A stretch of 64,000 nt of DNA from Acholoe squamosa (Eukaryota > Annelida > Polychaeta > Phyllodocida > Polynoidae): positions 5,494,771 through 5,558,770 of the forward strand of contig OX439050.1 in assembly GCA_949317995.1 (NCBI GenBank), written 5' to 3'. The notes beneath the pieces are model-generated. The model was not told the origin of the DNA, made no database searches, and saw only the letters and a list, made by a program, of their open reading frames with translations. Below, one piece after another: positions 1-64,000 of this stretch. A program made the position numbers and the translations under genes. How positions within the stretch are numbered: the first letter of the stretch is position 1; each line of letters opens with the position of its first letter.

Positions 1-267
1 CCACTGCTGCATTCATACTGCACCACTGCTGGATTCATACTGCACCACTGCTGCATCCATACTGTACCACTGCTGCATCCATACTGCACCACTGCTGCAT
101 CCATACTGCACCACTGCTGCATCCATACCGCACCACTGCTGCATCCATACCGCACCACTGCTGCATCCATACCGCACCACTGCTGCATCCATACCGCACC
201 ACTGCTGCATCCATACCGCACCACTGCTGCATCCATACCGCACCACTGCTGCATCCATACTGCACCA
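1..267. repeat. 22-bp minisatellite array
   Basis: A tandem array with a 22-bp period, with core CTGCATCCATAC followed by a T/C-variable GCACCA, runs from the window edge to about 267. Long open frames on the minus strand across it are by-products of the repeat and not genes. Single related units reappear at about 1313-1325 and 1590-1628, so the array was probably longer and was interrupted by later insertions. Confidence 0.9.
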
Positions 268-360
268 TAGGCTGAGGAACTCTTACTCCTTTAGAGAGGC
301 AGAGAAACCTCATGTTTTTCCGTGGGTGATCGCCTGCGGTACCCATCAAAGATTTAAACA

Positions 361-494
361 GAGGGGTATTCAATAGGCGGCACGCCCAGCCATCGGCGCG
401 CGCCTGGACCTGAATGTGCTCGCACTCCAGCTAGAGAGGAGGTGCGCCTGTGGCACGCGCCGCGTGGCTGGTGTGCGGCTAATGAATACCCCTC
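361..494. mobile_element. 134-bp palindromic MITE, copy 1
   Basis: This short element begins GAGGGGTATTCA and ends in the inverted complement TGAATACCCCTC. The inverted similarity extends about 30 bp inward. A second copy of exactly the same length lies at 47213-47346. It has no coding capacity, which fits a non-autonomous DNA transposon. I could not identify a clear target-site duplication. Confidence 0.8.
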
Positions 495-793
495 AGGGCT
501 TGGCAACTGTGGCCATGTAGCCAAAAAGTGGTGACAATTGCATTGGTATTTGCGACAGCTAGGGTGGGATTCATCTCCACATTTTAGGCTCTCCAAAACT
601 GAAAGAATTTTATTCCTACTAGAACCAAAATTATGAAGTTATCCCCAGAAGTCACCAGAATGCATGATTTGAAAATTTTAAAACTTTTCCATTTTCCTAA
701 GTCCCATCATTATTGACTGCTAACCCCTCCTTTCTCTTTTCCTTCTTTCTCAGTTCCTATCACTAATCTGCCTTTGCAGCTTTCCTAAATTAT
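495..793. other. unannotated spacer
   Basis: This is AT-rich single-copy-looking sequence between the MITE and the next tandem array. I see no supported gene, RNA or repeat in it. Confidence 0.5.
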
Positions 794-1308
794 CACGTAG
801 GTACGGAGAAGAGAGTTTGGGTTCTCACATAGGTAGGGAGATGAGAGTTTGGGTTCTCACGTAGGTACGGAGATGAGAGTTTGGGTTCTCACGTAGGTAC
901 GGAGATGAGAGTTTGGGTTCTCACATAGGTACGGAGATGAGAGTTTGGGTTCTCACATAGGTACGGAGATGAGAGTTTGGGTTCTCACATAGGTATTCAA
1001 GAGATGAGAGTTTGGGTTCTCACGTAGGTAAGAGATGAGAGTTTGGGTTCTCACGTAGGTACGGAGATGAGAGTTTGGGTTCTCACGTAGGTAAGAGATG
1101 AGAGTTTGGGTTCTCACATAGGTAAGAGATGAGAGTTTGGGTTCTCACATAGGTATTAAAGAGATGAGAGTTTGGGTTCTCACGTAGGTAAGAGATGAGA
1201 GTTTGGGTTCTCACATAGGTACGGAGATGAGAGTTTGGGTTCTCATGTAGGTACAGAGATGAGAGTTTGGGTTCTCACGTAGGTAAGAGATGAGAGTTTG
1301 GGTTCTCA
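794..1308. repeat. 31-36-bp tandem array
   Basis: About sixteen copies of a unit containing GAGATGAGAGTTTGGGTTC followed by TCACGTAGGTA. Three length variants alternate: a 32-bp form with ACGG, a 31-bp form with AAG, and a longer form with ATTCAAG or ATTAAAG. The alternation suggests higher-order amplification. Confidence 0.9.
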
Positions 1309-1324
1309 CCATTGTTGCATCCAT

Positions 1325-1574
1325 ACCCATTTGGCAAAATAAACCACGTTTTTTATGTTAAAATAACGTTTTTATTTGGTTCCTAAGTTTGTGAAACGTT
1401 TTTTAAAAGTTAAAATAACGTCAAAACATGTACTCAAAAAACTTTTTTTTGACGTTCATAGAAAATTGGGTAATAAATCGTTTTTTTAATTGTGTTTTTT
1501 TTTTTTTACTTTTTTATCCAAACCAAATAAAAACGTTTGCAAACGTTGAAAAAACGTTTTTTTGCCAAGTGGGT
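1325..1574. mobile_element. AT-rich MITE with 15-bp terminal inverted repeats
   Basis: The left end ACCCATTTGGCAAAA is mirrored at the right end as TTTTGCCAAGTGGGT. The 250-bp interior is rich in AACGTT and AAACGTTTT motifs. It is flanked on both sides by single units of the GCATCCATAC minisatellite, which indicates that it inserted into that array. The minor ORF inside is not credible. Confidence 0.75.
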
Positions 1575-2049
1575 ATACATACTTTCCCACTACTGCATCC
1601 ATGTCTTAGAACTACTGCATCCATACTGGTTGTGTAAATCTCTTGTTTGATGTAAAGTGACCATAGAATGGACTAGAAAACGCTGCACTGACACACAGTA
1701 CTGTTGTGTAAATCTGCAGTCTCCTGCTTAGCCAAAAGTGACCATAGCCTTAGCTAAATATAACCCGGTGGCTGATGTTCGGTGGTGGGGGTGGGGTGGG
1801 GGCATCAGTCTCGGACGTGCCCAGATTGTACTATTATACTAGTGTACGGTCTGGGAGACTTATTATACCTGCCTCTCTAGAGTCTAAGTGGCATCTACAT
1901 AGGTTTTGTATTGAAAGAAATGTGCCATACTAAAGGCTTGAACTCTGGACCCTCCACATGCCATGCCAACCTGCTACCACTGTACTACAGATTCTGGTGT
2001 AGATTGGTCTGTTAAAAGGCCATCATGTCATTTTCATTACAGGCTTTCC
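1575..2049. other. unannotated spacer
   Basis: The stretch contains two degenerate minisatellite units near 1590-1628 and a G-rich segment near 1780-1800. I see no gene in it. Confidence 0.5.
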
Positions 2050-3165
2050 TTATGGGGCCCTTGATGGGGGATCCCCAATGTCCCATGTCGATTTTAAGAA
2101 ATGATCATGTCACTGTGTCGATTTTAAGAAATGTCCATGTCACTGTGTCGATTTTAAGAAAAGCTCTTGTCCCCATGTCAATTTTAAGAAAGTGCCAATG
2201 TCCCATGTCACTAAGCTCAATAATGCCCATGTCGCCATGTCGATTTTAGGGGTCTAGGGCCCTCCTTATACCTGCAGCCAAGAGAATGTCATTCAAATGT
2301 TGCCCAACCAATGGCCCTAGACCCCTAAAAGGGAGTGGTCATTATTTATCAACAGGGGAGGTGGTGGGTTTGGTGGGCTTAAAATTTTTAGACCCCTCCC
2401 AAGGGGGGGGCTAAAAAAATTTTGACCCCTCTTGAGGGGGGGGCTAAAAAAATTCACCCTCTTTTTAGCAAAAAAGCCCGCGCGCTACTATAGATCAAAG
2501 AGGGGCGCGAAAACTCTCCGTGCCTCCGGCGCGGGGGGGCGCAAAAAATTTTGACTGCCGTCGAGGGGGGGCGTAAAAAATTTCCCCGCATCAGCGCGAA
2601 AACCCACCACCCCCCCTGTTGATAAATAATGACCACTCCCTAAAATCGACACAGTGACATGGCCATTTCTTAAAATCGACATGGTGACATGGCCATTTCT
2701 TAAAATCAACATGGGACATGGCTATATTAGTGACACGTGACAGGGCCATTTCTTAAATTTGACATGTCTCATAGGGCGTAGTGACATGGAAAATAAGGCC
2801 TAGAGAAGGTCTCAGTTATAATCAGAAAGCTTCAGAATGCATCTTTTGGTCTTGAAATCTTCAAACTCTTTCTGGGGGATGCCCCCAGACCCCCAATTTT
2901 CATAGATCACTTGTTCCATTGAAATATACTTTCCTTCAACATGTCATTTCACATATTCTTGACTTTGCATGTATAACTTTTGCCAATATCAGAGTTTGAT
3001 TAGTTACCCCAACCCAGTCCTCGGATAATTTTGTTGTACTTTAATAATAATCAGATTAGCTTGGTTATTGACACTGGTGACATGGGTTTTTGCTTAGTGA
3101 CATGGGACATCACTTTTTAAAAATCGACATCTGACATGGTCCCCCCATTAAGGGCCCCCAACCCC
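2050..3165. mobile_element. 1.1-kb palindromic element with subterminal repeats
   Basis: The left end (GGGGCCCTTGATGGGGG near 2054) is mirrored at about 3145-3162. Clusters of a roughly 27-bp repeat (ATGTCGATTTTAAGAAATG-like) lie in direct orientation at 2085-2245 and in inverse orientation at 2641-2770 and 3065-3135. This organisation is typical of DNA transposons whose transposase binds subterminal repeats. There is no coding capacity, so it is probably non-autonomous. A second MITE is nested inside one arm. Confidence 0.65.
2331..2640. mobile_element. nested 310-bp MITE with TAAAA target duplication
   Basis: The element begins GGGAGTGGTCATTATTTATC and ends with the inverse complement, with near-perfect inverted termini of about 40 bp. 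It is flanked by TAAAA at 2326-2330 and again at 2641-2645, a clean 5-bp target-site duplication. The interior alternates G-rich tracts with TAAAAAAATT. It sits inside an arm of the larger palindromic element, so it is the younger insertion. Confidence 0.9.
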
Positions 3166-3339
3166 CTCCTACTCAATCTTGACGAAGCCAAGTATAATGG
3201 CCTATGGGATTTAGTATGATTAGAGAGATGTTAAAATACTCACCAGCAGCTGTACATATGATGTTAGTAGTGGGAGAGGGCCCAGTAGACTAGGCACAGA
3301 AATAGGACGGCTGGTCAATGGGGTGTTACATAAGTGTAA

Positions 3340-3598
3340 GGTTCCATTGGCTGTATTCAGAAATGCTAACAGTGAATGGGGTCATATCTCAATGTCTCAT
3401 GGCTGCATTCGGAAACACTAACTGTGTATCAGGTCATATATCAATGTAAAGTCTCATGGCTGTGTTCAGAAACACTAAAAATGAATGGGGTGTTATATCA
3501 ATGTCAGGTCGCATGGCTCCATTCGGAAACAGTAACAATGAATTAGGTGCTGTGTTAGTGTAAACCCCCATGGCTGCATTCAAAAACACATGGACCTT
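3340..3598. repeat. divergent copies of the dispersed satellite
   Basis: Five degenerate units of the CATGGCTGCATTCAGAAACA satellite, which forms the large arrays near 26-29.6 kb, occur in tandem here. They are much more diverged than the main arrays, which suggests an older outpost of the same family. Confidence 0.75.
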
Positions 3599-3963
3599 TG
3601 TAATGGTTCGTATTGAGTTAAATGTTGGGTGGCTCGTTGGCTCGCTTATCTCTAAAGGTACCAACACAACACGAGAGATTCAGGTTGGGCAAAGCCCCAG
3701 ATCACCCCTACCGCTCGGGTAGGCCTTTTATTCACGTACTCCCAGCTCCTGACATACGTCTTGACTGGACTAGGTCCAGTCCCCTTTCTGCGGATCGTCC
3801 AGCTTCTTAGTAGAAGCTGGACGCGAGGCATGGTGCTGCCCCCTCTTGTACCAAACGGGTATCGCGAAGCGACACCTGGTTGGCATAGAAGGAACGAGTA
3901 CCACACGAGCACATCTCTCGGATGAACCGCACTAATATATATACAACGATGCCGGCCCCTACA
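3599..3963 (-). mobile_element. solo LTR, TGTAGTGGTTYGGG family
   Basis: This 365-bp block starts TGTAATGGTTCG and ends CGGCCCCTACA. It aligns along most of its length with the block at 30257-30600. Its ends also match the LTR of the decayed provirus at 54002-54371, where the primer-binding site shows that the sense strand is minus. No internal retroelement sequence is attached. No exact target duplication is visible (ACCTT versus CACTT), so it is probably an old solo LTR. Confidence 0.75.
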
Positions 3964-5350
3964 CACTTCTCCTATTTAAGGTAGAATCCAAAGGAGGAGG
4001 AAAATATAAAACTGCCATCAACTTCAATAACACTGCAATACTACTAGATGTTACAGCTACATCTATATCAAGGGCATTTTCCCCCTCGTGTTTAAACCAT
4101 TTTAGATGCACATAGAATTATTCCTAAATTTGTCCATGTGAATTTATTTCAGATACTTTGTGCATCAAAATGCACTAAATAGTTTAGGAATTTTCTTACT
4201 TATTTATCTATCAAAATTCAGACTAAAAACACCAAAGCTCCTCGTATCCTCTTGCAGGTAGTAGACTGCTGACTCTAGGGTTGTCTATACCCATTCTTTA
4301 TGGTCAAGGAATGGCATTCAAGGGTTTCTATGCTTCATGTACATTATCTATGTTTACCAATGTATGGGCAAGGTCGCCAGAAAGCAGTAGATTTTGTGTT
4401 TTTGGGTCATTTTGGACTCTTATGGCTATGGAGAAAGAAGTTGACCACCAATCTTGTCTTACATAGACTTATTCGATAGAGGACACTTAGGGCTATCAGA
4501 AATATGTGAATTTGTGGTCATCCATAAAAAATCCTCAGACTTATAGCCTGCCAAAGTGAAACAAACAGCCCAATTTGTTTTCTTTTGACTTTTTGTATTT
4601 TTCACAAGTGTCCTGTATTAAATAAAGACCATCTGGAGTATCACAAAGTTATTTTTGTATTGTATATGATCATAGGTATCATTTCCATGAGGTTTGGACA
4701 TGTTACTGAGTTTCATTATGTGTCTTTGAAAATGGAAATCTGTAATTTGTAACGTCCAGCACCTAAATCTAAATCAGTTATAAAACATGAATAAAATGGA
4801 GCTTCAAAATTGTTGTTATTACCCATATCCCAGCTAGCACAACTCATGCAATTTATGTCGTTCTTACGTAAAAACTCATGTTATTTACGTAAAAAAGACA
4901 TCATTCGGATGAGTAGTGCTAGCAGGGTATGGAGGGCCCTATTATCCTTTATTTTGGTGAAAAAATTGTGTGTCTATCTACATTTGTCTTCGTGTGAGAG
5001 CAGCTTATGTGAAATAATTCTGATAAAAGTACCGGACGTTACGTAACGTCCGATACTTTTATCATCATGTAAGAGGCAGTCTACTGTGCATGTATAACTC
5101 AAAGTTTGTTACATTTTTATAATTGAAGTGAATAATAGACATGTTGGCCTTGTTATTTCATGTGTTTGTTATGCATAATGGGATATTCCTATTGTCAATG
5201 GACCATTCTGGGTATTATAACTATTCTTCATATTTACTAAATTCTTCGCCATATAAAACCTAAGCTCTGCCCATGATCTACACTCAATAACATCCTGCAT
5301 TCCCCAACAGGAACCAGGATCCATTACTCATCACAAACACACTTCCTCGA
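3964..5350. other. unannotated stretch left of the 16-kb element
   Basis: This is AT-rich sequence without convincing coding potential. It holds a 44-bp palindrome (separate entry) and several TTACGTAA-type motifs near 4865-4895. I see no other feature. Confidence 0.5.
5021..5064. repeat. 44-bp near-perfect palindrome
   Basis: The sequence reads symmetrically around 5042/5043, with a GGACGTTACGTAACGTCC centre and arms TGATAAAAGT and ACTTTTATCA. There is a single mismatch pair. It could extrude as a cruciform or act as a dimeric binding site; its function is unknown. Confidence 0.85.
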
Positions 5351-5842
5351 TGACACTCTGTGACATAAGGTACAAGGATGTAATAACATTCCAACCTTAT
5401 GTACGCATACACAGTGTAACTGGAGGAAGTGCGATCCACCTGTGGTGCCATATTTGGAATGAGAGAATATTTCACAATCTCCTCTCAGTCCTCATCAACA
5501 TGACTAACACACAGGTGGCAATCTCTCCCTATGACACGTGTCCCTACTTCATTGAGCCACGTGTATAGAATATTTCACAACACTGTGAGCTGCTCAAGTC
5601 TTTCATATAAAAGGCAGCTTGAGCAGCTCCCAGTCATCTCTCCCAACTTACACCTTACACCTATACCTAGAACCTACGACAGGTTGAGCTATAGGATCAG
5701 AGGCAGAGCTTAGATCTTGGCGAGTGTTATCATTGTTACCACCTTTATGAAACACTCATGTCAGCTATGCAATAAAAGGATCAACTGAACTTCCCTGGAT
5801 TCCGTGTACATTCACTTCACCACATGTAACCGTCCGTTGACA
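5351..5842 (+). repeat. 5' LTR (492 bp)
   Basis: The LTR begins TGACACTCTG and ends CCGTTGACA, with canonical TG and CA termini. A TATAAAA box lies at 5606-5612 and an AATAAA signal at 5771-5776. From these I infer U3 to about 5634, R to about 5795, and U5 to the end. U3 contains a direct repeat of AGAATATTTCACAA (near 5464 and 5567). It matches the 3' LTR at 490 of 492 bases. Confidence 0.95.
5587..5634 (+). promoter_or_regulatory. LTR core promoter inside an inverted repeat
   Basis: The TATAAAA box at 5606-5612 is flanked by a perfect 12-bp inverted repeat, GAGCTGCTCAAG at 5587-5598 and CTTGAGCAGCTC at 5618-5629. The probable initiator CCAGTC lies about 25 bp downstream of the TATA box. 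The same arrangement is preserved in the 3' LTR. Confidence 0.75.
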
Positions 5843-5845
5843 CGA

Positions 5846-5862
5846 TGGTGGATGAACCCTCC
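5846..5862 (+). promoter_or_regulatory. candidate primer-binding site
   Basis: TGGTGGATGAACCCTCC lies three bases after the 5' LTR. It starts with the TGG expected for pairing with a tRNA 3' CCA end. A short offset from the LTR is common in Ty3/gypsy elements. I could not match it confidently to a particular tRNA. Confidence 0.6.
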
Positions 5863-5894
5863 AAGAATATCCCACTACCAACCTCTCATTAAAC

Positions 5895-8849
5895 ATGAGC
5901 AATAGTGAGACATCACCTGAGGAGCCAACTTCAGAACAACGCACCTTTACATCACCTGGGCTAGACGCGCCCAACCACCCCACAAGTGATACTACACATC
6001 CCCTCCAGAGACAAACTTCATCTCCAGACGCACTGACATTGGACCCAGTTTTACCTATAGCACTGCAGGCCCATGTATTACAACCTGTGAGTACCGGCAT
6101 TGAACAATTTTCCTCTACAATAGTGGATCACAACACTGGAGCACACACCAGTACCCCAGTATCACTACCTGCACCAGGACTAGACATCACCTTACCTGGT
6201 TACTCACAAGTAAATTCACCGCCACTAAGACTTTCTGGTATAACTAGCCCAACCTCTGAAGTACCTGTGGACAATACACAAAGCCACCTGTACCTCGACC
6301 CACACCTGGAGGACAGAACACCAGAGCTTCAAGCCGCCCTCCAGGACATAACTCCCCCACAACCCACAACACCTAGTGCAGCTGCATCTGCAGCACAAAC
6401 TGATCCAAGTGTAACTTCACATAAACCACCAGTTTGTGAGGAGCCAGTGGTTGTAGACACAGACTCTGACGCTTCCCTAGACGCTGATTACTGGAGAGAC
6501 AGAATCGGATCAGCAGTTTCTAGGTGGAGAGCAGCCTATGAAAACGGTGTAGGCAGGGTTTCCAATAACGACTCTGGACACCCGGTAGGAGACAATCCAA
6601 ACTTCTCACTCAATATTAATAGACTATTGGACGAGTGGCTTGACCCTACTGTTACCCAGCCAAACCGATACCAATCCACTTCTGAAGAGGAGGACCTGTA
6701 CCCCCCACCTGTGTACACACCTACACAGCCAATTAGAACCAGGTCAGTGGACTCACCACCAAGACAAGGCTCTAGATTTAGAAGGAGGGCCCAATCAAAT
6801 TCACCTCTTAGAAGAAGAACCCCCACTGGTTACAGACTACTAAGAAGTGTGGACGGAGCTACAAGTAGGTCTCACCTCGTAGCTACAACCCCGCTACTCA
6901 ACAGAGGCAATAGGACGCCTTACAACTCACCTCTCCTCATCAATTCACCTGGAGAAGATACTGAAGTGACCTTTCCCCGCCGACCCAACATGGCAATGTC
7001 CAGAGGTCACCCCCCTCAGTATGACCAGGAGGACATGAGAAGAAGTCTTGTCAGGGACTGTACAAGCGCCGTCAGTGAATCTCTCTCTGAGTTACTGGCC
7101 AAGCACGTGAGCACCCTATCCACTGAAATTAAAAGTCATGGACAGGAACACTCAGACCAATTGGCTAGAGTACACCTCAGGTTAGATGACATGGAACGTT
7201 GGAAGGAGCATATGGAAAGCAACACCGCCCATAATTTCAGGCAGGCAGAACAGAGCAATATGGAAGTTCTCAGAAGATCCGAGGATTTCACATATCAAAT
7301 GACTGACCAGCTAAGCAAAAACATGGACTCAATGAGGCTCGACCTAATGAGGGCCATTCAAAGCCATTCAAATGATGCAGACGCCACCAACTCCAACCAA
7401 ACCGCCACCGGCGCCCAAGGTAATTCAGGACAGGCACAATCCACTCCACCTTACCCCACGGCACCGGACTACAGCACTAACCACAACGACATGACAGGAG
7501 CAGGTATGAGCCCACCACATGCCTTCAACAATCAATACACAGCATCACATGCACTGCACCAATCTCCAACAGCTGGTGCACCAAACACCCACCAGGGGGC
7601 GACAACGTCTTGTAACACAGCGCCTAATCCAAATCAACACGGTGGCCATGTGGTTAATGGTGTTTACAGTCCCCAAGGACACACAAGCAACCACTCTGGA
7701 CTACCATATCCTCCTAGGTATGATCATATAGCACACTCCACACCGGTAGTGCACCAGGGAGGATACCATGGCGCTGAGTATACCAGATCCCCCCCTAGTA
7801 GAATTGACAGCGACAAGCTCACATCTGCCCAGCTAGGATCATTCAATAAGCCTGAACCCTTTGACAAACCAACGCCCTACAGGTCTGCAGCAAAATTTCT
7901 GACTGAATTTAAATTCTTCATAAGGAATGTGCACGCCAAGAGGCCCGACCTACATGCAACTTGCCTGTACACCTTTCTCAAAGGAAGGGCAGCTCAGTGG
8001 TTTTTCAGCAATATAATGGACAAGCCCATCATGCAAAACAATGACGCCGTCTATGAAGCTTTCTTGGCGAGGTTTGGCACTTCCGACCTCAGCACCATCC
8101 TCAAAGGATACAGAGCCAGGAAGCAAAAGCCAAATGAAACCACTGAGGACTACCTAGCAGACATGACCATGTTGTTGTCCAACAGCAGCCTGGACGAGGC
8201 CTCACAAGTGGACTACCTTGTAAATGGCCTCAGACCCGAGCTGAAAAATGTTGTTGTAGCCAAATCTCCCAAAACCTTGCTGGAAGCTGAACAATTGGCC
8301 ATAAATCAAGAACTAAATCTCGAAGCCATAAAAATTGCTCAGAACAGCTCAGCAGAGTTATGTGCTGTAGGCTACAACAAGAACGACGACAGATCCAGAA
8401 AGGATAAATATCAGCGCGACCACAAGAAAGAAGACAGACTGCCCAGTAGTAATTACAACAAACAGTATGAAAATAAATTCAAAAACGGCTACAGACAAAG
8501 GTCCAAATCTTCAGACAAATCCAATCCAAAGGACTACAGATCTAATTCCAAAAATAGATCCGACTATAAGTCCCCAGGAAGAGATAGGTCAAAAGATAGA
8601 TCAGAACAAAGATCAAGATCCTCTGATAGCAACAAAAATGTCGTCTTCATACCAGTTGCTGGACAGCCAAACAACAATAGGAATGTCTCCTTCATGGTCC
8701 CAGCTGACTTCACCATCCCAGACAATTGGGTACAACAGTCATTAAAGAAGTCCAGAGATCCAACCCCAGGCAGGAATTACTCCAGGAGCCATTCAGGATC
8801 TCAGTCTGAGGCAGACAATGACAGCCCCAACAACACACAAGATGAATAG
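5895..8849 (+). CDS. gag: Gag polyprotein, 984 aa
   Basis: This is the structural polyprotein of the element, expected to assemble cytoplasmic particles around the RNA. Residues 1 to about 395 are Pro/Ser/Thr-rich and probably disordered. About 398-492 is heptad-rich and likely coiled coil. About 663-820 resembles the retrotransposon Gag capsid-like domain, with conserved-looking FLKGRAAQWF and DYLVNGLRPELK segments. The C-terminus (about 835-940) is rich in Arg, Ser, Lys and Asp with RS/RD dipeptides. No CCHC zinc knuckle is present, so the basic tail may take over RNA binding. The ATG at 5895 is the first in a good frame after the primer-binding site. The ORF ends in UAG at 8847-8849 and the same frame then continues into pol. 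Confidence 0.9.
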   Translation: MSNSETSPEEPTSEQRTFTSPGLDAPNHPTSDTTHPLQRQTSSPDALTLDPVLPIALQAHVLQPVSTGIEQFSSTIVDHNTGAHTSTPVSLPAPGLDITLPGYSQVNSPPLRLSGITSPTSEVPVDNTQSHLYLDPHLEDRTPELQAALQDITPPQPTTPSAAASAAQTDPSVTSHKPPVCEEPVVVDTDSDASLDADYWRDRIGSAVSRWRAAYENGVGRVSNNDSGHPVGDNPNFSLNINRLLDEWLDPTVTQPNRYQSTSEEEDLYPPPVYTPTQPIRTRSVDSPPRQGSRFRRRAQSNSPLRRRTPTGYRLLRSVDGATSRSHLVATTPLLNRGNRTPYNSPLLINSPGEDTEVTFPRRPNMAMSRGHPPQYDQEDMRRSLVRDCTSAVSESLSELLAKHVSTLSTEIKSHGQEHSDQLARVHLRLDDMERWKEHMESNTAHNFRQAEQSNMEVLRRSEDFTYQMTDQLSKNMDSMRLDLMRAIQSHSNDADATNSNQTATGAQGNSGQAQSTPPYPTAPDYSTNHNDMTGAGMSPPHAFNNQYTASHALHQSPTAGAPNTHQGATTSCNTAPNPNQHGGHVVNGVYSPQGHTSNHSGLPYPPRYDHIAHSTPVVHQGGYHGAEYTRSPPSRIDSDKLTSAQLGSFNKPEPFDKPTPYRSAAKFLTEFKFFIRNVHAKRPDLHATCLYTFLKGRAAQWFFSNIMDKPIMQNNDAVYEAFLARFGTSDLSTILKGYRARKQKPNETTEDYLADMTMLLSNSSLDEASQVDYLVNGLRPELKNVVVAKSPKTLLEAEQLAINQELNLEAIKIAQNSSAELCAVGYNKNDDRSRKDKYQRDHKKEDRLPSSNYNKQYENKFKNGYRQRSKSSDKSNPKDYRSNSKNRSDYKSPGRDRSKDRSEQRSRSSDSNKNVVFIPVAGQPNNNRNVSFMVPADFTIPDNWVQQSLKKSRDPTPGRNYSRSHSGSQSEADNDSPNNTQDE

Positions 8850-8890
8850 GGATCAGGGGAAGGCACTCAAGCACCTAGTGACCCCGACCC
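8847..8890 (+). promoter_or_regulatory. UAG readthrough site with downstream hairpin candidate
   Basis: The gag stop TAG (8847-8849) is followed by G, a context known to favour readthrough in gammaretroviruses. The same frame stays open from 8850 into pol without interruption. Six bases downstream, GGGG at 8856-8859 can pair with the C-run starting near 8882, and CACT at 8864-8867 with AGTG at 8877-8880. This leaves a nine-base loop that could form a pseudoknot. The function is inferred from frame, context and structure. Confidence 0.7.
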
Positions 8891-11800
8891 CAACCGAACC
8901 ACGACCATCGAATTATCCAAGGACACTTCCCGAGATGCTGATGCACAAATGAATTCAGTAGACTCCCAATCATCCAGTTCGGATTATACCAACTTCTTGA
9001 ATACCAATGAGACTTCAGACTCCAGTGATGACGAGGACGAGTACAAGGACCAGAGCCAAAGGACCTCAATCCTGAAACTGAGGATCAAATCTGAGCAGTA
9101 TGGGCGGCAAGGTAAGGCCATTTACGTTGATACAGAATTAACCAAAGGTGCAGTTTCTGTAGACATAAATAACCACTTGTATAGAGCTCTCGTTGACTCA
9201 GGCGCCTCACTTTCCTTTATTAGCCAAAAAATGGCTGACAAAATCGCGAGCACACCAAATTTTAAACACGGGAGACGCGCGCGACTAACAGTTTTATCGG
9301 CTGATAAAACCCCCATCCAAGTAAATCACTCCATGACTGTAACTTTCCTCATTGGTGGCCATGAATTCAGATCCAGATTCCATGTGGTACCTGAACTGAA
9401 CCATCCCCTAATTTTAGGAGTAAATTTCATGACCAAATACAAAGCCAAAATTTCCTTTGGACTGACCCCCCCATCGCCCAACTACATCAGGGCGAACAAA
9501 AATGTTGATATCCCGCCAAACACTGAAGCCACCTTCAATGCGGTCGTGATAGGGAAAAGCAACATTGTGGGAAAAACTGGATTGACTGAGAACTCAGGTT
9601 CTACCCTACCGGTACTTATTAAGCACGCAATAGTTAAACCTAGATCAGACCTTAAAATAGTACCTGTAACAGTAGCTAACCCAAATGACTTCCCCATCAA
9701 GATAAAAAGACACATGAACCTCGGTGTATTTAGACTTTTCAACATCAAAAAGGCTGTACCCATTGGTGCACTCAATAGCGCCCATTCACTCAACAGTGTA
9801 ACAACAGAAAAGGACTTATTCCCAATCAATTGTGGAGAGGATCCCATGGACCAACTCCCCAAAGGAAATGAACCTTTGAAGTATAAAATCTGTGAAAAAC
9901 TCTCTGAAATTCAAAGACAACAGATCAAAAACATTGTTGAGGCCAATAGGCAAGCCTTTGTCCTAAATGAAAGCGCCATAGGTCTCAATGTAGAAAATGA
10001 GGTCAAGCTGGAATTAAAGCCAGACTTCAAACCCTGCAACAGACCGTCGTATAGGATGTCCCCTCACAAAGAAATTTTTCAAAGGGAACTCCTGGAAAAA
10101 CATTTAGAACAGGGAATAATAGAAGAGTGTACCAAACCCTGTGAGTGGAACTCACCCGCCTTTTTAGTGCCAAAACCACAAGGCGACAGGTCAGTAGACT
10201 CTGGTTGGAGAATTGTAGTTGACTACAGATGGGTAAATGAGAATTTAAAAACTTTCTCTTACTCATTCCCCAGAGCTGACGACCTCATGCAGCAGATAGG
10301 CAGAACGGGCGCCAAGTATTTTTCCAAATTGGATGTCTACAGCGCCTACCACCAGATTCCCCTAGCAGAAGAATCTAGGCCACTTACCACCTTCTCCGCC
10401 AATGGCACGAGATACATGGCAAAAGTTCTCCCTATGGGACTCAAAACTTCAGGCCTATCCTTCATGAATGTAATGGAGCAACTTCTCATGAAATGCAAGT
10501 ATAAAAATGCTGTAGCATATGTAGATGATGAAGCCATTTACAGCCCCACATGGGAAAGGCACTTACAAGATCTGGACGAAGTTTTAAAACATTTTATCAG
10601 AGGTATCATCAAACTGAAATCAGAAAAGTGCGAATTTGGAACTACCAAAATGGAATTTTTGGGTTTCAATGTAGACCAGCATGGTTTATCACCATCCCCG
10701 GACAAAATAGGACCTGTCAAAACCTTCCCCCCACCTAAAAACATCCATGATCTTAGATGTTTCAATGGTATGGCGCAGTTTTACAAAAGGTTCATCAGAG
10801 GTTTTGCTCATGTCATGAAGCCCCTTTATGAGGCGACGAAAAGCACCTTTAAATGGACCGCTGAGTGCCAGAGAGCCTTTGAGAAAATTAAAGCTGCTAT
10901 CTGTACTGAAGCTGTGCTGAAATTCCCGGACTATAATAGACCTTTTGTCATTTTTACTGACTCGAGCAACTACAGCCTAGGAGCTGTAATCACTCAAGTA
11001 GACGACCATGGTTTCTATAGACCGATTGAATTTGCAGGGAGAGGCTTGACACCTCAAGAGTCTAGGTATGGGATAACTGACAAAGAACTGTTAGGAATAG
11101 TTTTTGCAGTCAAAAAGTTCCACCATTATGTGGATGGAACTCACTTCAAAGTATACTCGGACCACACCGCCCTGGTTTCCCTTTTCAACAAAAAGGAAAA
11201 CATAACCAATGGAAGGTTAGCCAGGTGGGTCGACACAGTCATGTCCTACGACTTTGAAGTCAGATACCTGCAAGGCAGAGCCAACATTGTGGCAGACTTC
11301 CTTTCCAGAAGGAAGTACCCGCCCAGCTCTGATGATCCAATTCCCATCAGGTCTCAAGGTAGAATAATACTCCCTCCTAAATCAGTCAGATTCTCCGACA
11401 TCACCATGACCAAAGTCTTCAAATCAAACGACCCAATTCCCAAAAATCCAGTCCTCATGGGACCACCTAGGTCCATACTAAAAGGAGGACAGATTTGGGG
11501 TAGCACTTCCAAGAAACCAAAGGGTGTGATTGCCAAGAAAGGTAGCTCTGAGAGAGAAAAACTCAGCTCCAATCAAACCGTGCCCGAGCTGTGCATTCTA
11601 ACTCGATCTAAAGCCAAGTTACCAGATCCAGTCACACCCCCTCAGCCCAGCAAATCAACCAGAAGTAAACAGACCCGCCCCCCTAAGGTCAAGGACACCA
11701 AGACCAAAACAAGGGGCCGACCACCAAAATCTAGGTCACCCAGAGTATCAGTGAAATTAGCTAATACCAGAAGGGCTAAGCTATCACACAAAGTGCTACC

Positions 11801-13355
11801 CATGGCTGAACGAGCGATAAGCCAGCTATGTAAACACCACTCCCTAACCCCATCCAGGGAGACACTGATACAGGCACAGCAGGAGGATGTTTTCTCAAAC
11901 TCCATGCTGTCATACATCAATAAGGGTGAATTACCAGAGGACCCAAGCCTTAGTAAACAGATACTGCTAAACCATGACCAGTTCATGATTTTAGACGAAG
12001 TTTTATTCAGGATCACCAAATCAACCTATGGAGACAGTTTGGAGCCTACACTACAAATAGTGATGCCAGAAAAATGGGCAGAATCACTAATTGAGGCCAC
12101 ACACTGCTCACCATTAGGAGGACACCTTGGTCCCACTAAAACGTATGCAGCAATCAGATCCAGGTATTATTGGCGTTCCATGTTCAAAAATGTTTTCGAC
12201 TACTGTGGCACTTGCCACACATGTCTCACAACAAAGAAAAGACCAAAACACTTGAGAACCCCAATGACCCTGAGAGACCCTGTTTTAACAGCCTACACTC
12301 ACCTCACCATGGATACCATCGGTCCTTTCACACCTGCTGTGGATGGATCCTCATTTATCCATGTTGTCACAGATCATGCTACCAGGCACATCACTGTTTG
12401 GTCCACAAAGGATAACACCAGCGCCGAGGTAGCGCTAGGATTTTTCCAAAGGGTCATCTGTGTTTTTGGAACCCCGTCAGTCCTGAACACAGATAACGCA
12501 AAACAGTATGTGTCCAAATACTTCACATCTTTTTGTGATAAATTCGGCATCAAACATGTGACAGGGAGTGCACACTGGTCAAAATCACAAGGTCTATGTG
12601 AGCGTCAACATCAAACAATAGAATCTTCACTCAGAGCCTTTGTCTCCAAATCACAGAAACATTGGTCGACCTTCCTACAGGCTATAGCATTCAGCATAAA
12701 CAACACCGTATGCAGCGTGTTAGGATACTCACCCAGTCTTTTAGTGTTTGGAAAGCAATCACATCTCCCAACTGAGTCCTCCCTGTCATTGGTCAAACAA
12801 ACTGAAGAGATCAAAGACAAGGAAAAATTGGTCACCGCCTTACTCAGCTTAAGAGATGACATCCAACTTAAGGCAGCTGAAAGCATGGTCAAACACCATA
12901 AAAAGATGAAAGCCAGATTCAACGCCACTGCTTCCCCATGCACCTACAACACAGGCCAGCTTGTGTATCTACACATACCTAACCTGTTGGTAAAACAAAC
13001 AAGCAAAAAGCTGCAACCCACCTATAGCGGACCATACATCATAATGAAAATGACTTCACCAGTAACTGCAAAATTAAAAAGGCTTCAAGATGGTAAAGTA
13101 TTAAAAAAATCAATACACGTATCCAGATTAAGGAGACCAATCACCAAGGCTAGCGCCAAGGCTGTAATCAAAAGACTGCAGTCTGGGCCAATCAACATCT
13201 TGTATGACCCTGATCTGGATTCCACCCATATTGGTGAACCAGAATCCCCCGCAGTCAAAAAGAAAAGAGGACGACCTGCAAAGAAAGGACTTGTCATCCT
13301 TGCCCCTTCCCCAAAGAAGAAGACAAGGAAAAAGTCCACAGATAAAAAAAAATAG
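8850..13355 (+). CDS. pol: Pol: protease, RT, RNase H, integrase
   Basis: This is the enzymatic polyprotein for reverse transcription and integration. Its first internal ATG is at 8949 (residue 1 here), but the frame is continuous with gag through a single UAG. Visible domains are an aspartic protease with LVDSGAS at about 80-86, a reverse transcriptase at about 365-590 with YVDD near 524, and RNase H at about 668-787. Integrase follows, with an HHCC zinc motif at about 1048-1094 and a core D-D-x35-E (D near 1121 and 1181, E near 1217). The C-terminal module has a GPY motif near 1359. The domain order is Ty3/gypsy. Two AT-hook-like motifs are present: RGRPPK near 921, in the basic linker before integrase, and RGRPAK near 1438. 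There is no chromodomain. All catalytic residues I can check are intact. Confidence 0.95.
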   Translation, partial: GSGEGTQAPSDPDPNRTTTIELSKDTSRDADAQMNSVDSQSSSSDYTNFLNTNETSDSSDDEDEYKDQSQRTSILKLRIKSEQYGRQGKAIYVDTELTKGAVSVDINNHLYRALVDSGASLSFISQKMADKIASTPNFKHGRRARLTVLSADKTPIQVNHSMTVTFLIGGHEFRSRFHVVPELNHPLILGVNFMTKYKAKISFGLTPPSPNYIRANKNVDIPPNTEATFNAVVIGKSNIVGKTGLTENSGSTLPVLIKHAIVKPRSDLKIVPVTVANPNDFPIKIKRHMNLGVFRLFNIKKAVPIGALNSAHSLNSVTTEKDLFPINCGEDPMDQLPKGNEPLKYKICEKLSEIQRQQIKNIVEANRQAFVLNESAIGLNVENEVKLELKPDFKPCNRPSYRMSPHKEIFQRELLEKHLEQGIIEECTKPCEWNSPAFLVPKPQGDRSVDSGWRIVVDYRWVNENLKTFSYSFPRADDLMQQIGRTGAKYFSKLDVYSAYHQIPLAEESRPLTTFSANGTRYMAKVLPMGLKTSGLSFMNVMEQLLMKCKYKNAVAYVDDEAIYSPTWERHLQDLDEVLKHFIRGIIKLKSEKCEFGTTKMEFLGFNVDQHGLSPSPDKIGPVKTFPPPKNIHDLRCFNGMAQFYKRFIRGFAHVMKPLYEATKSTFKWTAECQRAFEKIKAAICTEAVLKFPDYNRPFVIFTDSSNYSLGAVITQVDDHGFYRPIEFAGRGLTPQESRYGITDKELLGIVFAVKKFHHYVDGTHFKVYSDHTALVSLFNKKENITNGRLARWVDTVMSYDFEVRYLQGRANIVADFLSRRKYPPSSDDPIPIRSQGRIILPPKSVRFSDITMTKVFKSNDPIPKNPVLMGPPRSILKGGQIWGSTSKKPKGVIAKKGSSEREKLSSNQTVPELCILTRSKAKLPDPVTPPQPSKSTRSKQTRPPKVKDTKTKTRGRPPKSRSPRVSVKLANTRRAKLSHKVLPMAERAISQLCKHHSLTPSRETLIQAQQEDVFSNSMLSYINKGELPEDPSLSKQILLNHDQFMILDEVLFRITKSTYGDSLEPTLQIVMPEKWAESLIEATHCSPLGGHLGPTKTYAAIRSRYYWRSMFKNVFDYCGTCHTCLTTKKRPKHLRTPMTLRDPVLTAYTHLTMDTIGPFTPAVDGSSFIHVVTDHATRHITVWSTKDNTSAEVALGFFQRVICVFGTPSVLNTDNAKQYVSKYFTSFCDKFGIKHVTGSAHWSKSQGLCERQHQTIESSLRAFVSKSQKHWSTFLQAIAFSINNTVCSVLGYSPSLLVFGKQSHLPTESSLSLVKQTEEIKDKEKLVTALLSLRDDIQLKAAESMVKHHKKMKARFNATASPCTYNTGQLVYLHIPNLLVKQTSKKLQPTYSGPYIIMKMTSPVTAKLKRLQDGKVLKKSIHVSRLRRPITKASAKAVIKRLQSGPINILYDPDLDSTHIGEPESPAVKKKRGRPAKKGLVILAPSPKKKTRKKSTDKKK

Positions 13356-14277
13356 ATTTTCAGAAAACACACAATTTTTTTTTTTCTCCCTCCCTCCTTT
13401 TTCACCCCAAGACCCCCACCACAACCCCCCCCCCCCACATCCACACATACCCCCCTACCTTCACCCAAACCGGTGGCAATTTTGGCCACGTGTTATTTCA
13501 TGCAGTGATGTTTTTCCCCACAATTTTTTTTTATTTTATTTTTCATCTAATTATCCAAACCACATACCAATTACCTTTAACGTCACAATTTCTACACAAC
13601 ACCCCAGAAGCCTTCTGGCTTACTTCTACTGATGAGACATTGTCAAGAATCTTATCTAGGATTTGAGACTCAGACAGTCATATAATGATTGATTAAGGTT
13701 GGCACGCCACATAAATTACCCAAGGTCACAGCGTATTCTCGGTTCGTGAATCCTAATTTTAAGAACACGCATGCGCCGGTTTGTTACAAGCTCAGGGCTC
13801 CTCTATACCTTAAAGTATTACCAAATGACCACCCATTGTAGGAGAGCAGCACCTAGACATCCTGATCCGTGTTTATGCCTCTGTTTATCATCGGTACTGG
13901 AATGTTTGGTGAGACACTTATTCAAATAATTCAGCACAGTTCCCTGCTGTGTTATCATAACAGGAACAAGTGCACCCCCACAAGCTGACTAATCTCAGCA
14001 CCACAACCAACAACCCCCCATTATTACTACAATATTCAGATCACCCAATGATCATCCACGCCCCCTATAGAAGGCCCATCAAATTTGCATATCACAATGT
14101 ACAAGTGTATGCAAACCAACCAATAGCCAGGCCCCGTGCCATATATGGGTGAGACATACCTCATCGGGAGGCATGTAATGAGGAATTAGCCAACCTCATG
14201 AAATGCTTATAAGCCTCACACCACCCCCATCTTATCCACTTCCAAAACAATAACCAAACTCACCACACCCAGCCACC
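13356..14277 (+). other. pol-env intergenic leader region
   Basis: This is non-coding sequence after pol. It begins with T- and C-rich tracts (13370-13460). A TATAAG at 14208-14213 lies about 70 bp before the Kozak ATG of the next exon and could be an internal promoter. Alternatively, the CAG at 14270-14272 could serve as a splice acceptor that joins this exon to an LTR-derived leader. Neither is proven. The short ORF at 13970-14152 looks like chance. Confidence 0.5.
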
Positions 14278-14339
14278 ATGGAGCAAGCATCCGGAGACCA
14301 CAGGACCCAAGTGTCGGGACTGCCATGCAACAAGCCCAG
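14278..14339 (+). CDS. short shared coding exon with splice donor
   Basis: An ATG in an excellent context (GCCACCATGG) opens a frame of 20 codons plus 2 nt that ends in AG|GTAGGA, a good 5' splice site (GT at 14340-14341). Unspliced, the frame stops at once at the TAG inside the donor, so the exon makes sense only when spliced. It ends in codon phase 2. Acceptors at 14634, 15519 and 19536 all start exons in the matching phase. I infer that it supplies a common N-terminus to the accessory, env and 3' proteins. Confidence 0.75.
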
Positions 14340-14634
14340 GTAGGATTGGTCTTATGTGTCCATTAGTAGCGTCATCAATCGTTCTAGCATGACAATGATG
14401 GAATCTACCATCATGTTGCCCAGATACCCATTACATGCCAATGGTAGTGTGCGCCCAGAGTGCTTTGTAAAATGCAATAGTTGAATTTGCAGTCCTTTTT
14501 CAAAACCATGTATGGCAGTCTGACTTTTCACAACCTTATTTATCAACCTCTTGACAATACCCCCCACCAGCCCCTTCATCTATCTTAGTCTAAAAACGAA
14601 CCTATCAAAATTTTTCTCTTATTATTCACAACAG

Positions 14635-15118
14635 CCTTAGAGCCCCAGAGATTAGACATGGAGCCAACTCAGGGTGGACCATCCACAGTCTTTTAGGCCC
14701 AAACGGCATCAAAAGTAAGGCCATGGATCTGTTCGAGATCAGAATAACTATCATGGAGCACAAAGACATGATCAAACGTATATCCAGCGACGACTTAGGT
14801 GTATACCTAAACAACAAAACAGTTCAAAAAGAGCTCACCCTACAAGACCCAATTATATTGTCGGCCACCAAAGCCATGATATTCGATCTATGCAAAGATT
14901 TCCCCACAATCCCATTGTGGGACAGATTCAGTGAGGAAACATCAAGCTATATAGCACTTCTATGTGCCAGGACTCTGATTACCTCAGAGAAACCACTTAA
15001 AGAGCTACCAAGATATGAAACAGGTATCGGCAGATACAATGTCATAATTCAATCAACAAATCTTCAGACTCAGCTGGCAGCGTTTGAAATGGCTAGATAC
15101 TCCCACTTATACAGTTAA
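14635..15118 (+). CDS. accessory ORF of the LTR element (spliced start)
   Basis: The acceptor, a pyrimidine-rich stretch ending in CACAACAG, ends at 14634. The frame dictated by the donor at 14339 then runs without a stop through 14635-14722 into a 131-residue ORF with an internal ATG at 14723, ending at 15118. The product has no recognised motif and no hydrophobic segment; it looks like a small globular, partly charged protein. Position between pol and env and the shared leader exon suggest an accessory role comparable to small genes of complex retroviruses. It could instead start at the internal ATG. Function is unknown. Confidence 0.6.
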
Positions 15119-15519
15119 ATCTATCAACCCTAAATTGACCCATTCTATCCCCCCCCCTTCTTTACACATTCACGATGCGAAAAAACTAATTAATCCCCTC
15201 AATTCATTTCCCCTTTCTCTTCTCGCGACCTTTACATGACTAAGATGGAGACATCATTACTAGTTAAGGCATCAGCCTAGCAAACTGATAACCTTTTAAA
15301 TAAACACGCCCAGAAGCGCCACATTCACACTACACTGAACCAACAACACACCCAAACACGTATAGGACGACCACCGCCCAATCTACACAAACATACCTCA
15401 CACAAAGCCAACCCCCCCCCAACCCCACCCTTAGAACACCCGACTCACCCCAGACAACAGTCCTATCTCAGTCTCATATGATCGATCTCTCACAAGCTTA
15501 TCTAAATTTCTATTTTTAG

Positions 15520-17677
15520 GACAGCAGCCTCCTTGGCAGCACTCCTCCTAATCTTGTGCGCCCAGACCCACCAGTCAGGAGCACAGGATTTTGTAACCAA
15601 TGAAGAAACCATCTTCAGGCCAAACTATGGTGTTTTATTCACCAAAATACCCCAGAAAATGATCTCAGGATATATGGATTACCCATTAGTTTTCACTTTA
15701 GACCTATCTTTCAATCAATCCTTGCAGCGACCGGACAAATTAACCTCCCTAATCAGCAAAAATGCCCCAAACTTTATCTTGGAAACCGCCCAAACTTTAG
15801 ACCTAATTTTAGCAAATCTCTACCAAAAATCTCAAAAATCTTTAGCCCTATTAATAAAATTTTTGGAACATCCCCAAACTAGGTCACCCAGAGGCGCCCC
15901 AGGACAAATCATAGGTGATATTTTAAGAGCATCAATTGGCTTGAGCACGCAACCTGAAGTAGACTTGTTGAATTCCGAAATGTCCAACTTAGAGAAAACT
16001 CTAGCCACCAAAATGCACGTGGTGGAATTAGCCACACATTTTCTCTTGAACATTTCTGAATGTAATTATCAATCTTTGAGTATTTTCTCCAGCATGCAAA
16101 ATGATACGGATGACGCCCTGGCTCTGCTCAGCTCCAACCTCCAACTGTTGACTAAGAATGTATCAAACATCTTATTCAACCTGGAACAACAGAGCAGACG
16201 GGACACCTATCATTCGATGTTATTTACCGCTGCTAACTCTCAAATTGAAGCGCTAATGAATCCGCAAAATGATTTAGACACCCTACTGGACTCACTAACC
16301 ACTCTAATGGAAGGCGAGCTACCTCCAAAATTAATCCCACATAAAGTCATGGAAGATGGACTTAATAATCTATCAAGCTCTTTGTATGGATCCAACAATG
16401 GTATCAAAATTCTAAACGTACCCACCGGTTTCTACTACCAAAGGAGAGTGCATGTGCACTGGCAGGACCAAAACAAACTTTACATCACAGTGCCTATACC
16501 CATAGGACTGGGGGACAATATCTACTCCATATATAGAGCGGAGGCCTTCCCAGTCCCATTTGATACCACCAATGTAAACACTACTGGGTTTACACGAGTA
16601 CAGCCATTGCCTAATTATATAGCCATGTCTGCGTCCCAGTCACACTACATTGAACTGGATCACTCTGACTTAGATCTTTGTGATGTAAATGTTTTCATAA
16701 CATGCAACCTGCCCCTGCCCATGTTATCTCCTAGGCACCCCACCTGCAGCTTATCCTTTTTTTTAGACCTACCTAACGCTGTACATAACACCTGCAATTT
16801 TCGGGTCCACATGACAGCACAAATTCCCAACATTGCTAAGCCCATCTCCCAGAGCTCCTACTTGCTCATCACTAATTTTTCACCTTCAATAATGCAATGC
16901 TCAAACTCAGGCCAAATTGAGATCAAAAATGCAGCCTACTCTATTATTTCAGTACCATGCCTCTGCTCACTCAAAAACAGAGGCATGATAATGATTAATT
17001 CAGACCTGTCCTGCGCCCAAAACTTTACTTTAGAACCTATCGCCAAAGTGCCCTTCAACTTGCCCCTATGGCAGCATTTTGGTAACCCGCCAAACAACAT
17101 ATCAGGAGTAACCATAGCAACCACTCCGACCCACCTAGACCTACCAAATTTTCAGCGCCTGAAGCGCCTTCACAACCAAAAATTCCTACCCCTATTCAAG
17201 GACATTTTAGACCTAAAAGGCGCTGCCACCAAAATTCATGACAAATCATCCATCCTGAGCACCAACTCACTCATACATCTAGGATATCACCTGGAGTTCT
17301 CCCCTTGGTTACACCTGTTGTCGCCAGCCATCGCCATCTTGTGCTGTCTGATCACGTGTCGCATACACATGCGCGTGGTATACTTAGCCCAATTAGTGAC
17401 CATTCACAGTCGAGCAACGATGGCGGACGCAGCATCTTGGAATAAGCTTAAGGAGATGATCAAAAATACCAACCAAAATTGGCCCACGCGGACCACACCC
17501 CAGGAGATCACTACACCTGACTGGATTCAGATGCCAGGAAGGTATGATTCCATGATTGCCTTCCTAGGCATCATCCTCAGCTTGTTGTTCATCAAGGCGG
17601 CGGGAAGACGCTGTCTTAGGCATTGGCCCTACGGCAGACAGGACCCCGCCCCTGGAACACCAAGATTCGTACTCTAG
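15520..17677 (+). CDS. env: Env-like glycoprotein, fusion (F)-like, spliced start
   Basis: This is a membrane glycoprotein ORF. The open frame has no ATG near its 5' end. It begins just after a strong acceptor (polypyrimidine tract ending TATTTTTAG, AG at 15518-15519), in phase with the exon at 14278-14339. Counting from the codon at 15533, a hydrophobic signal-like stretch covers about residues 1-8, continuing from the upstream exon. RSPR at 117-120 is a possible furin site, followed by a Gly/Ile-rich fusion-peptide-like segment. At least eight N-x-S/T sites and a Cys-rich ectodomain follow. There is a transmembrane segment at about 593-612 and a second hydrophobic stretch near 672-690 in a long tail. 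The layout resembles the baculovirus F / errantivirus Env type, which is a family inference from organisation and not from a search. The ORF has no internal stop. Confidence 0.8.
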
Positions 17678-17708
17678 AGGGCACACATATGCCTTTCCAG
17701 TGGGATTA

Positions 17709-18224
17709 ATGGTGTATGGAAGGAACCTTTGGCCAGCATCCATCTTGGCACCCAAACTAGCACCACCCAGGTTAACTTTCCCCCTAGCCCGTCATCTTGA
17801 TGCGCACTGGAAGTCGGACGTCGGAATGATCATTGGTGGAAGACTGAGGACGGTGAGGCTGGAGAGATACCCCAGTTGCCCTTTGCTCTGGCGGATCCCC
17901 CTCACAATCATCCTCAGATCCGGACCCCACACGGTCACCCTGGCCATTGTACAGGAAAACCAGCCCGACTTCCAACTCACACCAAGTGAATATGAACTAT
18001 CAGCCAGCTACAAACCAGTGCCACCTCTGACACGGAGAAAGGACCTAAGCAGGCGGGAAGCCCCTAAAGCCTCCACCAGTGGGACAACTCCGGCAGAGAT
18101 GGCCCTGCTACAACTCAGGGAAACCCAACCACCCAAGGATCTATACCTATTCGACCCTACACTAGCTGAGAGGGCCATTAACACCATAGATGGTAGGTTT
18201 TTCTTTAAAACTTTAAACCATTAG
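17709..18224 (+). CDS. 3' accessory ORF, 171 aa, unknown function
   Basis: The ORF begins at the first in-frame ATG, 31 bases after the env stop. It follows a candidate splice acceptor (CCTTTCCAG ending at 17700) by only 8 bases, so it could be translated from its own ATG on a spliced mRNA. The same frame is open upstream, overlapping the end of env. The product is mixed: a hydrophobic-basic first half, then a Pro/Arg/Ser-rich segment. I recognise no domain. Unlike the other spliced ORFs it is not phase-compatible with the donor at 14339. Confidence 0.55.
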   Translation: MVYGRNLWPASILAPKLAPPRLTFPLARHLDAHWKSDVGMIIGGRLRTVRLERYPSCPLLWRIPLTIILRSGPHTVTLAIVQENQPDFQLTPSEYELSASYKPVPPLTRRKDLSRREAPKASTSGTTPAEMALLQLRETQPPKDLYLFDPTLAERAINTIDGRFFFKTLNH

Positions 18225-18801
18225 TTCGGCTGATGTGGGGATCGTTGGGTACGCTCAGCATCCTCATCGACCTCCACCGGCCACCCCCCGAGGTTCCTCC
18301 CATAATGGACTGTCCCCAGCGCCCACAAGCCCGGTGACAACGCTGGACGGTACCACCACCCTTATGTGGGGATGGCAGGTGCTGAACAGCGCTACATAGC
18401 AGACCGGATAGCCCTGAGACGCTGATGTGGGGATCCCCCTCCTATCCGGCGAGATCCCCCCGAGACCCCCAAGGACCCCCCATAGGGCCCCATCCAGACC
18501 ACACATAACCATACCCACAAAATCGCAATATCCCGCCATTGCTTCACTTTGCACATCACTGAGTCTTATCAATGACGACGCAAGGCCGTTCCACAAACCA
18601 CAAACGCAGTCATAACGTCTGCACAAAATTTTCGCGCCAGTCACGACCCGGCGTCGCCATTTTTAAAGAGCTTCGTGATATGCAAATGTCCATTAGTTTC
18701 GGTCACATGATCGTCGTGACTCGATACATAGACTGAAAACAACAACATCAACACGTGCAAACAACCTAGCTTCATGATAAAAGGGATTACTCACGTCTTT
18801 C
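18225..18801 (+). other. non-coding region of the LTR element
   Basis: No convincing sense ORF is present. GCTGATGTGGGGATC occurs twice, at about 18229 and 18421, with a weaker third version (TTATGTGGGGAT) near 18361. G- and C-rich stretches could fold into an RNA structure. An antisense frame covers 18264-18644 but has no ATG near its start and may be chance. Confidence 0.45.
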
Positions 18802-19049
18802 CTAAAAGCCGTTCACTGCCGGCACCTGAGGCGCTAGCAGTAGGTAGGTGACCTGATGTATCCTACAAAAACAAATCCAAAATTGAAATTACCAAAAAGC
18901 CCGTAACAAATTTCTGATTCAAAATTTTCCAAAATAAATTCACACAACCACCAATTCAAAATTACTTACGTCCCGTCCTCGTTGATGAACACGGTGATCA
19001 ACAGGGCGCGACCGTCCGGGAAATGGAGAACGCCTTGGACGATCTCCAT
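18802..19049 (-). CDS. antisense two-exon ORF inside the LTR element (46 aa)
   Basis: Read on the minus strand, an ATG at 19049 opens an exon to 18970 that ends in GGGAC|GTAAGT. A 107-bp intron (18863-18969) follows, with a T-rich tract ending TTTTTGTAG. Exon 2 continues in frame from 18862 to a TAG at 18802-18804. The intron has ideal splice signals and the start is preceded by a TATA box (separate entry). The product would be a 46-residue protein with a hydrophobic-acidic first half and no recognised domain. A further good donor (AAAGAC|GTGAGT) lies just beyond the stop, so more exons may exist. Antisense genes of this kind are known from some complex retroviruses; the analogy here is only positional. 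Confidence 0.6.
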
Positions 19050-19061
19050 CTTGCGTAACTA

Positions 19062-19095
19062 CTGATAAGATAGCCGGCACCCATATCTTATATAG
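19062..19095 (-). promoter_or_regulatory. antisense core promoter
   Basis: On the minus strand, CTATATAAG (TATA box, around 19087-19094) is followed about 28 bases later by the initiator-like ATCAGTAGT. The antisense ATG at 19049 follows shortly after. TATA-Inr spacing is canonical. Confidence 0.6.
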
Positions 19096-19099
19096 GACC

Positions 19100-19504
19100 A
19101 AGGCTATAGGCATCAAAACTCAAAATTTATTTCAAATCCGCGACCCCACCCTCAAATTCAGTTAACATACCGTATAACAGAATGCCACAACTCGAAATTT
19201 TCCAAGACCTTTTTCAACCACCTTCATAAAACTTTAGGCCACTATTCGAAATATTTTTCAGGATTTTTATCTGAATAATCAGGTTCAGCACGGTGAAGCG
19301 ACAGCTCGGTACCGCCACCCAGTGTGATACAAATTAACCAACTAAGCTTGCTTAGTTACACTTACCGCCTTCTATTCTTGCAATCATATTGAGCTCTGTC
19401 AAGTTAATATTATGTGTCAAACAGCTGAAATTCATAGCACCTATTGGTTATCCTGTATTGACAAGGCCACCAGCTGACCCAAGCAGGATTTCACACCTCT
19501 GTTA
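19100..19504 (+). other. non-coding region before the last sense ORF
   Basis: I see no supported ORF on either strand. The region is AT-rich and leads into the pyrimidine tract of the acceptor at 19536. Confidence 0.45.
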
Positions 19505-19536
19505 ATGGTTTGTTTTCACGGCTCTCTTCCCTACAG

Positions 19537-20236
19537 ACCCCTCCTCTGGAGACCTGGCAGCCCTACCATCCGTCGGCCCTCCAGCCCTGGAGAAAGGCGA
19601 GCCGGGGCTATCATCGTCCAGGAAGGCGACAGGAAGAAGAAGCAGCATGGAAGAGGTCAAGCCAAATCCAACCCCACCAGCCGCGGACCCCGAGCCCCAG
19701 CAGCAACTTCCACCAGCCAGTGGAGGGAGCCAGCTAGGAAGCCCCATCTAACACCCAGGGGATCCTATGTGTCGGCAGCTCGTAGGCCTGGGACACCCAT
19801 GCCCCCGACCTACAGGCACGCCAATAATTACTGCCGCCACATCAATGGACAGGTATCCGCCGCCAAACTCTGTATACCGTGTTACCATCAGCCAAGTGGG
19901 TTCCTGTGCCCTTGCGCTTATGACAATAAACCTAAGCCAGGCGGCAACAGGCAACAGTCCCCACCCAGAACCATGTGGAGGCCCATGCCAGCTCGACCTA
20001 GCCCCACCACAGAGACAGACACAACCTCAGAGGAAGGATCAGATGTGGCCACTGCTGGTGACTTAGCATCAGTACACCTAGACTTTTCGGACATTACCAT
20101 CTCAAAATTCAGACCCATCAGATCCAGGAACCATCGTAAAGCTGAAGGCAGGTTTAAGAACTTCAACATCAAAGAACACCAAAACCTACCTCCAAATAGC
20201 ATACACCCTAATCGACATTTCAGAACACACAAATAG
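19537..20236 (+). CDS. 3' basic accessory ORF (spliced start)
   Basis: A strong acceptor (CTCTCTTCCCTACAG, AG at 19535-19536) precedes an open frame that ends at 20236. The phase fits the donor at 14339 exactly. An unspliced ATG at 19505 in the same frame is an alternative start. The protein of about 230 residues is rich in Pro, Arg, Ser and Gln. It has a basic cluster (ERRAG then DRKKKQHGRG) near its N-terminus that could act as a nuclear localisation or RNA-binding motif, a Cys-containing centre and a Ser/Thr/Glu-rich acidic patch. Position and basic motif recall regulatory proteins of complex retroviruses, but I see no homology and propose no specific function. Confidence 0.6.
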
Positions 20237-20949
20237 ACATTTCACAGAATCAATTCTTGTACTACCCAACCATTGAGATACGGTTGTAAACAACCCCCAT
20301 GCCTATACGTATCTTTTGTTTTCTGTGAATGTAAAAGTTTTTTTTTTTTCCTCTATCAAGTATGTCAAATCCTTTTCACTGGATTCTTCAAAAAGCCTGT
20401 TTTGTTTAGGCCAAATGTATATATTAGCTTAAGATTTCTCCCCCTCGATGAACATTATGAGACTAAAAACCAAAATGGCCTCCTGGTTTAACTCTAGGCG
20501 CTATAAAAAGTTCATCACCTTCACCATTGTTTTTCAAGCTCAACCATGAAATGTATTTATGAGTTTTAGTCATAGTAGCAATCCATAGCAATAAGTTTTT
20601 ATTTACCCCATTCATATATATTTGATGAATATTTTGCGTCCCTGTCATACACTACTCCACCTTAATTTTCACCTCGTAACTAACTTCGCAAGATAAACTT
20701 GGTAGTGTGGAGCCAAAAATTCATCACCCTTGTGCCGACCTTTGACCCCACAGTACCAAGAATTACCGACCCCAGTTAATTTTCACATGGACAAGTTCTG
20801 GCATATCAATGCGCCAAACAGAACTCGCCACCAGACCAAGAAAATTCCCATCTTTTCAAAATAACAGGCATACGCACACATTATGAGCATATAACATGTA
20901 ACCTTTATAACCTGTACATAGATTAAGTCACTTGATCCACACGAACCGA
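20237..20949 (+). other. 3' non-coding region of the LTR element
   Basis: This sequence lies between the last ORF and the 3' LTR. The bases directly before the LTR (CCACACGAACCGA) are not purine-rich, so the expected polypurine tract is missing or has an unusual form. There are no ORFs of note. Confidence 0.6.
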
Positions 20950-21441
20950 TGACACTCTGTGACATAAGGTACAAGGATGTAATAACATTCCAACCTTATG
21001 TACGCATACACAGTGTAACTGGAGGAAGTGCGATCCACCTGTGGTGCCATATTTGGAATGAGAGAATATTTCACAATCTCCTCTCAGTCCTCATCAACAT
21101 GACTAACACACAGGTGGCAATCTCTCCCTATGACACGTGTCCCTACTTCATTGAGCCACATGTATAGAATATTTCACAACACTGTGAGCTGCTCAAGTCT
21201 TTCATATAAAAGGCAGCTTGAGCAGCTCCCAGTCATCTCTCCCAACTTACACCTTACACCTATACCTAGAACCTACGACAGGTTGAGCTATAGGATCAGA
21301 GGCAGAGCTTAGATCTTGGCGAGTGTTATCATTGTTACCACCTTTATGAAACACTCATGTCAGCTATGCAATAAAAGGATCAACTGAACTTCCCTGGATT
21401 CCGTGTACATTCACTTTACCACATGTAACCGTCCGTTGACA
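20950..21441 (+). repeat. 3' LTR (492 bp)
   Basis: It is identical to the 5' LTR except for A instead of G at 21160 (a CpG to CpA change) and T instead of C at 21417. It carries the same TATA box with flanking inverted repeat and the same AATAAA. Confidence 0.95.
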
Positions 21442-21960
21442 CTATATTACTGAGAGTAACTTTGATTACCTCTTATTTCATCATTTTGGTACTGCACGTT
21501 ACATGACACAAAACAAGCAATAAAAATGGAACCGGACATCCCAAGTTGGTATTTTTTGGTTTTCTGAGGTGAGGGGATGTCCCTTAAGGTTACATAAAGC
21601 TATAAGAAAATTAATTTTTCATGCCCTTCGAGGGTAAAATTTTACACTTTCTGACAACCTGACCCATATACAAAAGAACAAAGTTACAAATGTTTTTATT
21701 AAAAGTAGATCAAATGTCTTCCAAAAAAACGCCATCACATGCCACCACAGGCACGCCCCCTGCTGATACGGTTCGGTAGCAGCCACCAGACCACAGAGAA
21801 ATAGACATAATGTTTATTAGAAAAGCATGTAAGTTTGGAAGGGATCTTATCATAAATATGTGCACAGGTAAAAAAGATAGGAAAGGCTTTAATGTGACTC
21901 AAATGCAGAAAAGTCTCTTTTGTTTTGGCCCATTTACCTAACTTTGATGCATATGAGCCT
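21442..21960. other. 3' flank of UGT-A
   Basis: I see no gene here. The segment 21738-21838 is similar to 31067-31190, the corresponding downstream flank of UGT-B, so the flank was duplicated together with the genes. Confidence 0.55.
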
Positions 21961-23869
21961 TTATTGTTGTTTTATTTTCTGCTTTCCAAGCTTACAGAGG
22001 CACCTACACATACATCTTGACAACCTGTACAACACGTACACCAATACAACTGCAATACCAAGGAGGAAAATCCCTACATCTATGCTATAGAATGTGTACC
22101 ATGGATATTCAAGGGCGGGAGACATAAGGTGGTCAGCTCCGTATTTGATGACATGTTCAATCCAGTACACTGCTGTGTCAATTGGTGGCATTGCTCTGTC
22201 CTTGAACATGGCTGAGTGGACGTCCATTGTTTTTTTATAACTATCATTTGTCAGGATTTCCTTCACTGCATATACTAAATCATCCGATGTAAACTTGAAG
22301 AAGTTAAAATGCAAACCCAAGCCCTTTTTGGCCATTCTTAGTGAATTGTAAACCTGATCAAATAATAGCGGTAGACCAAGCATTGGTACACCATTGTACA
22401 GAGCTTCAAACTGACCATTGGCGCCACAATGAGTTATGAACAGTTTGGTGTTTGGATGAGCCAGAAGGTCATTTTGGGGCATCCACTTGAGAGCATGAAC
22501 GTTTTCAGGAACATCATCAGATGAAGCCTTAGCAAACTTCCAGATCACAGTTTGATCCAAATGTCCAAAGGCAGCCAGTAATTTTTGTTTGACGTTCTCA
22601 GGGAAACTTGCCACATATGTGCCAAAAGACACAATGATTAGTCCATTCTTTGCACCATCGGCCAAAGTCTGTAGATCAGCAGGTAGGGGCTTTGGTTGTC
22701 TGGTGTTAATACCGCCAATATCTATAACATGTGGCATTCTTATCTGGGGGTAATCAATGGTTACATCGGTCATAACTAGCCATAGCTTAGACTTTCTCTG
22801 AAGTTCTGACATCGTAATTGCAGGTTTTCCCGGAGCATATTTAGTGAGAAGGGCAGAATTGGTCCCAATATTCATAGAGTCTATGAGGGTGTTAACAATG
22901 TAGTACATGCAATTATTGGCAACCCTTTCTGCAAAGGACATTTCATTTGTAAACATACCCATATTTATGTATGGTGTGAATGATGGAAATAGAGGAAGAC
23001 CAGCGACCATGGGATTGAAAGTTGCCAAGAAAGAGACAACTGGTATGTTAAGTCTATACGGTATAATGTGAAAGAATGGAACTTGGAATAACCCATCTAC
23101 AATACACAAGTCAAAGCCAATTTTTTCAAATTCTCTCAAGAGTTGCCCATTACCCAAAAACTGGTGAATATCTTCGTACATCATTTGACTCAGTTCTTTC
23201 ATTGAACCAAGCATGCTAAGAAGGCCCTCTCCACGCATCACCCGAGACATGTGTTCATTGAGTAATGTAGCATTATCTATGAAACATCCATATGTGGGAT
23301 TCCTGTAGGTGTGAATTGTAACTCCTAAATTGGCCATTCTCGGGTTATTCTTACATTCATTGTTTACATAGGTATGGACTTCATGACCTCTCGCTATCAG
23401 TGGTATTGTTATCTGTAATAAAAACAGGCTGTATAAGATGAGGAAATGCTTCATAATGTCCTGAGTCCCAAGGGCATATGAATAATGAGTGTAATTATAA
23501 ACATCATATATCATATCCCTACATTAGCAAATACTAGACCAAATATATATGTCTCCCTTGTTTGATTCAATGTTGCTATGGTAACATTCACCTGAATTCA
23601 TGTTGCTATGGCAACACTCACCAGAATTAATGTTGCTATGGCAGCACTAAAAGGAATTCATTTTGCTATGGTAACATCACCTGAATTTATGTTGCTATGG
23701 TAACACTAAAATGGACTCATGTTGCTATGGTAACACTCACCTGCTCAATGTTCATATAATGGCTGCCCCCAGGTACTGGGAGAATGAGGATCTTTGCCGC
23801 CTTGGATGTACCACCACACATGACCAAGAGGAAAGTAGCTGCTAGGGCCACCCACGGAATGCTCCCCAT
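21961..23869 (-). CDS. UDP-glycosyltransferase A (two exons, 526 aa)
   Basis: This is a membrane-bound family 1 (UGT-type) glycosyltransferase expected to transfer a sugar from a UDP-sugar to small lipophilic acceptors in the ER lumen. Exon 1 (23741-23869, 43 codons) encodes a signal peptide and GSHYMN, whose His37 matches the family catalytic base. Exon 2 (21961-23412, 483 aa) holds the VDG motif with the partner Asp and the UGT signature (WMPQNDLLAHP and FITHCGANGQFEALYNGVP). A C-terminal transmembrane helix is followed by a KIKQQ tail, a KxKxx ER-retrieval signal. The 328-bp intron is phase 0 (CAG|GTGAGTG donor, TTTTTATTACAG acceptor). THCG replaces the more usual THGG. The stop codon lies inside AATAAA. 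Sugar and acceptor specificity cannot be told. Confidence 0.93.
23572..23743. repeat. 30-bp minisatellite with X-box-like palindromes in UGT-A intron 1
   Basis: Six units start near 23572, 23602, 23632, 23662, 23691 and 23721. Each contains GTTGCTATGGTAAC or a one- or two-base variant, close to the RFX X-box palindrome. Most units also carry CACTCACCTG or a variant, which on the gene's strand reads as the exon 1 donor CAGGTGAGTG. The last unit ends in the real donor. Confidence 0.85.
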
Positions 23870-24357
23870 ACTCTATAAAAGTATGAGTAAAGGAAATGCA
23901 GCAATTATGAGAATGACTGTGTAAACAAAGACTATATCAGTGTTTTATGTAATACTAAATTTAGGTTTGCATTTGTTGAAAACAGGACAGGTGTCCAACT
24001 CAGTCAACATGTAGTTATTAGCATGTTATGATAAAATTAAAACTACTTGTCCATCATTTCGCGTCCATCATTTTACGTTTATTCAGTGTTGTGCATGGCA
24101 TGTACTCGTTTTATAAAGACAATATCCAACTCTTGCTTCCCATCTTACCCGCTTTGCCCAGTTTCAGCGTCCAGGCGCTTATTAATTCCAATTCCTCTAA
24201 AGCCCTGGTGCTTTTTTTTCAACGCCCCTGTACCCCAGTGCTTAATTGAGACCAGCACTTATTTGAGACCCAGTGCTTAAACAAGCCACAACAGTAACTT
24301 AGATGCATTTGTGCATTATAACAGACAGAAGTCATTGTCTATTCTCTAAGTGGCTGC
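23870..24357. other. upstream region of UGT-A
   Basis: This contains the presumed UGT-A promoter. The segment 24165-24300 (GGCGCTTATT, CAGTGCTTAA phrases) is similar to 35130-35220 and is probably a dispersed repeat. No other gene is seen. Confidence 0.5.
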
Positions 24358-24630
24358 ATGATCCTTCCAGGTCCAAGCTGCTTTGAATCAACACTGCAGC
24401 ATTACAATCCCTGTGAGCTAGACTTCGATCCCCATCTACAAGGACCCTTCAGTTGCATCATCAGCGGTCCGTCTGGTTGTGGACAATCGCGCTTGGTTAA
24501 TCGATTTCTGAGCGACGTTAGCAATTTGGTCACACCACTGGTGGAAAAAATCTTTTACCATTACGGCGAGTGGCAGCCCCTCTTTGAAAAAATGCAAAAA
24601 GACTACGGCAGCCCTTTAGGGCTGTATTGA
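24358..24630 (+). pseudogene. P-loop NTPase-like fragment
   Basis: An open frame of 90 residues carries FSCIISGPSGCGQS, a Walker A-like motif in which the essential Lys is replaced by Gln, followed by YHYGEWQPLFEKM. The combination resembles ATPase-like ORFs of some invertebrate mobile elements, as far as I can recall; I cannot name the family with confidence. The frame ends abruptly and no Walker B follows. A fragment or inactive relic is most likely. Confidence 0.4.
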
Positions 24631-25353
24631 TTTTATATTCTCAGCATGCTGCATGAATGCAGCTCTGGTGAATGGACACATCAGGGCTGCATTCATGAAT
24701 ATATCATGCCGACAAAATGTTATGGTGTGTTAACACCATATGCGGCACTTCAAGAGTTAAAACTAGCGGGAACTTTGCACGATGAAGATTATAATATCTG
24801 TAATCTCTTATCTCTTGGGACTTGAGATACCATTATCAAAGGTGATGTCCATTGGTCTATTGCTGCAGATCTCTTAATACTGGTACATTTGTTTCCACTG
24901 TTTTCAGCGAATTTACTATAGTTCAAAAGTTTGTATTCTCTCACGGGGGAGGGGGTAAAATCATTATGACCCAGGGGGGGGGGGCAGAATGGTTTCATGT
25001 GTGCGAGCTTACAAGCATTAAGGTATGGTGCTCTGGAGGGTATATGTGTAGAAGCAATTCATCAATTGGTTCGAGTATTGATTGTAAGAGGGCAGCACCT
25101 GTCTAAGCTGACCCCCGTGAACCCTTTCGAGGAGAAACGGTATGATCGGAAGTGTGTCCCTGGTTCCGGCGAAAGTTTACTGCTCATATTTTACAAGCGA
25201 AAATGGCGCCACGTTAGCGTTTCTCCCCAAAAGACGTAACCGCTGACCCCACTGTAGTTCAAGGTCAGCAGCCATTCACCTCTTCAGCAGAAGAACAACA
25301 CTGCCACCGGTATGGGGCCTGCTAGTGTTGTGTGAGTTTTGTTGGTTTTTGCT

Positions 25354-25680
25354 ATGGCTGAGGGCATAGGAGGTGTAGAGGACCTTAACAGAGTGTTGGC
25401 TTTACATGCTTCATCCTTGGGAAGCCTAAAACCAGATTCTCACCAAGCAAGAACGACCAGACTTTGCAGGTCAGGGTGTGGACTGCGCCATTTTGGTCCT
25501 TGGGGCAAGAGGTGTAAGAACATTACATCAGGTAATCTACAGCCGGTGGGTGACCTAGATACTTCTGACAGTGAAGAAGGAGAGGGACAAGGAGCCATGG
25601 GTACTACTCAAGAGGATATAGGGAAGGAACTAGATCGTCAGCATCGGCGTAAACAGGAGCTCGGGTATATAAAGCCCTAA
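25354..25680 (+). CDS. hypothetical protein, 108 aa
   Basis: The ATG at 25354 (GCTATGG context) opens a frame of 108 codons. The product has a short Cys/His cluster (CRSGCGLRHFGPWGKRC), then an acidic stretch (DTSDSEEGEGQG) and a basic, amphipathic end. It could be the N-terminus of a transposon-encoded DNA- or RNA-binding protein, or an isolated exon. I recognise no family. No neighbouring sequence extends it. Confidence 0.35.
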   Translation: MAEGIGGVEDLNRVLALHASSLGSLKPDSHQARTTRLCRSGCGLRHFGPWGKRCKNITSGNLQPVGDLDTSDSEEGEGQGAMGTTQEDIGKELDRQHRRKQELGYIKP

Positions 25681-25925
25681 AATCTATGCCAAAAAACTCT
25701 AATACTCTATTTTAAGTATAAAACATCAAAATCTCAAATATTTCCCCCTGCCCAATCCTGAATCCAACACTGGTGATAGCCTATAGGGGTCTAATGTGAT
25801 AAGAGCCATGTTAAAGATCCTACCGGTACCAGTATTTGAATGTCAGTAGAGGAATAGGCTCCAGTGGTAGGTTATCTGCACCATGTATGTGAGTGTACTT
25901 GGCACAGTGATAGTACTAACAGTGA

Positions 25926-27330
25926 CTGGGTGAATATCAGGCCCCATGGTTGCATTCAGAAACACATGGCCTCATAGTGAAAGGGTGCTATATCAGTGTC
26001 AGGCCCCATGGCTGCATTCAGAAACACATGGTCTCATAGTGAAAGGGTGCTATATCAGTGTCAGGCCCCATGGCTGCATTCAGAAACACATGGCCTCACA
26101 GTGAAAGGGTGCTATATCAGTGTCAGGCCCCTGGCTGCATTCAGAAACACATGGCCTCATGGTGAATGGGTGTTATAGAAGTGTAAGGCCCCATGGCTGC
26201 ATTCAGAAACACATGGCCTCATAGTGAATGGGTGTTATGTCAGTGTCAGGCCCCATGGCTGCATTCAGAAACACATGGTCTCATAGCGAATGGGTGATGT
26301 CAGTGTCAGGCCCCATGGCTGCATTCAGAAACACATGGCCTCATAGTGAAAGGGTGCTATATCAGTGTCAGGCCCCATGGCTGCATTCAGAAACACATGG
26401 CCTCATAGTGAAAGGGTGCTATATCACTGTCAGGCCCCATGGCTGCATTCAGAAACACATGGCCTCACAGTGAAAGGGTGCTATATCAGTGTCAGGCCCC
26501 ATGGCTGCATTCAGAAACACATGGCCTCATAGTGAAATGGTGCTATATCAGTGTCAGGCCCCATGGCTGCATTCAGAAACACATGGCCTCATAGTGAATG
26601 GGTGCTATGTCAGTGTCAGGCCCCATGGCTGCATTCAGAAACACATGGCCTCATAGTGAAAGGGTGCTATATCAGTGTCAGGCCCCATGGCTGCATTCAG
26701 AAACACATGGCCTCACAGTGAAAGGGTGCTATATCACTGTCAGGCCCCATGGCTGCATTCAGAAATACATGGTCTCATAGCGAATGGGTGTTATAGAAGT
26801 GCAAGGCCCCATGGCTGCATTCAGAAACACCTGGCCTCATAGTGAATGGGTGTTATAGAAGTGTAAGGCCCCATGGCTACATTCAGAAATACATGGTCTC
26901 ATAGCGAATGGGTGTTATAGAAGTGCAAGGCCCCATGGCTGCATTCACAAACACATGGCCTCATAGTGAATGGGTGTTATAGAAGTGTAAGGCCCCATGG
27001 CTGCATTCAGAAACACCTGGCCTCATAGTGAATGGGTGTTATAGAAGTGTAAGGCCCCATGGCTGCATTCAGAAACATGGCTTTATAGTGAATGGGTGTT
27101 ATAGAAGTGCAAGGCCCCATGGCTGCATTCAGAAACACCTGGCCTCATAGTGAATGGGTGTTATAGAAGTGTAAGGCCCCATGGCTGCATTCAGAAACAT
27201 GGCTTCATAGTGAATGGGTGTTATGTCAGTGTGAGGTCTCATCGCTGCATTCAGAAACACATGGTCTCATAGCGAATGGGTGTTATATCAATGTAATGTC
27301 CCATGTCTGCATTCAGCAACACCTGGCCTC
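25926..27330. repeat. 62-bp satellite array
   Basis: About 22 units share the core CCCCATGGCTGCATTCAG followed by AAACACATGGCCTCATAGTG. The period is 62 bp in the left part (for example 25940, 26002, 26064). Two sub-variants (GTGCTATATCAGTGTCA and GTGTTATAGAAGTGTAA) occupy the left and right halves, which suggests separate amplifications. The plus-strand ORFs across it are by-products. Confidence 0.93.
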
Positions 27331-28951
27331 ATAGGCTCAATCTTGAGTCCTCTTCTTTTTTTAATATATGTTAACAATGTAATAAATTGTACAAAAGAAT
27401 GTAAAGTGAAGCTATATGCTGATGATACCGTTATCTATTCATCTCATACAGACTTTGGAGTAGCCAAGATACTACTACAACATGAACTTAAAAATTATGA
27501 AACCTGGTGTATACAAAACAAACTTTCCATAAATGTTGCACAAACCAAGGTAATGATTTTTTCCTCTAGTTCAAAGAAACTTAATACCTTATCTGCTGTT
27601 ATTCCACGATTTCTGGGTTACTGGGTGCTTTTTGGTGGCTATTCCCATCCACATATCTGTCGATATTGCACACTCTTTAGGCTGTAACATCAATTTTGGA
27701 TAACCTGTGCCTGGTGTGGGTTATCCATGGATAACCTGTGCCCGGTCCAGGTTATCCATTTCCCTCCATGTCATATGTTACATGTTAAAACCCACGAAAT
27801 ATTCCAGGCCAGGGTAGGGATCAAACCTGCAGTCTCACATCCCAAATCCAACTCCCCATGCACTGCGCCACAGGGACTGACGAGAAACGCTCGGTTTGAA
27901 CCAAATCTGGATATGATACAAAGCCATGTGCGCTGTCGCTGTCCGCTGCCGGGCGACGAGGTGTATTTAGTAGCAAACATAACAGCGAGACGCGTTTGGA
28001 GGAGGAGACGCGGTGGTCTAGCGGTTAGCGCATTGCGCTCAGCCGTGAGAGGTCCGCGGATCGAATCCCGGCCGGGACGGGTCTTTTTTCGCCGTGTGCA
28101 CTGTCGCTGTCCACGAGGGACATTCACAATATTACAAACATTAATTTATTAAGATATATTCATCTTGTAAACTACATGTACAATAGATCGAGATGTAATG
28201 ACTACAGTGATATACGAAACCTAAGAACAAGGCTACATGATGCACCTACTGTTAGGGTTATAACTCCCAATGGAAGAGCTTATGCAAGAAGTGTAGAATA
28301 TTATGGTGCCACTTGCTGAAATGCCCTACCTATGGGAAGGAGAAATGCCCCTAGCCTGGAGGAGTTTAAAACTGACTCCAGGACCTACATGGCGTCTCTT
28401 TTTCCTTACGGTAGGCTAAAGCGCCACACATTTATCTACCCAACATAATATTATTATGTCTAAATTAAGTCATTGGTACTTACATTTCGTAAATCATTTG
28501 ATTAGGACTATGATTGTGTTATTTATTTTCCACAGACTCCGAATTCCTCTTTTATATCTTTAAGTGACCCTGTGTCCAAAGTTTTTGTGAAGAAAGGTAG
28601 AACCAGAAGTATCAACCCATACACTAGTAATAGTGGGGATGAGGTTCTCTTCCTTCTTTTGGCTCTATGGTAAAGTTATGGTATATTGATACTAAGAAAC
28701 TTTATTTAACTTATATGTATTCTTGATGAGCGCAACTAAACTACTTATTACATATGTCAAATATTATATACCTACAGACCCTTGATTATGTATACTTATG
28801 GTATGGAATATACAATTTACCAACACATATTGATCACTACTTTAACATTGTAGATTATACGATTTCTTGGTTGATATAATAAGATTTGACAAATTGTTAT
28901 CGTCATGTAAAGTTGAAATCTGAGCTAATAAAGTAAATTCAAACAAAAAAA
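27331..28951 (+). mobile_element. 5'-truncated LINE, split by a SINE
   Basis: The insert encodes the centre of a non-LTR reverse transcriptase (SPLLFLIYVNNV, then LYADDTVIY with the catalytic YADD, then WCIQNKLSINVAQTK) at about 27338-27600. The C-terminal part resumes at about 28140-28430 (LRTRLHDAPTVRV, NAPSLEEFK), where a TGA replaces the expected Trp codon. It ends in AATAAAGTAAATTC and a poly(A) run at 28941-28951. It interrupts the satellite. The motifs suggest the jockey/CR1/L2 side of LINEs. It is non-functional. Confidence 0.85.
27605..28130. mobile_element. composite SINE with two divergent tRNA-like heads, copy 1
   Basis: It starts CCACGATTTCTGGGTTAC and shares most of its length with 35322 onward. 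On the minus strand (27806-27880) a tRNA-like unit has box A TGGCGCAGTGC and a slightly mutated box B. On the plus strand (28007-28080) a second unit has box A TGGTCTAGCGG and box B GGATCGAATCC. The heads point away from each other. It sits inside the LINE, between its RT and C-terminal segments. Confidence 0.8.
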
Positions 28952-28962
28952 AACAGTGAAGG

Positions 28963-29600
28963 GGTGTTATATAAATGAAAGGTCCCATGGCTGCATTCAG
29001 AAACACCTGGCCTCAGAGTGAATGGGTGAATGTAAGGTCACATGGCTGCATTCACAAACACATGGCCTCATAGTGAATGGGTGAATGTAAGGTACCATGG
29101 CTGCATTCAGAAACACATGGCCTCAGAGTGAATGGGTGAATGTAAGGTACCATGGCTGCATTCAGAAACACATGGCCTCATAGTGAATGGGTGAATGTAA
29201 GGTACCATGGCTGCATTCAGAAACACCTGGCCTCATAGTGAATGAGTGAATGTAAGGCCCCATGGCTGCATTCAGAAACACATGGCCTCATAGTGAATGG
29301 GTGAATGTAAGGTACCATGTCTGCATTCAGAAACACATGGCCTCATAGTGAATGGGTGAATGTAAGGCCCCATGGCTGCATTCAGAAACACATGGTCTTA
29401 TAGAGAATGGGTGAATGTAAGGCCCCATGGCTGCATTCAGAAACACCTGGCCTCAGAGTGAATAGGTGAATGTAAGGTCCCATTGCTGCATTCAGAATCA
29501 CCTGGCCTCAGAGTGAATGGGTGAATGTAAGGTCCCATGGCTGCATTCAGAAACACATGTCCTCATATTGAATGGGTAAATGTAAGGTCCCATGAATCAA
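28963..29600. repeat. 55-bp satellite array
   Basis: About eleven units of the same satellite family have a shorter 55-bp period, because the TATATCAGTG-type segment is reduced to GAATGTAAGG. The array continues on the far side of the LINE, so one former satellite locus is now split. Confidence 0.9.
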
Positions 29601-29685
29601 ATGACCCCTTTTTAAGTGAAATAGTCTGTTTTAACATCATAATTATTTAGGTGTGAATGGACTATCTGTTGGTATCTTTAGCTCA

Positions 29686-29995
29686 GATAATCACAACATA
29701 ACCAATACTTAAAGTGGCATAGTCCGATGGTTGGGGATAAAAAAATCAATCTTCACAAAAATGAACCAGGATGTTAACATAGCTCATACTTCCTGCGGTA
29801 CCTATTTTATTTCCCCTTTTTACCCATAGTTAAGCTCATATTTAAAGGAATTGTTAGATTTATACCCTATTTCCTAGTTTTGGCGCCAGAAGTCCATCAT
29901 TGGAAATATACTGTAAAATGCCTATGGATAGGTCCATGGAACTCTCTAAGCTTACCATCAGATTATGATACTTTAATTATTGGTTATGTTGTGAT
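29686..29995. mobile_element. 310-bp inverted-repeat element
   Basis: ATCACAACATAACCAATACT at the left is mirrored by ATTATTGGTTATGTTGTGAT at the right, giving termini of about 26 bp with one or two mismatches. There is no coding capacity. This fits a MITE. Confidence 0.6.
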
Positions 29996-30256
29996 CAAGG
30001 CAGCAAGTCATACATCTTAAAGGTGCAAATAAGACTCAGTACTCCTTAACAGTGAGTTTGTTTTAAATTGCACATTACTAAAGTTGTAAAGCCACACAAA
30101 ACCAGACTCTGGTCAATCTAAATTGTAAGTTGGTATCCATTGACAAGTAGAGGTGTTACAGTGTAAATAGTGGTTCATGGGATAGAGCTTAAAAAACTGA
30201 TCTCTACATTTCTGTTTGACATGTGCATGTATATCATAGATTTATCAACAATAGTG
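29996..30256. other. unannotated spacer
   Basis: I see no supported feature in it. Confidence 0.4.
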
Positions 30257-30600
30257 TGTAGTGGTTCGGGTTATGTTGGGTGGCTCTTAGGCTCTTAGGC
30301 CCGCTTAACACTAGAAGCAAAACACAACACGAGTTGAGCAAGGTAGTACAGAAGGGAACACCCAGAGTGACCTTTATTCAGAAGGTACAAGGTAGCGCCT
30401 AACCTGGACGGAGTCCAGGTCTCTTCTGCCAATCGTCCGGCTTCTTAGTAGAAGCTGGGCGCCATGCATGGTGCTGCCCCCTCACGGAACGACTAGGCTG
30501 CAGAGGTGACACCTAACCGATCCGGAAGGAACTGGGAACATACGAGCACACTGCTCGGATGATCCACAATAATAAATACAAGGTGATACCGGCCCCTACA
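30257..30600 (-). mobile_element. solo LTR with AGTG target duplication
   Basis: This 344-bp block starts TGTAGTGGTTCGGGTT and ends CCGGCCCCTACA. It is flanked by AGTG at 30253-30256 and at 30601-30604. It aligns with the block at 3599-3963 and shares its ends with the LTR at 54002-54371. The sense strand is taken as minus by analogy with that provirus. Confidence 0.85.
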
Positions 30601-30604
30601 AGTG

Positions 30605-31260
30605 TAATGATCGGATGACACCAGTTCTTTTAGGATAGGAAGCACAAAGATTTAGTCAGTCCTATTATACATTTAAGTTGAATACCTGCATTGATTTGAG
30701 GAAATTCCTTGTAGTTGAAATAGGCGCACACCATCTCTGATTCAACACACTGTCTCTCATCAAACACTGAAGCCATACTGACATGTCAGTCACCAATGAA
30801 ATCTCTGATTGAATCTGCCTGATCCACAACCAGGAGTGTCATATAAAGATTCTAGATCCATACCCACTGATTCCACCATTTTGAATTTTGCTGGTTCTTC
30901 TAACAGTGGCAAAACTTACTGATAAGACATGTTTCTTGTCCTTGGATAACAACCAGTTCCACAGACAAGCTGGTTTCATGTTATCAGCTTTTATCAGTAC
31001 ATGTCACCAGAAACTAGCTCAGTCCAAATTAGATCCTATAGTGAGAAACCCTGGCTGTGATGTCTCATACCACCACATGCACACCCCCTGATGACTTTGG
31101 CACAAATTGAACTGGTGCTCCGGTTCGATGGCAGCCACCAGACCACTGGCACATAGACTTAATGTTTATTACAGAAACATGTTATATAGATGCTAATCTG
31201 GCATGGATGTAACAAATGCAAGGGCAGAGGCGAATACACAGGAAGGTGTTTCACCACATA
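30605..31260. other. distal 3' flank of UGT-B
   Basis: No gene is seen. The segment 31067-31190 is similar to 21738-21838 downstream of UGT-A, which supports segmental duplication of the UGT unit. Confidence 0.5.
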
Positions 31261-32232
31261 ACATACGGCCCCCATATGTCACATACGGCCCCCATATGGC
31301 ACATACGGCCCCCCATATGTCACATACGGCCCTTTACCTGTTTCTATTCAAATTTCCGCATCCTAGAATCATGGATGCGGCCCTCCACATGTGGATGCAG
31401 AATTTTACCTGTTTCTGTTCGGAAATAGAAAATCCCACATACATGCCATATATATCCTTCTCAATGTGGAGGGGTAAAGGGGTACCCTGTATGTTATATA
31501 TGGGGGGAAATATGGTATGTGGGTGTATTTATGTCCGTATGTCAGCATTTGGGGGAGGCAGGGGTGGAGGCTGTTGACCCCCCCTCCAAACATGTCATTT
31601 CCTGGACTCTGTAAGTCTCTGTAAGTCATCTCCATGTCATTCCCTGACCAGGGCATGTCCCTGTGCATCATCTCCATGTCATTCCCTGATCAGGGAATGT
31701 CCCTGTGTGTCATCTCCATGTCATTCCCTGCTCTGCGTATGTCCCTACGGAGCTCTCCACATCATTCCCTGGCCAATTATTGACTCTCCAAAAAATATAA
31801 AAAAACAACATTTAGGGATTTTGATTTTTAGTAGCAAAACTAGGGAGCATGTGTCCCCTCCCTACCCCTTAAAATGTTGCTTTGTTTGGTGCTGAGCACT
31901 GCTCTTTTAGCCCCCCCAGGTATCACACCTCCCCCCTTATCTACTCCCCGTATCTTTTTACTAACATATGGCACTTTTTTTTATAACCTCCACATATGTC
32001 ACGTGACCCCACATGTGTGACGTCATTAAGGGATTTCCCATGGGGTTTCCTGGAATGTAGACTGGTATTTGTACATGTTTATCTTTGATACAGAAAAAAA
32101 ATCCGTATGTGGTATTCAAGATATGGAAATTCCATATAACATACGGACAGGACACGGCCACCTATCTGAAACACTTTTTTAAATAATATTTTCTTTTTCC
32201 ACATAAGGGCCGTATCTTATGGCCGTATGTGT
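31261..32232. mobile_element. CACATACGGCC-ended DNA element, copy A
   Basis: The left end contains repeated ACATACGGCCCCCATATG phrases, and the right end has GGCCGTATCTTATGGCCGTATGTG. The interior shares ATTTTACCTGTTTCTGTTC and TCAATGTGGAGGGGTAA with 62540-63645, and the right part recurs inverted at 40775-40925. A TGACGTCA core (CRE-like) lies at about 32018 and is kept in the 62-kb copy. The element splits the duplicated UGT-B flank. There is no transposase ORF. Confidence 0.7.
31590..31782. repeat. 42-bp tandem repeat
   Basis: Four units of CCATGTCATTCCCTG followed by a CAGGGAATGTCCCTG-like half repeat with a 42-bp period. They lie inside the CACATACGGCC element. Confidence 0.8.
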
Positions 32233-32681
32233 ATATATCTATAGCTATCCTCCATACATCCTCCAGGTATGGCTTACTATGGCTCAAATGCAGCAAGGTT
32301 TCCTTAATAGAGCCTACACAACAAACTAACTGCATGACAAGCAGGCTATTTCAATATCTTTCTTTTCTGTCTTTAGTATTGGGTTAAAAGTACTTTGCTC
32401 ATGGTAGAGAATTTTACTTTAATTCTAATGCGCATTTTTAGGTTTGAAAAGCTTTATTGCCAAGTCACCAATTGCACAATAAGTGATAAAATTAGACAAT
32501 AAATATAAATACCCATTGTTCCTAGTTTAAAGTCATTTGTTTACACATAAGGTATGGGAGATAAATATACATGTATACATGAAATGAATTCATACAATAC
32601 AAATGTAAAGAGTAATATACAACATACTATATACAAAAACAAGGCAGAGTAAAGAGATAGGGTACTATAATGCATGAACCT
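32233..32681. other. proximal 3' flank of UGT-B
   Basis: AT-rich sequence without an ORF of interest. A GGCTCAAATGCAGCA phrase near 32279 matches the UGT-A flank near 21897. Confidence 0.5.
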
Positions 32682-34542
32682 TTATTGTTGTTTCATTTTC
32701 CCCTTCCTGAGATTACAGAGGCATCTACACATACATCTAGACAACCTATACAATAAGTACAACAATGCAAGTGAAAAGCCAAGGAGGAAAACTCCCACAT
32801 CTATACCATAGAATTTGTACCATGGGTATTCAAGGGCCGGGGACAGAAGATGATTTGATCTGTATTTGATGACATGTTCAATCCAGTACACTGCTGTGTC
32901 AATTGGTGTCATTGCTCTGTCCTTGAACATGGCCGAGTAGGTGTCCATGGTCCTTTGGTAACTATGATTTGATAATATTTCCTTCACTGCTACGAGAATA
33001 TCATCAGAATCAGTATTGAAAATGTCCATATGGATACCCATGCCCTTTTTGGCCATTCTTAAAGAATTATAGGGCTGGTCAGCAAAAAGCGGTAGACCAA
33101 GCATTGGTACACCATTGTACAGGGCTTCAAACTGACCATAGGTGCCACAATGAGTTATGAACAGTTTGGTGTTTGGATGAGCTAGGAGGTCATTTTGAGG
33201 AATCCATTTTTCTGGGTACACATTGGCAGGGACATCCTCTTTGGACATATCTGGGGACCTCCAAATCACCGTTTGCTCGAGCTTCACAAATACATTGAGT
33301 AATTTCTGTTTAAGTTTCTCTGGGAAAGTATTGAAGAATGAGCCAAATGACACAATGATAACTCCATTTTTAGCACTATCCGCCAAACGCTGGAAATTGT
33401 CTGAGAGTGGATTAGGTGGTCTAGTGTTGATACCTCCTATATCTACAACATGTGGCATACGCACTAGTGGGTAATCAATGGCAATATCAGTCAATACAAG
33501 CCACATTACAGATTGCCCCTCTAAATATTTTAATGATACATAAGGCTTTTCTGGGGCATACTTTGAAACAAGACTGTTGTCTTACCCTGGGTTCTGAGAG
33601 GAAATCATTGCATCAAAAACATAGGTCATAGAAGTGTTTACAACTCTTTTCTTGAAGGTCATCTCATCTGTGTATTTCCCAGCGTTTATGTAGGGAGTGA
33701 ATGAGGGAAGAGCCGGTAATCCAGCAACTTTTGCATCAAATGCTGCTACTAAAGGCACAGTAGGAATCCCAAGTTTATAGGGTATTATACGATAGTACAT
33801 TTGGGTAAATATTCCATCTAGGATACAAAGATCAAAGCCAATTTCAGCCAAGCCTTGAATCACTTCCTTATTGTCGAGGAAAACATTGACTTCTGCCATT
33901 GTCACTTCATTTATTTCCTTCATAAACTGCATCAAGTTGAAGATACTGGTTTCTTCTATGATCGTTGACATATGCTTTGCTTTAAAAGCTTCATCATCAT
34001 TCATACAACCATGCTTAGCGTTGCTGTATACATGGACCTTAACCCCAATGTCAGCCATTTTCTTTGTGACCTTACAGTCTCTGTTCATGTAGCTATGGAT
34101 CTCATGACCTTTTGCCAGGAGCCCCTGAGCCAGCTGAAAATAAACCCAAAGAGATTTACTTCATAGTATCAATAAGTGAAACACAAATTATGATATATAA
34201 AATAAACTGATATATTAAATCAGCTGAGCTCACACTCACAGGTGTACCATAACAACAGATCTGAGTTAAAGAAATTCATTAAATCTAATTGATAAGTAAA
34301 GGTACTCTGTTTTAAAACATTGTCCAGACTTTATTATCATTTAGGTGTGTGGTAGAGTGAACTTATAATAAGGTAAAATGCATTATCAGTGAGCATACCT
34401 TTCCATGACCTTATCACGTGCCTACCTGCTCAACGTTCATGTAGTGACTGCCACTTGCAATTGGAAGAAGAAGTATTCGTGCCGTTTCACCTTGTCCTAA
34501 CAGTAGGAGGGTGAGGATGGTTGCGAAGCCAAAGGGCGCCAT
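32682..34542 (-). pseudogene. UDP-glycosyltransferase B with one nonsense codon
   Basis: It has the same architecture as UGT-A. Exon 1 (34426-34542, 39 codons) carries a signal peptide and GSHYMN. The intron spans 34134-34425 (292 bp, AG|GTAGG donor, TATTTTCAG acceptor). Exon 2 (32682-34133) is 1452 bp, exactly as long as in UGT-A and UGT-C. The UGT signature (FITHCGTYGQFEALYNGVP), transmembrane helix and KMKQQ ER-retrieval tail are present. The only break is an in-frame TAA at 33582-33584, where UGT-C has TCA (Ser), a single C-to-A difference; no frameshift occurs. It is either a very recent pseudogene, a segregating null allele or a sequencing error. The truncated product would lack the whole sugar-donor domain. 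Confidence 0.88.
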
Positions 34543-34736
34543 CTTGTACGATGGACTTCAATACTGTAAAGGTGTATCTAGAACACAGAGAAATTGGTAG
34601 AGCAAATGTTACTCTTCCCTTGAAAGTTATGCACATAGGCCTCTTATCGATAGGCCTTAGTTACATAGCAGTGAATTGTGAGTGCTTGGTCATTTTCCTG
34701 TTTCCTTTCCTACATATCTACCATATAATTCAATAT

Positions 34737-35012
34737 TGTAAAACCTGTCACACAAGCTGACATACATCTCATTATGGTAAAACCTGTCACACAAGCTGAC
34801 TTACATCTCATTATGATAAAACCTGTCACAAAAGCTGACTTACATCTCATTATGATAAAACCTGTCACACAAGCTGACTTACATCTCATTATGGTAAAAC
34901 CTGTCACACAAGCTGACTTACATCTCATTATGGTAAAACCTGTCACAAAAGCTGACTTACATCTCATTATGGTAAAACCTGTCACAAAAGCTGACCTACA
35001 TCTCATTATGAC
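34737..35012. repeat. 39-bp tandem array
   Basis: Seven units of ATGGTAAAACCTGTCACACA followed by AGCTGACTTACATCTCATT. Because 39 is a multiple of three, both strands stay open (a 13-residue peptide repeat on each), but this looks like a by-product. It lies upstream of UGT-B. Confidence 0.9.
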
Positions 35013-35321
35013 CTGTCATAAAAACACTTATACAAGCGGATACAGTAAATTTCAATACCCCTCTATCCTCAGCCCCTATTTTGAGATCAGAGTTTATTTG
35101 AATGCTATTTTTGGTGCTTAAGATTAATTTCAATACCCCTTTAATCCTGGCACCTATTCAAAACCAGCGCTTATTTTAGACCGCGCTGCCTGCTTAAAAC
35201 AAGCTACGACGGTAGTTTAGAGGGATGGAAATACTTTTGATAGCTTTCTATGTAGAGTCTTGAAAAGACATTGAAGTATGTTATTAATAGGCTTCAGCCA
35301 TGTTAATTGTGCTTATACCAC

Positions 35322-36060
35322 GATTTCTGGGTTACACAGTGCTTTTTGGTAGCTATTCCCATCCACATATCTGTCGATATTGCACACCCTGTAGGCTTTA
35401 CCATCGAATTTGGAAGGCGTGCTGTTATCCATCTAAGGCGTGCTGTTATCCATCTAAGGCGTGCTGTTATCCAGGATAACAGCATGCCTCTCCCATGTCA
35501 CATGTCACATGTCACATGTTAAAACCCACGTAAGTTTACAGGCCAGGGTAGGGATCGAACCTGTAGTTTCACATCCCAAATCCAACTCCTTATGCACTGC
35601 GCCACAAGGACTGACGAGAAATGCTCGGTTCGAACCACGTCTCGATATGATACAAAGCCGTGTGCGCTGTCGCTGTCCGCTGCCGGGCGACGAGGTGTAT
35701 TTAGTATAGAAACATAACAGCGAGACGCACTTGGAGGAGGAGACGCGGTGGTCTAGCGGTTAGCACGTTGCGCTCAGCCGTCAGAGGTACATGGATCGCG
35801 CCCCGGTCCCGGCGCATCTTTTTTCGCCGTGTGCGCTGTCGCCGTCCGCTGCCGGGCGAGGAGGTTTATTATACACAAACTTAACAGCGAGACGCGTCTT
35901 TTTTCGCCGTGTGCGCTGCTGCCATCCGCTGCCGGGAGAGGAGGAGTATGTACCGATCGTGTACAAACACTATTTTTCACCGTGTGCCGCTGCTAAGCCT
36001 ACCCGATACCGGGGCTGTCGCTGTCCGCTGCTGGGCGCCGAGGTGTATGTATGATCGTGT
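35322..36060. mobile_element. composite SINE with two divergent tRNA-like heads, copy 2
   Basis: This is homologous to 27605-28130. The minus-strand tRNA-like unit (35541-35613) has an intact box B GGTTCGATCCC and box A TGGCGCAGTGC. The plus-strand unit (35747-35805) keeps box A TGGTCTAGCGG. Downstream, a CGTGTGCGCTGTCGCTGTCC and GCTGCCGGGCGA unit is repeated about four times between 35656 and 36050, so this copy is longer than copy 1. Confidence 0.78.
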
Positions 36061-36167
36061 ACACACAATGGCTGGCATCGAGTCCCGGGGAGGGGGAATA
36101 ATTTTTGTTTTCAACTTGAATTTATTGGTATAATATTGATTATTTATTGGTTTCGTGGTATAAAATA

Positions 36168-36290
36168 AGTAGTCAATGGATAACTCATGACTTGTGTGTG
36201 TTAGCAAAGGCTAATAACACTCGGCCTACGGCCTCGTGTCATTATCCTTCACTAACACACACGCGTCATGAGTTATCCATTGATTACTTG
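36168..36290. mobile_element. 123-bp hairpin MITE
   Basis: AATGGATAACTCATGAC with TGTGTGTTAG on the left is mirrored by CTAACACACA with GTCATGAGTTATCCATT on the right. The arms are about 50 bp with few mismatches, around a CGGCCTACGGCC loop. Confidence 0.8.
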
Positions 36291-36502
36291 TTCACTATAC
36301 ATGGGTGCTCAAAATGTTCAGGATGTCACGCCATCACCTTTTAGGAAGGATGGAGCATCACTCCACTTTTTATGCATATGCCAATGTACTGGGAACCTTT
36401 GAAATTGTCAGTGTCCGTCACCTTTTTAAAACCCCTCACTTATTAAAACCTGTCCGTTACAAGCGCCATGTGCGTCACCTTTTACCCATGTATAGGCACT
36501 TA

Positions 36503-36876
36503 TAGATAGAACTAAACGACCGTGGTGTACGAGGTGGCCGATCCACCACGAGGGAGTTGTCTCCCCCGAGGGCGTTAGCCCGAGGGGGAGACAACTCCCG
36601 AGGGGTGGATCGGCCACCGAGGACACCAGGGGAGTTTAGTTCTATATTTATTTTATGTTTTTAGAGTCTTTAATTAACTGAAAATTAACAAAATCCGTTA
36701 CCGTATTGCCCCGTACGAGCGGCGGTCCGCCATTTTGAATGTTTACATGCACCCAGAACGAGGCTGCAGTGGTGGATCGGCCGCTGTGGTGGATCGGCAC
36801 ACGTTACGCCACTGGGGGTGTGCGGATCGGCCGCGCAATGCTATCTCTACGGGAAGAAGTTATTCACATAAAATAA
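36503..36876. mobile_element. hairpin-headed repeat, copy 1
   Basis: A long stem-loop (36506-36645) has outer arms ATAGAACTAAAC and GTTTAGTTCTAT and inner arms GAGGTGGCCGATCCACC and GGTGGATCGGCCACC. About 230 bp of non-palindromic sequence follows, with several GTGGATCGGC repeats. A second direct copy starts at 37089. Confidence 0.8.
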
Positions 36877-37088
36877 AGGATATTATGTAGTTACCCTATG
36901 TAGCTCTCTCAGTACCTTAGTTTGCTTTGGTCCACCTGTCAGCCTCTGCTAGGCCAGGTTTAATGGATCCTAATATAGCCCCCAGATGGTGCCAAGCAAA
37001 GTGGTGCAACCTTCCCTTCAAGTTATTGGAGGTAGATGGTGAAATCCCCTTGTATTATGATATGATCAAGGTCCAGTGGTGAAATACA

Positions 37089-37450
37089 TAGATAGAACTA
37101 AACGACCGTGGTGTACGAGGTGGCCGATCCACCACGAGGGGGGGCTAACGCCCTTGGGGGAGACCACCCCCGAGTGGTGGATCGGCCACCGAGGACACCA
37201 GGGGAGTTTAGTTCTATATTTATTTTATGTTTTTAGGGGGTTTAATTAAGGAGAAATTATCAAAATCTGGTAACGTAGTTCCCCGTACGAGCGCCGGTCC
37301 GCCATTTTGAATGTTTACATGCACCCGGAATGAGGCTGCAGTGGTGGATCGGCCGCTGTGGTGGATCGGCACACATTACGCCACTGGGGGTGTGCGGATC
37401 GGCCCTGCAATGCTATCTCTATGGGAAGAAGTTATTCACATAAAATAACT
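37089..37450. mobile_element. hairpin-headed repeat, copy 2
   Basis: This is a direct repeat of 36503-36876 with a shorter central stem (hairpin 37091-37217). The tails end identically (TTATTCACATAAAATAA). The two copies are separated by about 210 bp of unrelated sequence. Confidence 0.8.
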
Positions 37451-37590
37451 TCTGTTATATTTCCCCTTGTGGGACATGCCCATGGTGCCTCTTCAGATAA
37501 ATGTGGCAATAAAAGAAAGGACTTTGAGTTCCATAGTGATGTGTGGCCCATCCTTAGTCTGGTACATTGTGCTCTCTATCCCTTTAACAG

Positions 37591-37805
37591 CTGTTGATGC
37601 ATTAATGCATCATGCCGATTGGTCATCATGATGCACCAATGAAGTGCTGGCAAGACTGCTCCACCACTCCATTTGAGCATCATATCAACCCTTCAGGAGT
37701 TTATGTCTGAATCCTGTAGGCATGATGCTCCCATAAAGTGCTGGCGAGCAGTCTCACCAGCACATCATTGATGCATCATGACGACCAATGGGCATGATGC
37801 GCTCC
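37591..37805. mobile_element. inverted-repeat element with TGATGCATCATG termini
   Basis: The left arm (TTGATGCATTAATGCATCAT, then GATTGGTCATCATGATGC) is mirrored by the right arm (ATCATTGATGCATCATGACG, then ACCAATGGGCATGATGCGC). GTGCTGGCAAGACTGCTC also has its inverse GAGCAGTCTCACCAGCAC. A partial relative lies near 46145-46215. Confidence 0.7.
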
Positions 37806-38188
37806 TGCTTCAGTGGCCTTTAATGGGATATATGACCAGATTGCACGCTGATTTGAACATGTGAGATATACATGTGTGAGATAACGACAACTACCATAAA
37901 GTCCCTGGTATAAGCGGCACCCTCGTAGAAGCCGCACCCCTGACTTTAGGACAACCTGTAGGCTGCACCCAAGGCTTTGGAAGTTTAGTACTACTTTATA
38001 GTGCCAATAACATTGTATAAGCCACATCCCGACTTTGGGCCGATCCTATAAGCCAGGCTGTGGCTTATACGAGAGAATTTAAGGTTTATATAGACAGACA
38101 TGCATAGTAATTATTACTACTGTTCTATTGTGTACAGAAGGAACAAGGTGTGTGGGTCAGCTAACAGTGTACTCTGTCATAGACAGAT
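37806..38188. other. spacer with TAAGCCGCACC phrases
   Basis: Several TATAAGC-GCACC-like phrases in both orientations (37912-38075) suggest a further decayed palindromic repeat. No gene is seen. Confidence 0.45.
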
Positions 38189-39097
38189 TGTACACTGCAA
38201 AAATGGTGTTTAGATTTTAAACGTGTTTAGGTCTAAACACGTTTAAAATCTAAACATATAGGTCAGTTAGGTGTCTCATCGACTACACATTTAGGAAATG
38301 AACACTTTTATTCTAATTACATAAACATTTACGCTAAACATGTTTCGATGTTTAGAGTTGAAACAGTTGAATAATAGGTGTTTAGATTTAAACATCAATA
38401 TGTTTAGTAATTGGATGTTGAATCCACACCAGGTAGCAGCACTACCTTTGAATGGACTATCTGCACATAGTTATAATTAATTGTTGTGACGAATGTCCCC
38501 AAATCCCATGTTTATCATAGTTTCATTTTATTGAATGTCATGTGAATAGAAAGGGCAATAGAAAATTGACTAGATTCACCTTATGCCACCATCATTAGCA
38601 TTAAATAATCAAAGAGCTCCATGCCTGACACCTATTTGATGTTATTCTGGAATAGATAAGGCAATGCCCTTCCTGCCAAGCTGTTGTACTTTCTCAAGTC
38701 TCTCATTCTAATGCAGTGTGTAATACATGTACATGTATATAGCTGTGGCTGGCATCTTTGGAGACTTTGACAAGTAAATACCTGCTGATCCCCCCCCCCC
38801 AGTAAATGAGAAAACAAACAAAATATATCTCTTTTTTTAATGCATACATGTCTGCAAACCTTAACCCTCCATCAAATCATTTAATCATCTAAACACAAAA
38901 ATTCATAAACACCTAAACACAAAAATTCATAGATATCTAAACACAAAGTTTTAACCTAAACACCTACATTTCTAAACACTTGAGCTAACCATATTGTTTG
39001 GCTAAACATGTTTAGGAAGTTAATGTGATTACAAAAACGTTGCAAGAATATGTTTAGAATTGTGTTTAGGATCTAAATACCATTTTTGCAGTGTAGG
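38189..39097. mobile_element. TIR element beginning CACTGCAAAAATGG
   Basis: The left end CACTGCAAAAATGGTGTTTAG is mirrored at the right end (CTAAATACCATTTTTGCAGTG), and TA flanks both sides. Subterminal regions are rich in TGTTTAG (left) and CTAAACA (right), including a palindrome around 38235. No transposase is encoded, so it is probably non-autonomous. Confidence 0.8.
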
Positions 39098-40756
39098 TTA
39101 AACATACACCGACAGGAGGTACACCACATAGCTATAGATATAAGGTGTGATTCAGTGAAGGATGTTCACCAGCCTGAGGACCATTGGAATCACAAACTCA
39201 ATATTACTCAATAACACTTTATTTTATTGAAAACCCTATATCTTGGCTTACTAGAAAGGTTCATTCAAGTCACCAACTCCTAACATGTCAGATTTTATTG
39301 CCCATGGCATAAAACCATAGTTTTTACCCTCACATATGTAACATGCTCCAACAGATAGTCATAAAACCTATTAGATATCATCCTATCTACATCATATTTC
39401 ATGTTCATAATGTTATAACACATATCTTTAAGTGTAGTAAAAATCAAATCCCTGTATCAAAACCTTTTTTTATTACACCTCATTGCCAAATATGAAGATT
39501 AGCGAAAGTTGTGAACATGTAGCTTAGCATTCCTAACTTTAACCTCATACATTTAAAAATGAGTAGATCTTCATGATAATCAATCTCTATTATCTAGAGT
39601 GACCCTACTTACAATTAATGTTACCCTTTTGCAACAATATAGCATGCAGACATTCTGGTCCAGATCTGCATGGGTGTACGTTACGTACGTGAGGAATTCA
39701 AATGATTTTTCACCTGAGCAATACTTTTAAACATTAACGATCATCTGCGTCACTATTTCCTGTACATAATATGTTAGATTACCATTTCAAAGGCATATCT
39801 ACACATTTTAAGCCACTCATTTGGTCATTTCCATTGCTTTGAAAAAAATCTCACATTTTCGTAGCACTTCTCACTCTGAGGGCATGTTATGTCCTACGTA
39901 AATACAGACCAGGGTACCCCAAATACTCTTCCTTAACAAGGATATACCATCATTTAGAACCATCAAGTTCATTTTACTATGATTTTTTTGTGAAAAATTG
40001 AAAACGTTAGGTATGTAAGGATTTCAACAGAATTTTCCAAGCCGTCCCCACTGTGGCCTTACTATGCAGACTTTGGCCCTGATTTGTGTTTCAAACATTC
40101 AGTTTCTATACATCCTAAACTAGAATAGACAATAGATAAAGATTTTCTCATTCAATTAGCCTATAGACATGTAAAAGTGAACCTCACATACGTAACACTG
40201 TCTGGAGTTGAATTTTGGTTTATGAGATCTAGCTCGTATCTGCGGCAAGCCAGTACTTTTATCTAATTGCCATCAAAACCCCCCTAGGAACCCTACTTAT
40301 CAAAGTAATAAGAACAGTGAGGGTACTTTGTTATTATGGTAGTTTTAGACCTAAAAAAAGTGTTACGTACGTGAGGATGCTCACAGTTCAATATTATAAG
40401 GCATGTGTGAAAGAAAGTTGAGGTAGTGACAAAGCCAAGTGATTTTTGATAGATAGCTATGACCCAACACCAAATGAAAAATAGGTTTATGACAGTCTAG
40501 TACTGTCCAGCTTAATAATATATAGATGGGAATGATGTTTAATTGGACAAAAAGGGGCTTTTTTGGTGTATCGCCCAACTTCGAGTTCCCGTAACTTATC
40601 AAATTATAGGCCGATATACATAGATTTACCCTCTGCTTGATTCTCAAGATGTATTATATCAAATGTGACTAGAATAAGGAAGGATGGTGGTCTACACTTC
40701 TCACTGTAACTCCTCAAATCCAAAAAGTCCATAAAATAGGCCCAAACATCGCTCAG
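39098..40756. other. 1.6-kb AT-rich stretch with TTACGTACGTGAGG motifs
   Basis: I see no coding sequence. GTTACGTACGTGAGG occurs near 39677 and 40362, and the inverse CCTCACATACGTAAC near 40181, with a weaker inverse near 39333. This spacing suggests a decayed element with subterminal motifs in both orientations. Confidence 0.45.
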
Positions 40757-40774
40757 TGAATCTGCCCATATATA

Positions 40775-42070
40775 CACATACAGCCATGAGATACGGCCCT
40801 TATGTGGAAAAAGAAAATATTATTTAAAAAAGTGTTTCAGATAGGTGGCCGTGTCCTGTCCGTATGTTATAATGGAATTTCCGTATCTTGACTTCCACAT
40901 ACGGATTTTTTTTTATTGTATTAAAGGTAAACAACATTATTGTACCCATTCTTTGCAGAGAAAAGAATTTACCAAAATCAACCTAGGAGAAGTGCAGCAA
41001 ATCTGGAGCTTAATTCAAAACATCCTGGGATCACGACCCCAACGATCTTAGGAATAAATCAGCCTTATCCTATTAAGCGATCTTAAGAGTTGACAGGGTT
41101 CACATATCATAGCCAGCACTAAGATCGCATCGATCTTAGCCTCAGCCCTCCTACACTATTCCGAGAAGAACTGACTAGGCACAGGGGTAAGAGTCCCAAA
41201 ATAAAGGAATAGCTGTGGAGTCACTCTTCTTCACAAGAGTGCTTATACCATCGTTCCCCTTCCCCATATGGGCTAACAAAAAAGCACAGGGTGCAGTTGA
41301 CCCCCGTACAGTATTCAAGAGTTGTTCCCATGAATGTATGATTTATGCTTGCCTATTAGAAGCATTGTGCCCTCCCCCCAGGACAAAGAGAGAGAAGGGA
41401 AGAATTACCTTACAGTGCACTTAACGCATGAGTAGCCCTAAGAGCCCTCAAGGACACTCAGCAAACGTCCTCCCTCCCCTCTTTATGTATGCAGCAGGCT
41501 ATTCACTCTTTCGATCAGGAGTGTTCCCTGTAAGTGCTCTTGTACTCAGGTGAAACCACTATGCATTTCTTTCACTAAGATCGCAGTGATCTTAGTGGTG
41601 GAAATGGAATAGTGAAGTGATCCCAGGACTAGCTATTCTGGACAGGCCTGCAACCACTGCATTACATAGGGTAGACCAGCCAGGTCTTATGATATGTGCC
41701 TACACTAAGGTCGCTGGGCTTAGGATCCCAGGATGTTTTGAATTAAGCTCCTGGGAATTTAATTGGGTTGAATTTTGATCTAATCAAGATCGATATTCAT
41801 TATTGTAACACAGGGTACTCTGGAAATGGAAATCAGATCAATACATTTTGACCAAAATCTGATGTGCAGGATCCTTAAGTTTTCGCCCCATAAACCTTTA
41901 AAAACCTTTTTTTCTCTCTCTCAAAGATCCCCATAGATTTTAAAGGTATGGACTCATTACCTACAGACACATTCGGACGTCCATATGTCACTTTAGGATG
42001 CCACCTCATATGTGATTTACCAACATATGGATGTCCATATATGGCATACGGACGTCCATATTGGTCCTTA
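40775..42070. mobile_element. CACATACGGCC-type element, inverted copy B
   Basis: The segment 40775-40925 matches the right end of copy A in reverse orientation, including CACATACAGCCATGAGATAC and GATAGGTGGCCGTGTCCTGT. CATATG and GGACGTCCATA phrases at 41962-42070 may be the other end. The middle is occupied by another element (41003-41751). Confidence 0.55.
41003..41751. mobile_element. TIR element with CTAAGATCG subterminal repeats
   Basis: GGAGCTTAATTCAAAACATC at the left is mirrored by GATGTTTTGAATTAAGCTCC at the right, with inverted termini of about 28 bp. Motifs of the type CTAAGATCGCA and CGATCTTAG occur repeatedly near both ends (41045-41140 and 41576-41725). The interior ORF at 41215 is weak. 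It appears to be nested in the CACATACGGCC copy B. Confidence 0.75.
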
Positions 42071-42482
42071 AAATAGGGAAAACCAGGACACAGGAAACTC
42101 AGGAACCAGACCCTCTATTGGCCTTGTCCTGTTTTGGTGAGTTAGGTATGCAGTGGCTGCATTCGGAAATGTGTAACCTGATTCCCCATGTGGTCCCATT
42201 CAGTACTGTTCTTTATTTCATGGTAGCAACATAGTCGACTAAAGATTAGTACTAGAATGCCATTCTGTTTGAAGGCGGGTGGAAAATGTTTCACATTCTT
42301 CATGGTACGTGTTTTCCGACCACTACGGGGTTCACACATGCATGGCTCGCTACCTTTCAAATCCAAAATGGTGACAATAACATTGCCGATCAGGGAAGAC
42401 GGTGAATAAAATGTGAGTTTTTTTCTGTAATTATTACTGTAAAACTATGAAATAAATACAGAATTCCACTGTAAAATGTCTT
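42071..42482. other. unannotated spacer
   Basis: It holds a single satellite-like phrase (GTGGCTGCATTCGGAAA near 42151) but no gene. Confidence 0.4.
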
Positions 42483-42600
42483 GACGACCATTTTCTTCAC
42501 TCATGGGTTTGTTGTCATTCCAACCTCGCACATCTGACGAGTTTGCATACTTGGCTCGTTTGGAATGGCAACAAACCACTCTTGAAGAAAATGGTCGTGT
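42483..42600. repeat. 118-bp imperfect hairpin
   Basis: ACGACCATTTTCTTCA and GGTTTGTTGTCATTCCAA on the left pair with TTGGAATGGCAACAAACC and TGAAGAAAATGGTCGT on the right, around a loop of about 35 bp. It could be a MITE or a small-RNA hairpin precursor. Confidence 0.7.
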
Positions 42601-43429
42601 CCACACTTTACTGTGCAACTCTGTCTATGTTCATCATGGCCCGCTGATTCTGGGTCACAGGAGGGGCGGCACTCACTGTTTCTATAGATTTTTGCTCTTT
42701 CTTTTCATGGAGGGAAGAGGCAGTAAATATGGGACATTTTTGAGAGATAATGCCTAGAATGATAACCATGGTTAAGGGGGACCCTTAGCAAAGACCCACT
42801 CTCCCTAGATGGACACTTAGAACCTTGACAAGCTACTCAGAGAATATTGCACTATAATGCACCTAAAACACTCATTAAAGGCATAAATCATGCATATTCT
42901 GGTACTGTATAAGCAAAACAATGTTCCTTCAAAATTGCCTCCAAAGCAATCGCAATCAAGAGCCTGCGTGCCTAATTGCCCTCACATAAGGCACGCACTG
43001 ATACTGTGAACATAGTGTAAGGTGCACCTGGGGTTCAAAGTGGCCAAAGTCAATCCTTATCTGGGGCTTTTACCTAGGGGGGACTCAATTTTATTTTGAC
43101 ATGGGTGTGCGGCTGGAGGTTTTGCAACTCTCACCCTTGCTTAGGGAGATTTTGAAGAATAATTTCTATTTTCCATACCATTTCTGGAAAAATAGACCCT
43201 TGTTTGGGGAAAAAAATGAGAATTTTAAAAGTAGAAGTTTTGAAAAGTAGACGCTTGCCTAGAGAGATTTAGGATTGAGAAAGCACCCTTGCTAGCCGCA
43301 GACATGTGTATATCAAACATATGAAGTGCCCCCCCGAGGGGCTTATACCTTGCAGAAATAACATAATTTATTATGATTGTGTGTAAGTGTGGAGGGTGAT
43401 TTTGGATGGCATTGTGAGTATCATGTTCA
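42601..43429. other. unannotated spacer
   Basis: No supported gene or repeat is seen. Confidence 0.4.
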
Positions 43430-43760
43430 CTCTGGAGTGAGTGAGTAATAGATGTTTAACGCCATTTCGACAGCTTAGGTCATATTCATGGCGAGAACTA
43501 CATTACCATTTCACAGAGGAAGTTCACTCTGGAATTGGGAGGTTCTGGATTTAGATTTTGGTAGATATAAAACATTTCATGTCAAGACTAACATTGTAAC
43601 AATGTATGTTAATATGATTGACTTCATTGACTCTAATCTATAGTCATGGAGTGAGTGAGTGAGTAATAGATGTTTAACGCCATTTCGACAGCTAAGTTCA
43701 TATTCATGGCAAGAACTACATTACACAATTTCACAGGGGAATGTGTCAGTGCCCGCGCAT
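43430..43760. repeat. SINE-like direct repeat pair (GTTTAACGCCATTTCGACAG)
   Basis: Two copies of about 80 bp, at 43435-43510 and 43647-43735, contain GAGTGAGTAATAGATG, GTTTAACGCCATTTCGACAG and TCATATTCATGGC. The phrase resembles a SINE-associated sequence widespread in molluscs and other lophotrochozoans, as I remember it. This is my main hint at the lineage. Confidence 0.6.
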
Positions 43761-44142
43761 ATGTGCACCACACACATTCTGAGGGGATAGGAAAGAGGAG
43801 AAATAGACCCATTTAAGTGGGCTAGGGAAGCCCCTATATTCATGGAACACTAGTAAATGCACCAAGTGCATGTCATGATGTCAATAACATGTGAATGTGG
43901 TATATATGTCAGTTTCACACAATATGGGATATATCACAAAGTAAATGTAAAGATCTACAACATGTTTGGTAAAAGTGTAAAAATTGCATCTCATTAGAAA
44001 TGAACACTGCTGTAAAAAGGTTCCTTTCGCGAGAATCATACTTTGACTGTCCAAACAATCTTCAATATTGCAGTCAAGAAATTTCAGTATGAGGTCATAT
44101 CCAGTGCCTTAATCATAATGAAGTTTCACTCTCCTTCAACCT

Positions 44143-46025
44143 TTATTGTTGTTTTACTTTTCCCTTTCTAAGCTTACAGAGACACCTACAAATACATTTA
44201 GATAACTTATACAAGAAATACAGTAATATAAGTCCAACAACAAGGAGGAAAATCACTACATCTATGCCATAGAATTTGTACCAAGGGTATTCAAGGGCAG
44301 GCGACAGAAGATGATCTGATCCGTATTTGATGACATTTTCAATCCAATACACTGCTGTGTCAATTGGTTTCATTGCTTTGTCCTTGAACATAGCCGAGTA
44401 GTTGTCCATGGTCCTTTGGTAACTATTGTTTGATAATATATCCTTTACCGCAGATAGTATTTCATCTGATTCAGCTTTGAAAATGTCCATATGGATACCC
44501 AGTCCCCGTTTAGCCATTCTAAGTGAGTTATAGACCTGATCTCCAAAGAGTGGAAGACCAAGCATTGGAACACCATTGTACAGGGCTTCAAACTGACCAT
44601 TGGCGCCACAATGAGTTATGAACAGTTTGGTGTTTGGATGAGCTAGGAGGTCATTTTGCGGAATCCATTTAGCTGGATGGAGATTAGGAGGGATATCATG
44701 TTTAGGCATATTGGGTAGCCTCAATATTATAGTCTCCTCCAATCGTCTAAATACACTGAGTAATTTCTGCTTAAGGTTTTCTGGAAATGCACTTATATAG
44801 GAGCCAAATGTCACAATTATAAGTCCATTCTTTGCATCATCAGCCAAACGCTGGAAATTTTCTGTAAGTGGTTTAGGTGGTCTAGTATTAATACCTCCTA
44901 TATCTACAACATGTGGCATACGCACTAGAGGATAGTCAATAGCTTTATCAGTCATGACGAGCCACAATGCAGATTGTTCCTGTAAATGTCTCAATGATAC
45001 ATATGGTTTCTCTGGAGCATACTTTGATACTAGGCCATTGTCTGATCCTGGGCTCTGCAGGGAAAGCATTGCATCAAAGCCATAAGTTATAAAGGTGTTT
45101 CCAACTCGTTCCAAGAAGGTCATCTCATCTGTGTACTTACCAAAGTTTATGTAGGGAGTGAATGAGGGGAGAGCCGGCAAACCAGCAGTCTTTGCATCAA
45201 ATACAGCAAGTATGGATACAGTAGGAATGCCTAGTTTGTAGGGTATGATCCGAAAATACTCTGTGGAAAATATTGCATCAAGAATACAAAGATTAAAGCC
45301 AACTGCACCCATCTCTTGGATAACATCGCTGTTGTCAAGAAATGCATGCACTTCTGCGGCAACCACTTCATTTGCTTCCCTCATAACCTTTATCATGTTA
45401 AAAACACTGGTTCCAGCAATGAGAGTTGAAAGGTGTTTGGTGGTGAATGCTTCATCATCGCCCATACAACCATACTTAGTATTTATGTATGTATGGACTG
45501 TGACACCAATGTCAGCCATTTTCTTGGTGTCCTTGCAGTCTCCGTTCATGTAGCTGTGGACCTCATGACCTCTTGTTAGAAGTGCCTTGGCGACCTGTAT
45601 AAAATGATCAAAAGCAATTAATTGCTAATATAATCTGTGAAGAAATTTGCTACCTTGAAACAGGGCCATTAAGGGAATAAAACTAATAAGGGGGATTTAC
45701 CCGGAGTGAACTATATGAGTGGCAGATTTGCAGAAGGAGGGCATTTCTAGGCAGGAAACTTTACCTGCTTAAAATTGAATAAATTCATTATTGCTGAATG
45801 ATAAGTAAAGACACTCTGTTATAATCATTGTGGTGTGTGGTACAGCTTGTAATCCATTATCAGTGAGCATACCTTTCTATTACCTCATCATGCACTAACC
45901 TGCTCGATGTTCATGTAGTGACTGCCACTTGCAATTGGCATGAGAAGTATTCTGGCTGCTTCACCTTGTCCTAACAACAGGAGGGTGAGGCTAGTTACTA
46001 TGATTACAAGGTTCAGGGATGCCAT
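44143..46025 (-). CDS. UDP-glycosyltransferase C (two exons, 525 aa)
   Basis: This is an intact family 1 glycosyltransferase with the same layout as UGT-A. Exon 1 (45900-46025, 42 codons) encodes a hydrophobic signal peptide and GSHYMN with the presumed catalytic His. The 305-bp phase-0 intron (45595-45899) has donor CAG|GTTAG and acceptor TTTTATACAG. Exon 2 (44143-45594) encodes LDA, where UGT-A has VDG, with the Asp conserved. It also encodes the UGT signature WIPQNDLLAHP to FITHCGANGQFEALYNGVP, GDQVYN, a C-terminal transmembrane helix and the KVKQQ ER-retrieval tail. It is closer to UGT-B than to UGT-A in exon 1 wording (LLLLGQGE, PIASGSHYMN). The stop codon lies in AATAAA. Specificity is unknown. 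Confidence 0.93.
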
Positions 46026-47212
46026 TCTCTTATAGTTTAAGTAGTAGGCCTACAAGCAGCATGTCACTCCTGCAAATGTGGACCTAGAAATGAGAAGGAT
46101 TGGTATATGACATAATACTTAACCCTTTCAGGGCAGTAATGCTTTATTCCATTGGTCGTCATGATGCGTGAATGCACTCGCACATCCAAGAGAGTCCACA
46201 CGATGCACAAATGATGTGCTAGAGCAGCCAGAGAGGCATGAAACTCTAATAGCACTCTGCAAGTATCTGTTTCAGATGACAAAAATGCAACCTATGCATG
46301 AAGAGTGAGCAGTATTTCCTTTTCCCGTTGACCGGAAGAGGGCATAGTGGGAAGTAGTGTGGGATTACAGACTGTGCCGCAGCACTATCCTCTGTCTGAC
46401 ACCATTGTTTCTTATGAAAAACCCGGAAAAAACAGGTATGTATGAGATGCTTTTGTTAGTCAAAAATTCATGGAATGGGGTATGAATATTTTAAAAAGCA
46501 CATGGTTTTAGCATGGATCTTGAAGTGTGGGGGCCGGGATCAATCTGACCCCAGCTCAACCACTAGCGTGAGTCGTCTCTGGCAACCAGCGTTTATAGGG
46601 TAAAAGTAGTTCTGGGTACTGGTTGCTTTAGTGGTAAAATGTAGGCAGGTACCGTGCTGGGTAATATTCCCTAGAAAATGGGGACCCACAATCCCCAAAC
46701 ATGAGAGAGGATATTCCCTAGAATCCCAAACGGACGAGACTAGGCCGGGGTTAGATATAGTCCAGTCACCGCTATGCTTTGCTGCTTCCTTTATGGTGGT
46801 ACCCTGAGAGTTAAACCTCAGGGCACCATAGTAACTGCACATTTTACTATATAATAGAGACTTAGAGTAGTAGGCCTATGTGTGTACCTGTACATGCATT
46901 ATATAAGCCACATTTACCTGTGTTCTCACAGTGTATAGTGATTTTCTTACCTCAGGCCTGTAGATGCTTCTCCGGTGAGTAGATCAAGGCCCAATCACAC
47001 ATGATCTAGGGCCTACAAGAAAATATATCCATACAATAACAATACAAAGTACATGTATACCTACACTAACAGGTTGTACTCAGTTGTATCATATACTGGT
47101 GTCTTGAGTTCTAGTGCCTGGGAGCCTGGCCAGGAGGGGGCACAGGATATAGGTCACACACACTGTGGAGGCCTTCAAAATCTAAATGTGTCACCCAGGT
47201 AAGGTATTACCG
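46026..47212. other. region upstream of UGT-C
   Basis: This contains the presumed UGT-C promoter and a partial inverted-repeat relic (46145-46215). No coding feature is convincing. Confidence 0.45.
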
Positions 47213-47346
47213 GAGGGGTATTCAATAGGCGGCACGCCTAGCCATCGGCGTGCGCCCGGACCTGAACGTGCTCGCACTCCAGCTAGAGAGGAGTTGCGCC
47301 TGTGGCGCCCGCCGCGTGGCTGGCGTGCGGCTAATGAATACCGCTC
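47213..47346. mobile_element. 134-bp palindromic MITE, copy 2
   Basis: It has the same length as the copy at 361-494 and close sequence identity. It begins GAGGGGTATTCA and ends TGAATACCGCTC, with one change in the right terminus. Confidence 0.8.
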
Positions 47347-47764
47347 AGGTGCATGGGTGTTATTGTCCAGCATTACTGCTGCCCCCTGGCGAATAACTGT
47401 GGTATTAATTCACTACAAGCTTATATGAATTGCCATGGTATGATATGTGAAATAACCTGGTGATTTGGCAATTGATGCTTGTAAATATTCTGGTCACTTA
47501 TATTGGACATATTTTACATTATTGGAGGTTTTAAATAACATAACATTGGAGTTTTTAAATAAAATTACATAATATCCTGCTCTAGCCTTTTAGCCTAGTC
47601 CAGAGAGAACATAATAATTAGTTTTTACAGTTTTATATAGAGTGCACGATCATAGAGGGAAATTCCTGACCTTTTACCTTGGCCTATGCAAAAACTTTAG
47701 GAAGGTGAGTGGGAACTTTTTCTTGCACACCCCCGCAAAATATCGTGAAGTTTAGTCAAGTTGG

Positions 47765-48120
47765 GTGAGGCATGCGTGAGTACTTGTGGGTGATAATAAA
47801 CTGTGTCATCTTTCCTCATTTTGAGTTAACTCTACCTCAGCTTGACGATGCATCAGTCACTTCAATAATGGTATGCGGTAAGAGTTGGTGAGCATGCGTC
47901 AGCATGGGTCAGTACTTGCCAACTCTCACTCAGCTTGACGAAACATCACTGACTTCCATAAAGATATGAGGGAAGATTGAGTGAGCATGTGTCAGCATGT
48001 GTCAATACTTGTCAACTCACTCAGCTCCTTGCATCTTCACTCTTTTTAATAGAGATGTGAGGTGAGCAATCTTTAGCATGTGTCAATAATTGTTAGATCT
48101 CACTCAGCCTAACAAATCTT
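47765..48120. repeat. degenerate tandem repeat (about 110 bp)
   Basis: Four diverged units contain GAGCATGCGTCAGCAT, CAACTCTCACTCAGCTTGAC and an ATCAC-TTC-ATA-GATATGAG stretch. Another fragment lies at 48550-48600. No gene is seen. Confidence 0.6.
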
Positions 48121-48954
48121 CACCAATGATTCAACAATAAGAGACTGTGGAAACTGTATGGATTCTTACTGCTTGTATTTTGCAGAGTAGGCCTATTGCT
48201 TGAATGTCAAAAAGATAGTTTGTGTTACACAGATCAAGTACCTTTCTCATGTGACATGAAATATGTACTAATCAGGAATGTAATGATAGCCATGAATATG
48301 GGATTAGGTGCCTAATTAAGACAGAAAAAGACAATTTGTTTTGTCTATGGGTCATAGCACTAAGTTGGAATTAACTACATTTTACATGATATCTATGTAT
48401 CTGTTGGCCCTGGTTTAATGGAATATCACAGTTTAATGTCCAGTGATCAGCTAAGTCACATATGATTAAGGTAAATAGATACAAATTCTTAGTATGATGG
48501 TTAAAATACTTAGTATTGAGTGATAATAAGGACAGATGCTATATCTAATATGTGAGTGAGCATTGTCAACTCTCACTCATCTTGACACAACGTCACACAC
48601 AGTGACACACTCTGCAGAATGCTGCATTTTGATTGGTCCATTTCAAATTTCCCTCCCTTTCTTTTGTTCTCATTCTGAGTTCACAACAGTCAGGCAGAGA
48701 CAGCTAGGGAGATCAGATGTAAAAAAACTCAGACCTTTTATGAGTAATCATATTGGATGCTACTCTTTAAAATAAGAAAAACTCGGTCTATTTTGCAAAT
48801 AAGGTCAAATGACCACCTAAGTAGGTCACATAGTTGACACGTGATTACTAGGTTATAATGGTAGCTACTCATTAACATAAAAGGGAGCGTAGTCTATTAT
48901 GCAAATTAGGTCACATAACCACCTAAGGAGACACACCAAGTAAAAAACACACAC
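48121..48954. other. unannotated spacer with AGGTCA motifs near its end
   Basis: No coding sequence is supported. Several AGGTCA half-sites begin at about 48804 and continue beyond the hairpin array to 49500. Confidence 0.4.
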
Positions 48955-49175
48955 CCTGTTTCAAAAGAAACAGGGTTTTTTTTTTAATTTTTTTTGGGCA
49001 AGCTTTTAGCTTGCTTTAATAAATAAAAGCCCCCATTTCTCTTTTTTTTAAGGCAAGCTTTTAGCTTGCTTTAATAAATAAAGGCCCCCAATTCTTTTTT
49101 TTAAAGCAAGCTTTAAACTTGCCAAACTAAATACCCCCAATTTTTTTTTAGGCAAGCTTTTAGCTTGCCTAAAAT
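48955..49175. repeat. array of stem-loops followed by T-runs
   Basis: CCCTGTTTC-AAAA-GAAACAGGG followed by ten T's is succeeded by three or four further hairpins of the form GCAAGCTTTTAGCTTGC. Each adjoins a T- or A-tract, with about a 60-bp period. They look like factor-independent terminators, but in this eukaryotic repeat context I read them as repeat structure. Confidence 0.75.
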
Positions 49176-49319
49176 ATTTTTATAAAAAAAGTCAATAACT
49201 TATTAAATAAAATCAATAAAAGTATATCAATTCAAGTTTATATCTATCAACACTTAAATATTTTTTCTCAAAAAAAAACTCAAAACTTTTTATAAGTAAT
49301 CAAGGGGGCATGGTCTATT

Positions 49320-49510
49320 ATACAAATGAGGTCACATGACCACATAAGTAGGTCAGGTCACTTGACCACCTAACTAGGTCACATGGTCACGTGGTCACCT
49401 AACTAGGTCACATGGTGATCACATGATTACCTAACTATGTCACTTGCTGATCATGTGATCACCTAAGTAGGTCAGTAGGTCATGTGGAGGTCACATGACC
49501 AAATGGAGCC
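49320..49510. repeat. cluster of GGTCACATGACC / AGGTCA motifs
   Basis: At least eight AGGTCA or TGACCT-type half-sites occur in direct and inverted pairs, intermixed with CACATG and CACGTG E-box-like words and with CACCTAACTAGG spacers. They resemble nuclear-receptor half-sites, but they arise in a simple repeat. Confidence 0.65.
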
Positions 49511-49599
49511 CTCTGATTTGCTGCAGGTCGAGTGAGTAATAAACAGTACTTACCAATCGTCCCATTCCGATACATACTATACTACTAATCCAGATTATC

Positions 49600-49990
49600 A
49601 CATATCCGAATTGGTATCCGAGACAAGGCATCTGCATTAATATGCTTCACTCTGGGTCTATGCTGAATTTGACCATGTTCTAAGCCGAACTCAGACAAGT
49701 GAGCTAGCCACCTGCCTAGCATTCCTTCAGCATCTCGGAAGTTCGATAACCATCTTAACGAGGAGTGATCTGTCCGTAAGCTAAAATCAGCTCCCCATCA
49801 GAAATGTTAAAACTTCTTAGTGTATACTACTATTGCTAACAGCTCACGTTTAGTTGTGCAGTAGTTACGTTGAGTCCTACAAAAGGTATTATTAGCAAAT
49901 GCGATTGGTACTTCTACTCCATTTTGGCATAACATTGTATTGAAACAACGCTGTTTTCTCCATATCTGTAGGATTCATTCCTACCTGTCA
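49600..49990 (-). pseudogene. RNase H remnant of the minus-strand provirus
   Basis: Translating the minus strand in pieces gives KRELLAIVVY, LRTDHSSLRWLSNF, GRWLAHLSEFGLEHGQIQH and HINADALSR, the conserved parts of a Ty3/gypsy RNase H domain. There are in-frame stops in between. Confidence 0.8.
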
Positions 49991-49999
49991 ATATCCGGA

Positions 50000-50416
50000 T
50001 CAGGAGGAAGTACAAAACCAGCTATTACCACCTAAGGAATCAATGGTCTCATCTATTCTGGGCAACGGATACAAATTCTTTTTCGTTACGCTATTCAGCT
50101 TCCTGTAATCAATACAGAACCTTTTTTTGGTTACCATGCATACAGGACCACTCCAAGGACTATTAGACGGGATGATCACATCCTGTTCTAACATTCTATT
50201 GATTTCCTCTTCTGCGACTCTTTTCTTAGCCAGAGGTAATTGTCGATACAGAATTTTGAAGGGTTCCGCATCTCCTGTGTCAATGCTATGCAAACCCTTT
50301 GTGGTTCCCCCTACACCAGGTTTAGCGACTGCATTCTGATATTGCTCTAACAATTCAAGTAAACTTCTTTTATGTTCCAGATCCTCGAGGAGGGTTTCTT
50401 CACACAATGCTTTCAA
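50000..50416 (-). pseudogene. reverse transcriptase N-terminal fragment
   Basis: The fragment contains [35 protein letters not shown] and [20 protein letters not shown], which mark the start of a Ty3/gypsy RT. The frame ends shortly after SLGGNSWF, and the catalytic YxDD part is deleted. Confidence 0.85.
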
Positions 50417-50824
50417 ATCGTCTGAGATATCCTCGGGATCATTGTCATTCGGTAATCTAAGGTTACTACTTGTGACCGTTTCAGAAAGTGTTACACTTCA
50501 AAAAACATGTCCTTTCTTTAATTAGATAGGTCTAGTTCCTTGATTCGAAATCGGTACTACTGTCCAGTATGCATTAGCAACGATGGTATCCACGGACTTT
50601 AATCCGATACTAGATAAGGCTACCACATCCGGTTCTATCACCGCGGCCTGATTCCTCATGGCGGGATCACTTTGTAGAAGTACATCACAAGCTACTCCCA
50701 CAGGAATCCAGACAGTTTGTGCCACTGAGGCCATACTGCTTACTTGTCATAACACACACCCTACTTTCACAGGATACAGGTATTTCACACTCAGTACTCC
50801 AGATTTCAGTTCCAGCATCACTTC

Positions 50825-51178
50825 CTACAACGATGCGAAATCCAACCCTAATATCCCCTCATCCAATATATCTGCAAAGGTTACACCCATGACGAAGTCA
50901 TGTATGCCATCTATCTGCAGCTTCAAACACATTCTACCATACATCCGCATTCTACTGTCGTCAGCCGTCTGAGCACTTCCTCCTGATATGGGAGTTTCAT
51001 GCTCATCTGGTATAAGATCATAGAATTTCTTGGAGAGATAGGAGTGGCTTGCTCCTGTATCAAGTAGAAATTCTGCAGACCTTCCGTTGACAGTAAGGCA
51101 AACATACCACGGTCTTCCTTTTAGTAAGGAAGGCTTATCCGTAACAACAGGAATCTCATTGTCAGCACCAGGAGTCAA
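50825..51178 (-). pseudogene. retroviral-type aspartic protease fragment
   Basis: LLDTGASHSYLSKKFYDL is the active-site region of a retroviral-like aspartic protease. ILGLDF near the end matches the second conserved motif. It lies between gag and RT as expected. Confidence 0.85.
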
Positions 51179-51442
51179 TCCACATCCTTTCAGGTATTCC
51201 AGACAAGGATCACCCGGGGGTAGATTGGTACTACCAACCCTGGCTAACTCATAGCCACCTACCTCTTTACAGATACTGGGTTTCCCCTGTGCTCCCTGGG
51301 CACCTGATGTATCGGGTTCCCCAACCTTCCGGATTCCATTACCTGATTCGTTGTTGGGCGACTTTGCTTCTTTATGGGAACCTGCATCACGGTTGGTGAT
51401 ACTATGGCAAGTTATGTCACTTGCCCAACAAGAGACCCCTAT

Positions 51443-53876
51443 TTAGTTTTCCTCTGTGTTAACTACAGAATAACTGCCCTGTGATCTGGGCACCGGTTTA
51501 TCAGCTATACATTCAGCAGCATAATGTCCCAGAGTTTGGCATCTGAAACATCTCCTCCGGGATTTGTCCACCCGGGGGCGTCTAAGGGCTTCAGTCAGAC
51601 GAGTGACTAAGGTGTCAACTAAATCCGTAGGTGCGGCTGATGCAGCCATGGTTGGGGTATCTACAGTTTTAGTTACTTGGGGACAGCAAGCAACAGGTTT
51701 ATAAATGCCCGGCTTACTCTTGTATCTCGGACCTATTTTACGATACTGTTTCTGGTGGTAATACTTGCCTGTGATTTGAACAGCACTGATGTGTTCTCCG
51801 TTTTCATAAGACACATATTCGTTATCAGAATTGACATCCTGTAACTCTACAGGAGCTATCTGACCCAGTCTGGGAGCCACAAGGGGTGCCTCTGAGTACT
51901 GTATAGGCTGTATGCAAGGGACTATGGGGTAAACCCACTAATCTCTTTTTTCTGTCATAGCCATCGATGGCCATAAACAGATCGCCGAAGGAAGTTTCAT
52001 CCTTCCACGAATCCCATACTACTTGCTTATTGTCATCATCCCGTAATCCACCAAAGAATTGTGTAAACAACTCTTTAAGATAGCAATCATCATCGTGAGC
52101 CCAATTTGGTCGAGCTTTAGACAATAAATCTTGTAGTTCTAAAAGCAAAAACCTTGTGGAATTCCTTTGGTTTCTGAGACCTTTTCTTAAAAGTGACCCA
52201 AGGATCCTCTCTGACAATAGAGCCGAATAGATAGGCGGCACATACGACCAGTTGGTCATATGTACCATATATTCCATAGGCAGTTCTACATTGATTCAGA
52301 GCTACCTTTCCACCCTTACTTAACCAGCAAATGAGGTGGGGCAAGGCCTCTTCCTTAGTCCAACCACTGCAGTTGACTTCATCCTGATATCGGTCCTTCC
52401 ATGGCTCATTCGGGTCATAAGGAGGAGGAATGCTAGCGCTTCTCCTTGCTCGATTAGCACAGATTTGAAGCCTATCAGCTTCTCGCATGCTCCAATCCAT
52501 GATTTCCATCACATCGGCCCTTTTCCGATAGCAGTCAATACCCAAGTTTTGGATGCATTGACTCCTGTCGATTATACTTTGCATTGTAGCAGGCATGGAG
52601 GCTCTACGATTAGGTTTCCTAACATCCCCTCCTGATCCGGAATTTCTGAATCCTGATCCTCCAGGTGGTCCATTTGGGGGTCCATTCCCACCGGCTCCAG
52701 AGGCTCCACCCGCAGATCCTCCAGATCCACCAGCATAGCCGGCAGATCCGTAGCAATACAGTTGATGACCGGTATAATTAGGACGATAACCATTTTGGTT
52801 TTGCCCTTGGTTATACCTATTCCCTGAATACCATGATCCTCTCCCGGATCCTTCATTTTGTGGACTCGAATAATGGGCACTTTGACCATTCCGACATTAG
52901 TTTGTCCGGAACTCCCTGATGGGCTTGGCCACCGGGTACCGCTTGGGGAATGTAAGTATTTTGTGTCACATTCCCTCTTGGACCTGTCATCCCAACCTGG
53001 GACAAAGGTTGGGTCTATATTTACTACAGACTTTTGTACCGCTTCTACATACTTATCTAGTGCAAATGCAGTTTCCTGCAATTCTTGTATGTCTTGTATC
53101 ATACCTTCTTTATCTTGTTCCAGTTGTTGATTATATGTTATTATCCCTGACTGGACCGATTCATTATCCTGAGCTTGCTTGTTACATTGCTGTTTTAAGT
53201 CTTCCAACTCAGTTTGATAGTGTATTACTTCAGCTTCTGTATTTACCTTTTCTCGGCAGAGCTGATCATTCGTATCCACATATTCTTGTATAAGATTATG
53301 TTTGGAATTATACTCCTTCTGGAATGATTGTCACATTTCATGGATTTTATTTCTTTCTGTCTGAAGATCATTCATATAGGCTTTCTTTTTCAGATCGAAT
53401 TCTTCTCTTAATTCGAGAAGTTTGTGTTCAAGTTGTTCTTTTTCTGTAGCAACTTCATCTTTCGCCTTAGATAAAACATTTAATGTTTCGTTTAAGGTGA
53501 CATAGGTGTCATTCATCAGGAAGACATCAGGTTGTTTTAGTTCCTCACCTTCAGGTATGTTGTAAGTTACATCACCTATGGCACTATAATCCAAGATTGG
53601 CAGACCTGGTCTTGGAACATCATACGGAAGTTCTCCAAATGTTACCCTCTTGGTAGGCATAGGAGCTTGATGTTCCAGGTTAGTGCTACCACCAGCCTCG
53701 AACATTGAATTGCATAATTCTCGAGCGAGAGAATTATTCTCTATCTGTCTCTGTATGGATTGTTCCCTCCTAACAGAATCTAGAATATTTTCCTCACTAT
53801 CTATTTGGTAGTGAGGACCGGATTGTCTCCAGGCTGAGTATCCCTCATCCCGGGGGTTCAAATCAGTCTGTACCAC
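51443..53876 (-). pseudogene. gag remnant with coiled coil and zinc knuckle
   Basis: The N-terminal part (53331-53876, continuing at 52572-53279) is one heptad-rich coiled-coil frame broken only by a TGA at 53331-53333. The capsid-like middle (about 52596-51880) is split over two frames. The C-terminal part (51443-51880) has a CCHC knuckle (CFRCQTLGHYAAEC). Confidence 0.75.
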
Positions 53877-53984
53877 AAGGGTACCATTTGCATTTTCTTG
53901 GACAGTTTGTTGTCCATCAGGGTTAGTCTGATTCAGAAAATCTAACCCATGTATACGCCGTTCGGACGTTATAGAGGTGAATTA

Positions 53985-54001
53985 ACTGGTCGCGGCACCA
54001 A
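53985..54001 (-). promoter_or_regulatory. primer-binding site of the minus-strand provirus
   Basis: On the minus strand TTGGTGCCGCGACCAG directly follows the LTR end CACTACA, which fits a tRNA primer-binding site beginning TGG. Confidence 0.75.
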
Positions 54002-54371
54002 TGTAGTGGTTTGGGTTTCTTACCAGCTAGGTTCGGGTCTCATTATTTGAAAGAAAGATGAAGATGGTATTCCGAGTGTATGCCAATGGTTTATTATGTA
54101 CACTTTTTGGTTACCCTGTGGTTGATAATTAGGGAAACATGTCGATGTCAATGGGGTATTCGACATCGTTACATATAGCATTTACGGAGGCCTACATGGC
54201 CTCTGACGTAGTAGGTGAGCACAAAGCCTCTTATAGGAATGCTCCCGGTTGTCGCCAGGTGTCCCACGGACCCCGATAGGTGCTGCCACCTACCCGGAAC
54301 CTCAGGAACACCAGGCGACAGGTCTCACCCGCCACGCCAGACGGCACCAAATATTACTATATACCTCTACA
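54002..54371 (-). repeat. 5' LTR of the minus-strand provirus
   Basis: On the plus strand the block reads TGTAGTGGTTTGGGTT to CCTCTACA. The first 16 bases match the solo LTR at 30257 almost exactly, and the interior is more diverged. Confidence 0.7.
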
Positions 54372-55077
54372 CTATATTTACTGTCGATTGTGTCTAATAT
54401 CACTTTGAAAACTAAAAATCACAACTTTTTGTACATTTGTCACTACTCACACATCCCATATGATCCTAAAATGTATCTTTCCATACACCAAATAGTCTTT
54501 TCTCATACGCCAAACTTGTCTACAATTAAATACAAATGATAGAAAAACCATACATAGGTTGGTACTATAAAAGTAGAACTCTAATCATCTCAAAAATGCT
54601 TGTAGCAATCAGTAATGGTCCCTATCCATATGTGGTGCTAAAATGTATCTTTACATACACCAAGTACTCTTTTCACATAAGCCAGACACGTCTAAAATTG
54701 AGAAGAAATGCTACAAACACTATACAAGGTGGTAGGTTGATACTATGAAAATATAACTTTGACCATCCAGTAATATCTGTAACCATCAGTAACGTCCCTG
54801 GAACGTTACTGATTGTGGTGTGCATTGAAAATCACTTATATGTACCTGGCATGGGTAATTCCTTGAGTACATGAAAAAAATAATTTTTATGGAAGACCCC
54901 CCAGGGTACCTCTTGATTGCATATAATAAGACTGGGATATTTCCTAACCAGGTTAGATAGACTCTATGAGTAACGTTCCACTCTTGAAAATTCATAATTA
55001 AATGCATTATATACATTGTAATATGTGCCTATGGAATCAATAAAGTTAAATCTGTTAAAAAAAAAAATTTCTTTCAG
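54372..55077. other. intronic or intergenic spacer before the EGF exon
   Basis: Two similar blocks (about 54450-54620 and 54620-54780) share AAATGTATCTTT, ACATACACCAA and CTCTTTTC phrases, a diverged direct duplication of about 165 bp. It ends with the T- and A-rich tract preceding the exon acceptor. Confidence 0.5.
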
Positions 55078-55191
55078 ATAACGTTGATGAGTGCATGGAG
55101 TCACCATGTATGAATGGGGGATCATGTACCGATACAGATGGATCCTATTTCTGTGACTGCATGACAGGATTCATTGGGTCTCAGTGCGAAA
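55078..55191 (+). CDS. calcium-binding EGF-like exon 1
   Basis: The exon is 114 bp, flanked by acceptor TTTCTTTCAG and donor A|GTAGGT, in phase 1-1, as is usual for EGF exons. It encodes one EGF module with six Cys in the order C-x5-C-x5-C-x8-C-x1-C-x8-C. DEC and D/N-x-Y/F-x-C positions fit the calcium-binding subtype. It belongs to an extracellular multi-domain protein whose other exons lie mostly outside the window. The next similar exon is at 59064-59177. Confidence 0.88.
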
Positions 55192-55204
55192 GTAGGTTTG
55201 TCTC

Positions 55205-55815
55205 AGCAATAAAGCCCTGTGTCCAACAAGTCTACATATAACATGCTAGGTTATGTGAGTTTAAGCCCCCCTTGGAGTTGTTTTTTGTTGCTCAACAGGA
55301 CCATATTCATGAATGCATTATAGGCACATGGGCATTTGGCATTAATAAATTGTGTTCTTTAGAGAAATGTTGATTGAAGGCCCCTTAATGCATCAATAAA
55401 CATGTGTGGAGCAACACGGTAAAAGGTATGCCAGCGAGGGGGTGCGAGGGCGTACCTTTTACACTGTAAAAGGTATGCCCGTGAGGGGGTGAGCGGGTGT
55501 ACCTTTTACATGGTAAAAGGTATGCCCGCGAGGGGGTGCGCGGGCGTACCTTTTACCGTGTTGATCCACATGTCTACATATAACATGCTAGGTTAATTGA
55601 TTTTAAGCCCCCTTTGAAATGTTTTTTTGTTGTTGGTCAATGCATAATAGGTACATGGGCACATGAGCATAAGGCATTAATACATTATGTGGTCCTTAGA
55701 AAAATGTAGATATAAGGCCCATTAATGCATAAATAAAGCCCCGGTGGGTCGACTTATCAGGACTCAAGGTTTGTCATGGCAATAAAGCCCTTGCATCCAA
55801 CATGTCTACATATAA
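55205..55815. repeat. direct repeats around a triple hairpin in the EGF intron
   Basis: Two copies of about 175 bp, at 55222-55400 and 55565-55740, share TCTACATATAACATGCTAGG and TTTTAAGCCCCC. A third start occurs at 55800. AGCAATAAAGCCCT-like phrases precede the outer ones. The hairpins at 55400-55574 lie exactly between the first two copies. Confidence 0.75.
55400..55574. repeat. three tandem stem-loops nested in an outer palindrome
   Basis: GTAAAAGGTATGCC pairs with GGCGTACCTTTTAC or a one-base variant in three consecutive hairpins at 55419-55462, 55466-55509 and 55513-55556 (47-bp period). Loops share GAGGGGGTG. Outer arms (CATGTGTGGAGCAACACGG at 55402-55419 and the complement at 55556-55573) enclose all three. 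Confidence 0.9.
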
Positions 55816-56535
55816 CATCAGTGGCAGATACAGGGGGGGGGCGAACGGGCCTTGGCCCCCCCCCCTGCAAAAAAAAAAAAAAAAAAAGAGGAGGAGAAAG
55901 AGGAGAGGAGAGGGAAAGGGAAGCAATTCTTTCAATATGATGTTCCATATATCTTTGCAAAGCTTAGATCATGAGGAAAAACACTGTTGGCCTCACATAG
56001 ATGTAGGATAAAAATTGTAATTTTCACAATTAAAAGAGAAATATTTCTCATTACTAAGGTTAAAAGTCACAAGTTCCAGTCTATGTCGCCGACTACCCAG
56101 CCTCACCCTTGCCATGTCTGGCCCCTCAGGTCTAACATGCAGGTTGCAGGACACCAATTGATGGGAGGTGGCAGGAGGAGTCACTTTTTACATGACTGCA
56201 CTGATGGTTTTTGTACAAAGATTATATTGGTCTAAAATTTGAGAGTGGGTATTAATTGGAGGGCCAAGTAGGTTAACCTAGGGGCAACAAATACAGGACA
56301 ACTGTGCATGCCTTACATGGGATATTTTTGGTCTCTAATAGCTCTGAGAGCAGTGGCTACTCAGGTACAGGTATCAATATAATAGATTATCTCACGATTC
56401 TGGCCCCTACAGTGCCTTTTTGGTCATAACCCCGTTCCGTTATCGGGGTATAACCGCACTCTCAGAGTCCATTTTTTTTTCTAAGACGATCTTGGTTAGA
56501 ACCTGAGCAAGTTAATAAATTGGAGAGGGATATGA
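55816..56535. other. spacer with a G/C- and A-rich simple-sequence block
   Basis: GGGGGGGGGCG then CCCCCCCCCCTGC and a 19-base A-run at 55829-55885 suggest the tail of a short retroposon starting near 55818. The rest shows nothing I recognise. Confidence 0.45.
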
Positions 56536-56544
56536 AGCCACCCT

Positions 56545-56635
56545 CGCCATAGTTTTCCAGTTAAAACCGGGAATCGATCCCCGGCCGCTGGGGCAGGAGG
56601 CGAGCTCACTGTCCACTATACCAAGCCGACCGGTG
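56545..56635 (-). mobile_element. tRNA-derived SINE head
   Basis: On the minus strand a box A-like TTGGTATAGTGG is followed about 40 bases later by GGGGATCGATTCCCGG, close to box B (GGTTCGANTCC). The acceptor-stem ends do not pair as in a real tRNA gene, so it is read as a SINE. Confidence 0.6.
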
Positions 56636-56787
56636 GTAGAACCAAATACACATGGAAGATATGAAAAATTTTTCCCACATACCTGATGTTTGCAGACCTC
56701 GTTAGCATAGATTTCAATGGAGCCTGGTGGAGTTATTAAAAGAGAACCATCCTTAGATATCCTAGATGAACATACCATGCCAAATTC

Positions 56788-57010
56788 CTCCATTTTCTTC
56801 GAAATAAATAAGAATCCATTGATTTTCCACATCGATACGAGTCAGCACCCGCCCCGTTCGGCCGTTCCTTGTTCGATGCGTCTCTGACCTAGTTTTTACA
56901 TCCGGGCACCTATCCGCTTTGTCAACAAGACGCAATGGCCGTGTACCGGGCCGTGTGCATTGGATCGTTATGGAAAATCAATGGATTCTTATTTATTTTG
57001 AAGAAAATGG
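56788..57010. repeat. inverted repeat with 45-bp arms
   Basis: CCATTTTCTTCGAAATAAAT with AAGAATCCATTGATTTTCCA on the left (56789-56831) is mirrored on the right (56969-57010). The arms are separated by about 137 bp and differ at very few positions. Confidence 0.75.
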
Positions 57011-57263
57011 AGACAAAATATATGCGAACACCAACTAGAGATCGTATATTTGGCGGTGCTAGAATTACAGGACTTGACATGCTTGGATTATACCCGAAAA
57101 ATGTGTGTAAAGTTGGAGGTACGTCGGGCAGAGTGACAACATGGCCACGACGGCTTGGCAAAGCGAGCGGTTCGCATGCACTTACAAAATGTCATCTCAT
57201 GGATTAATTCTTGGGTTATAAGGTAAGAAATTAATACATAATGGATGAATAAGTGCGATAAAG

Positions 57264-57385
57264 GCATTAATGCATTAATATTCAAGGACTCGGTGAGGTT
57301 AGCTGGAAATAATTGCCCTCCCGCTGCGCGGTCGGGCGATTATTTCCAGCAAACCTCACCTTGTCCTTGAATATCAATACATTAA
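57264..57385. mobile_element. hairpin MITE, about 120 bp
   Basis: ATTAATATTCAAGGA, GGTGAGGTT and GCTGGAAATAAT on the left are mirrored by ATTATTTCCAGC, AACCTCACC and TCCTTGAATAT on the right, around a CGCTGCGCGG centre. Confidence 0.8.
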
Positions 57386-59063
57386 TAGCTTATTAATACC
57401 TTGACTTGACATAACTTTTGAATATACACCTACTTCTCACTGATTGATTCCCTTAAAACTTTGTAAGATTATTCTAGTTCCCCCACTTTCACCTTTCAAC
57501 AAACTGTAGTACCTGAGTGGGCTACAGAATAAGGATGAGTCTTAAAGGCGTCCAAGTAGATTGAGGATGGCGTTTATTAAGTGTGATACGCCCTGGAGTT
57601 GGAGTGTCGAGTGTGTGTCCCAGCACATGTGCGCTATGCTTTTATGATGTCACAGTCACGTGCTGGAGCACGGGCGGCTCCAGGTAATTAACATAATACC
57701 GTGTGATTGGTTATAATGATAGCCAATGAGGCGCTATGACATAATAACAGTGGTCGCGCACGCCGCCACCACCTGGTGGTCGGTACGTGAACTATATGGG
57801 TTATGTAACATATGGGAACTCACTTGGCAAAGTGAGATATGTGATATAGATGTATATCGATGTATAATATTCATATTAATATAATATATGTTATTAAAGA
57901 TATAATAATTAATAATTATGATGTAATATGATGTAATGTTATGTAACACTTATATACCTGAATATGCCTTTAATAGATAAGGCAGATTGGGATCTAACAA
58001 AACCACTCATGTATAAATGCATCAGAATGCACTATTTCCTTACATTTCAAGATTTTCTTGGGGGCAAAGTTTCTTGGGGGGGGGGGCAAAGCCCCCAACC
58101 TCCCAAAATTTCAAGGCATCACAATCTTAGTACAAGTTCCAAGATTTTCCTGGTAGAGATCTCCAACATGGGGAGGATATACATGTCCCCTAACCAACAA
58201 TAATCTATAACATGAAAAATGATTTGAGGATTTACCTCAAATTATATGGTCATGAGACTTAACGTGTTCAATTAGAATCCACCAGAATGCACCATTTCAA
58301 GTCTAAACCAACAAAATTTTCCAGTCATTACACTTATTGGTGAAAGGGTGGCTCTTACCACTTTAATACCTCTGTGCTTGCACACGAATTATTGGCCATT
58401 CATGCTTCCAGTATCAGTCGGCCATTAAGGAAACAATGTCTCTATGTAGTTTTATGTTACAATAAACCGGTTGGGCTGCCAGACCCCATCAATACCCCCC
58501 CGCCATCACTGTATACCTGCTTCTAGACGCTCATCATAGTCCATGGGCTGCCCCCCCCCCCCCCGGGTACTACTACCACTACTACATGGGCCTTCAAGGC
58601 AACAGGGAGTACTTGTTGTTTTGATGAAACCAGGTTAGATGCCGGTTATAGCATTGGTTGTTGTGAGTCTGAGTTTTAAATTTATAATGCACTGGTGGGG
58701 GGCTTTATATCATACTTTAATAAGTAATAGTCTGACAGACTTCTGGCTCACCATCCCCCACACTGACCACCTGTGTAGTCCCCCTCCCATCCCCCCAACT
58801 ACTTTCCCCTCTACGGCTGTTCAACTGATAACTCTGAGGGGACCGGCAGGAGATCTGAGACATGACGGTATATGAATGTATATGCAGATATGCAGTCAGT
58901 AAGACTTTTTTTGTCAAAAACTAGGTCTTTGGAGAACCAATTTGTCTAAAACCCCATCACTGCTATGCAACCTTGCCTAGCAACATTTGCCATATGGCTA
59001 AAATACACATTAAGTTCATGTAACACTACATTGACCAGCATATTTGTGTTTTCTTAAACTAAC
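57386..59063. other. 1.7-kb unannotated part of the EGF intron
   Basis: It contains an extreme AT-rich segment (57830-57950), G- and C-homopolymer runs (58078-58088 and 58551-58564) and no supported gene. Confidence 0.5.
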
Positions 59064-59177
59064 CTAATCGTGATGAATGCACCAAACTTCCTTGTCAAAA
59101 TGGCGGTGTGTGTATGGACACAATTGGTTCCTTTACCTGTAAATGCCTCCCTGGCTTCCTTGGTGCTAGATGTGAAG
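59064..59177 (+). CDS. calcium-binding EGF-like exon 2, no AG acceptor
   Basis: It encodes one EGF module (DEC, CQNGGVC, GSFTCKC, GARCE) with the six-Cys pattern of exon 1 and a good donor (GAA G|GTCAGT) in the same phase. At the position homologous to the exon 1 acceptor the bases are AC (59062-59063), and no AG lies between an upstream in-frame TAA and the exon. The exon is therefore either dead, differently bounded, or uses a non-AG acceptor. Its reading frame is intact. Confidence 0.75.
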
Positions 59178-59450
59178 GTCAGTATCATTTTTCTACTGAC
59201 TTTCTGTCACATACTATGGGGAGAGCTCTATTTTATATTTATGGAACTATATACTACCAGGTATATTTATATAATTGATGTGTTATGCGAAGGTACTACT
59301 TTTCCACCAGGATGCATGGATATCTATGACATCATCATAACATTTCCTCCAGTGTATAAGTCCCAACAGTTGAACTACCGCTGGGTGGTGCTGGAAAATT
59401 TTAAACTTCTTTCGGTTTAATCAAGTTATTATGGCGCCTCTACCTACAAC
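59178..59450. other. intronic spacer
   Basis: The ORF here is not supported by motifs; I see nothing else. Confidence 0.4.
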
Positions 59451-60207
59451 ATGGGTAGGAAAAGAACTACTGGTAATGGATCCAAATCCAAGACCAAGAA
59501 GTCACCTAAGAAGGGGAAAAATGAAGCCAATTCAAGGATTTTGAGTGGTGTGAGTGCTACTATGGTTGGTCTGGAGCACCTACCTCAAATGCTACTGAGG
59601 AAGTGTTAGATTCACCCATTGACCAGAACATTTTTGATCTGGAAGACCGTACTACCTGTATAGAGCAGCCGTTAGCTTATATCAAGGGTCTATTGGAGAG
59701 ACAGGCTTTTAATCAAGGGACTATGAAAGTGGCGAACAGCGAGTCGAAAAGGGACCATACATGTGGCGATGTTTGTCAACATTGACGCTGTATCCAAGGG
59801 AAGGGGGCGTGGCTGACAGAGGTCACCTGAGTACGGCGGGCTCCAAAGAAACCAGAGGATGCGACGCCATGTTGGATCGAGCCGGGCAAGTCGTTCCAAG
59901 TTGACATCTTACCATAGTGTTTCATAAAACTCCTCGTCTTCTATAGATTCTACCACCTCTAGGGCAAGTCGTCGACAAAGCCATAAGATAAAGGTATGTT
60001 TGATCAGAAGAACTTTCTAATTTGACAGCATTGAGAAATTGTTTCTCGTAAACGTGAGAATGACGAAACAGCTTATTAAAGAGGAAGAAGATGTGTTCCC
60101 CATGGTACAACATAGAGGTGTTGGTGTAGAAATAATCTCGGAAAATATGCACCCTCAAAGCATTAGTAGCATATGATTTTTCTGTAGAAACTAGAGCAAA
60201 CTCCAAC

Positions 60208-60465
60208 ATGTCTACAGAAGCCTTCAGTGATGTTAGGAGTGAGGATATATTAAGGCATTCGTCTTATGATGGGACAGTACAGGCCCAAAAATCTAGTGCA
60301 GCCAAGCCTAAAAGTTTCAAATCGAAACAGTCGACCCACACTTGTTATGCGTTCAATAGGACTGATGGTTGCAGGGAGGACCGGTGTAGATATCGTCACA
60401 TTTGTGAGGTCTGTGGTATGTCAAACCATGGTAAGGAAAAGTGCCAGAAGAATAATAAAGATTAG
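60208..60465 (+). pseudogene. DIRS-type Gag C-terminus with zinc motifs
   Basis: The 85-residue frame ends with CYAFNRTDGCREDRCRYRH, a CCCH-like finger, directly followed by CEVCGMSNHGKEKC, a knuckle-like motif. This arrangement is common in Gag proteins of DIRS-like elements. The 5' part of the gag frame is broken. Confidence 0.65.
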
Positions 60466-61104
60466 GATTTTGTACTTAGGCAGGGTCCTATGTTAGAATC
60501 TGAAAATTTGATGCCTGATTTTAATGTAGTATGGGTTGTAGATCCTCCTGAGCCCCCTGTTTTGATCGTTTCGGGTGGAAATAATAATAATGATAGCCCT
60601 GAGTCTTGTCAAAATAACAAGAATCTTTTTATAAACCATAGTGGCCCAGTTCAGGGCGAGGTTGAACCACTGTTTACAGTGGAGTGTGTGGGTAGACCCA
60701 GCATCAGGCTCTATGACAGTTGTGTAAAGGGTGTATGTAAGTGTGAGCATTTTATTTATGGTCAAAAAGCTCAAATTTTACCTTGCAGAGTGGCAAGTTT
60801 TCTTAGGCAGTCAGACCTTATTGATATGAACCAGATAGAATCAGATTTTCTATGGTGTGGATTCACTGAGACATAAAATAGTTGATCCAGAATGTGATAC
60901 GAGCTATGATTGTAAAAATTACAAGTCAATTGTAGAAGGTAGATTCTATAATGAAATGTGTGATATTATTCTGGACAAGTTGTCCCAGGGTTTGATAACT
61001 GAAACTGAAACCTAAGTGTATTCACTCCTTGGGTGGTGTAGAGAAGTCTAATGGTAAATTGAGACCCATCGCTGATTGTAGCAGATATTTCTACTAACAA
61101 CTAC

Positions 61105-61960
61105 ATGAATACAACTTCTAAAAGTTTCTCATATAATTCTATAAATACGGTAACATGTCAATTGGACAAGAATGACTATATGAGTGTTGTAGAATTAAAA
61201 TCTGCTTATAGGAGTATTAGTGTGTATGTTCCAAATGTTGGTTATCAGGGTTTCAGGTGGAATTTTGGTAATGGGGACAAGATCTTTGAGTGCAATCGCT
61301 TGACCTTCCGGTTAAAGTGTGCTCCGTATATATTTAATAGAATATCTAATTTTTTAACTGTTGTAGCTCGGCTTTATGGTGTCAATAGGATAGTTAATTA
61401 TTTAGATATTTTTATTATCATTGCTAAAACTGAAGATGAATGTCTACGTAAGAGAAATATTCTTATTGAGTGTATGGAGTATATGGGTTTCATTGTGTCG
61501 AAGGAAAAAAGTGACTGAGCCAAATCAGATATGTGTTTTTTTGGGCATAACTATCGATTCTACTAAAACTGAATTATCCTTACCCCAGAAGAAACTGGAC
61601 AAGATGAATCTAGCACTGGATGAGTGTTCGGGGAGGAAGTTTGTCTTAAAGAAAGTCCTTAAAGAAATCGGTGGACTGATGTCTTTTTGCTCAGAGGTGG
61701 TTCCTCAATACAAGGCTTTGGGGCTTGGTTTGATAAAGATTACTTGTATGGTACTTGGAATGATACGGATCCAATGCAAACTGTTTGTAGTCACTTTACC
61801 CTATCTCCAAGGTTGGACAATCTCAAGATTCGCCACAGAAATAGTAATGTATATGAGCTATATCCTGTTATGGTGGGTCTGAAGCGCTGGTTAAATTTTT
61901 TTAGTAATACCATTTTATCACAGATAACATGCAAGTCTTGGCTATGTTAAATACCGGTAG
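61105..61960 (+). pseudogene. DIRS-type RT and RNase H remnant
   Basis: The RT palm motifs are present, but the catalytic YLDD reads YLDI near 61400. A stop follows KEKSD at 61516-61518 and the frame shifts to 61530-61690. The RNase H segment (GAWFDKDYLYGTWND, ELYPVMVGLKRW, then DNMQVLAMLN in another frame) closes it. Non-functional. Confidence 0.75.
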
Positions 61961-61990
61961 GTCCAAGAATAAGTTGTGCATGGAATGGTA

Positions 61991-62400
61991 AAATGAGATT
62001 TTTTAGTCATGTTTGATTCATAAAGTTGAAATATACTCCACATATATTAAATCAGTGGACAACATTTTAGATGACTAGGTTAAATTACAAAGGTGTTCCT
62101 AAAAAATGTAGAAATGTTTTGAGGGAATATAATGTCATACTAGGAATATGTGTATGATCAAGTTGTCATACGAGACGTATCATATGACTATAGTGAGTAA
62201 AGATATCAAGGTCTTATTATGTATTCCAGTTGTCACTGGTTTATTCAAGGTTTAGGCAGAACTTATGTATCAGTAATACAAATGTCAATTCACAGGTTTT
62301 TCACACACAGTAAATATAATATGAGCCTAAGTAAGTGTTCCACTCCTATTTGTAACAGTTTACCCTCTTGTAGATAGATGGAAGAAGATAGCCTCTGGTC
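61991..62400. other. unannotated spacer
   Basis: No feature is seen. Confidence 0.4.
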
Positions 62401-62430
62401 ACAAGTGGGGTGCAGTCCTATGTCTGTATG

Positions 62431-62491
62431 CCGATCAGGTGCCGCATCGCACTCCGCCCTGCGGGCGTCGTGTGATACGGCACCTGATCGG
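62431..62491. repeat. 61-bp hairpin
   Basis: CCGATCAGGTGCCGCATC is mirrored by GATACGGCACCTGATCGG around a GC-rich loop. Confidence 0.75.
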
Positions 62492-62539
62492 CGTGTGCGA
62501 CAACCGCCCCACATTCCTCCAACTCGTGAACCTTTGCTT

Positions 62540-63645
62540 ATTTATCTGTTTATGTTCAAATTTCCACATCCTAGAGTCATGGATATGGCCTCCACATGTG
62601 GATGCGGACTTTTACCTGTTTCTGTTCAAGATACGGAAATTGAATATTCCACATAGAGGCCACATATATCCTTCTGAATGTGGAGGGGTAAGGGGGTACC
62701 CTGTATGTTGTATATATGGGGAAAATCAGCTATGTGGAGATATTGTATGTCCACATGTCAGAAATACAAGGTATATTGGGAATGAAAGGGGGGGGGGTTG
62801 GGTTGATTTACATGGTGTCAAGAAGACCCCCCCCCAATGAACTTCTCATTCACGAGCCTCTCCCCCTTTCTGCATATAGGAGAGTGTACACTTGGCTGAA
62901 TGTTACCATGATACCCCACGTATAGGGTGTGCCCTAAAGTCTAAAGAGTCTATTAGAATCGCAGGCCCTATATCTGGAATAACTTCAACTCATCCACATT
63001 CTCTCTAAAGGGATCCTCACACATACTGCAGAAGGCAAACCCCCAATAACAGTAATGACCAAATAGAATAGAGGTGTTAACAAATGTCCCTAGCATACTG
63101 CACATGACTGCACATTGGAATCACTGTTTCTTTTCCATCTATTGACCCCCCTCTCCAAAAAATATAGTGACGGGATTTTGGATTTGTAGCGGCAAATCCA
63201 GGAGGCATATGCCTATGACCCCTTCTTACCCTCAAAGGATTTACTCAGTTTTATGCAACTCACATGAACCCTTGGGCCCTGTCACTGTTGATTTACCCCC
63301 CCCCTCCATTGCAATACCCTGTACCAGACCCCCCCCCCCTTCTCTACTCCCTGCATACTTTTTAGTGACATATGGCACTTTTATTAGATAAATTCCGCAT
63401 CTATCATGTGTCCCCTGCATGTGTGACGTCATTATGGGAATCTCCAGGGGATTCCCTGGAAAGTAGACTGGTCCTTCCACATTTATACAATTAAGACAGA
63501 GAAATAATCCGTATGTGGGATAAAAAAATATGGAAATTTCGTTTAACATATGGACAGGACACGGCCACCTATTTGAAACACTTTTTTGAATAAAAAATAT
63601 TTTTTCCACATAAGGGCTGCATCTTAGGGCCGTATGTGGGTATAT
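62540..63645. mobile_element. CACATACGGCC-ended DNA element, copy C
   Basis: It has the same orientation and order of conserved phrases as copy A: ATTTCCACATCCTAGAGTCATGG, TTTTACCTGTTTCTGTTCAA, AATGTGGAGGGGTAAGG, TGTGTGACGTCATTATGGG, and the right end GGGCCGTATGTGG. It has no coding capacity. Confidence 0.7.
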
Positions 63646-64000
63646 AATAAGCTACGTGGTGAAACATCCTCCAGGCAGTATTGTTTTGGCTGCATTTGTG
63701 CATCATATTTACACAGGCCCTTACTGTATTAAGTTAATTCAGTTAAATCATTTTACAGGAGTGTTGGAAGCAATGTTTCTTTGAGGGGGCCAAAGTGTGT
63801 CCGGCAGGGAAAATTATTAGCATCACAAGTGAAGCACTTTGAATTATTTAGAGGGTCTTGGGGAATCACAAGGAAGATTTACAAATTTTAGACATTTTTC
63901 CTGGCATCTTTTTTCTATTATTTTTTTTTGATTTTCTAAACCTTGCAGGTTTAGAAAACCCCTAGAATGAAAGTAAGTGTGAGTACAAGTATAACATTTT
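63646..64000. other. unannotated end of window
   Basis: AT-rich sequence with a small hairpin (GGTTTAGAAAACC-like, 63930-63960). No gene is seen. Confidence 0.4.

What the first reader, a model, noticed from the sequence alone, without database searches (positions are those of the whole stretch)
5351..21441. A 16.1-kb Ty3/gypsy-class element with the layout of a complex retrovirus
Seen: LTRs with 2 differences in 492 bp, open gag, pol and env, three further ORFs, splice sites and an antisense ORF. Known: most Ty3/gypsy elements are 5-8 kb with two ORFs; errantiviruses add only env. Inference: an invertebrate retroelement lineage has independently assembled readthrough, alternative splicing, accessory proteins and antisense expression.
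Basis: partly seen in the sequence, partly recalled or inferred. Interest (0 to 1): 0.95.

Follow-up and report, generated by a model that had tools for sequence, protein, structure and literature searches.

The report
Retrovirus-like element with two extra genes
This is a young, abundant virus-like jumping element in an animal genome that carries a virus-type envelope gene and two further genes kept working by natural selection, rather as in the more elaborate retroviruses of vertebrates; the claimed antisense gene and one of the three claimed extra genes do not hold up.

Summary
The window holds a recent Ty3/gypsy provirus: gag and pol in one frame split by a single UAG, then a baculovirus-F-type env. 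Other copies in the same 1.48-Gb genome were read piece by piece.
(1) The true LTR is 5193-5842 (650 bp); 8 of 8 LTR pairs have 4-bp TSDs. The window copy lost its PPT and the start of its 3' LTR.
(2) The UAG is kept in all 8 junctions read; all five variable sites after it (to 9000) are third codon positions, which fits readthrough.
(3) ORF A (131 aa) and ORF C (243 aa) are real genes: over 12 other copies they hold 0 and 1 distinct indels, against about 30/kb in spacers; pN/pS 0.25 and 0.43.
(4) 'ORF B' is the C-terminal tail of env, out of frame in the window copy.
(5) The antisense ORF is not a gene (pN/pS 0.93; 16 frame-breaking indels; open in 3 of 12 copies).
Splicing is strongly implied for env, whose signal peptide has no start codon, but no RNA was seen. 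No relatives of A or C were found in the searches made. Precedents exist (Cer1/CERV, Burro, bdelloid ORF3s), hence a new variant of a known kind.

The parts
5189..5192 (.). target-site duplication CTAT, left copy
   Evidence: repeated at 21442-21445
5193..5842 (+).
5846..5862 (+). possible primer-binding site beginning TGG, 3 nt after the LTR; no tRNA was matched to it
   Evidence: sequence; untested
5895..8849 (+). gag, 984 aa; weak Ty3 capsid match; no CCHC knuckle seen in the sequence
5904..5905 (+). predicted splice donor 10 nt into gag (rank 42 of 568 GTs by a recalled consensus); motif kept in 11 of 11 leaders
   Evidence: no RNA evidence
8847..8849 (+). UAG between gag and pol, kept in 7 of 7 other junctions read
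8850..13355 (+). pol: protease, RT, RNase H, integrase (H2C2, rve), SH3-like end with a GPY motif
14723..15118 (+). ORF A, 131 aa, accessory gene under purifying selection
15520..15540 (+). predicted splice acceptors at the start of env (15520 is rank 5 of 1002 AGs; 15525, 15528 and 15540 fit the phase of the gag donor)
   Evidence: no RNA evidence
15521..17677 (+). env, baculovirus-F type, signal peptide without ATG, RSPR site, two late hydrophobic segments; ends early in this copy
18264..18662 (-). antisense ORF: not supported as a gene
19505..20236 (+). ORF C, 243 aa, basic and cysteine-containing, accessory gene under purifying selection
19537..19537 (+). best-scoring predicted acceptor of the element (rank 1 of 1002), inside ORF C; its phase does not fit the gag donor
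20950..21441 (+). 3' LTR, cut at its 5' side; the PPT and about 350 nt in all are missing here
21442..21445 (.). target-site duplication CTAT, right copy

Best explanation
A recently amplified Ty3/gypsy-type (Metaviridae) endogenous-retrovirus family of about 16.5 kb in an animal genome. Shown: paired LTRs with 4-bp TSDs; gag and pol in one frame across a conserved UAG; a baculovirus-F-type env whose full form is about 900 codons and includes 'ORF B'; two further genes, A and C, under purifying selection; a damaged window copy (env out of frame near its end; PPT and start of the 3' LTR missing). Inferred: pol is made by UAG readthrough as in murine leukaemia virus; env, A and C are made from spliced RNAs, env using gag's AUG for the start that its signal peptide lacks; env mediates entry into cells. 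Most likely roles, with low certainty (about 0.3 each): C, a basic cysteine-containing protein, is an RNA-binding regulator such as a CERV- or Rev-like exporter of unspliced RNA; A, a small protein encoded between pol and env, counters a host defence.
For: Domains. LTR and TSD in 8 of 8 pairs; LTR pairs differ at 0-2 of 490-492 positions. UAG in 8 of 8 junctions and third-position variation after it. Genes A and C: 0 and 1 distinct indels in 393 and 729 nt over 12 copies against 110 in 3720 spacer nt; pN/pS 0.25 (p 0.0015) and 0.43 (p 0.0023), shifted frames 1.26 and 8.2, 1.50 and 1.54. env 0.39, p 1e-8. ORF B read through from env in 9 of 12 copies to within 12 nt of its stop; whole env open for 897-900 codons in 4 of 12. 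ORF A at 150 scored places of 1374 candidates, 142 of 150 without a stop. Env signal peptide without ATG behind a strong acceptor. A spliced accessory product that exports unspliced RNA exists in a C. elegans element, Cer1 (passages of PMC10309623).
Against: No RNA evidence for any splice. The best-scoring acceptor (19537) lies inside ORF C in a phase that does not fit the gag donor, and the top env acceptor (15520) needs another phase than that donor gives. The fold after the UAG is no better than shuffles. ORF B, although part of env in most copies, shows no clear selection (pN/pS 0.84, p 0.38). Codon scores for ORF C do not separate its frame from the +1 frame. The env is broken in 8 of 12 other copies. 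Polymorphic sites come from related copies and are treated as independent. No homologue gives A or C a function, and C was not searched in the large protein database.
Confidence: 0.8

Rival explanations
1. An ordinary env-bearing gypsy element (gag, pol, env) with captured, non-functional DNA; ORFs A and C are chance open frames in an A- and C-rich strand that has few stop codons.
For: The strand is A- and C-rich; A and C have no Pfam match up to E 10 and no relatives in IMG/VR; codon scores of C are ambiguous.
Against: Few indels in A and C (p 3e-5 and 1e-7 against spacers) and pN/pS 0.25 and 0.43 with shifted frames above 1.
Confidence: 0.07
2. Pol starts independently at its own ATG (8949) after the UAG, by re-initiation or from another RNA, and there is no readthrough.
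For: An in-frame ATG lies 33 codons after the UAG; the RNA fold is unremarkable against shuffles.
Against: One of 8 copies has lost that ATG; the four variable sites between the UAG and the ATG are all third codon positions, three of them silent; the stretch just after the UAG is purine-rich, as in murine leukaemia virus (passages of PMC5778647).
Confidence: 0.15
3. The third ORF and the antisense ORF are genes of their own, giving three accessory genes and antisense expression as in some complex retroviruses.
For: Both are open in the window; ORF B has one indel in 12 copies.
Against: ORF B is continuous with env in 9 of 12 copies. Antisense: 16% of shuffles as long, open in 3 of 12 copies, pN/pS 0.93, 16 distinct indels, none a multiple of three.
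Confidence: 0.03

Closest known systems
Errantiviruses and env-bearing gypsy elements across Metazoa (Drosophila gypsy, ZAM; Chary and Hayashi 2025, known here only through passages and a reference entry of PMC13172572)
   Same: gypsy-type pol, baculovirus-F-type env, LTRs, gag without a zinc knuckle as far as seen
   Different: UAG in frame between gag and pol (errantiviruses use a frameshift: recalled), about 16.5 kb, two further selected genes, long env tail
Cer1 of C. elegans with its CERV protein (passages of PMC10309623)
   Same: gypsy-type LTR element with an extra protein without known relatives outside nematodes, made from a spliced RNA; CERV has a cysteine-rich region and a basic nuclear signal, C is basic with six cysteines
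   Different: Cer1 has no stop between gag and pol and no env-like product in that place; no sequence likeness was tested
Burro giant gypsy elements of planarians (passages of PMC6431247)
   Same: gypsy-type, env homology, accessory ORFs, large size
   Different: over 30 kb with one giant polyprotein and env between gag and pol; here separate genes
Bdelloid rotifer LTR elements with extra ORF3s (passages of PMC5408684)
   Same: extra genes 3' of pol, some env-like, said to be expressed from spliced messages
   Different: usually one ORF3, several of them enzymes; env of paramyxovirus type
Murine leukaemia virus gag-pol readthrough (passages of PMC5778647)
   Same: UAG between gag and pol in one frame, purine-rich stretch after it, spliced env RNA
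   Different: a vertebrate retrovirus without the extra genes; the pseudoknot was not tested here
Troyka (sections of PMC12440569)
   Same: LTR retroelement of animals
   Different: CG...CG ends, 3-bp TSDs, no env, no GPF/Y motif

Membership tests
Ty3/gypsy (Metaviridae) | pol order protease-RT-RNase H-integrase with a GPF/Y motif | tested here: met
   motif named
Ty3/gypsy (Metaviridae) | LTRs with TG...CA ends and 4-6 bp TSDs | tested here: met
   8 of 8 pairs, 4 bp
Ty3/gypsy (Metaviridae) | RT nearer to Ty3 than to retroviruses | tested here: met
   Ty3 E 1.8e-67, retroviral RTs from 3.6e-28 in the phmmer list
Errantivirus | baculovirus-F-type env | tested here: met
   and P0003
Errantivirus | gag and pol joined by a frameshift (recalled) | tested here: not met
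   same frame across UAG
Errantivirus | RT within the errantivirus clade | not tested
   no named errantivirus RT was at hand; one search holds none
Retroviridae (complex retroviruses) | retroviral RT and RNase H with tether | tested here: not met
   gypsy-type RNase H directly after RT; Ty3 nearest
Retroviridae (complex retroviruses) | accessory proteins besides gag, pol, env | tested here: met
   two genes under purifying selection, (a likeness of plan, not of descent)
Retroviridae (complex retroviruses) | accessory proteins from multiply spliced RNAs | tested here: inconclusive
   predicted sites only
Cer1/CERV-like element | spliced accessory protein that exports unspliced RNA | not testable with these tools
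   needs RNA and cell experiments
Troyka | CG...CG ends, 3-bp TSD, no env, no GPF/Y | tested here: not met

The most novel reading that the evidence does not exclude
A Ty3/gypsy lineage of invertebrates has independently evolved the working plan of a complex retrovirus: UAG readthrough, a shared spliced leader, an F-type env with a long tail, a Rev/CERV-like regulator (C) and a small host-antagonist (A), both new proteins without cellular or viral kin.
Probability: 0.35. Interest if true: 0.8.

Novelty: new variant of a known kind. Interest (0 to 1): 0.6.

Why it matters
It gives selection-based, not merely structural, evidence that a gypsy element keeps two orphan genes besides gag, pol and env. 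If A and C are a regulator and a host antagonist, retroviral complexity would be a repeated outcome of carrying env and splicing rather than a vertebrate peculiarity, and the many young copies make that testable in one animal by RNA sequencing.

Tried and rejected
Antisense gene: rejected. ORF B as its own gene: rejected; ORF B against the tail of the relative env P0003: best local score matched by 11-13% of 500 shuffles, so no homology shown. Troyka: rejected (against 97). My first reading, that the copy had no TSD and no PPT, was wrong: the LTR edge was wrong and this copy lost its PPT. A special fold after the UAG: not above shuffles, although among the most stable 3% of 1700 local stretches. 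An empty site inside the window: none found, with flanks joined at the edges then believed. Relatives in IMG/VR and GTDB contigs: the five loci L001-L005 are gypsy elements, none inside the nine-member clade. Homologues: A none in the protein database, none in IMG/VR; C none in IMG/VR and not searched in the protein database, whose three searches went to env, pol and A; no Pfam match for A, B or C up to E 10. Structure prediction: switched off. Not answered: genome searches for ORF C and for leader sequences whose donor G is replaced, as expected of genomic copies of spliced RNA. Of 10 further single LTRs looked at (20 stretches), 5 belong to copies with the 3' gene block and 5 do not; the latter are not in the counts. 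A further 11 or 12 unpaired LTRs of the 40 listed were not looked at. The PBS was not matched to a tRNA; ARAGORN found no tRNA gene in the window.

Full report
What was checked first. The two repeats differ at 2 of 492 positions. ORFs: gag 984 aa, pol 1501 codons stop to stop in the same frame after one UAG, then ORFs at 14594/14723-15118, 15506-17677, 17568/17700-18224 and 19478/19505-20236. Pfam: weak Ty3 capsid in gag (below its cut-off), protease, RT, RNase H, integrase and an SH3-like end in pol, Baculo_F in env; nothing in the other ORFs, nor at E 10 for A, B and C. The element strand is A- and C-rich, unlike its flanks, so long + strand ORFs come cheaply. Against 200 dinucleotide shuffles the longest frame is as long in 2.5% (ORF A), 0.5% (ORF C) and, on the minus strand, 16% (antisense ORF). 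Codon scores favour the frames of A and B slightly and do not separate C from its +1 frame.

Kinship. Of 385 pol hits, 120 were listed; eight of these (P0004-P0010, P0012; 31-62% identity) stand apart. In an RT-RNase H tree of 124 rows they form one group with the window (SH-aLRT 99; quick search, no bootstrap), the highest identity being 79% over 419 columns. None carries a name, so the place among named gypsy clades is untested. All eight are pol-length proteins (1183-1535 aa) without a gag part, which agrees with a stop or frame change between gag and pol in relatives. Among solved structures Ty3 is nearest and retroviral RTs come later. Env has one database relative among the 8000 candidates scored, P0003, 26% identical over 78%, also with Baculo_F and late hydrophobic segments.

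The family in its genome. The genome search, answered after nine busy replies, put the window on C16 of a 1.48-Gb, 63-contig assembly and gave 40 scored LTR matches at 99-100% out of 2103 first-look candidates. Seven other LTR pairs of the same orientation were taken (start-to-start spacing 10.8 to 21.5 kb; window 15.6 kb). In the five other copies printed a purine-rich tract (GGAATGTGGGGA) precedes the 3' LTR; the window lost it with the first part of its 3' LTR, about 350 nt in all. LTR pairs differ at 0-2 of 490-492 positions, so these insertions are recent, whereas copies differ from the window by about 0.2-3% in coding pieces; most of that variation therefore arose in replicating lineages, where selection can act.

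Readthrough. All 7 other junctions have TAG followed by the same 12 nt, with open frames on both sides of the stretch fetched. Over 8 junctions, positions 8700-9000 vary at 12 sites outside the stop; 10 are third codon positions of the gag/pol frame. After the UAG all 5 are third positions, three of them silent, and one removes the first pol ATG in one copy while the frame stays open. Hence the stretch after the UAG is most simply read in the pol frame by readthrough. The fold there is among the most stable 3% locally but no better than shuffles. Murine leukaemia virus reads through a UAG with an 8-nt purine-rich spacer and a pseudoknot (passages of PMC5778647); a pseudoknot was not tested here.

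Extra genes. Twelve other copies carry the 3' gene block (L014-L020, L029, L034, L040, L045, L048). Distinct indels per kb: ORF A frame 5.7 (none after ATG 14723), env 1.9, ORF B 1.9, ORF C 1.3; spacers 31.5, 62.0, 18.4 and 29.5; in all 6 in 3830 coding nt against 110 in 3720 spacer nt. Replacement, silent and stop changes, with the spacers' own mutation spectrum as expectation: ORF A 8/13/1, pN/pS 0.25, p 0.0015 (shifted frames 1.26 and 8.2); env 70/77/4, 0.39, p 1e-8 (1.58, 1.28); ORF C 26/25/2, 0.43, p 0.0023 (1.50, 1.54); ORF B 21/11/1, 0.84, p 0.38; antisense ORF 29/13/1, 0.93, p 0.47. Sites seen in two or more copies alone are few and reach significance only for env (7/22; A 2/3, p 0.12; C 7/7, p 0.07). 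Leaving out broken copies keeps the pattern: 6/11 for A in 11 rows, 22/21 for C in 10, 35/36 for env in 5. Full-length open frames over the 12 copies: A 10; C 9, plus one with a shifted end; antisense 3. The antisense span holds 16 distinct indels, none a multiple of three. ORF A has 1374 candidate places; of the 150 best, all 95-100% identical, 142 have no stop; 20 of the least similar of these give pooled pN/pS 0.21 against the window, a figure biased low because they were picked by protein score.

ORF B. In 9 of 12 copies the late env frame runs to within 12 nt of the ORF B stop; in four of the 12 (L014, L016, L020, L040) the whole env is open for 897-900 codons. In the window a short length difference near the end of env separates the two. 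So env has a long tail after its second hydrophobic segment, as P0003 does, and the window's env is broken. Intact copies exist.

Splicing. The env frame begins with a signal-peptide-like stretch that has no ATG and follows a strong acceptor (15520, rank 5 of 1002 AGs; sequence). A donor 10 nt into gag (rank 42 of 568; motif kept in 11 of 11 leaders) would supply an in-frame start to env through acceptors at 15525, 15528 or 15540, but not through 15520. The donor and acceptor weights were my recalled consensus. The top acceptor of all (19537) lies inside ORF C in a phase that does not fit this donor; this stays unexplained. ORF A has its own ATG in a GCCATGG context.

Comparison. Giant or extra-gene gypsy elements are in print: Burro (passages), bdelloid ORF3s (passages), and Cer1 with CERV, a spliced-RNA product needed for export of unspliced RNA (passages). 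Env-bearing gypsy elements across animals are reported by Chary and Hayashi 2025, which is not held and is known here only from passages of another paper. Ten paper searches listed no paper whose title or opening abstract describes this layout; in two surveys of mollusc and annelid LTR elements none of the terms tried for envelope or accessory ORFs occurs in the main text. The unheld paper may describe relatives.

Verdict. The roles of A and C are guesses: C as a basic, cysteine-containing RNA regulator by analogy with CERV (41 K/R, 6 C in 243 aa), A as a defence antagonist by position only.

Noticed in passing
L021 (G000:C8:54029897-54036684): Three copies of the LTR lie 7.28 kb apart in tandem on C8; the stretch between two of them holds 168 nt of ORF A in antisense and otherwise other ORFs, some reverse-transcriptase-like in look, so the LTRs enclose a different interior.
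   Followed up: partly
G000:C7:48391797, 48395126, 48398466 (minus strand): Three ORF A copies 3.3 kb apart, which suggests a tandem array of a piece of the element.
   Followed up: no
window 5845-5892: A 15-codon upstream ORF ends two bases before the gag ATG (read).
   Followed up: no
window 21961-23514, 32682-34160, 44143-45624 (minus strand): Three related long ORFs that look like UDP-glycosyltransferases (by eye), 76-77% identical DNA in part: a small gene array beside the element.
   Followed up: no
window 50000-53981 (minus strand): Remains of another gypsy-like element, with protease- and RT-like pieces in broken frames (by eye).
   Followed up: no
window 25937-27334, 28974-29594, 793-1309: Minisatellites with 62-, 55- and 32-bp units.
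   Followed up: no
L042 (G000:C13:11253387-11261687): A stretch 82.7% identical to the pol-ORF A spacer without the genes: an older relative, or a separate repeat inside the spacer.
   Followed up: no
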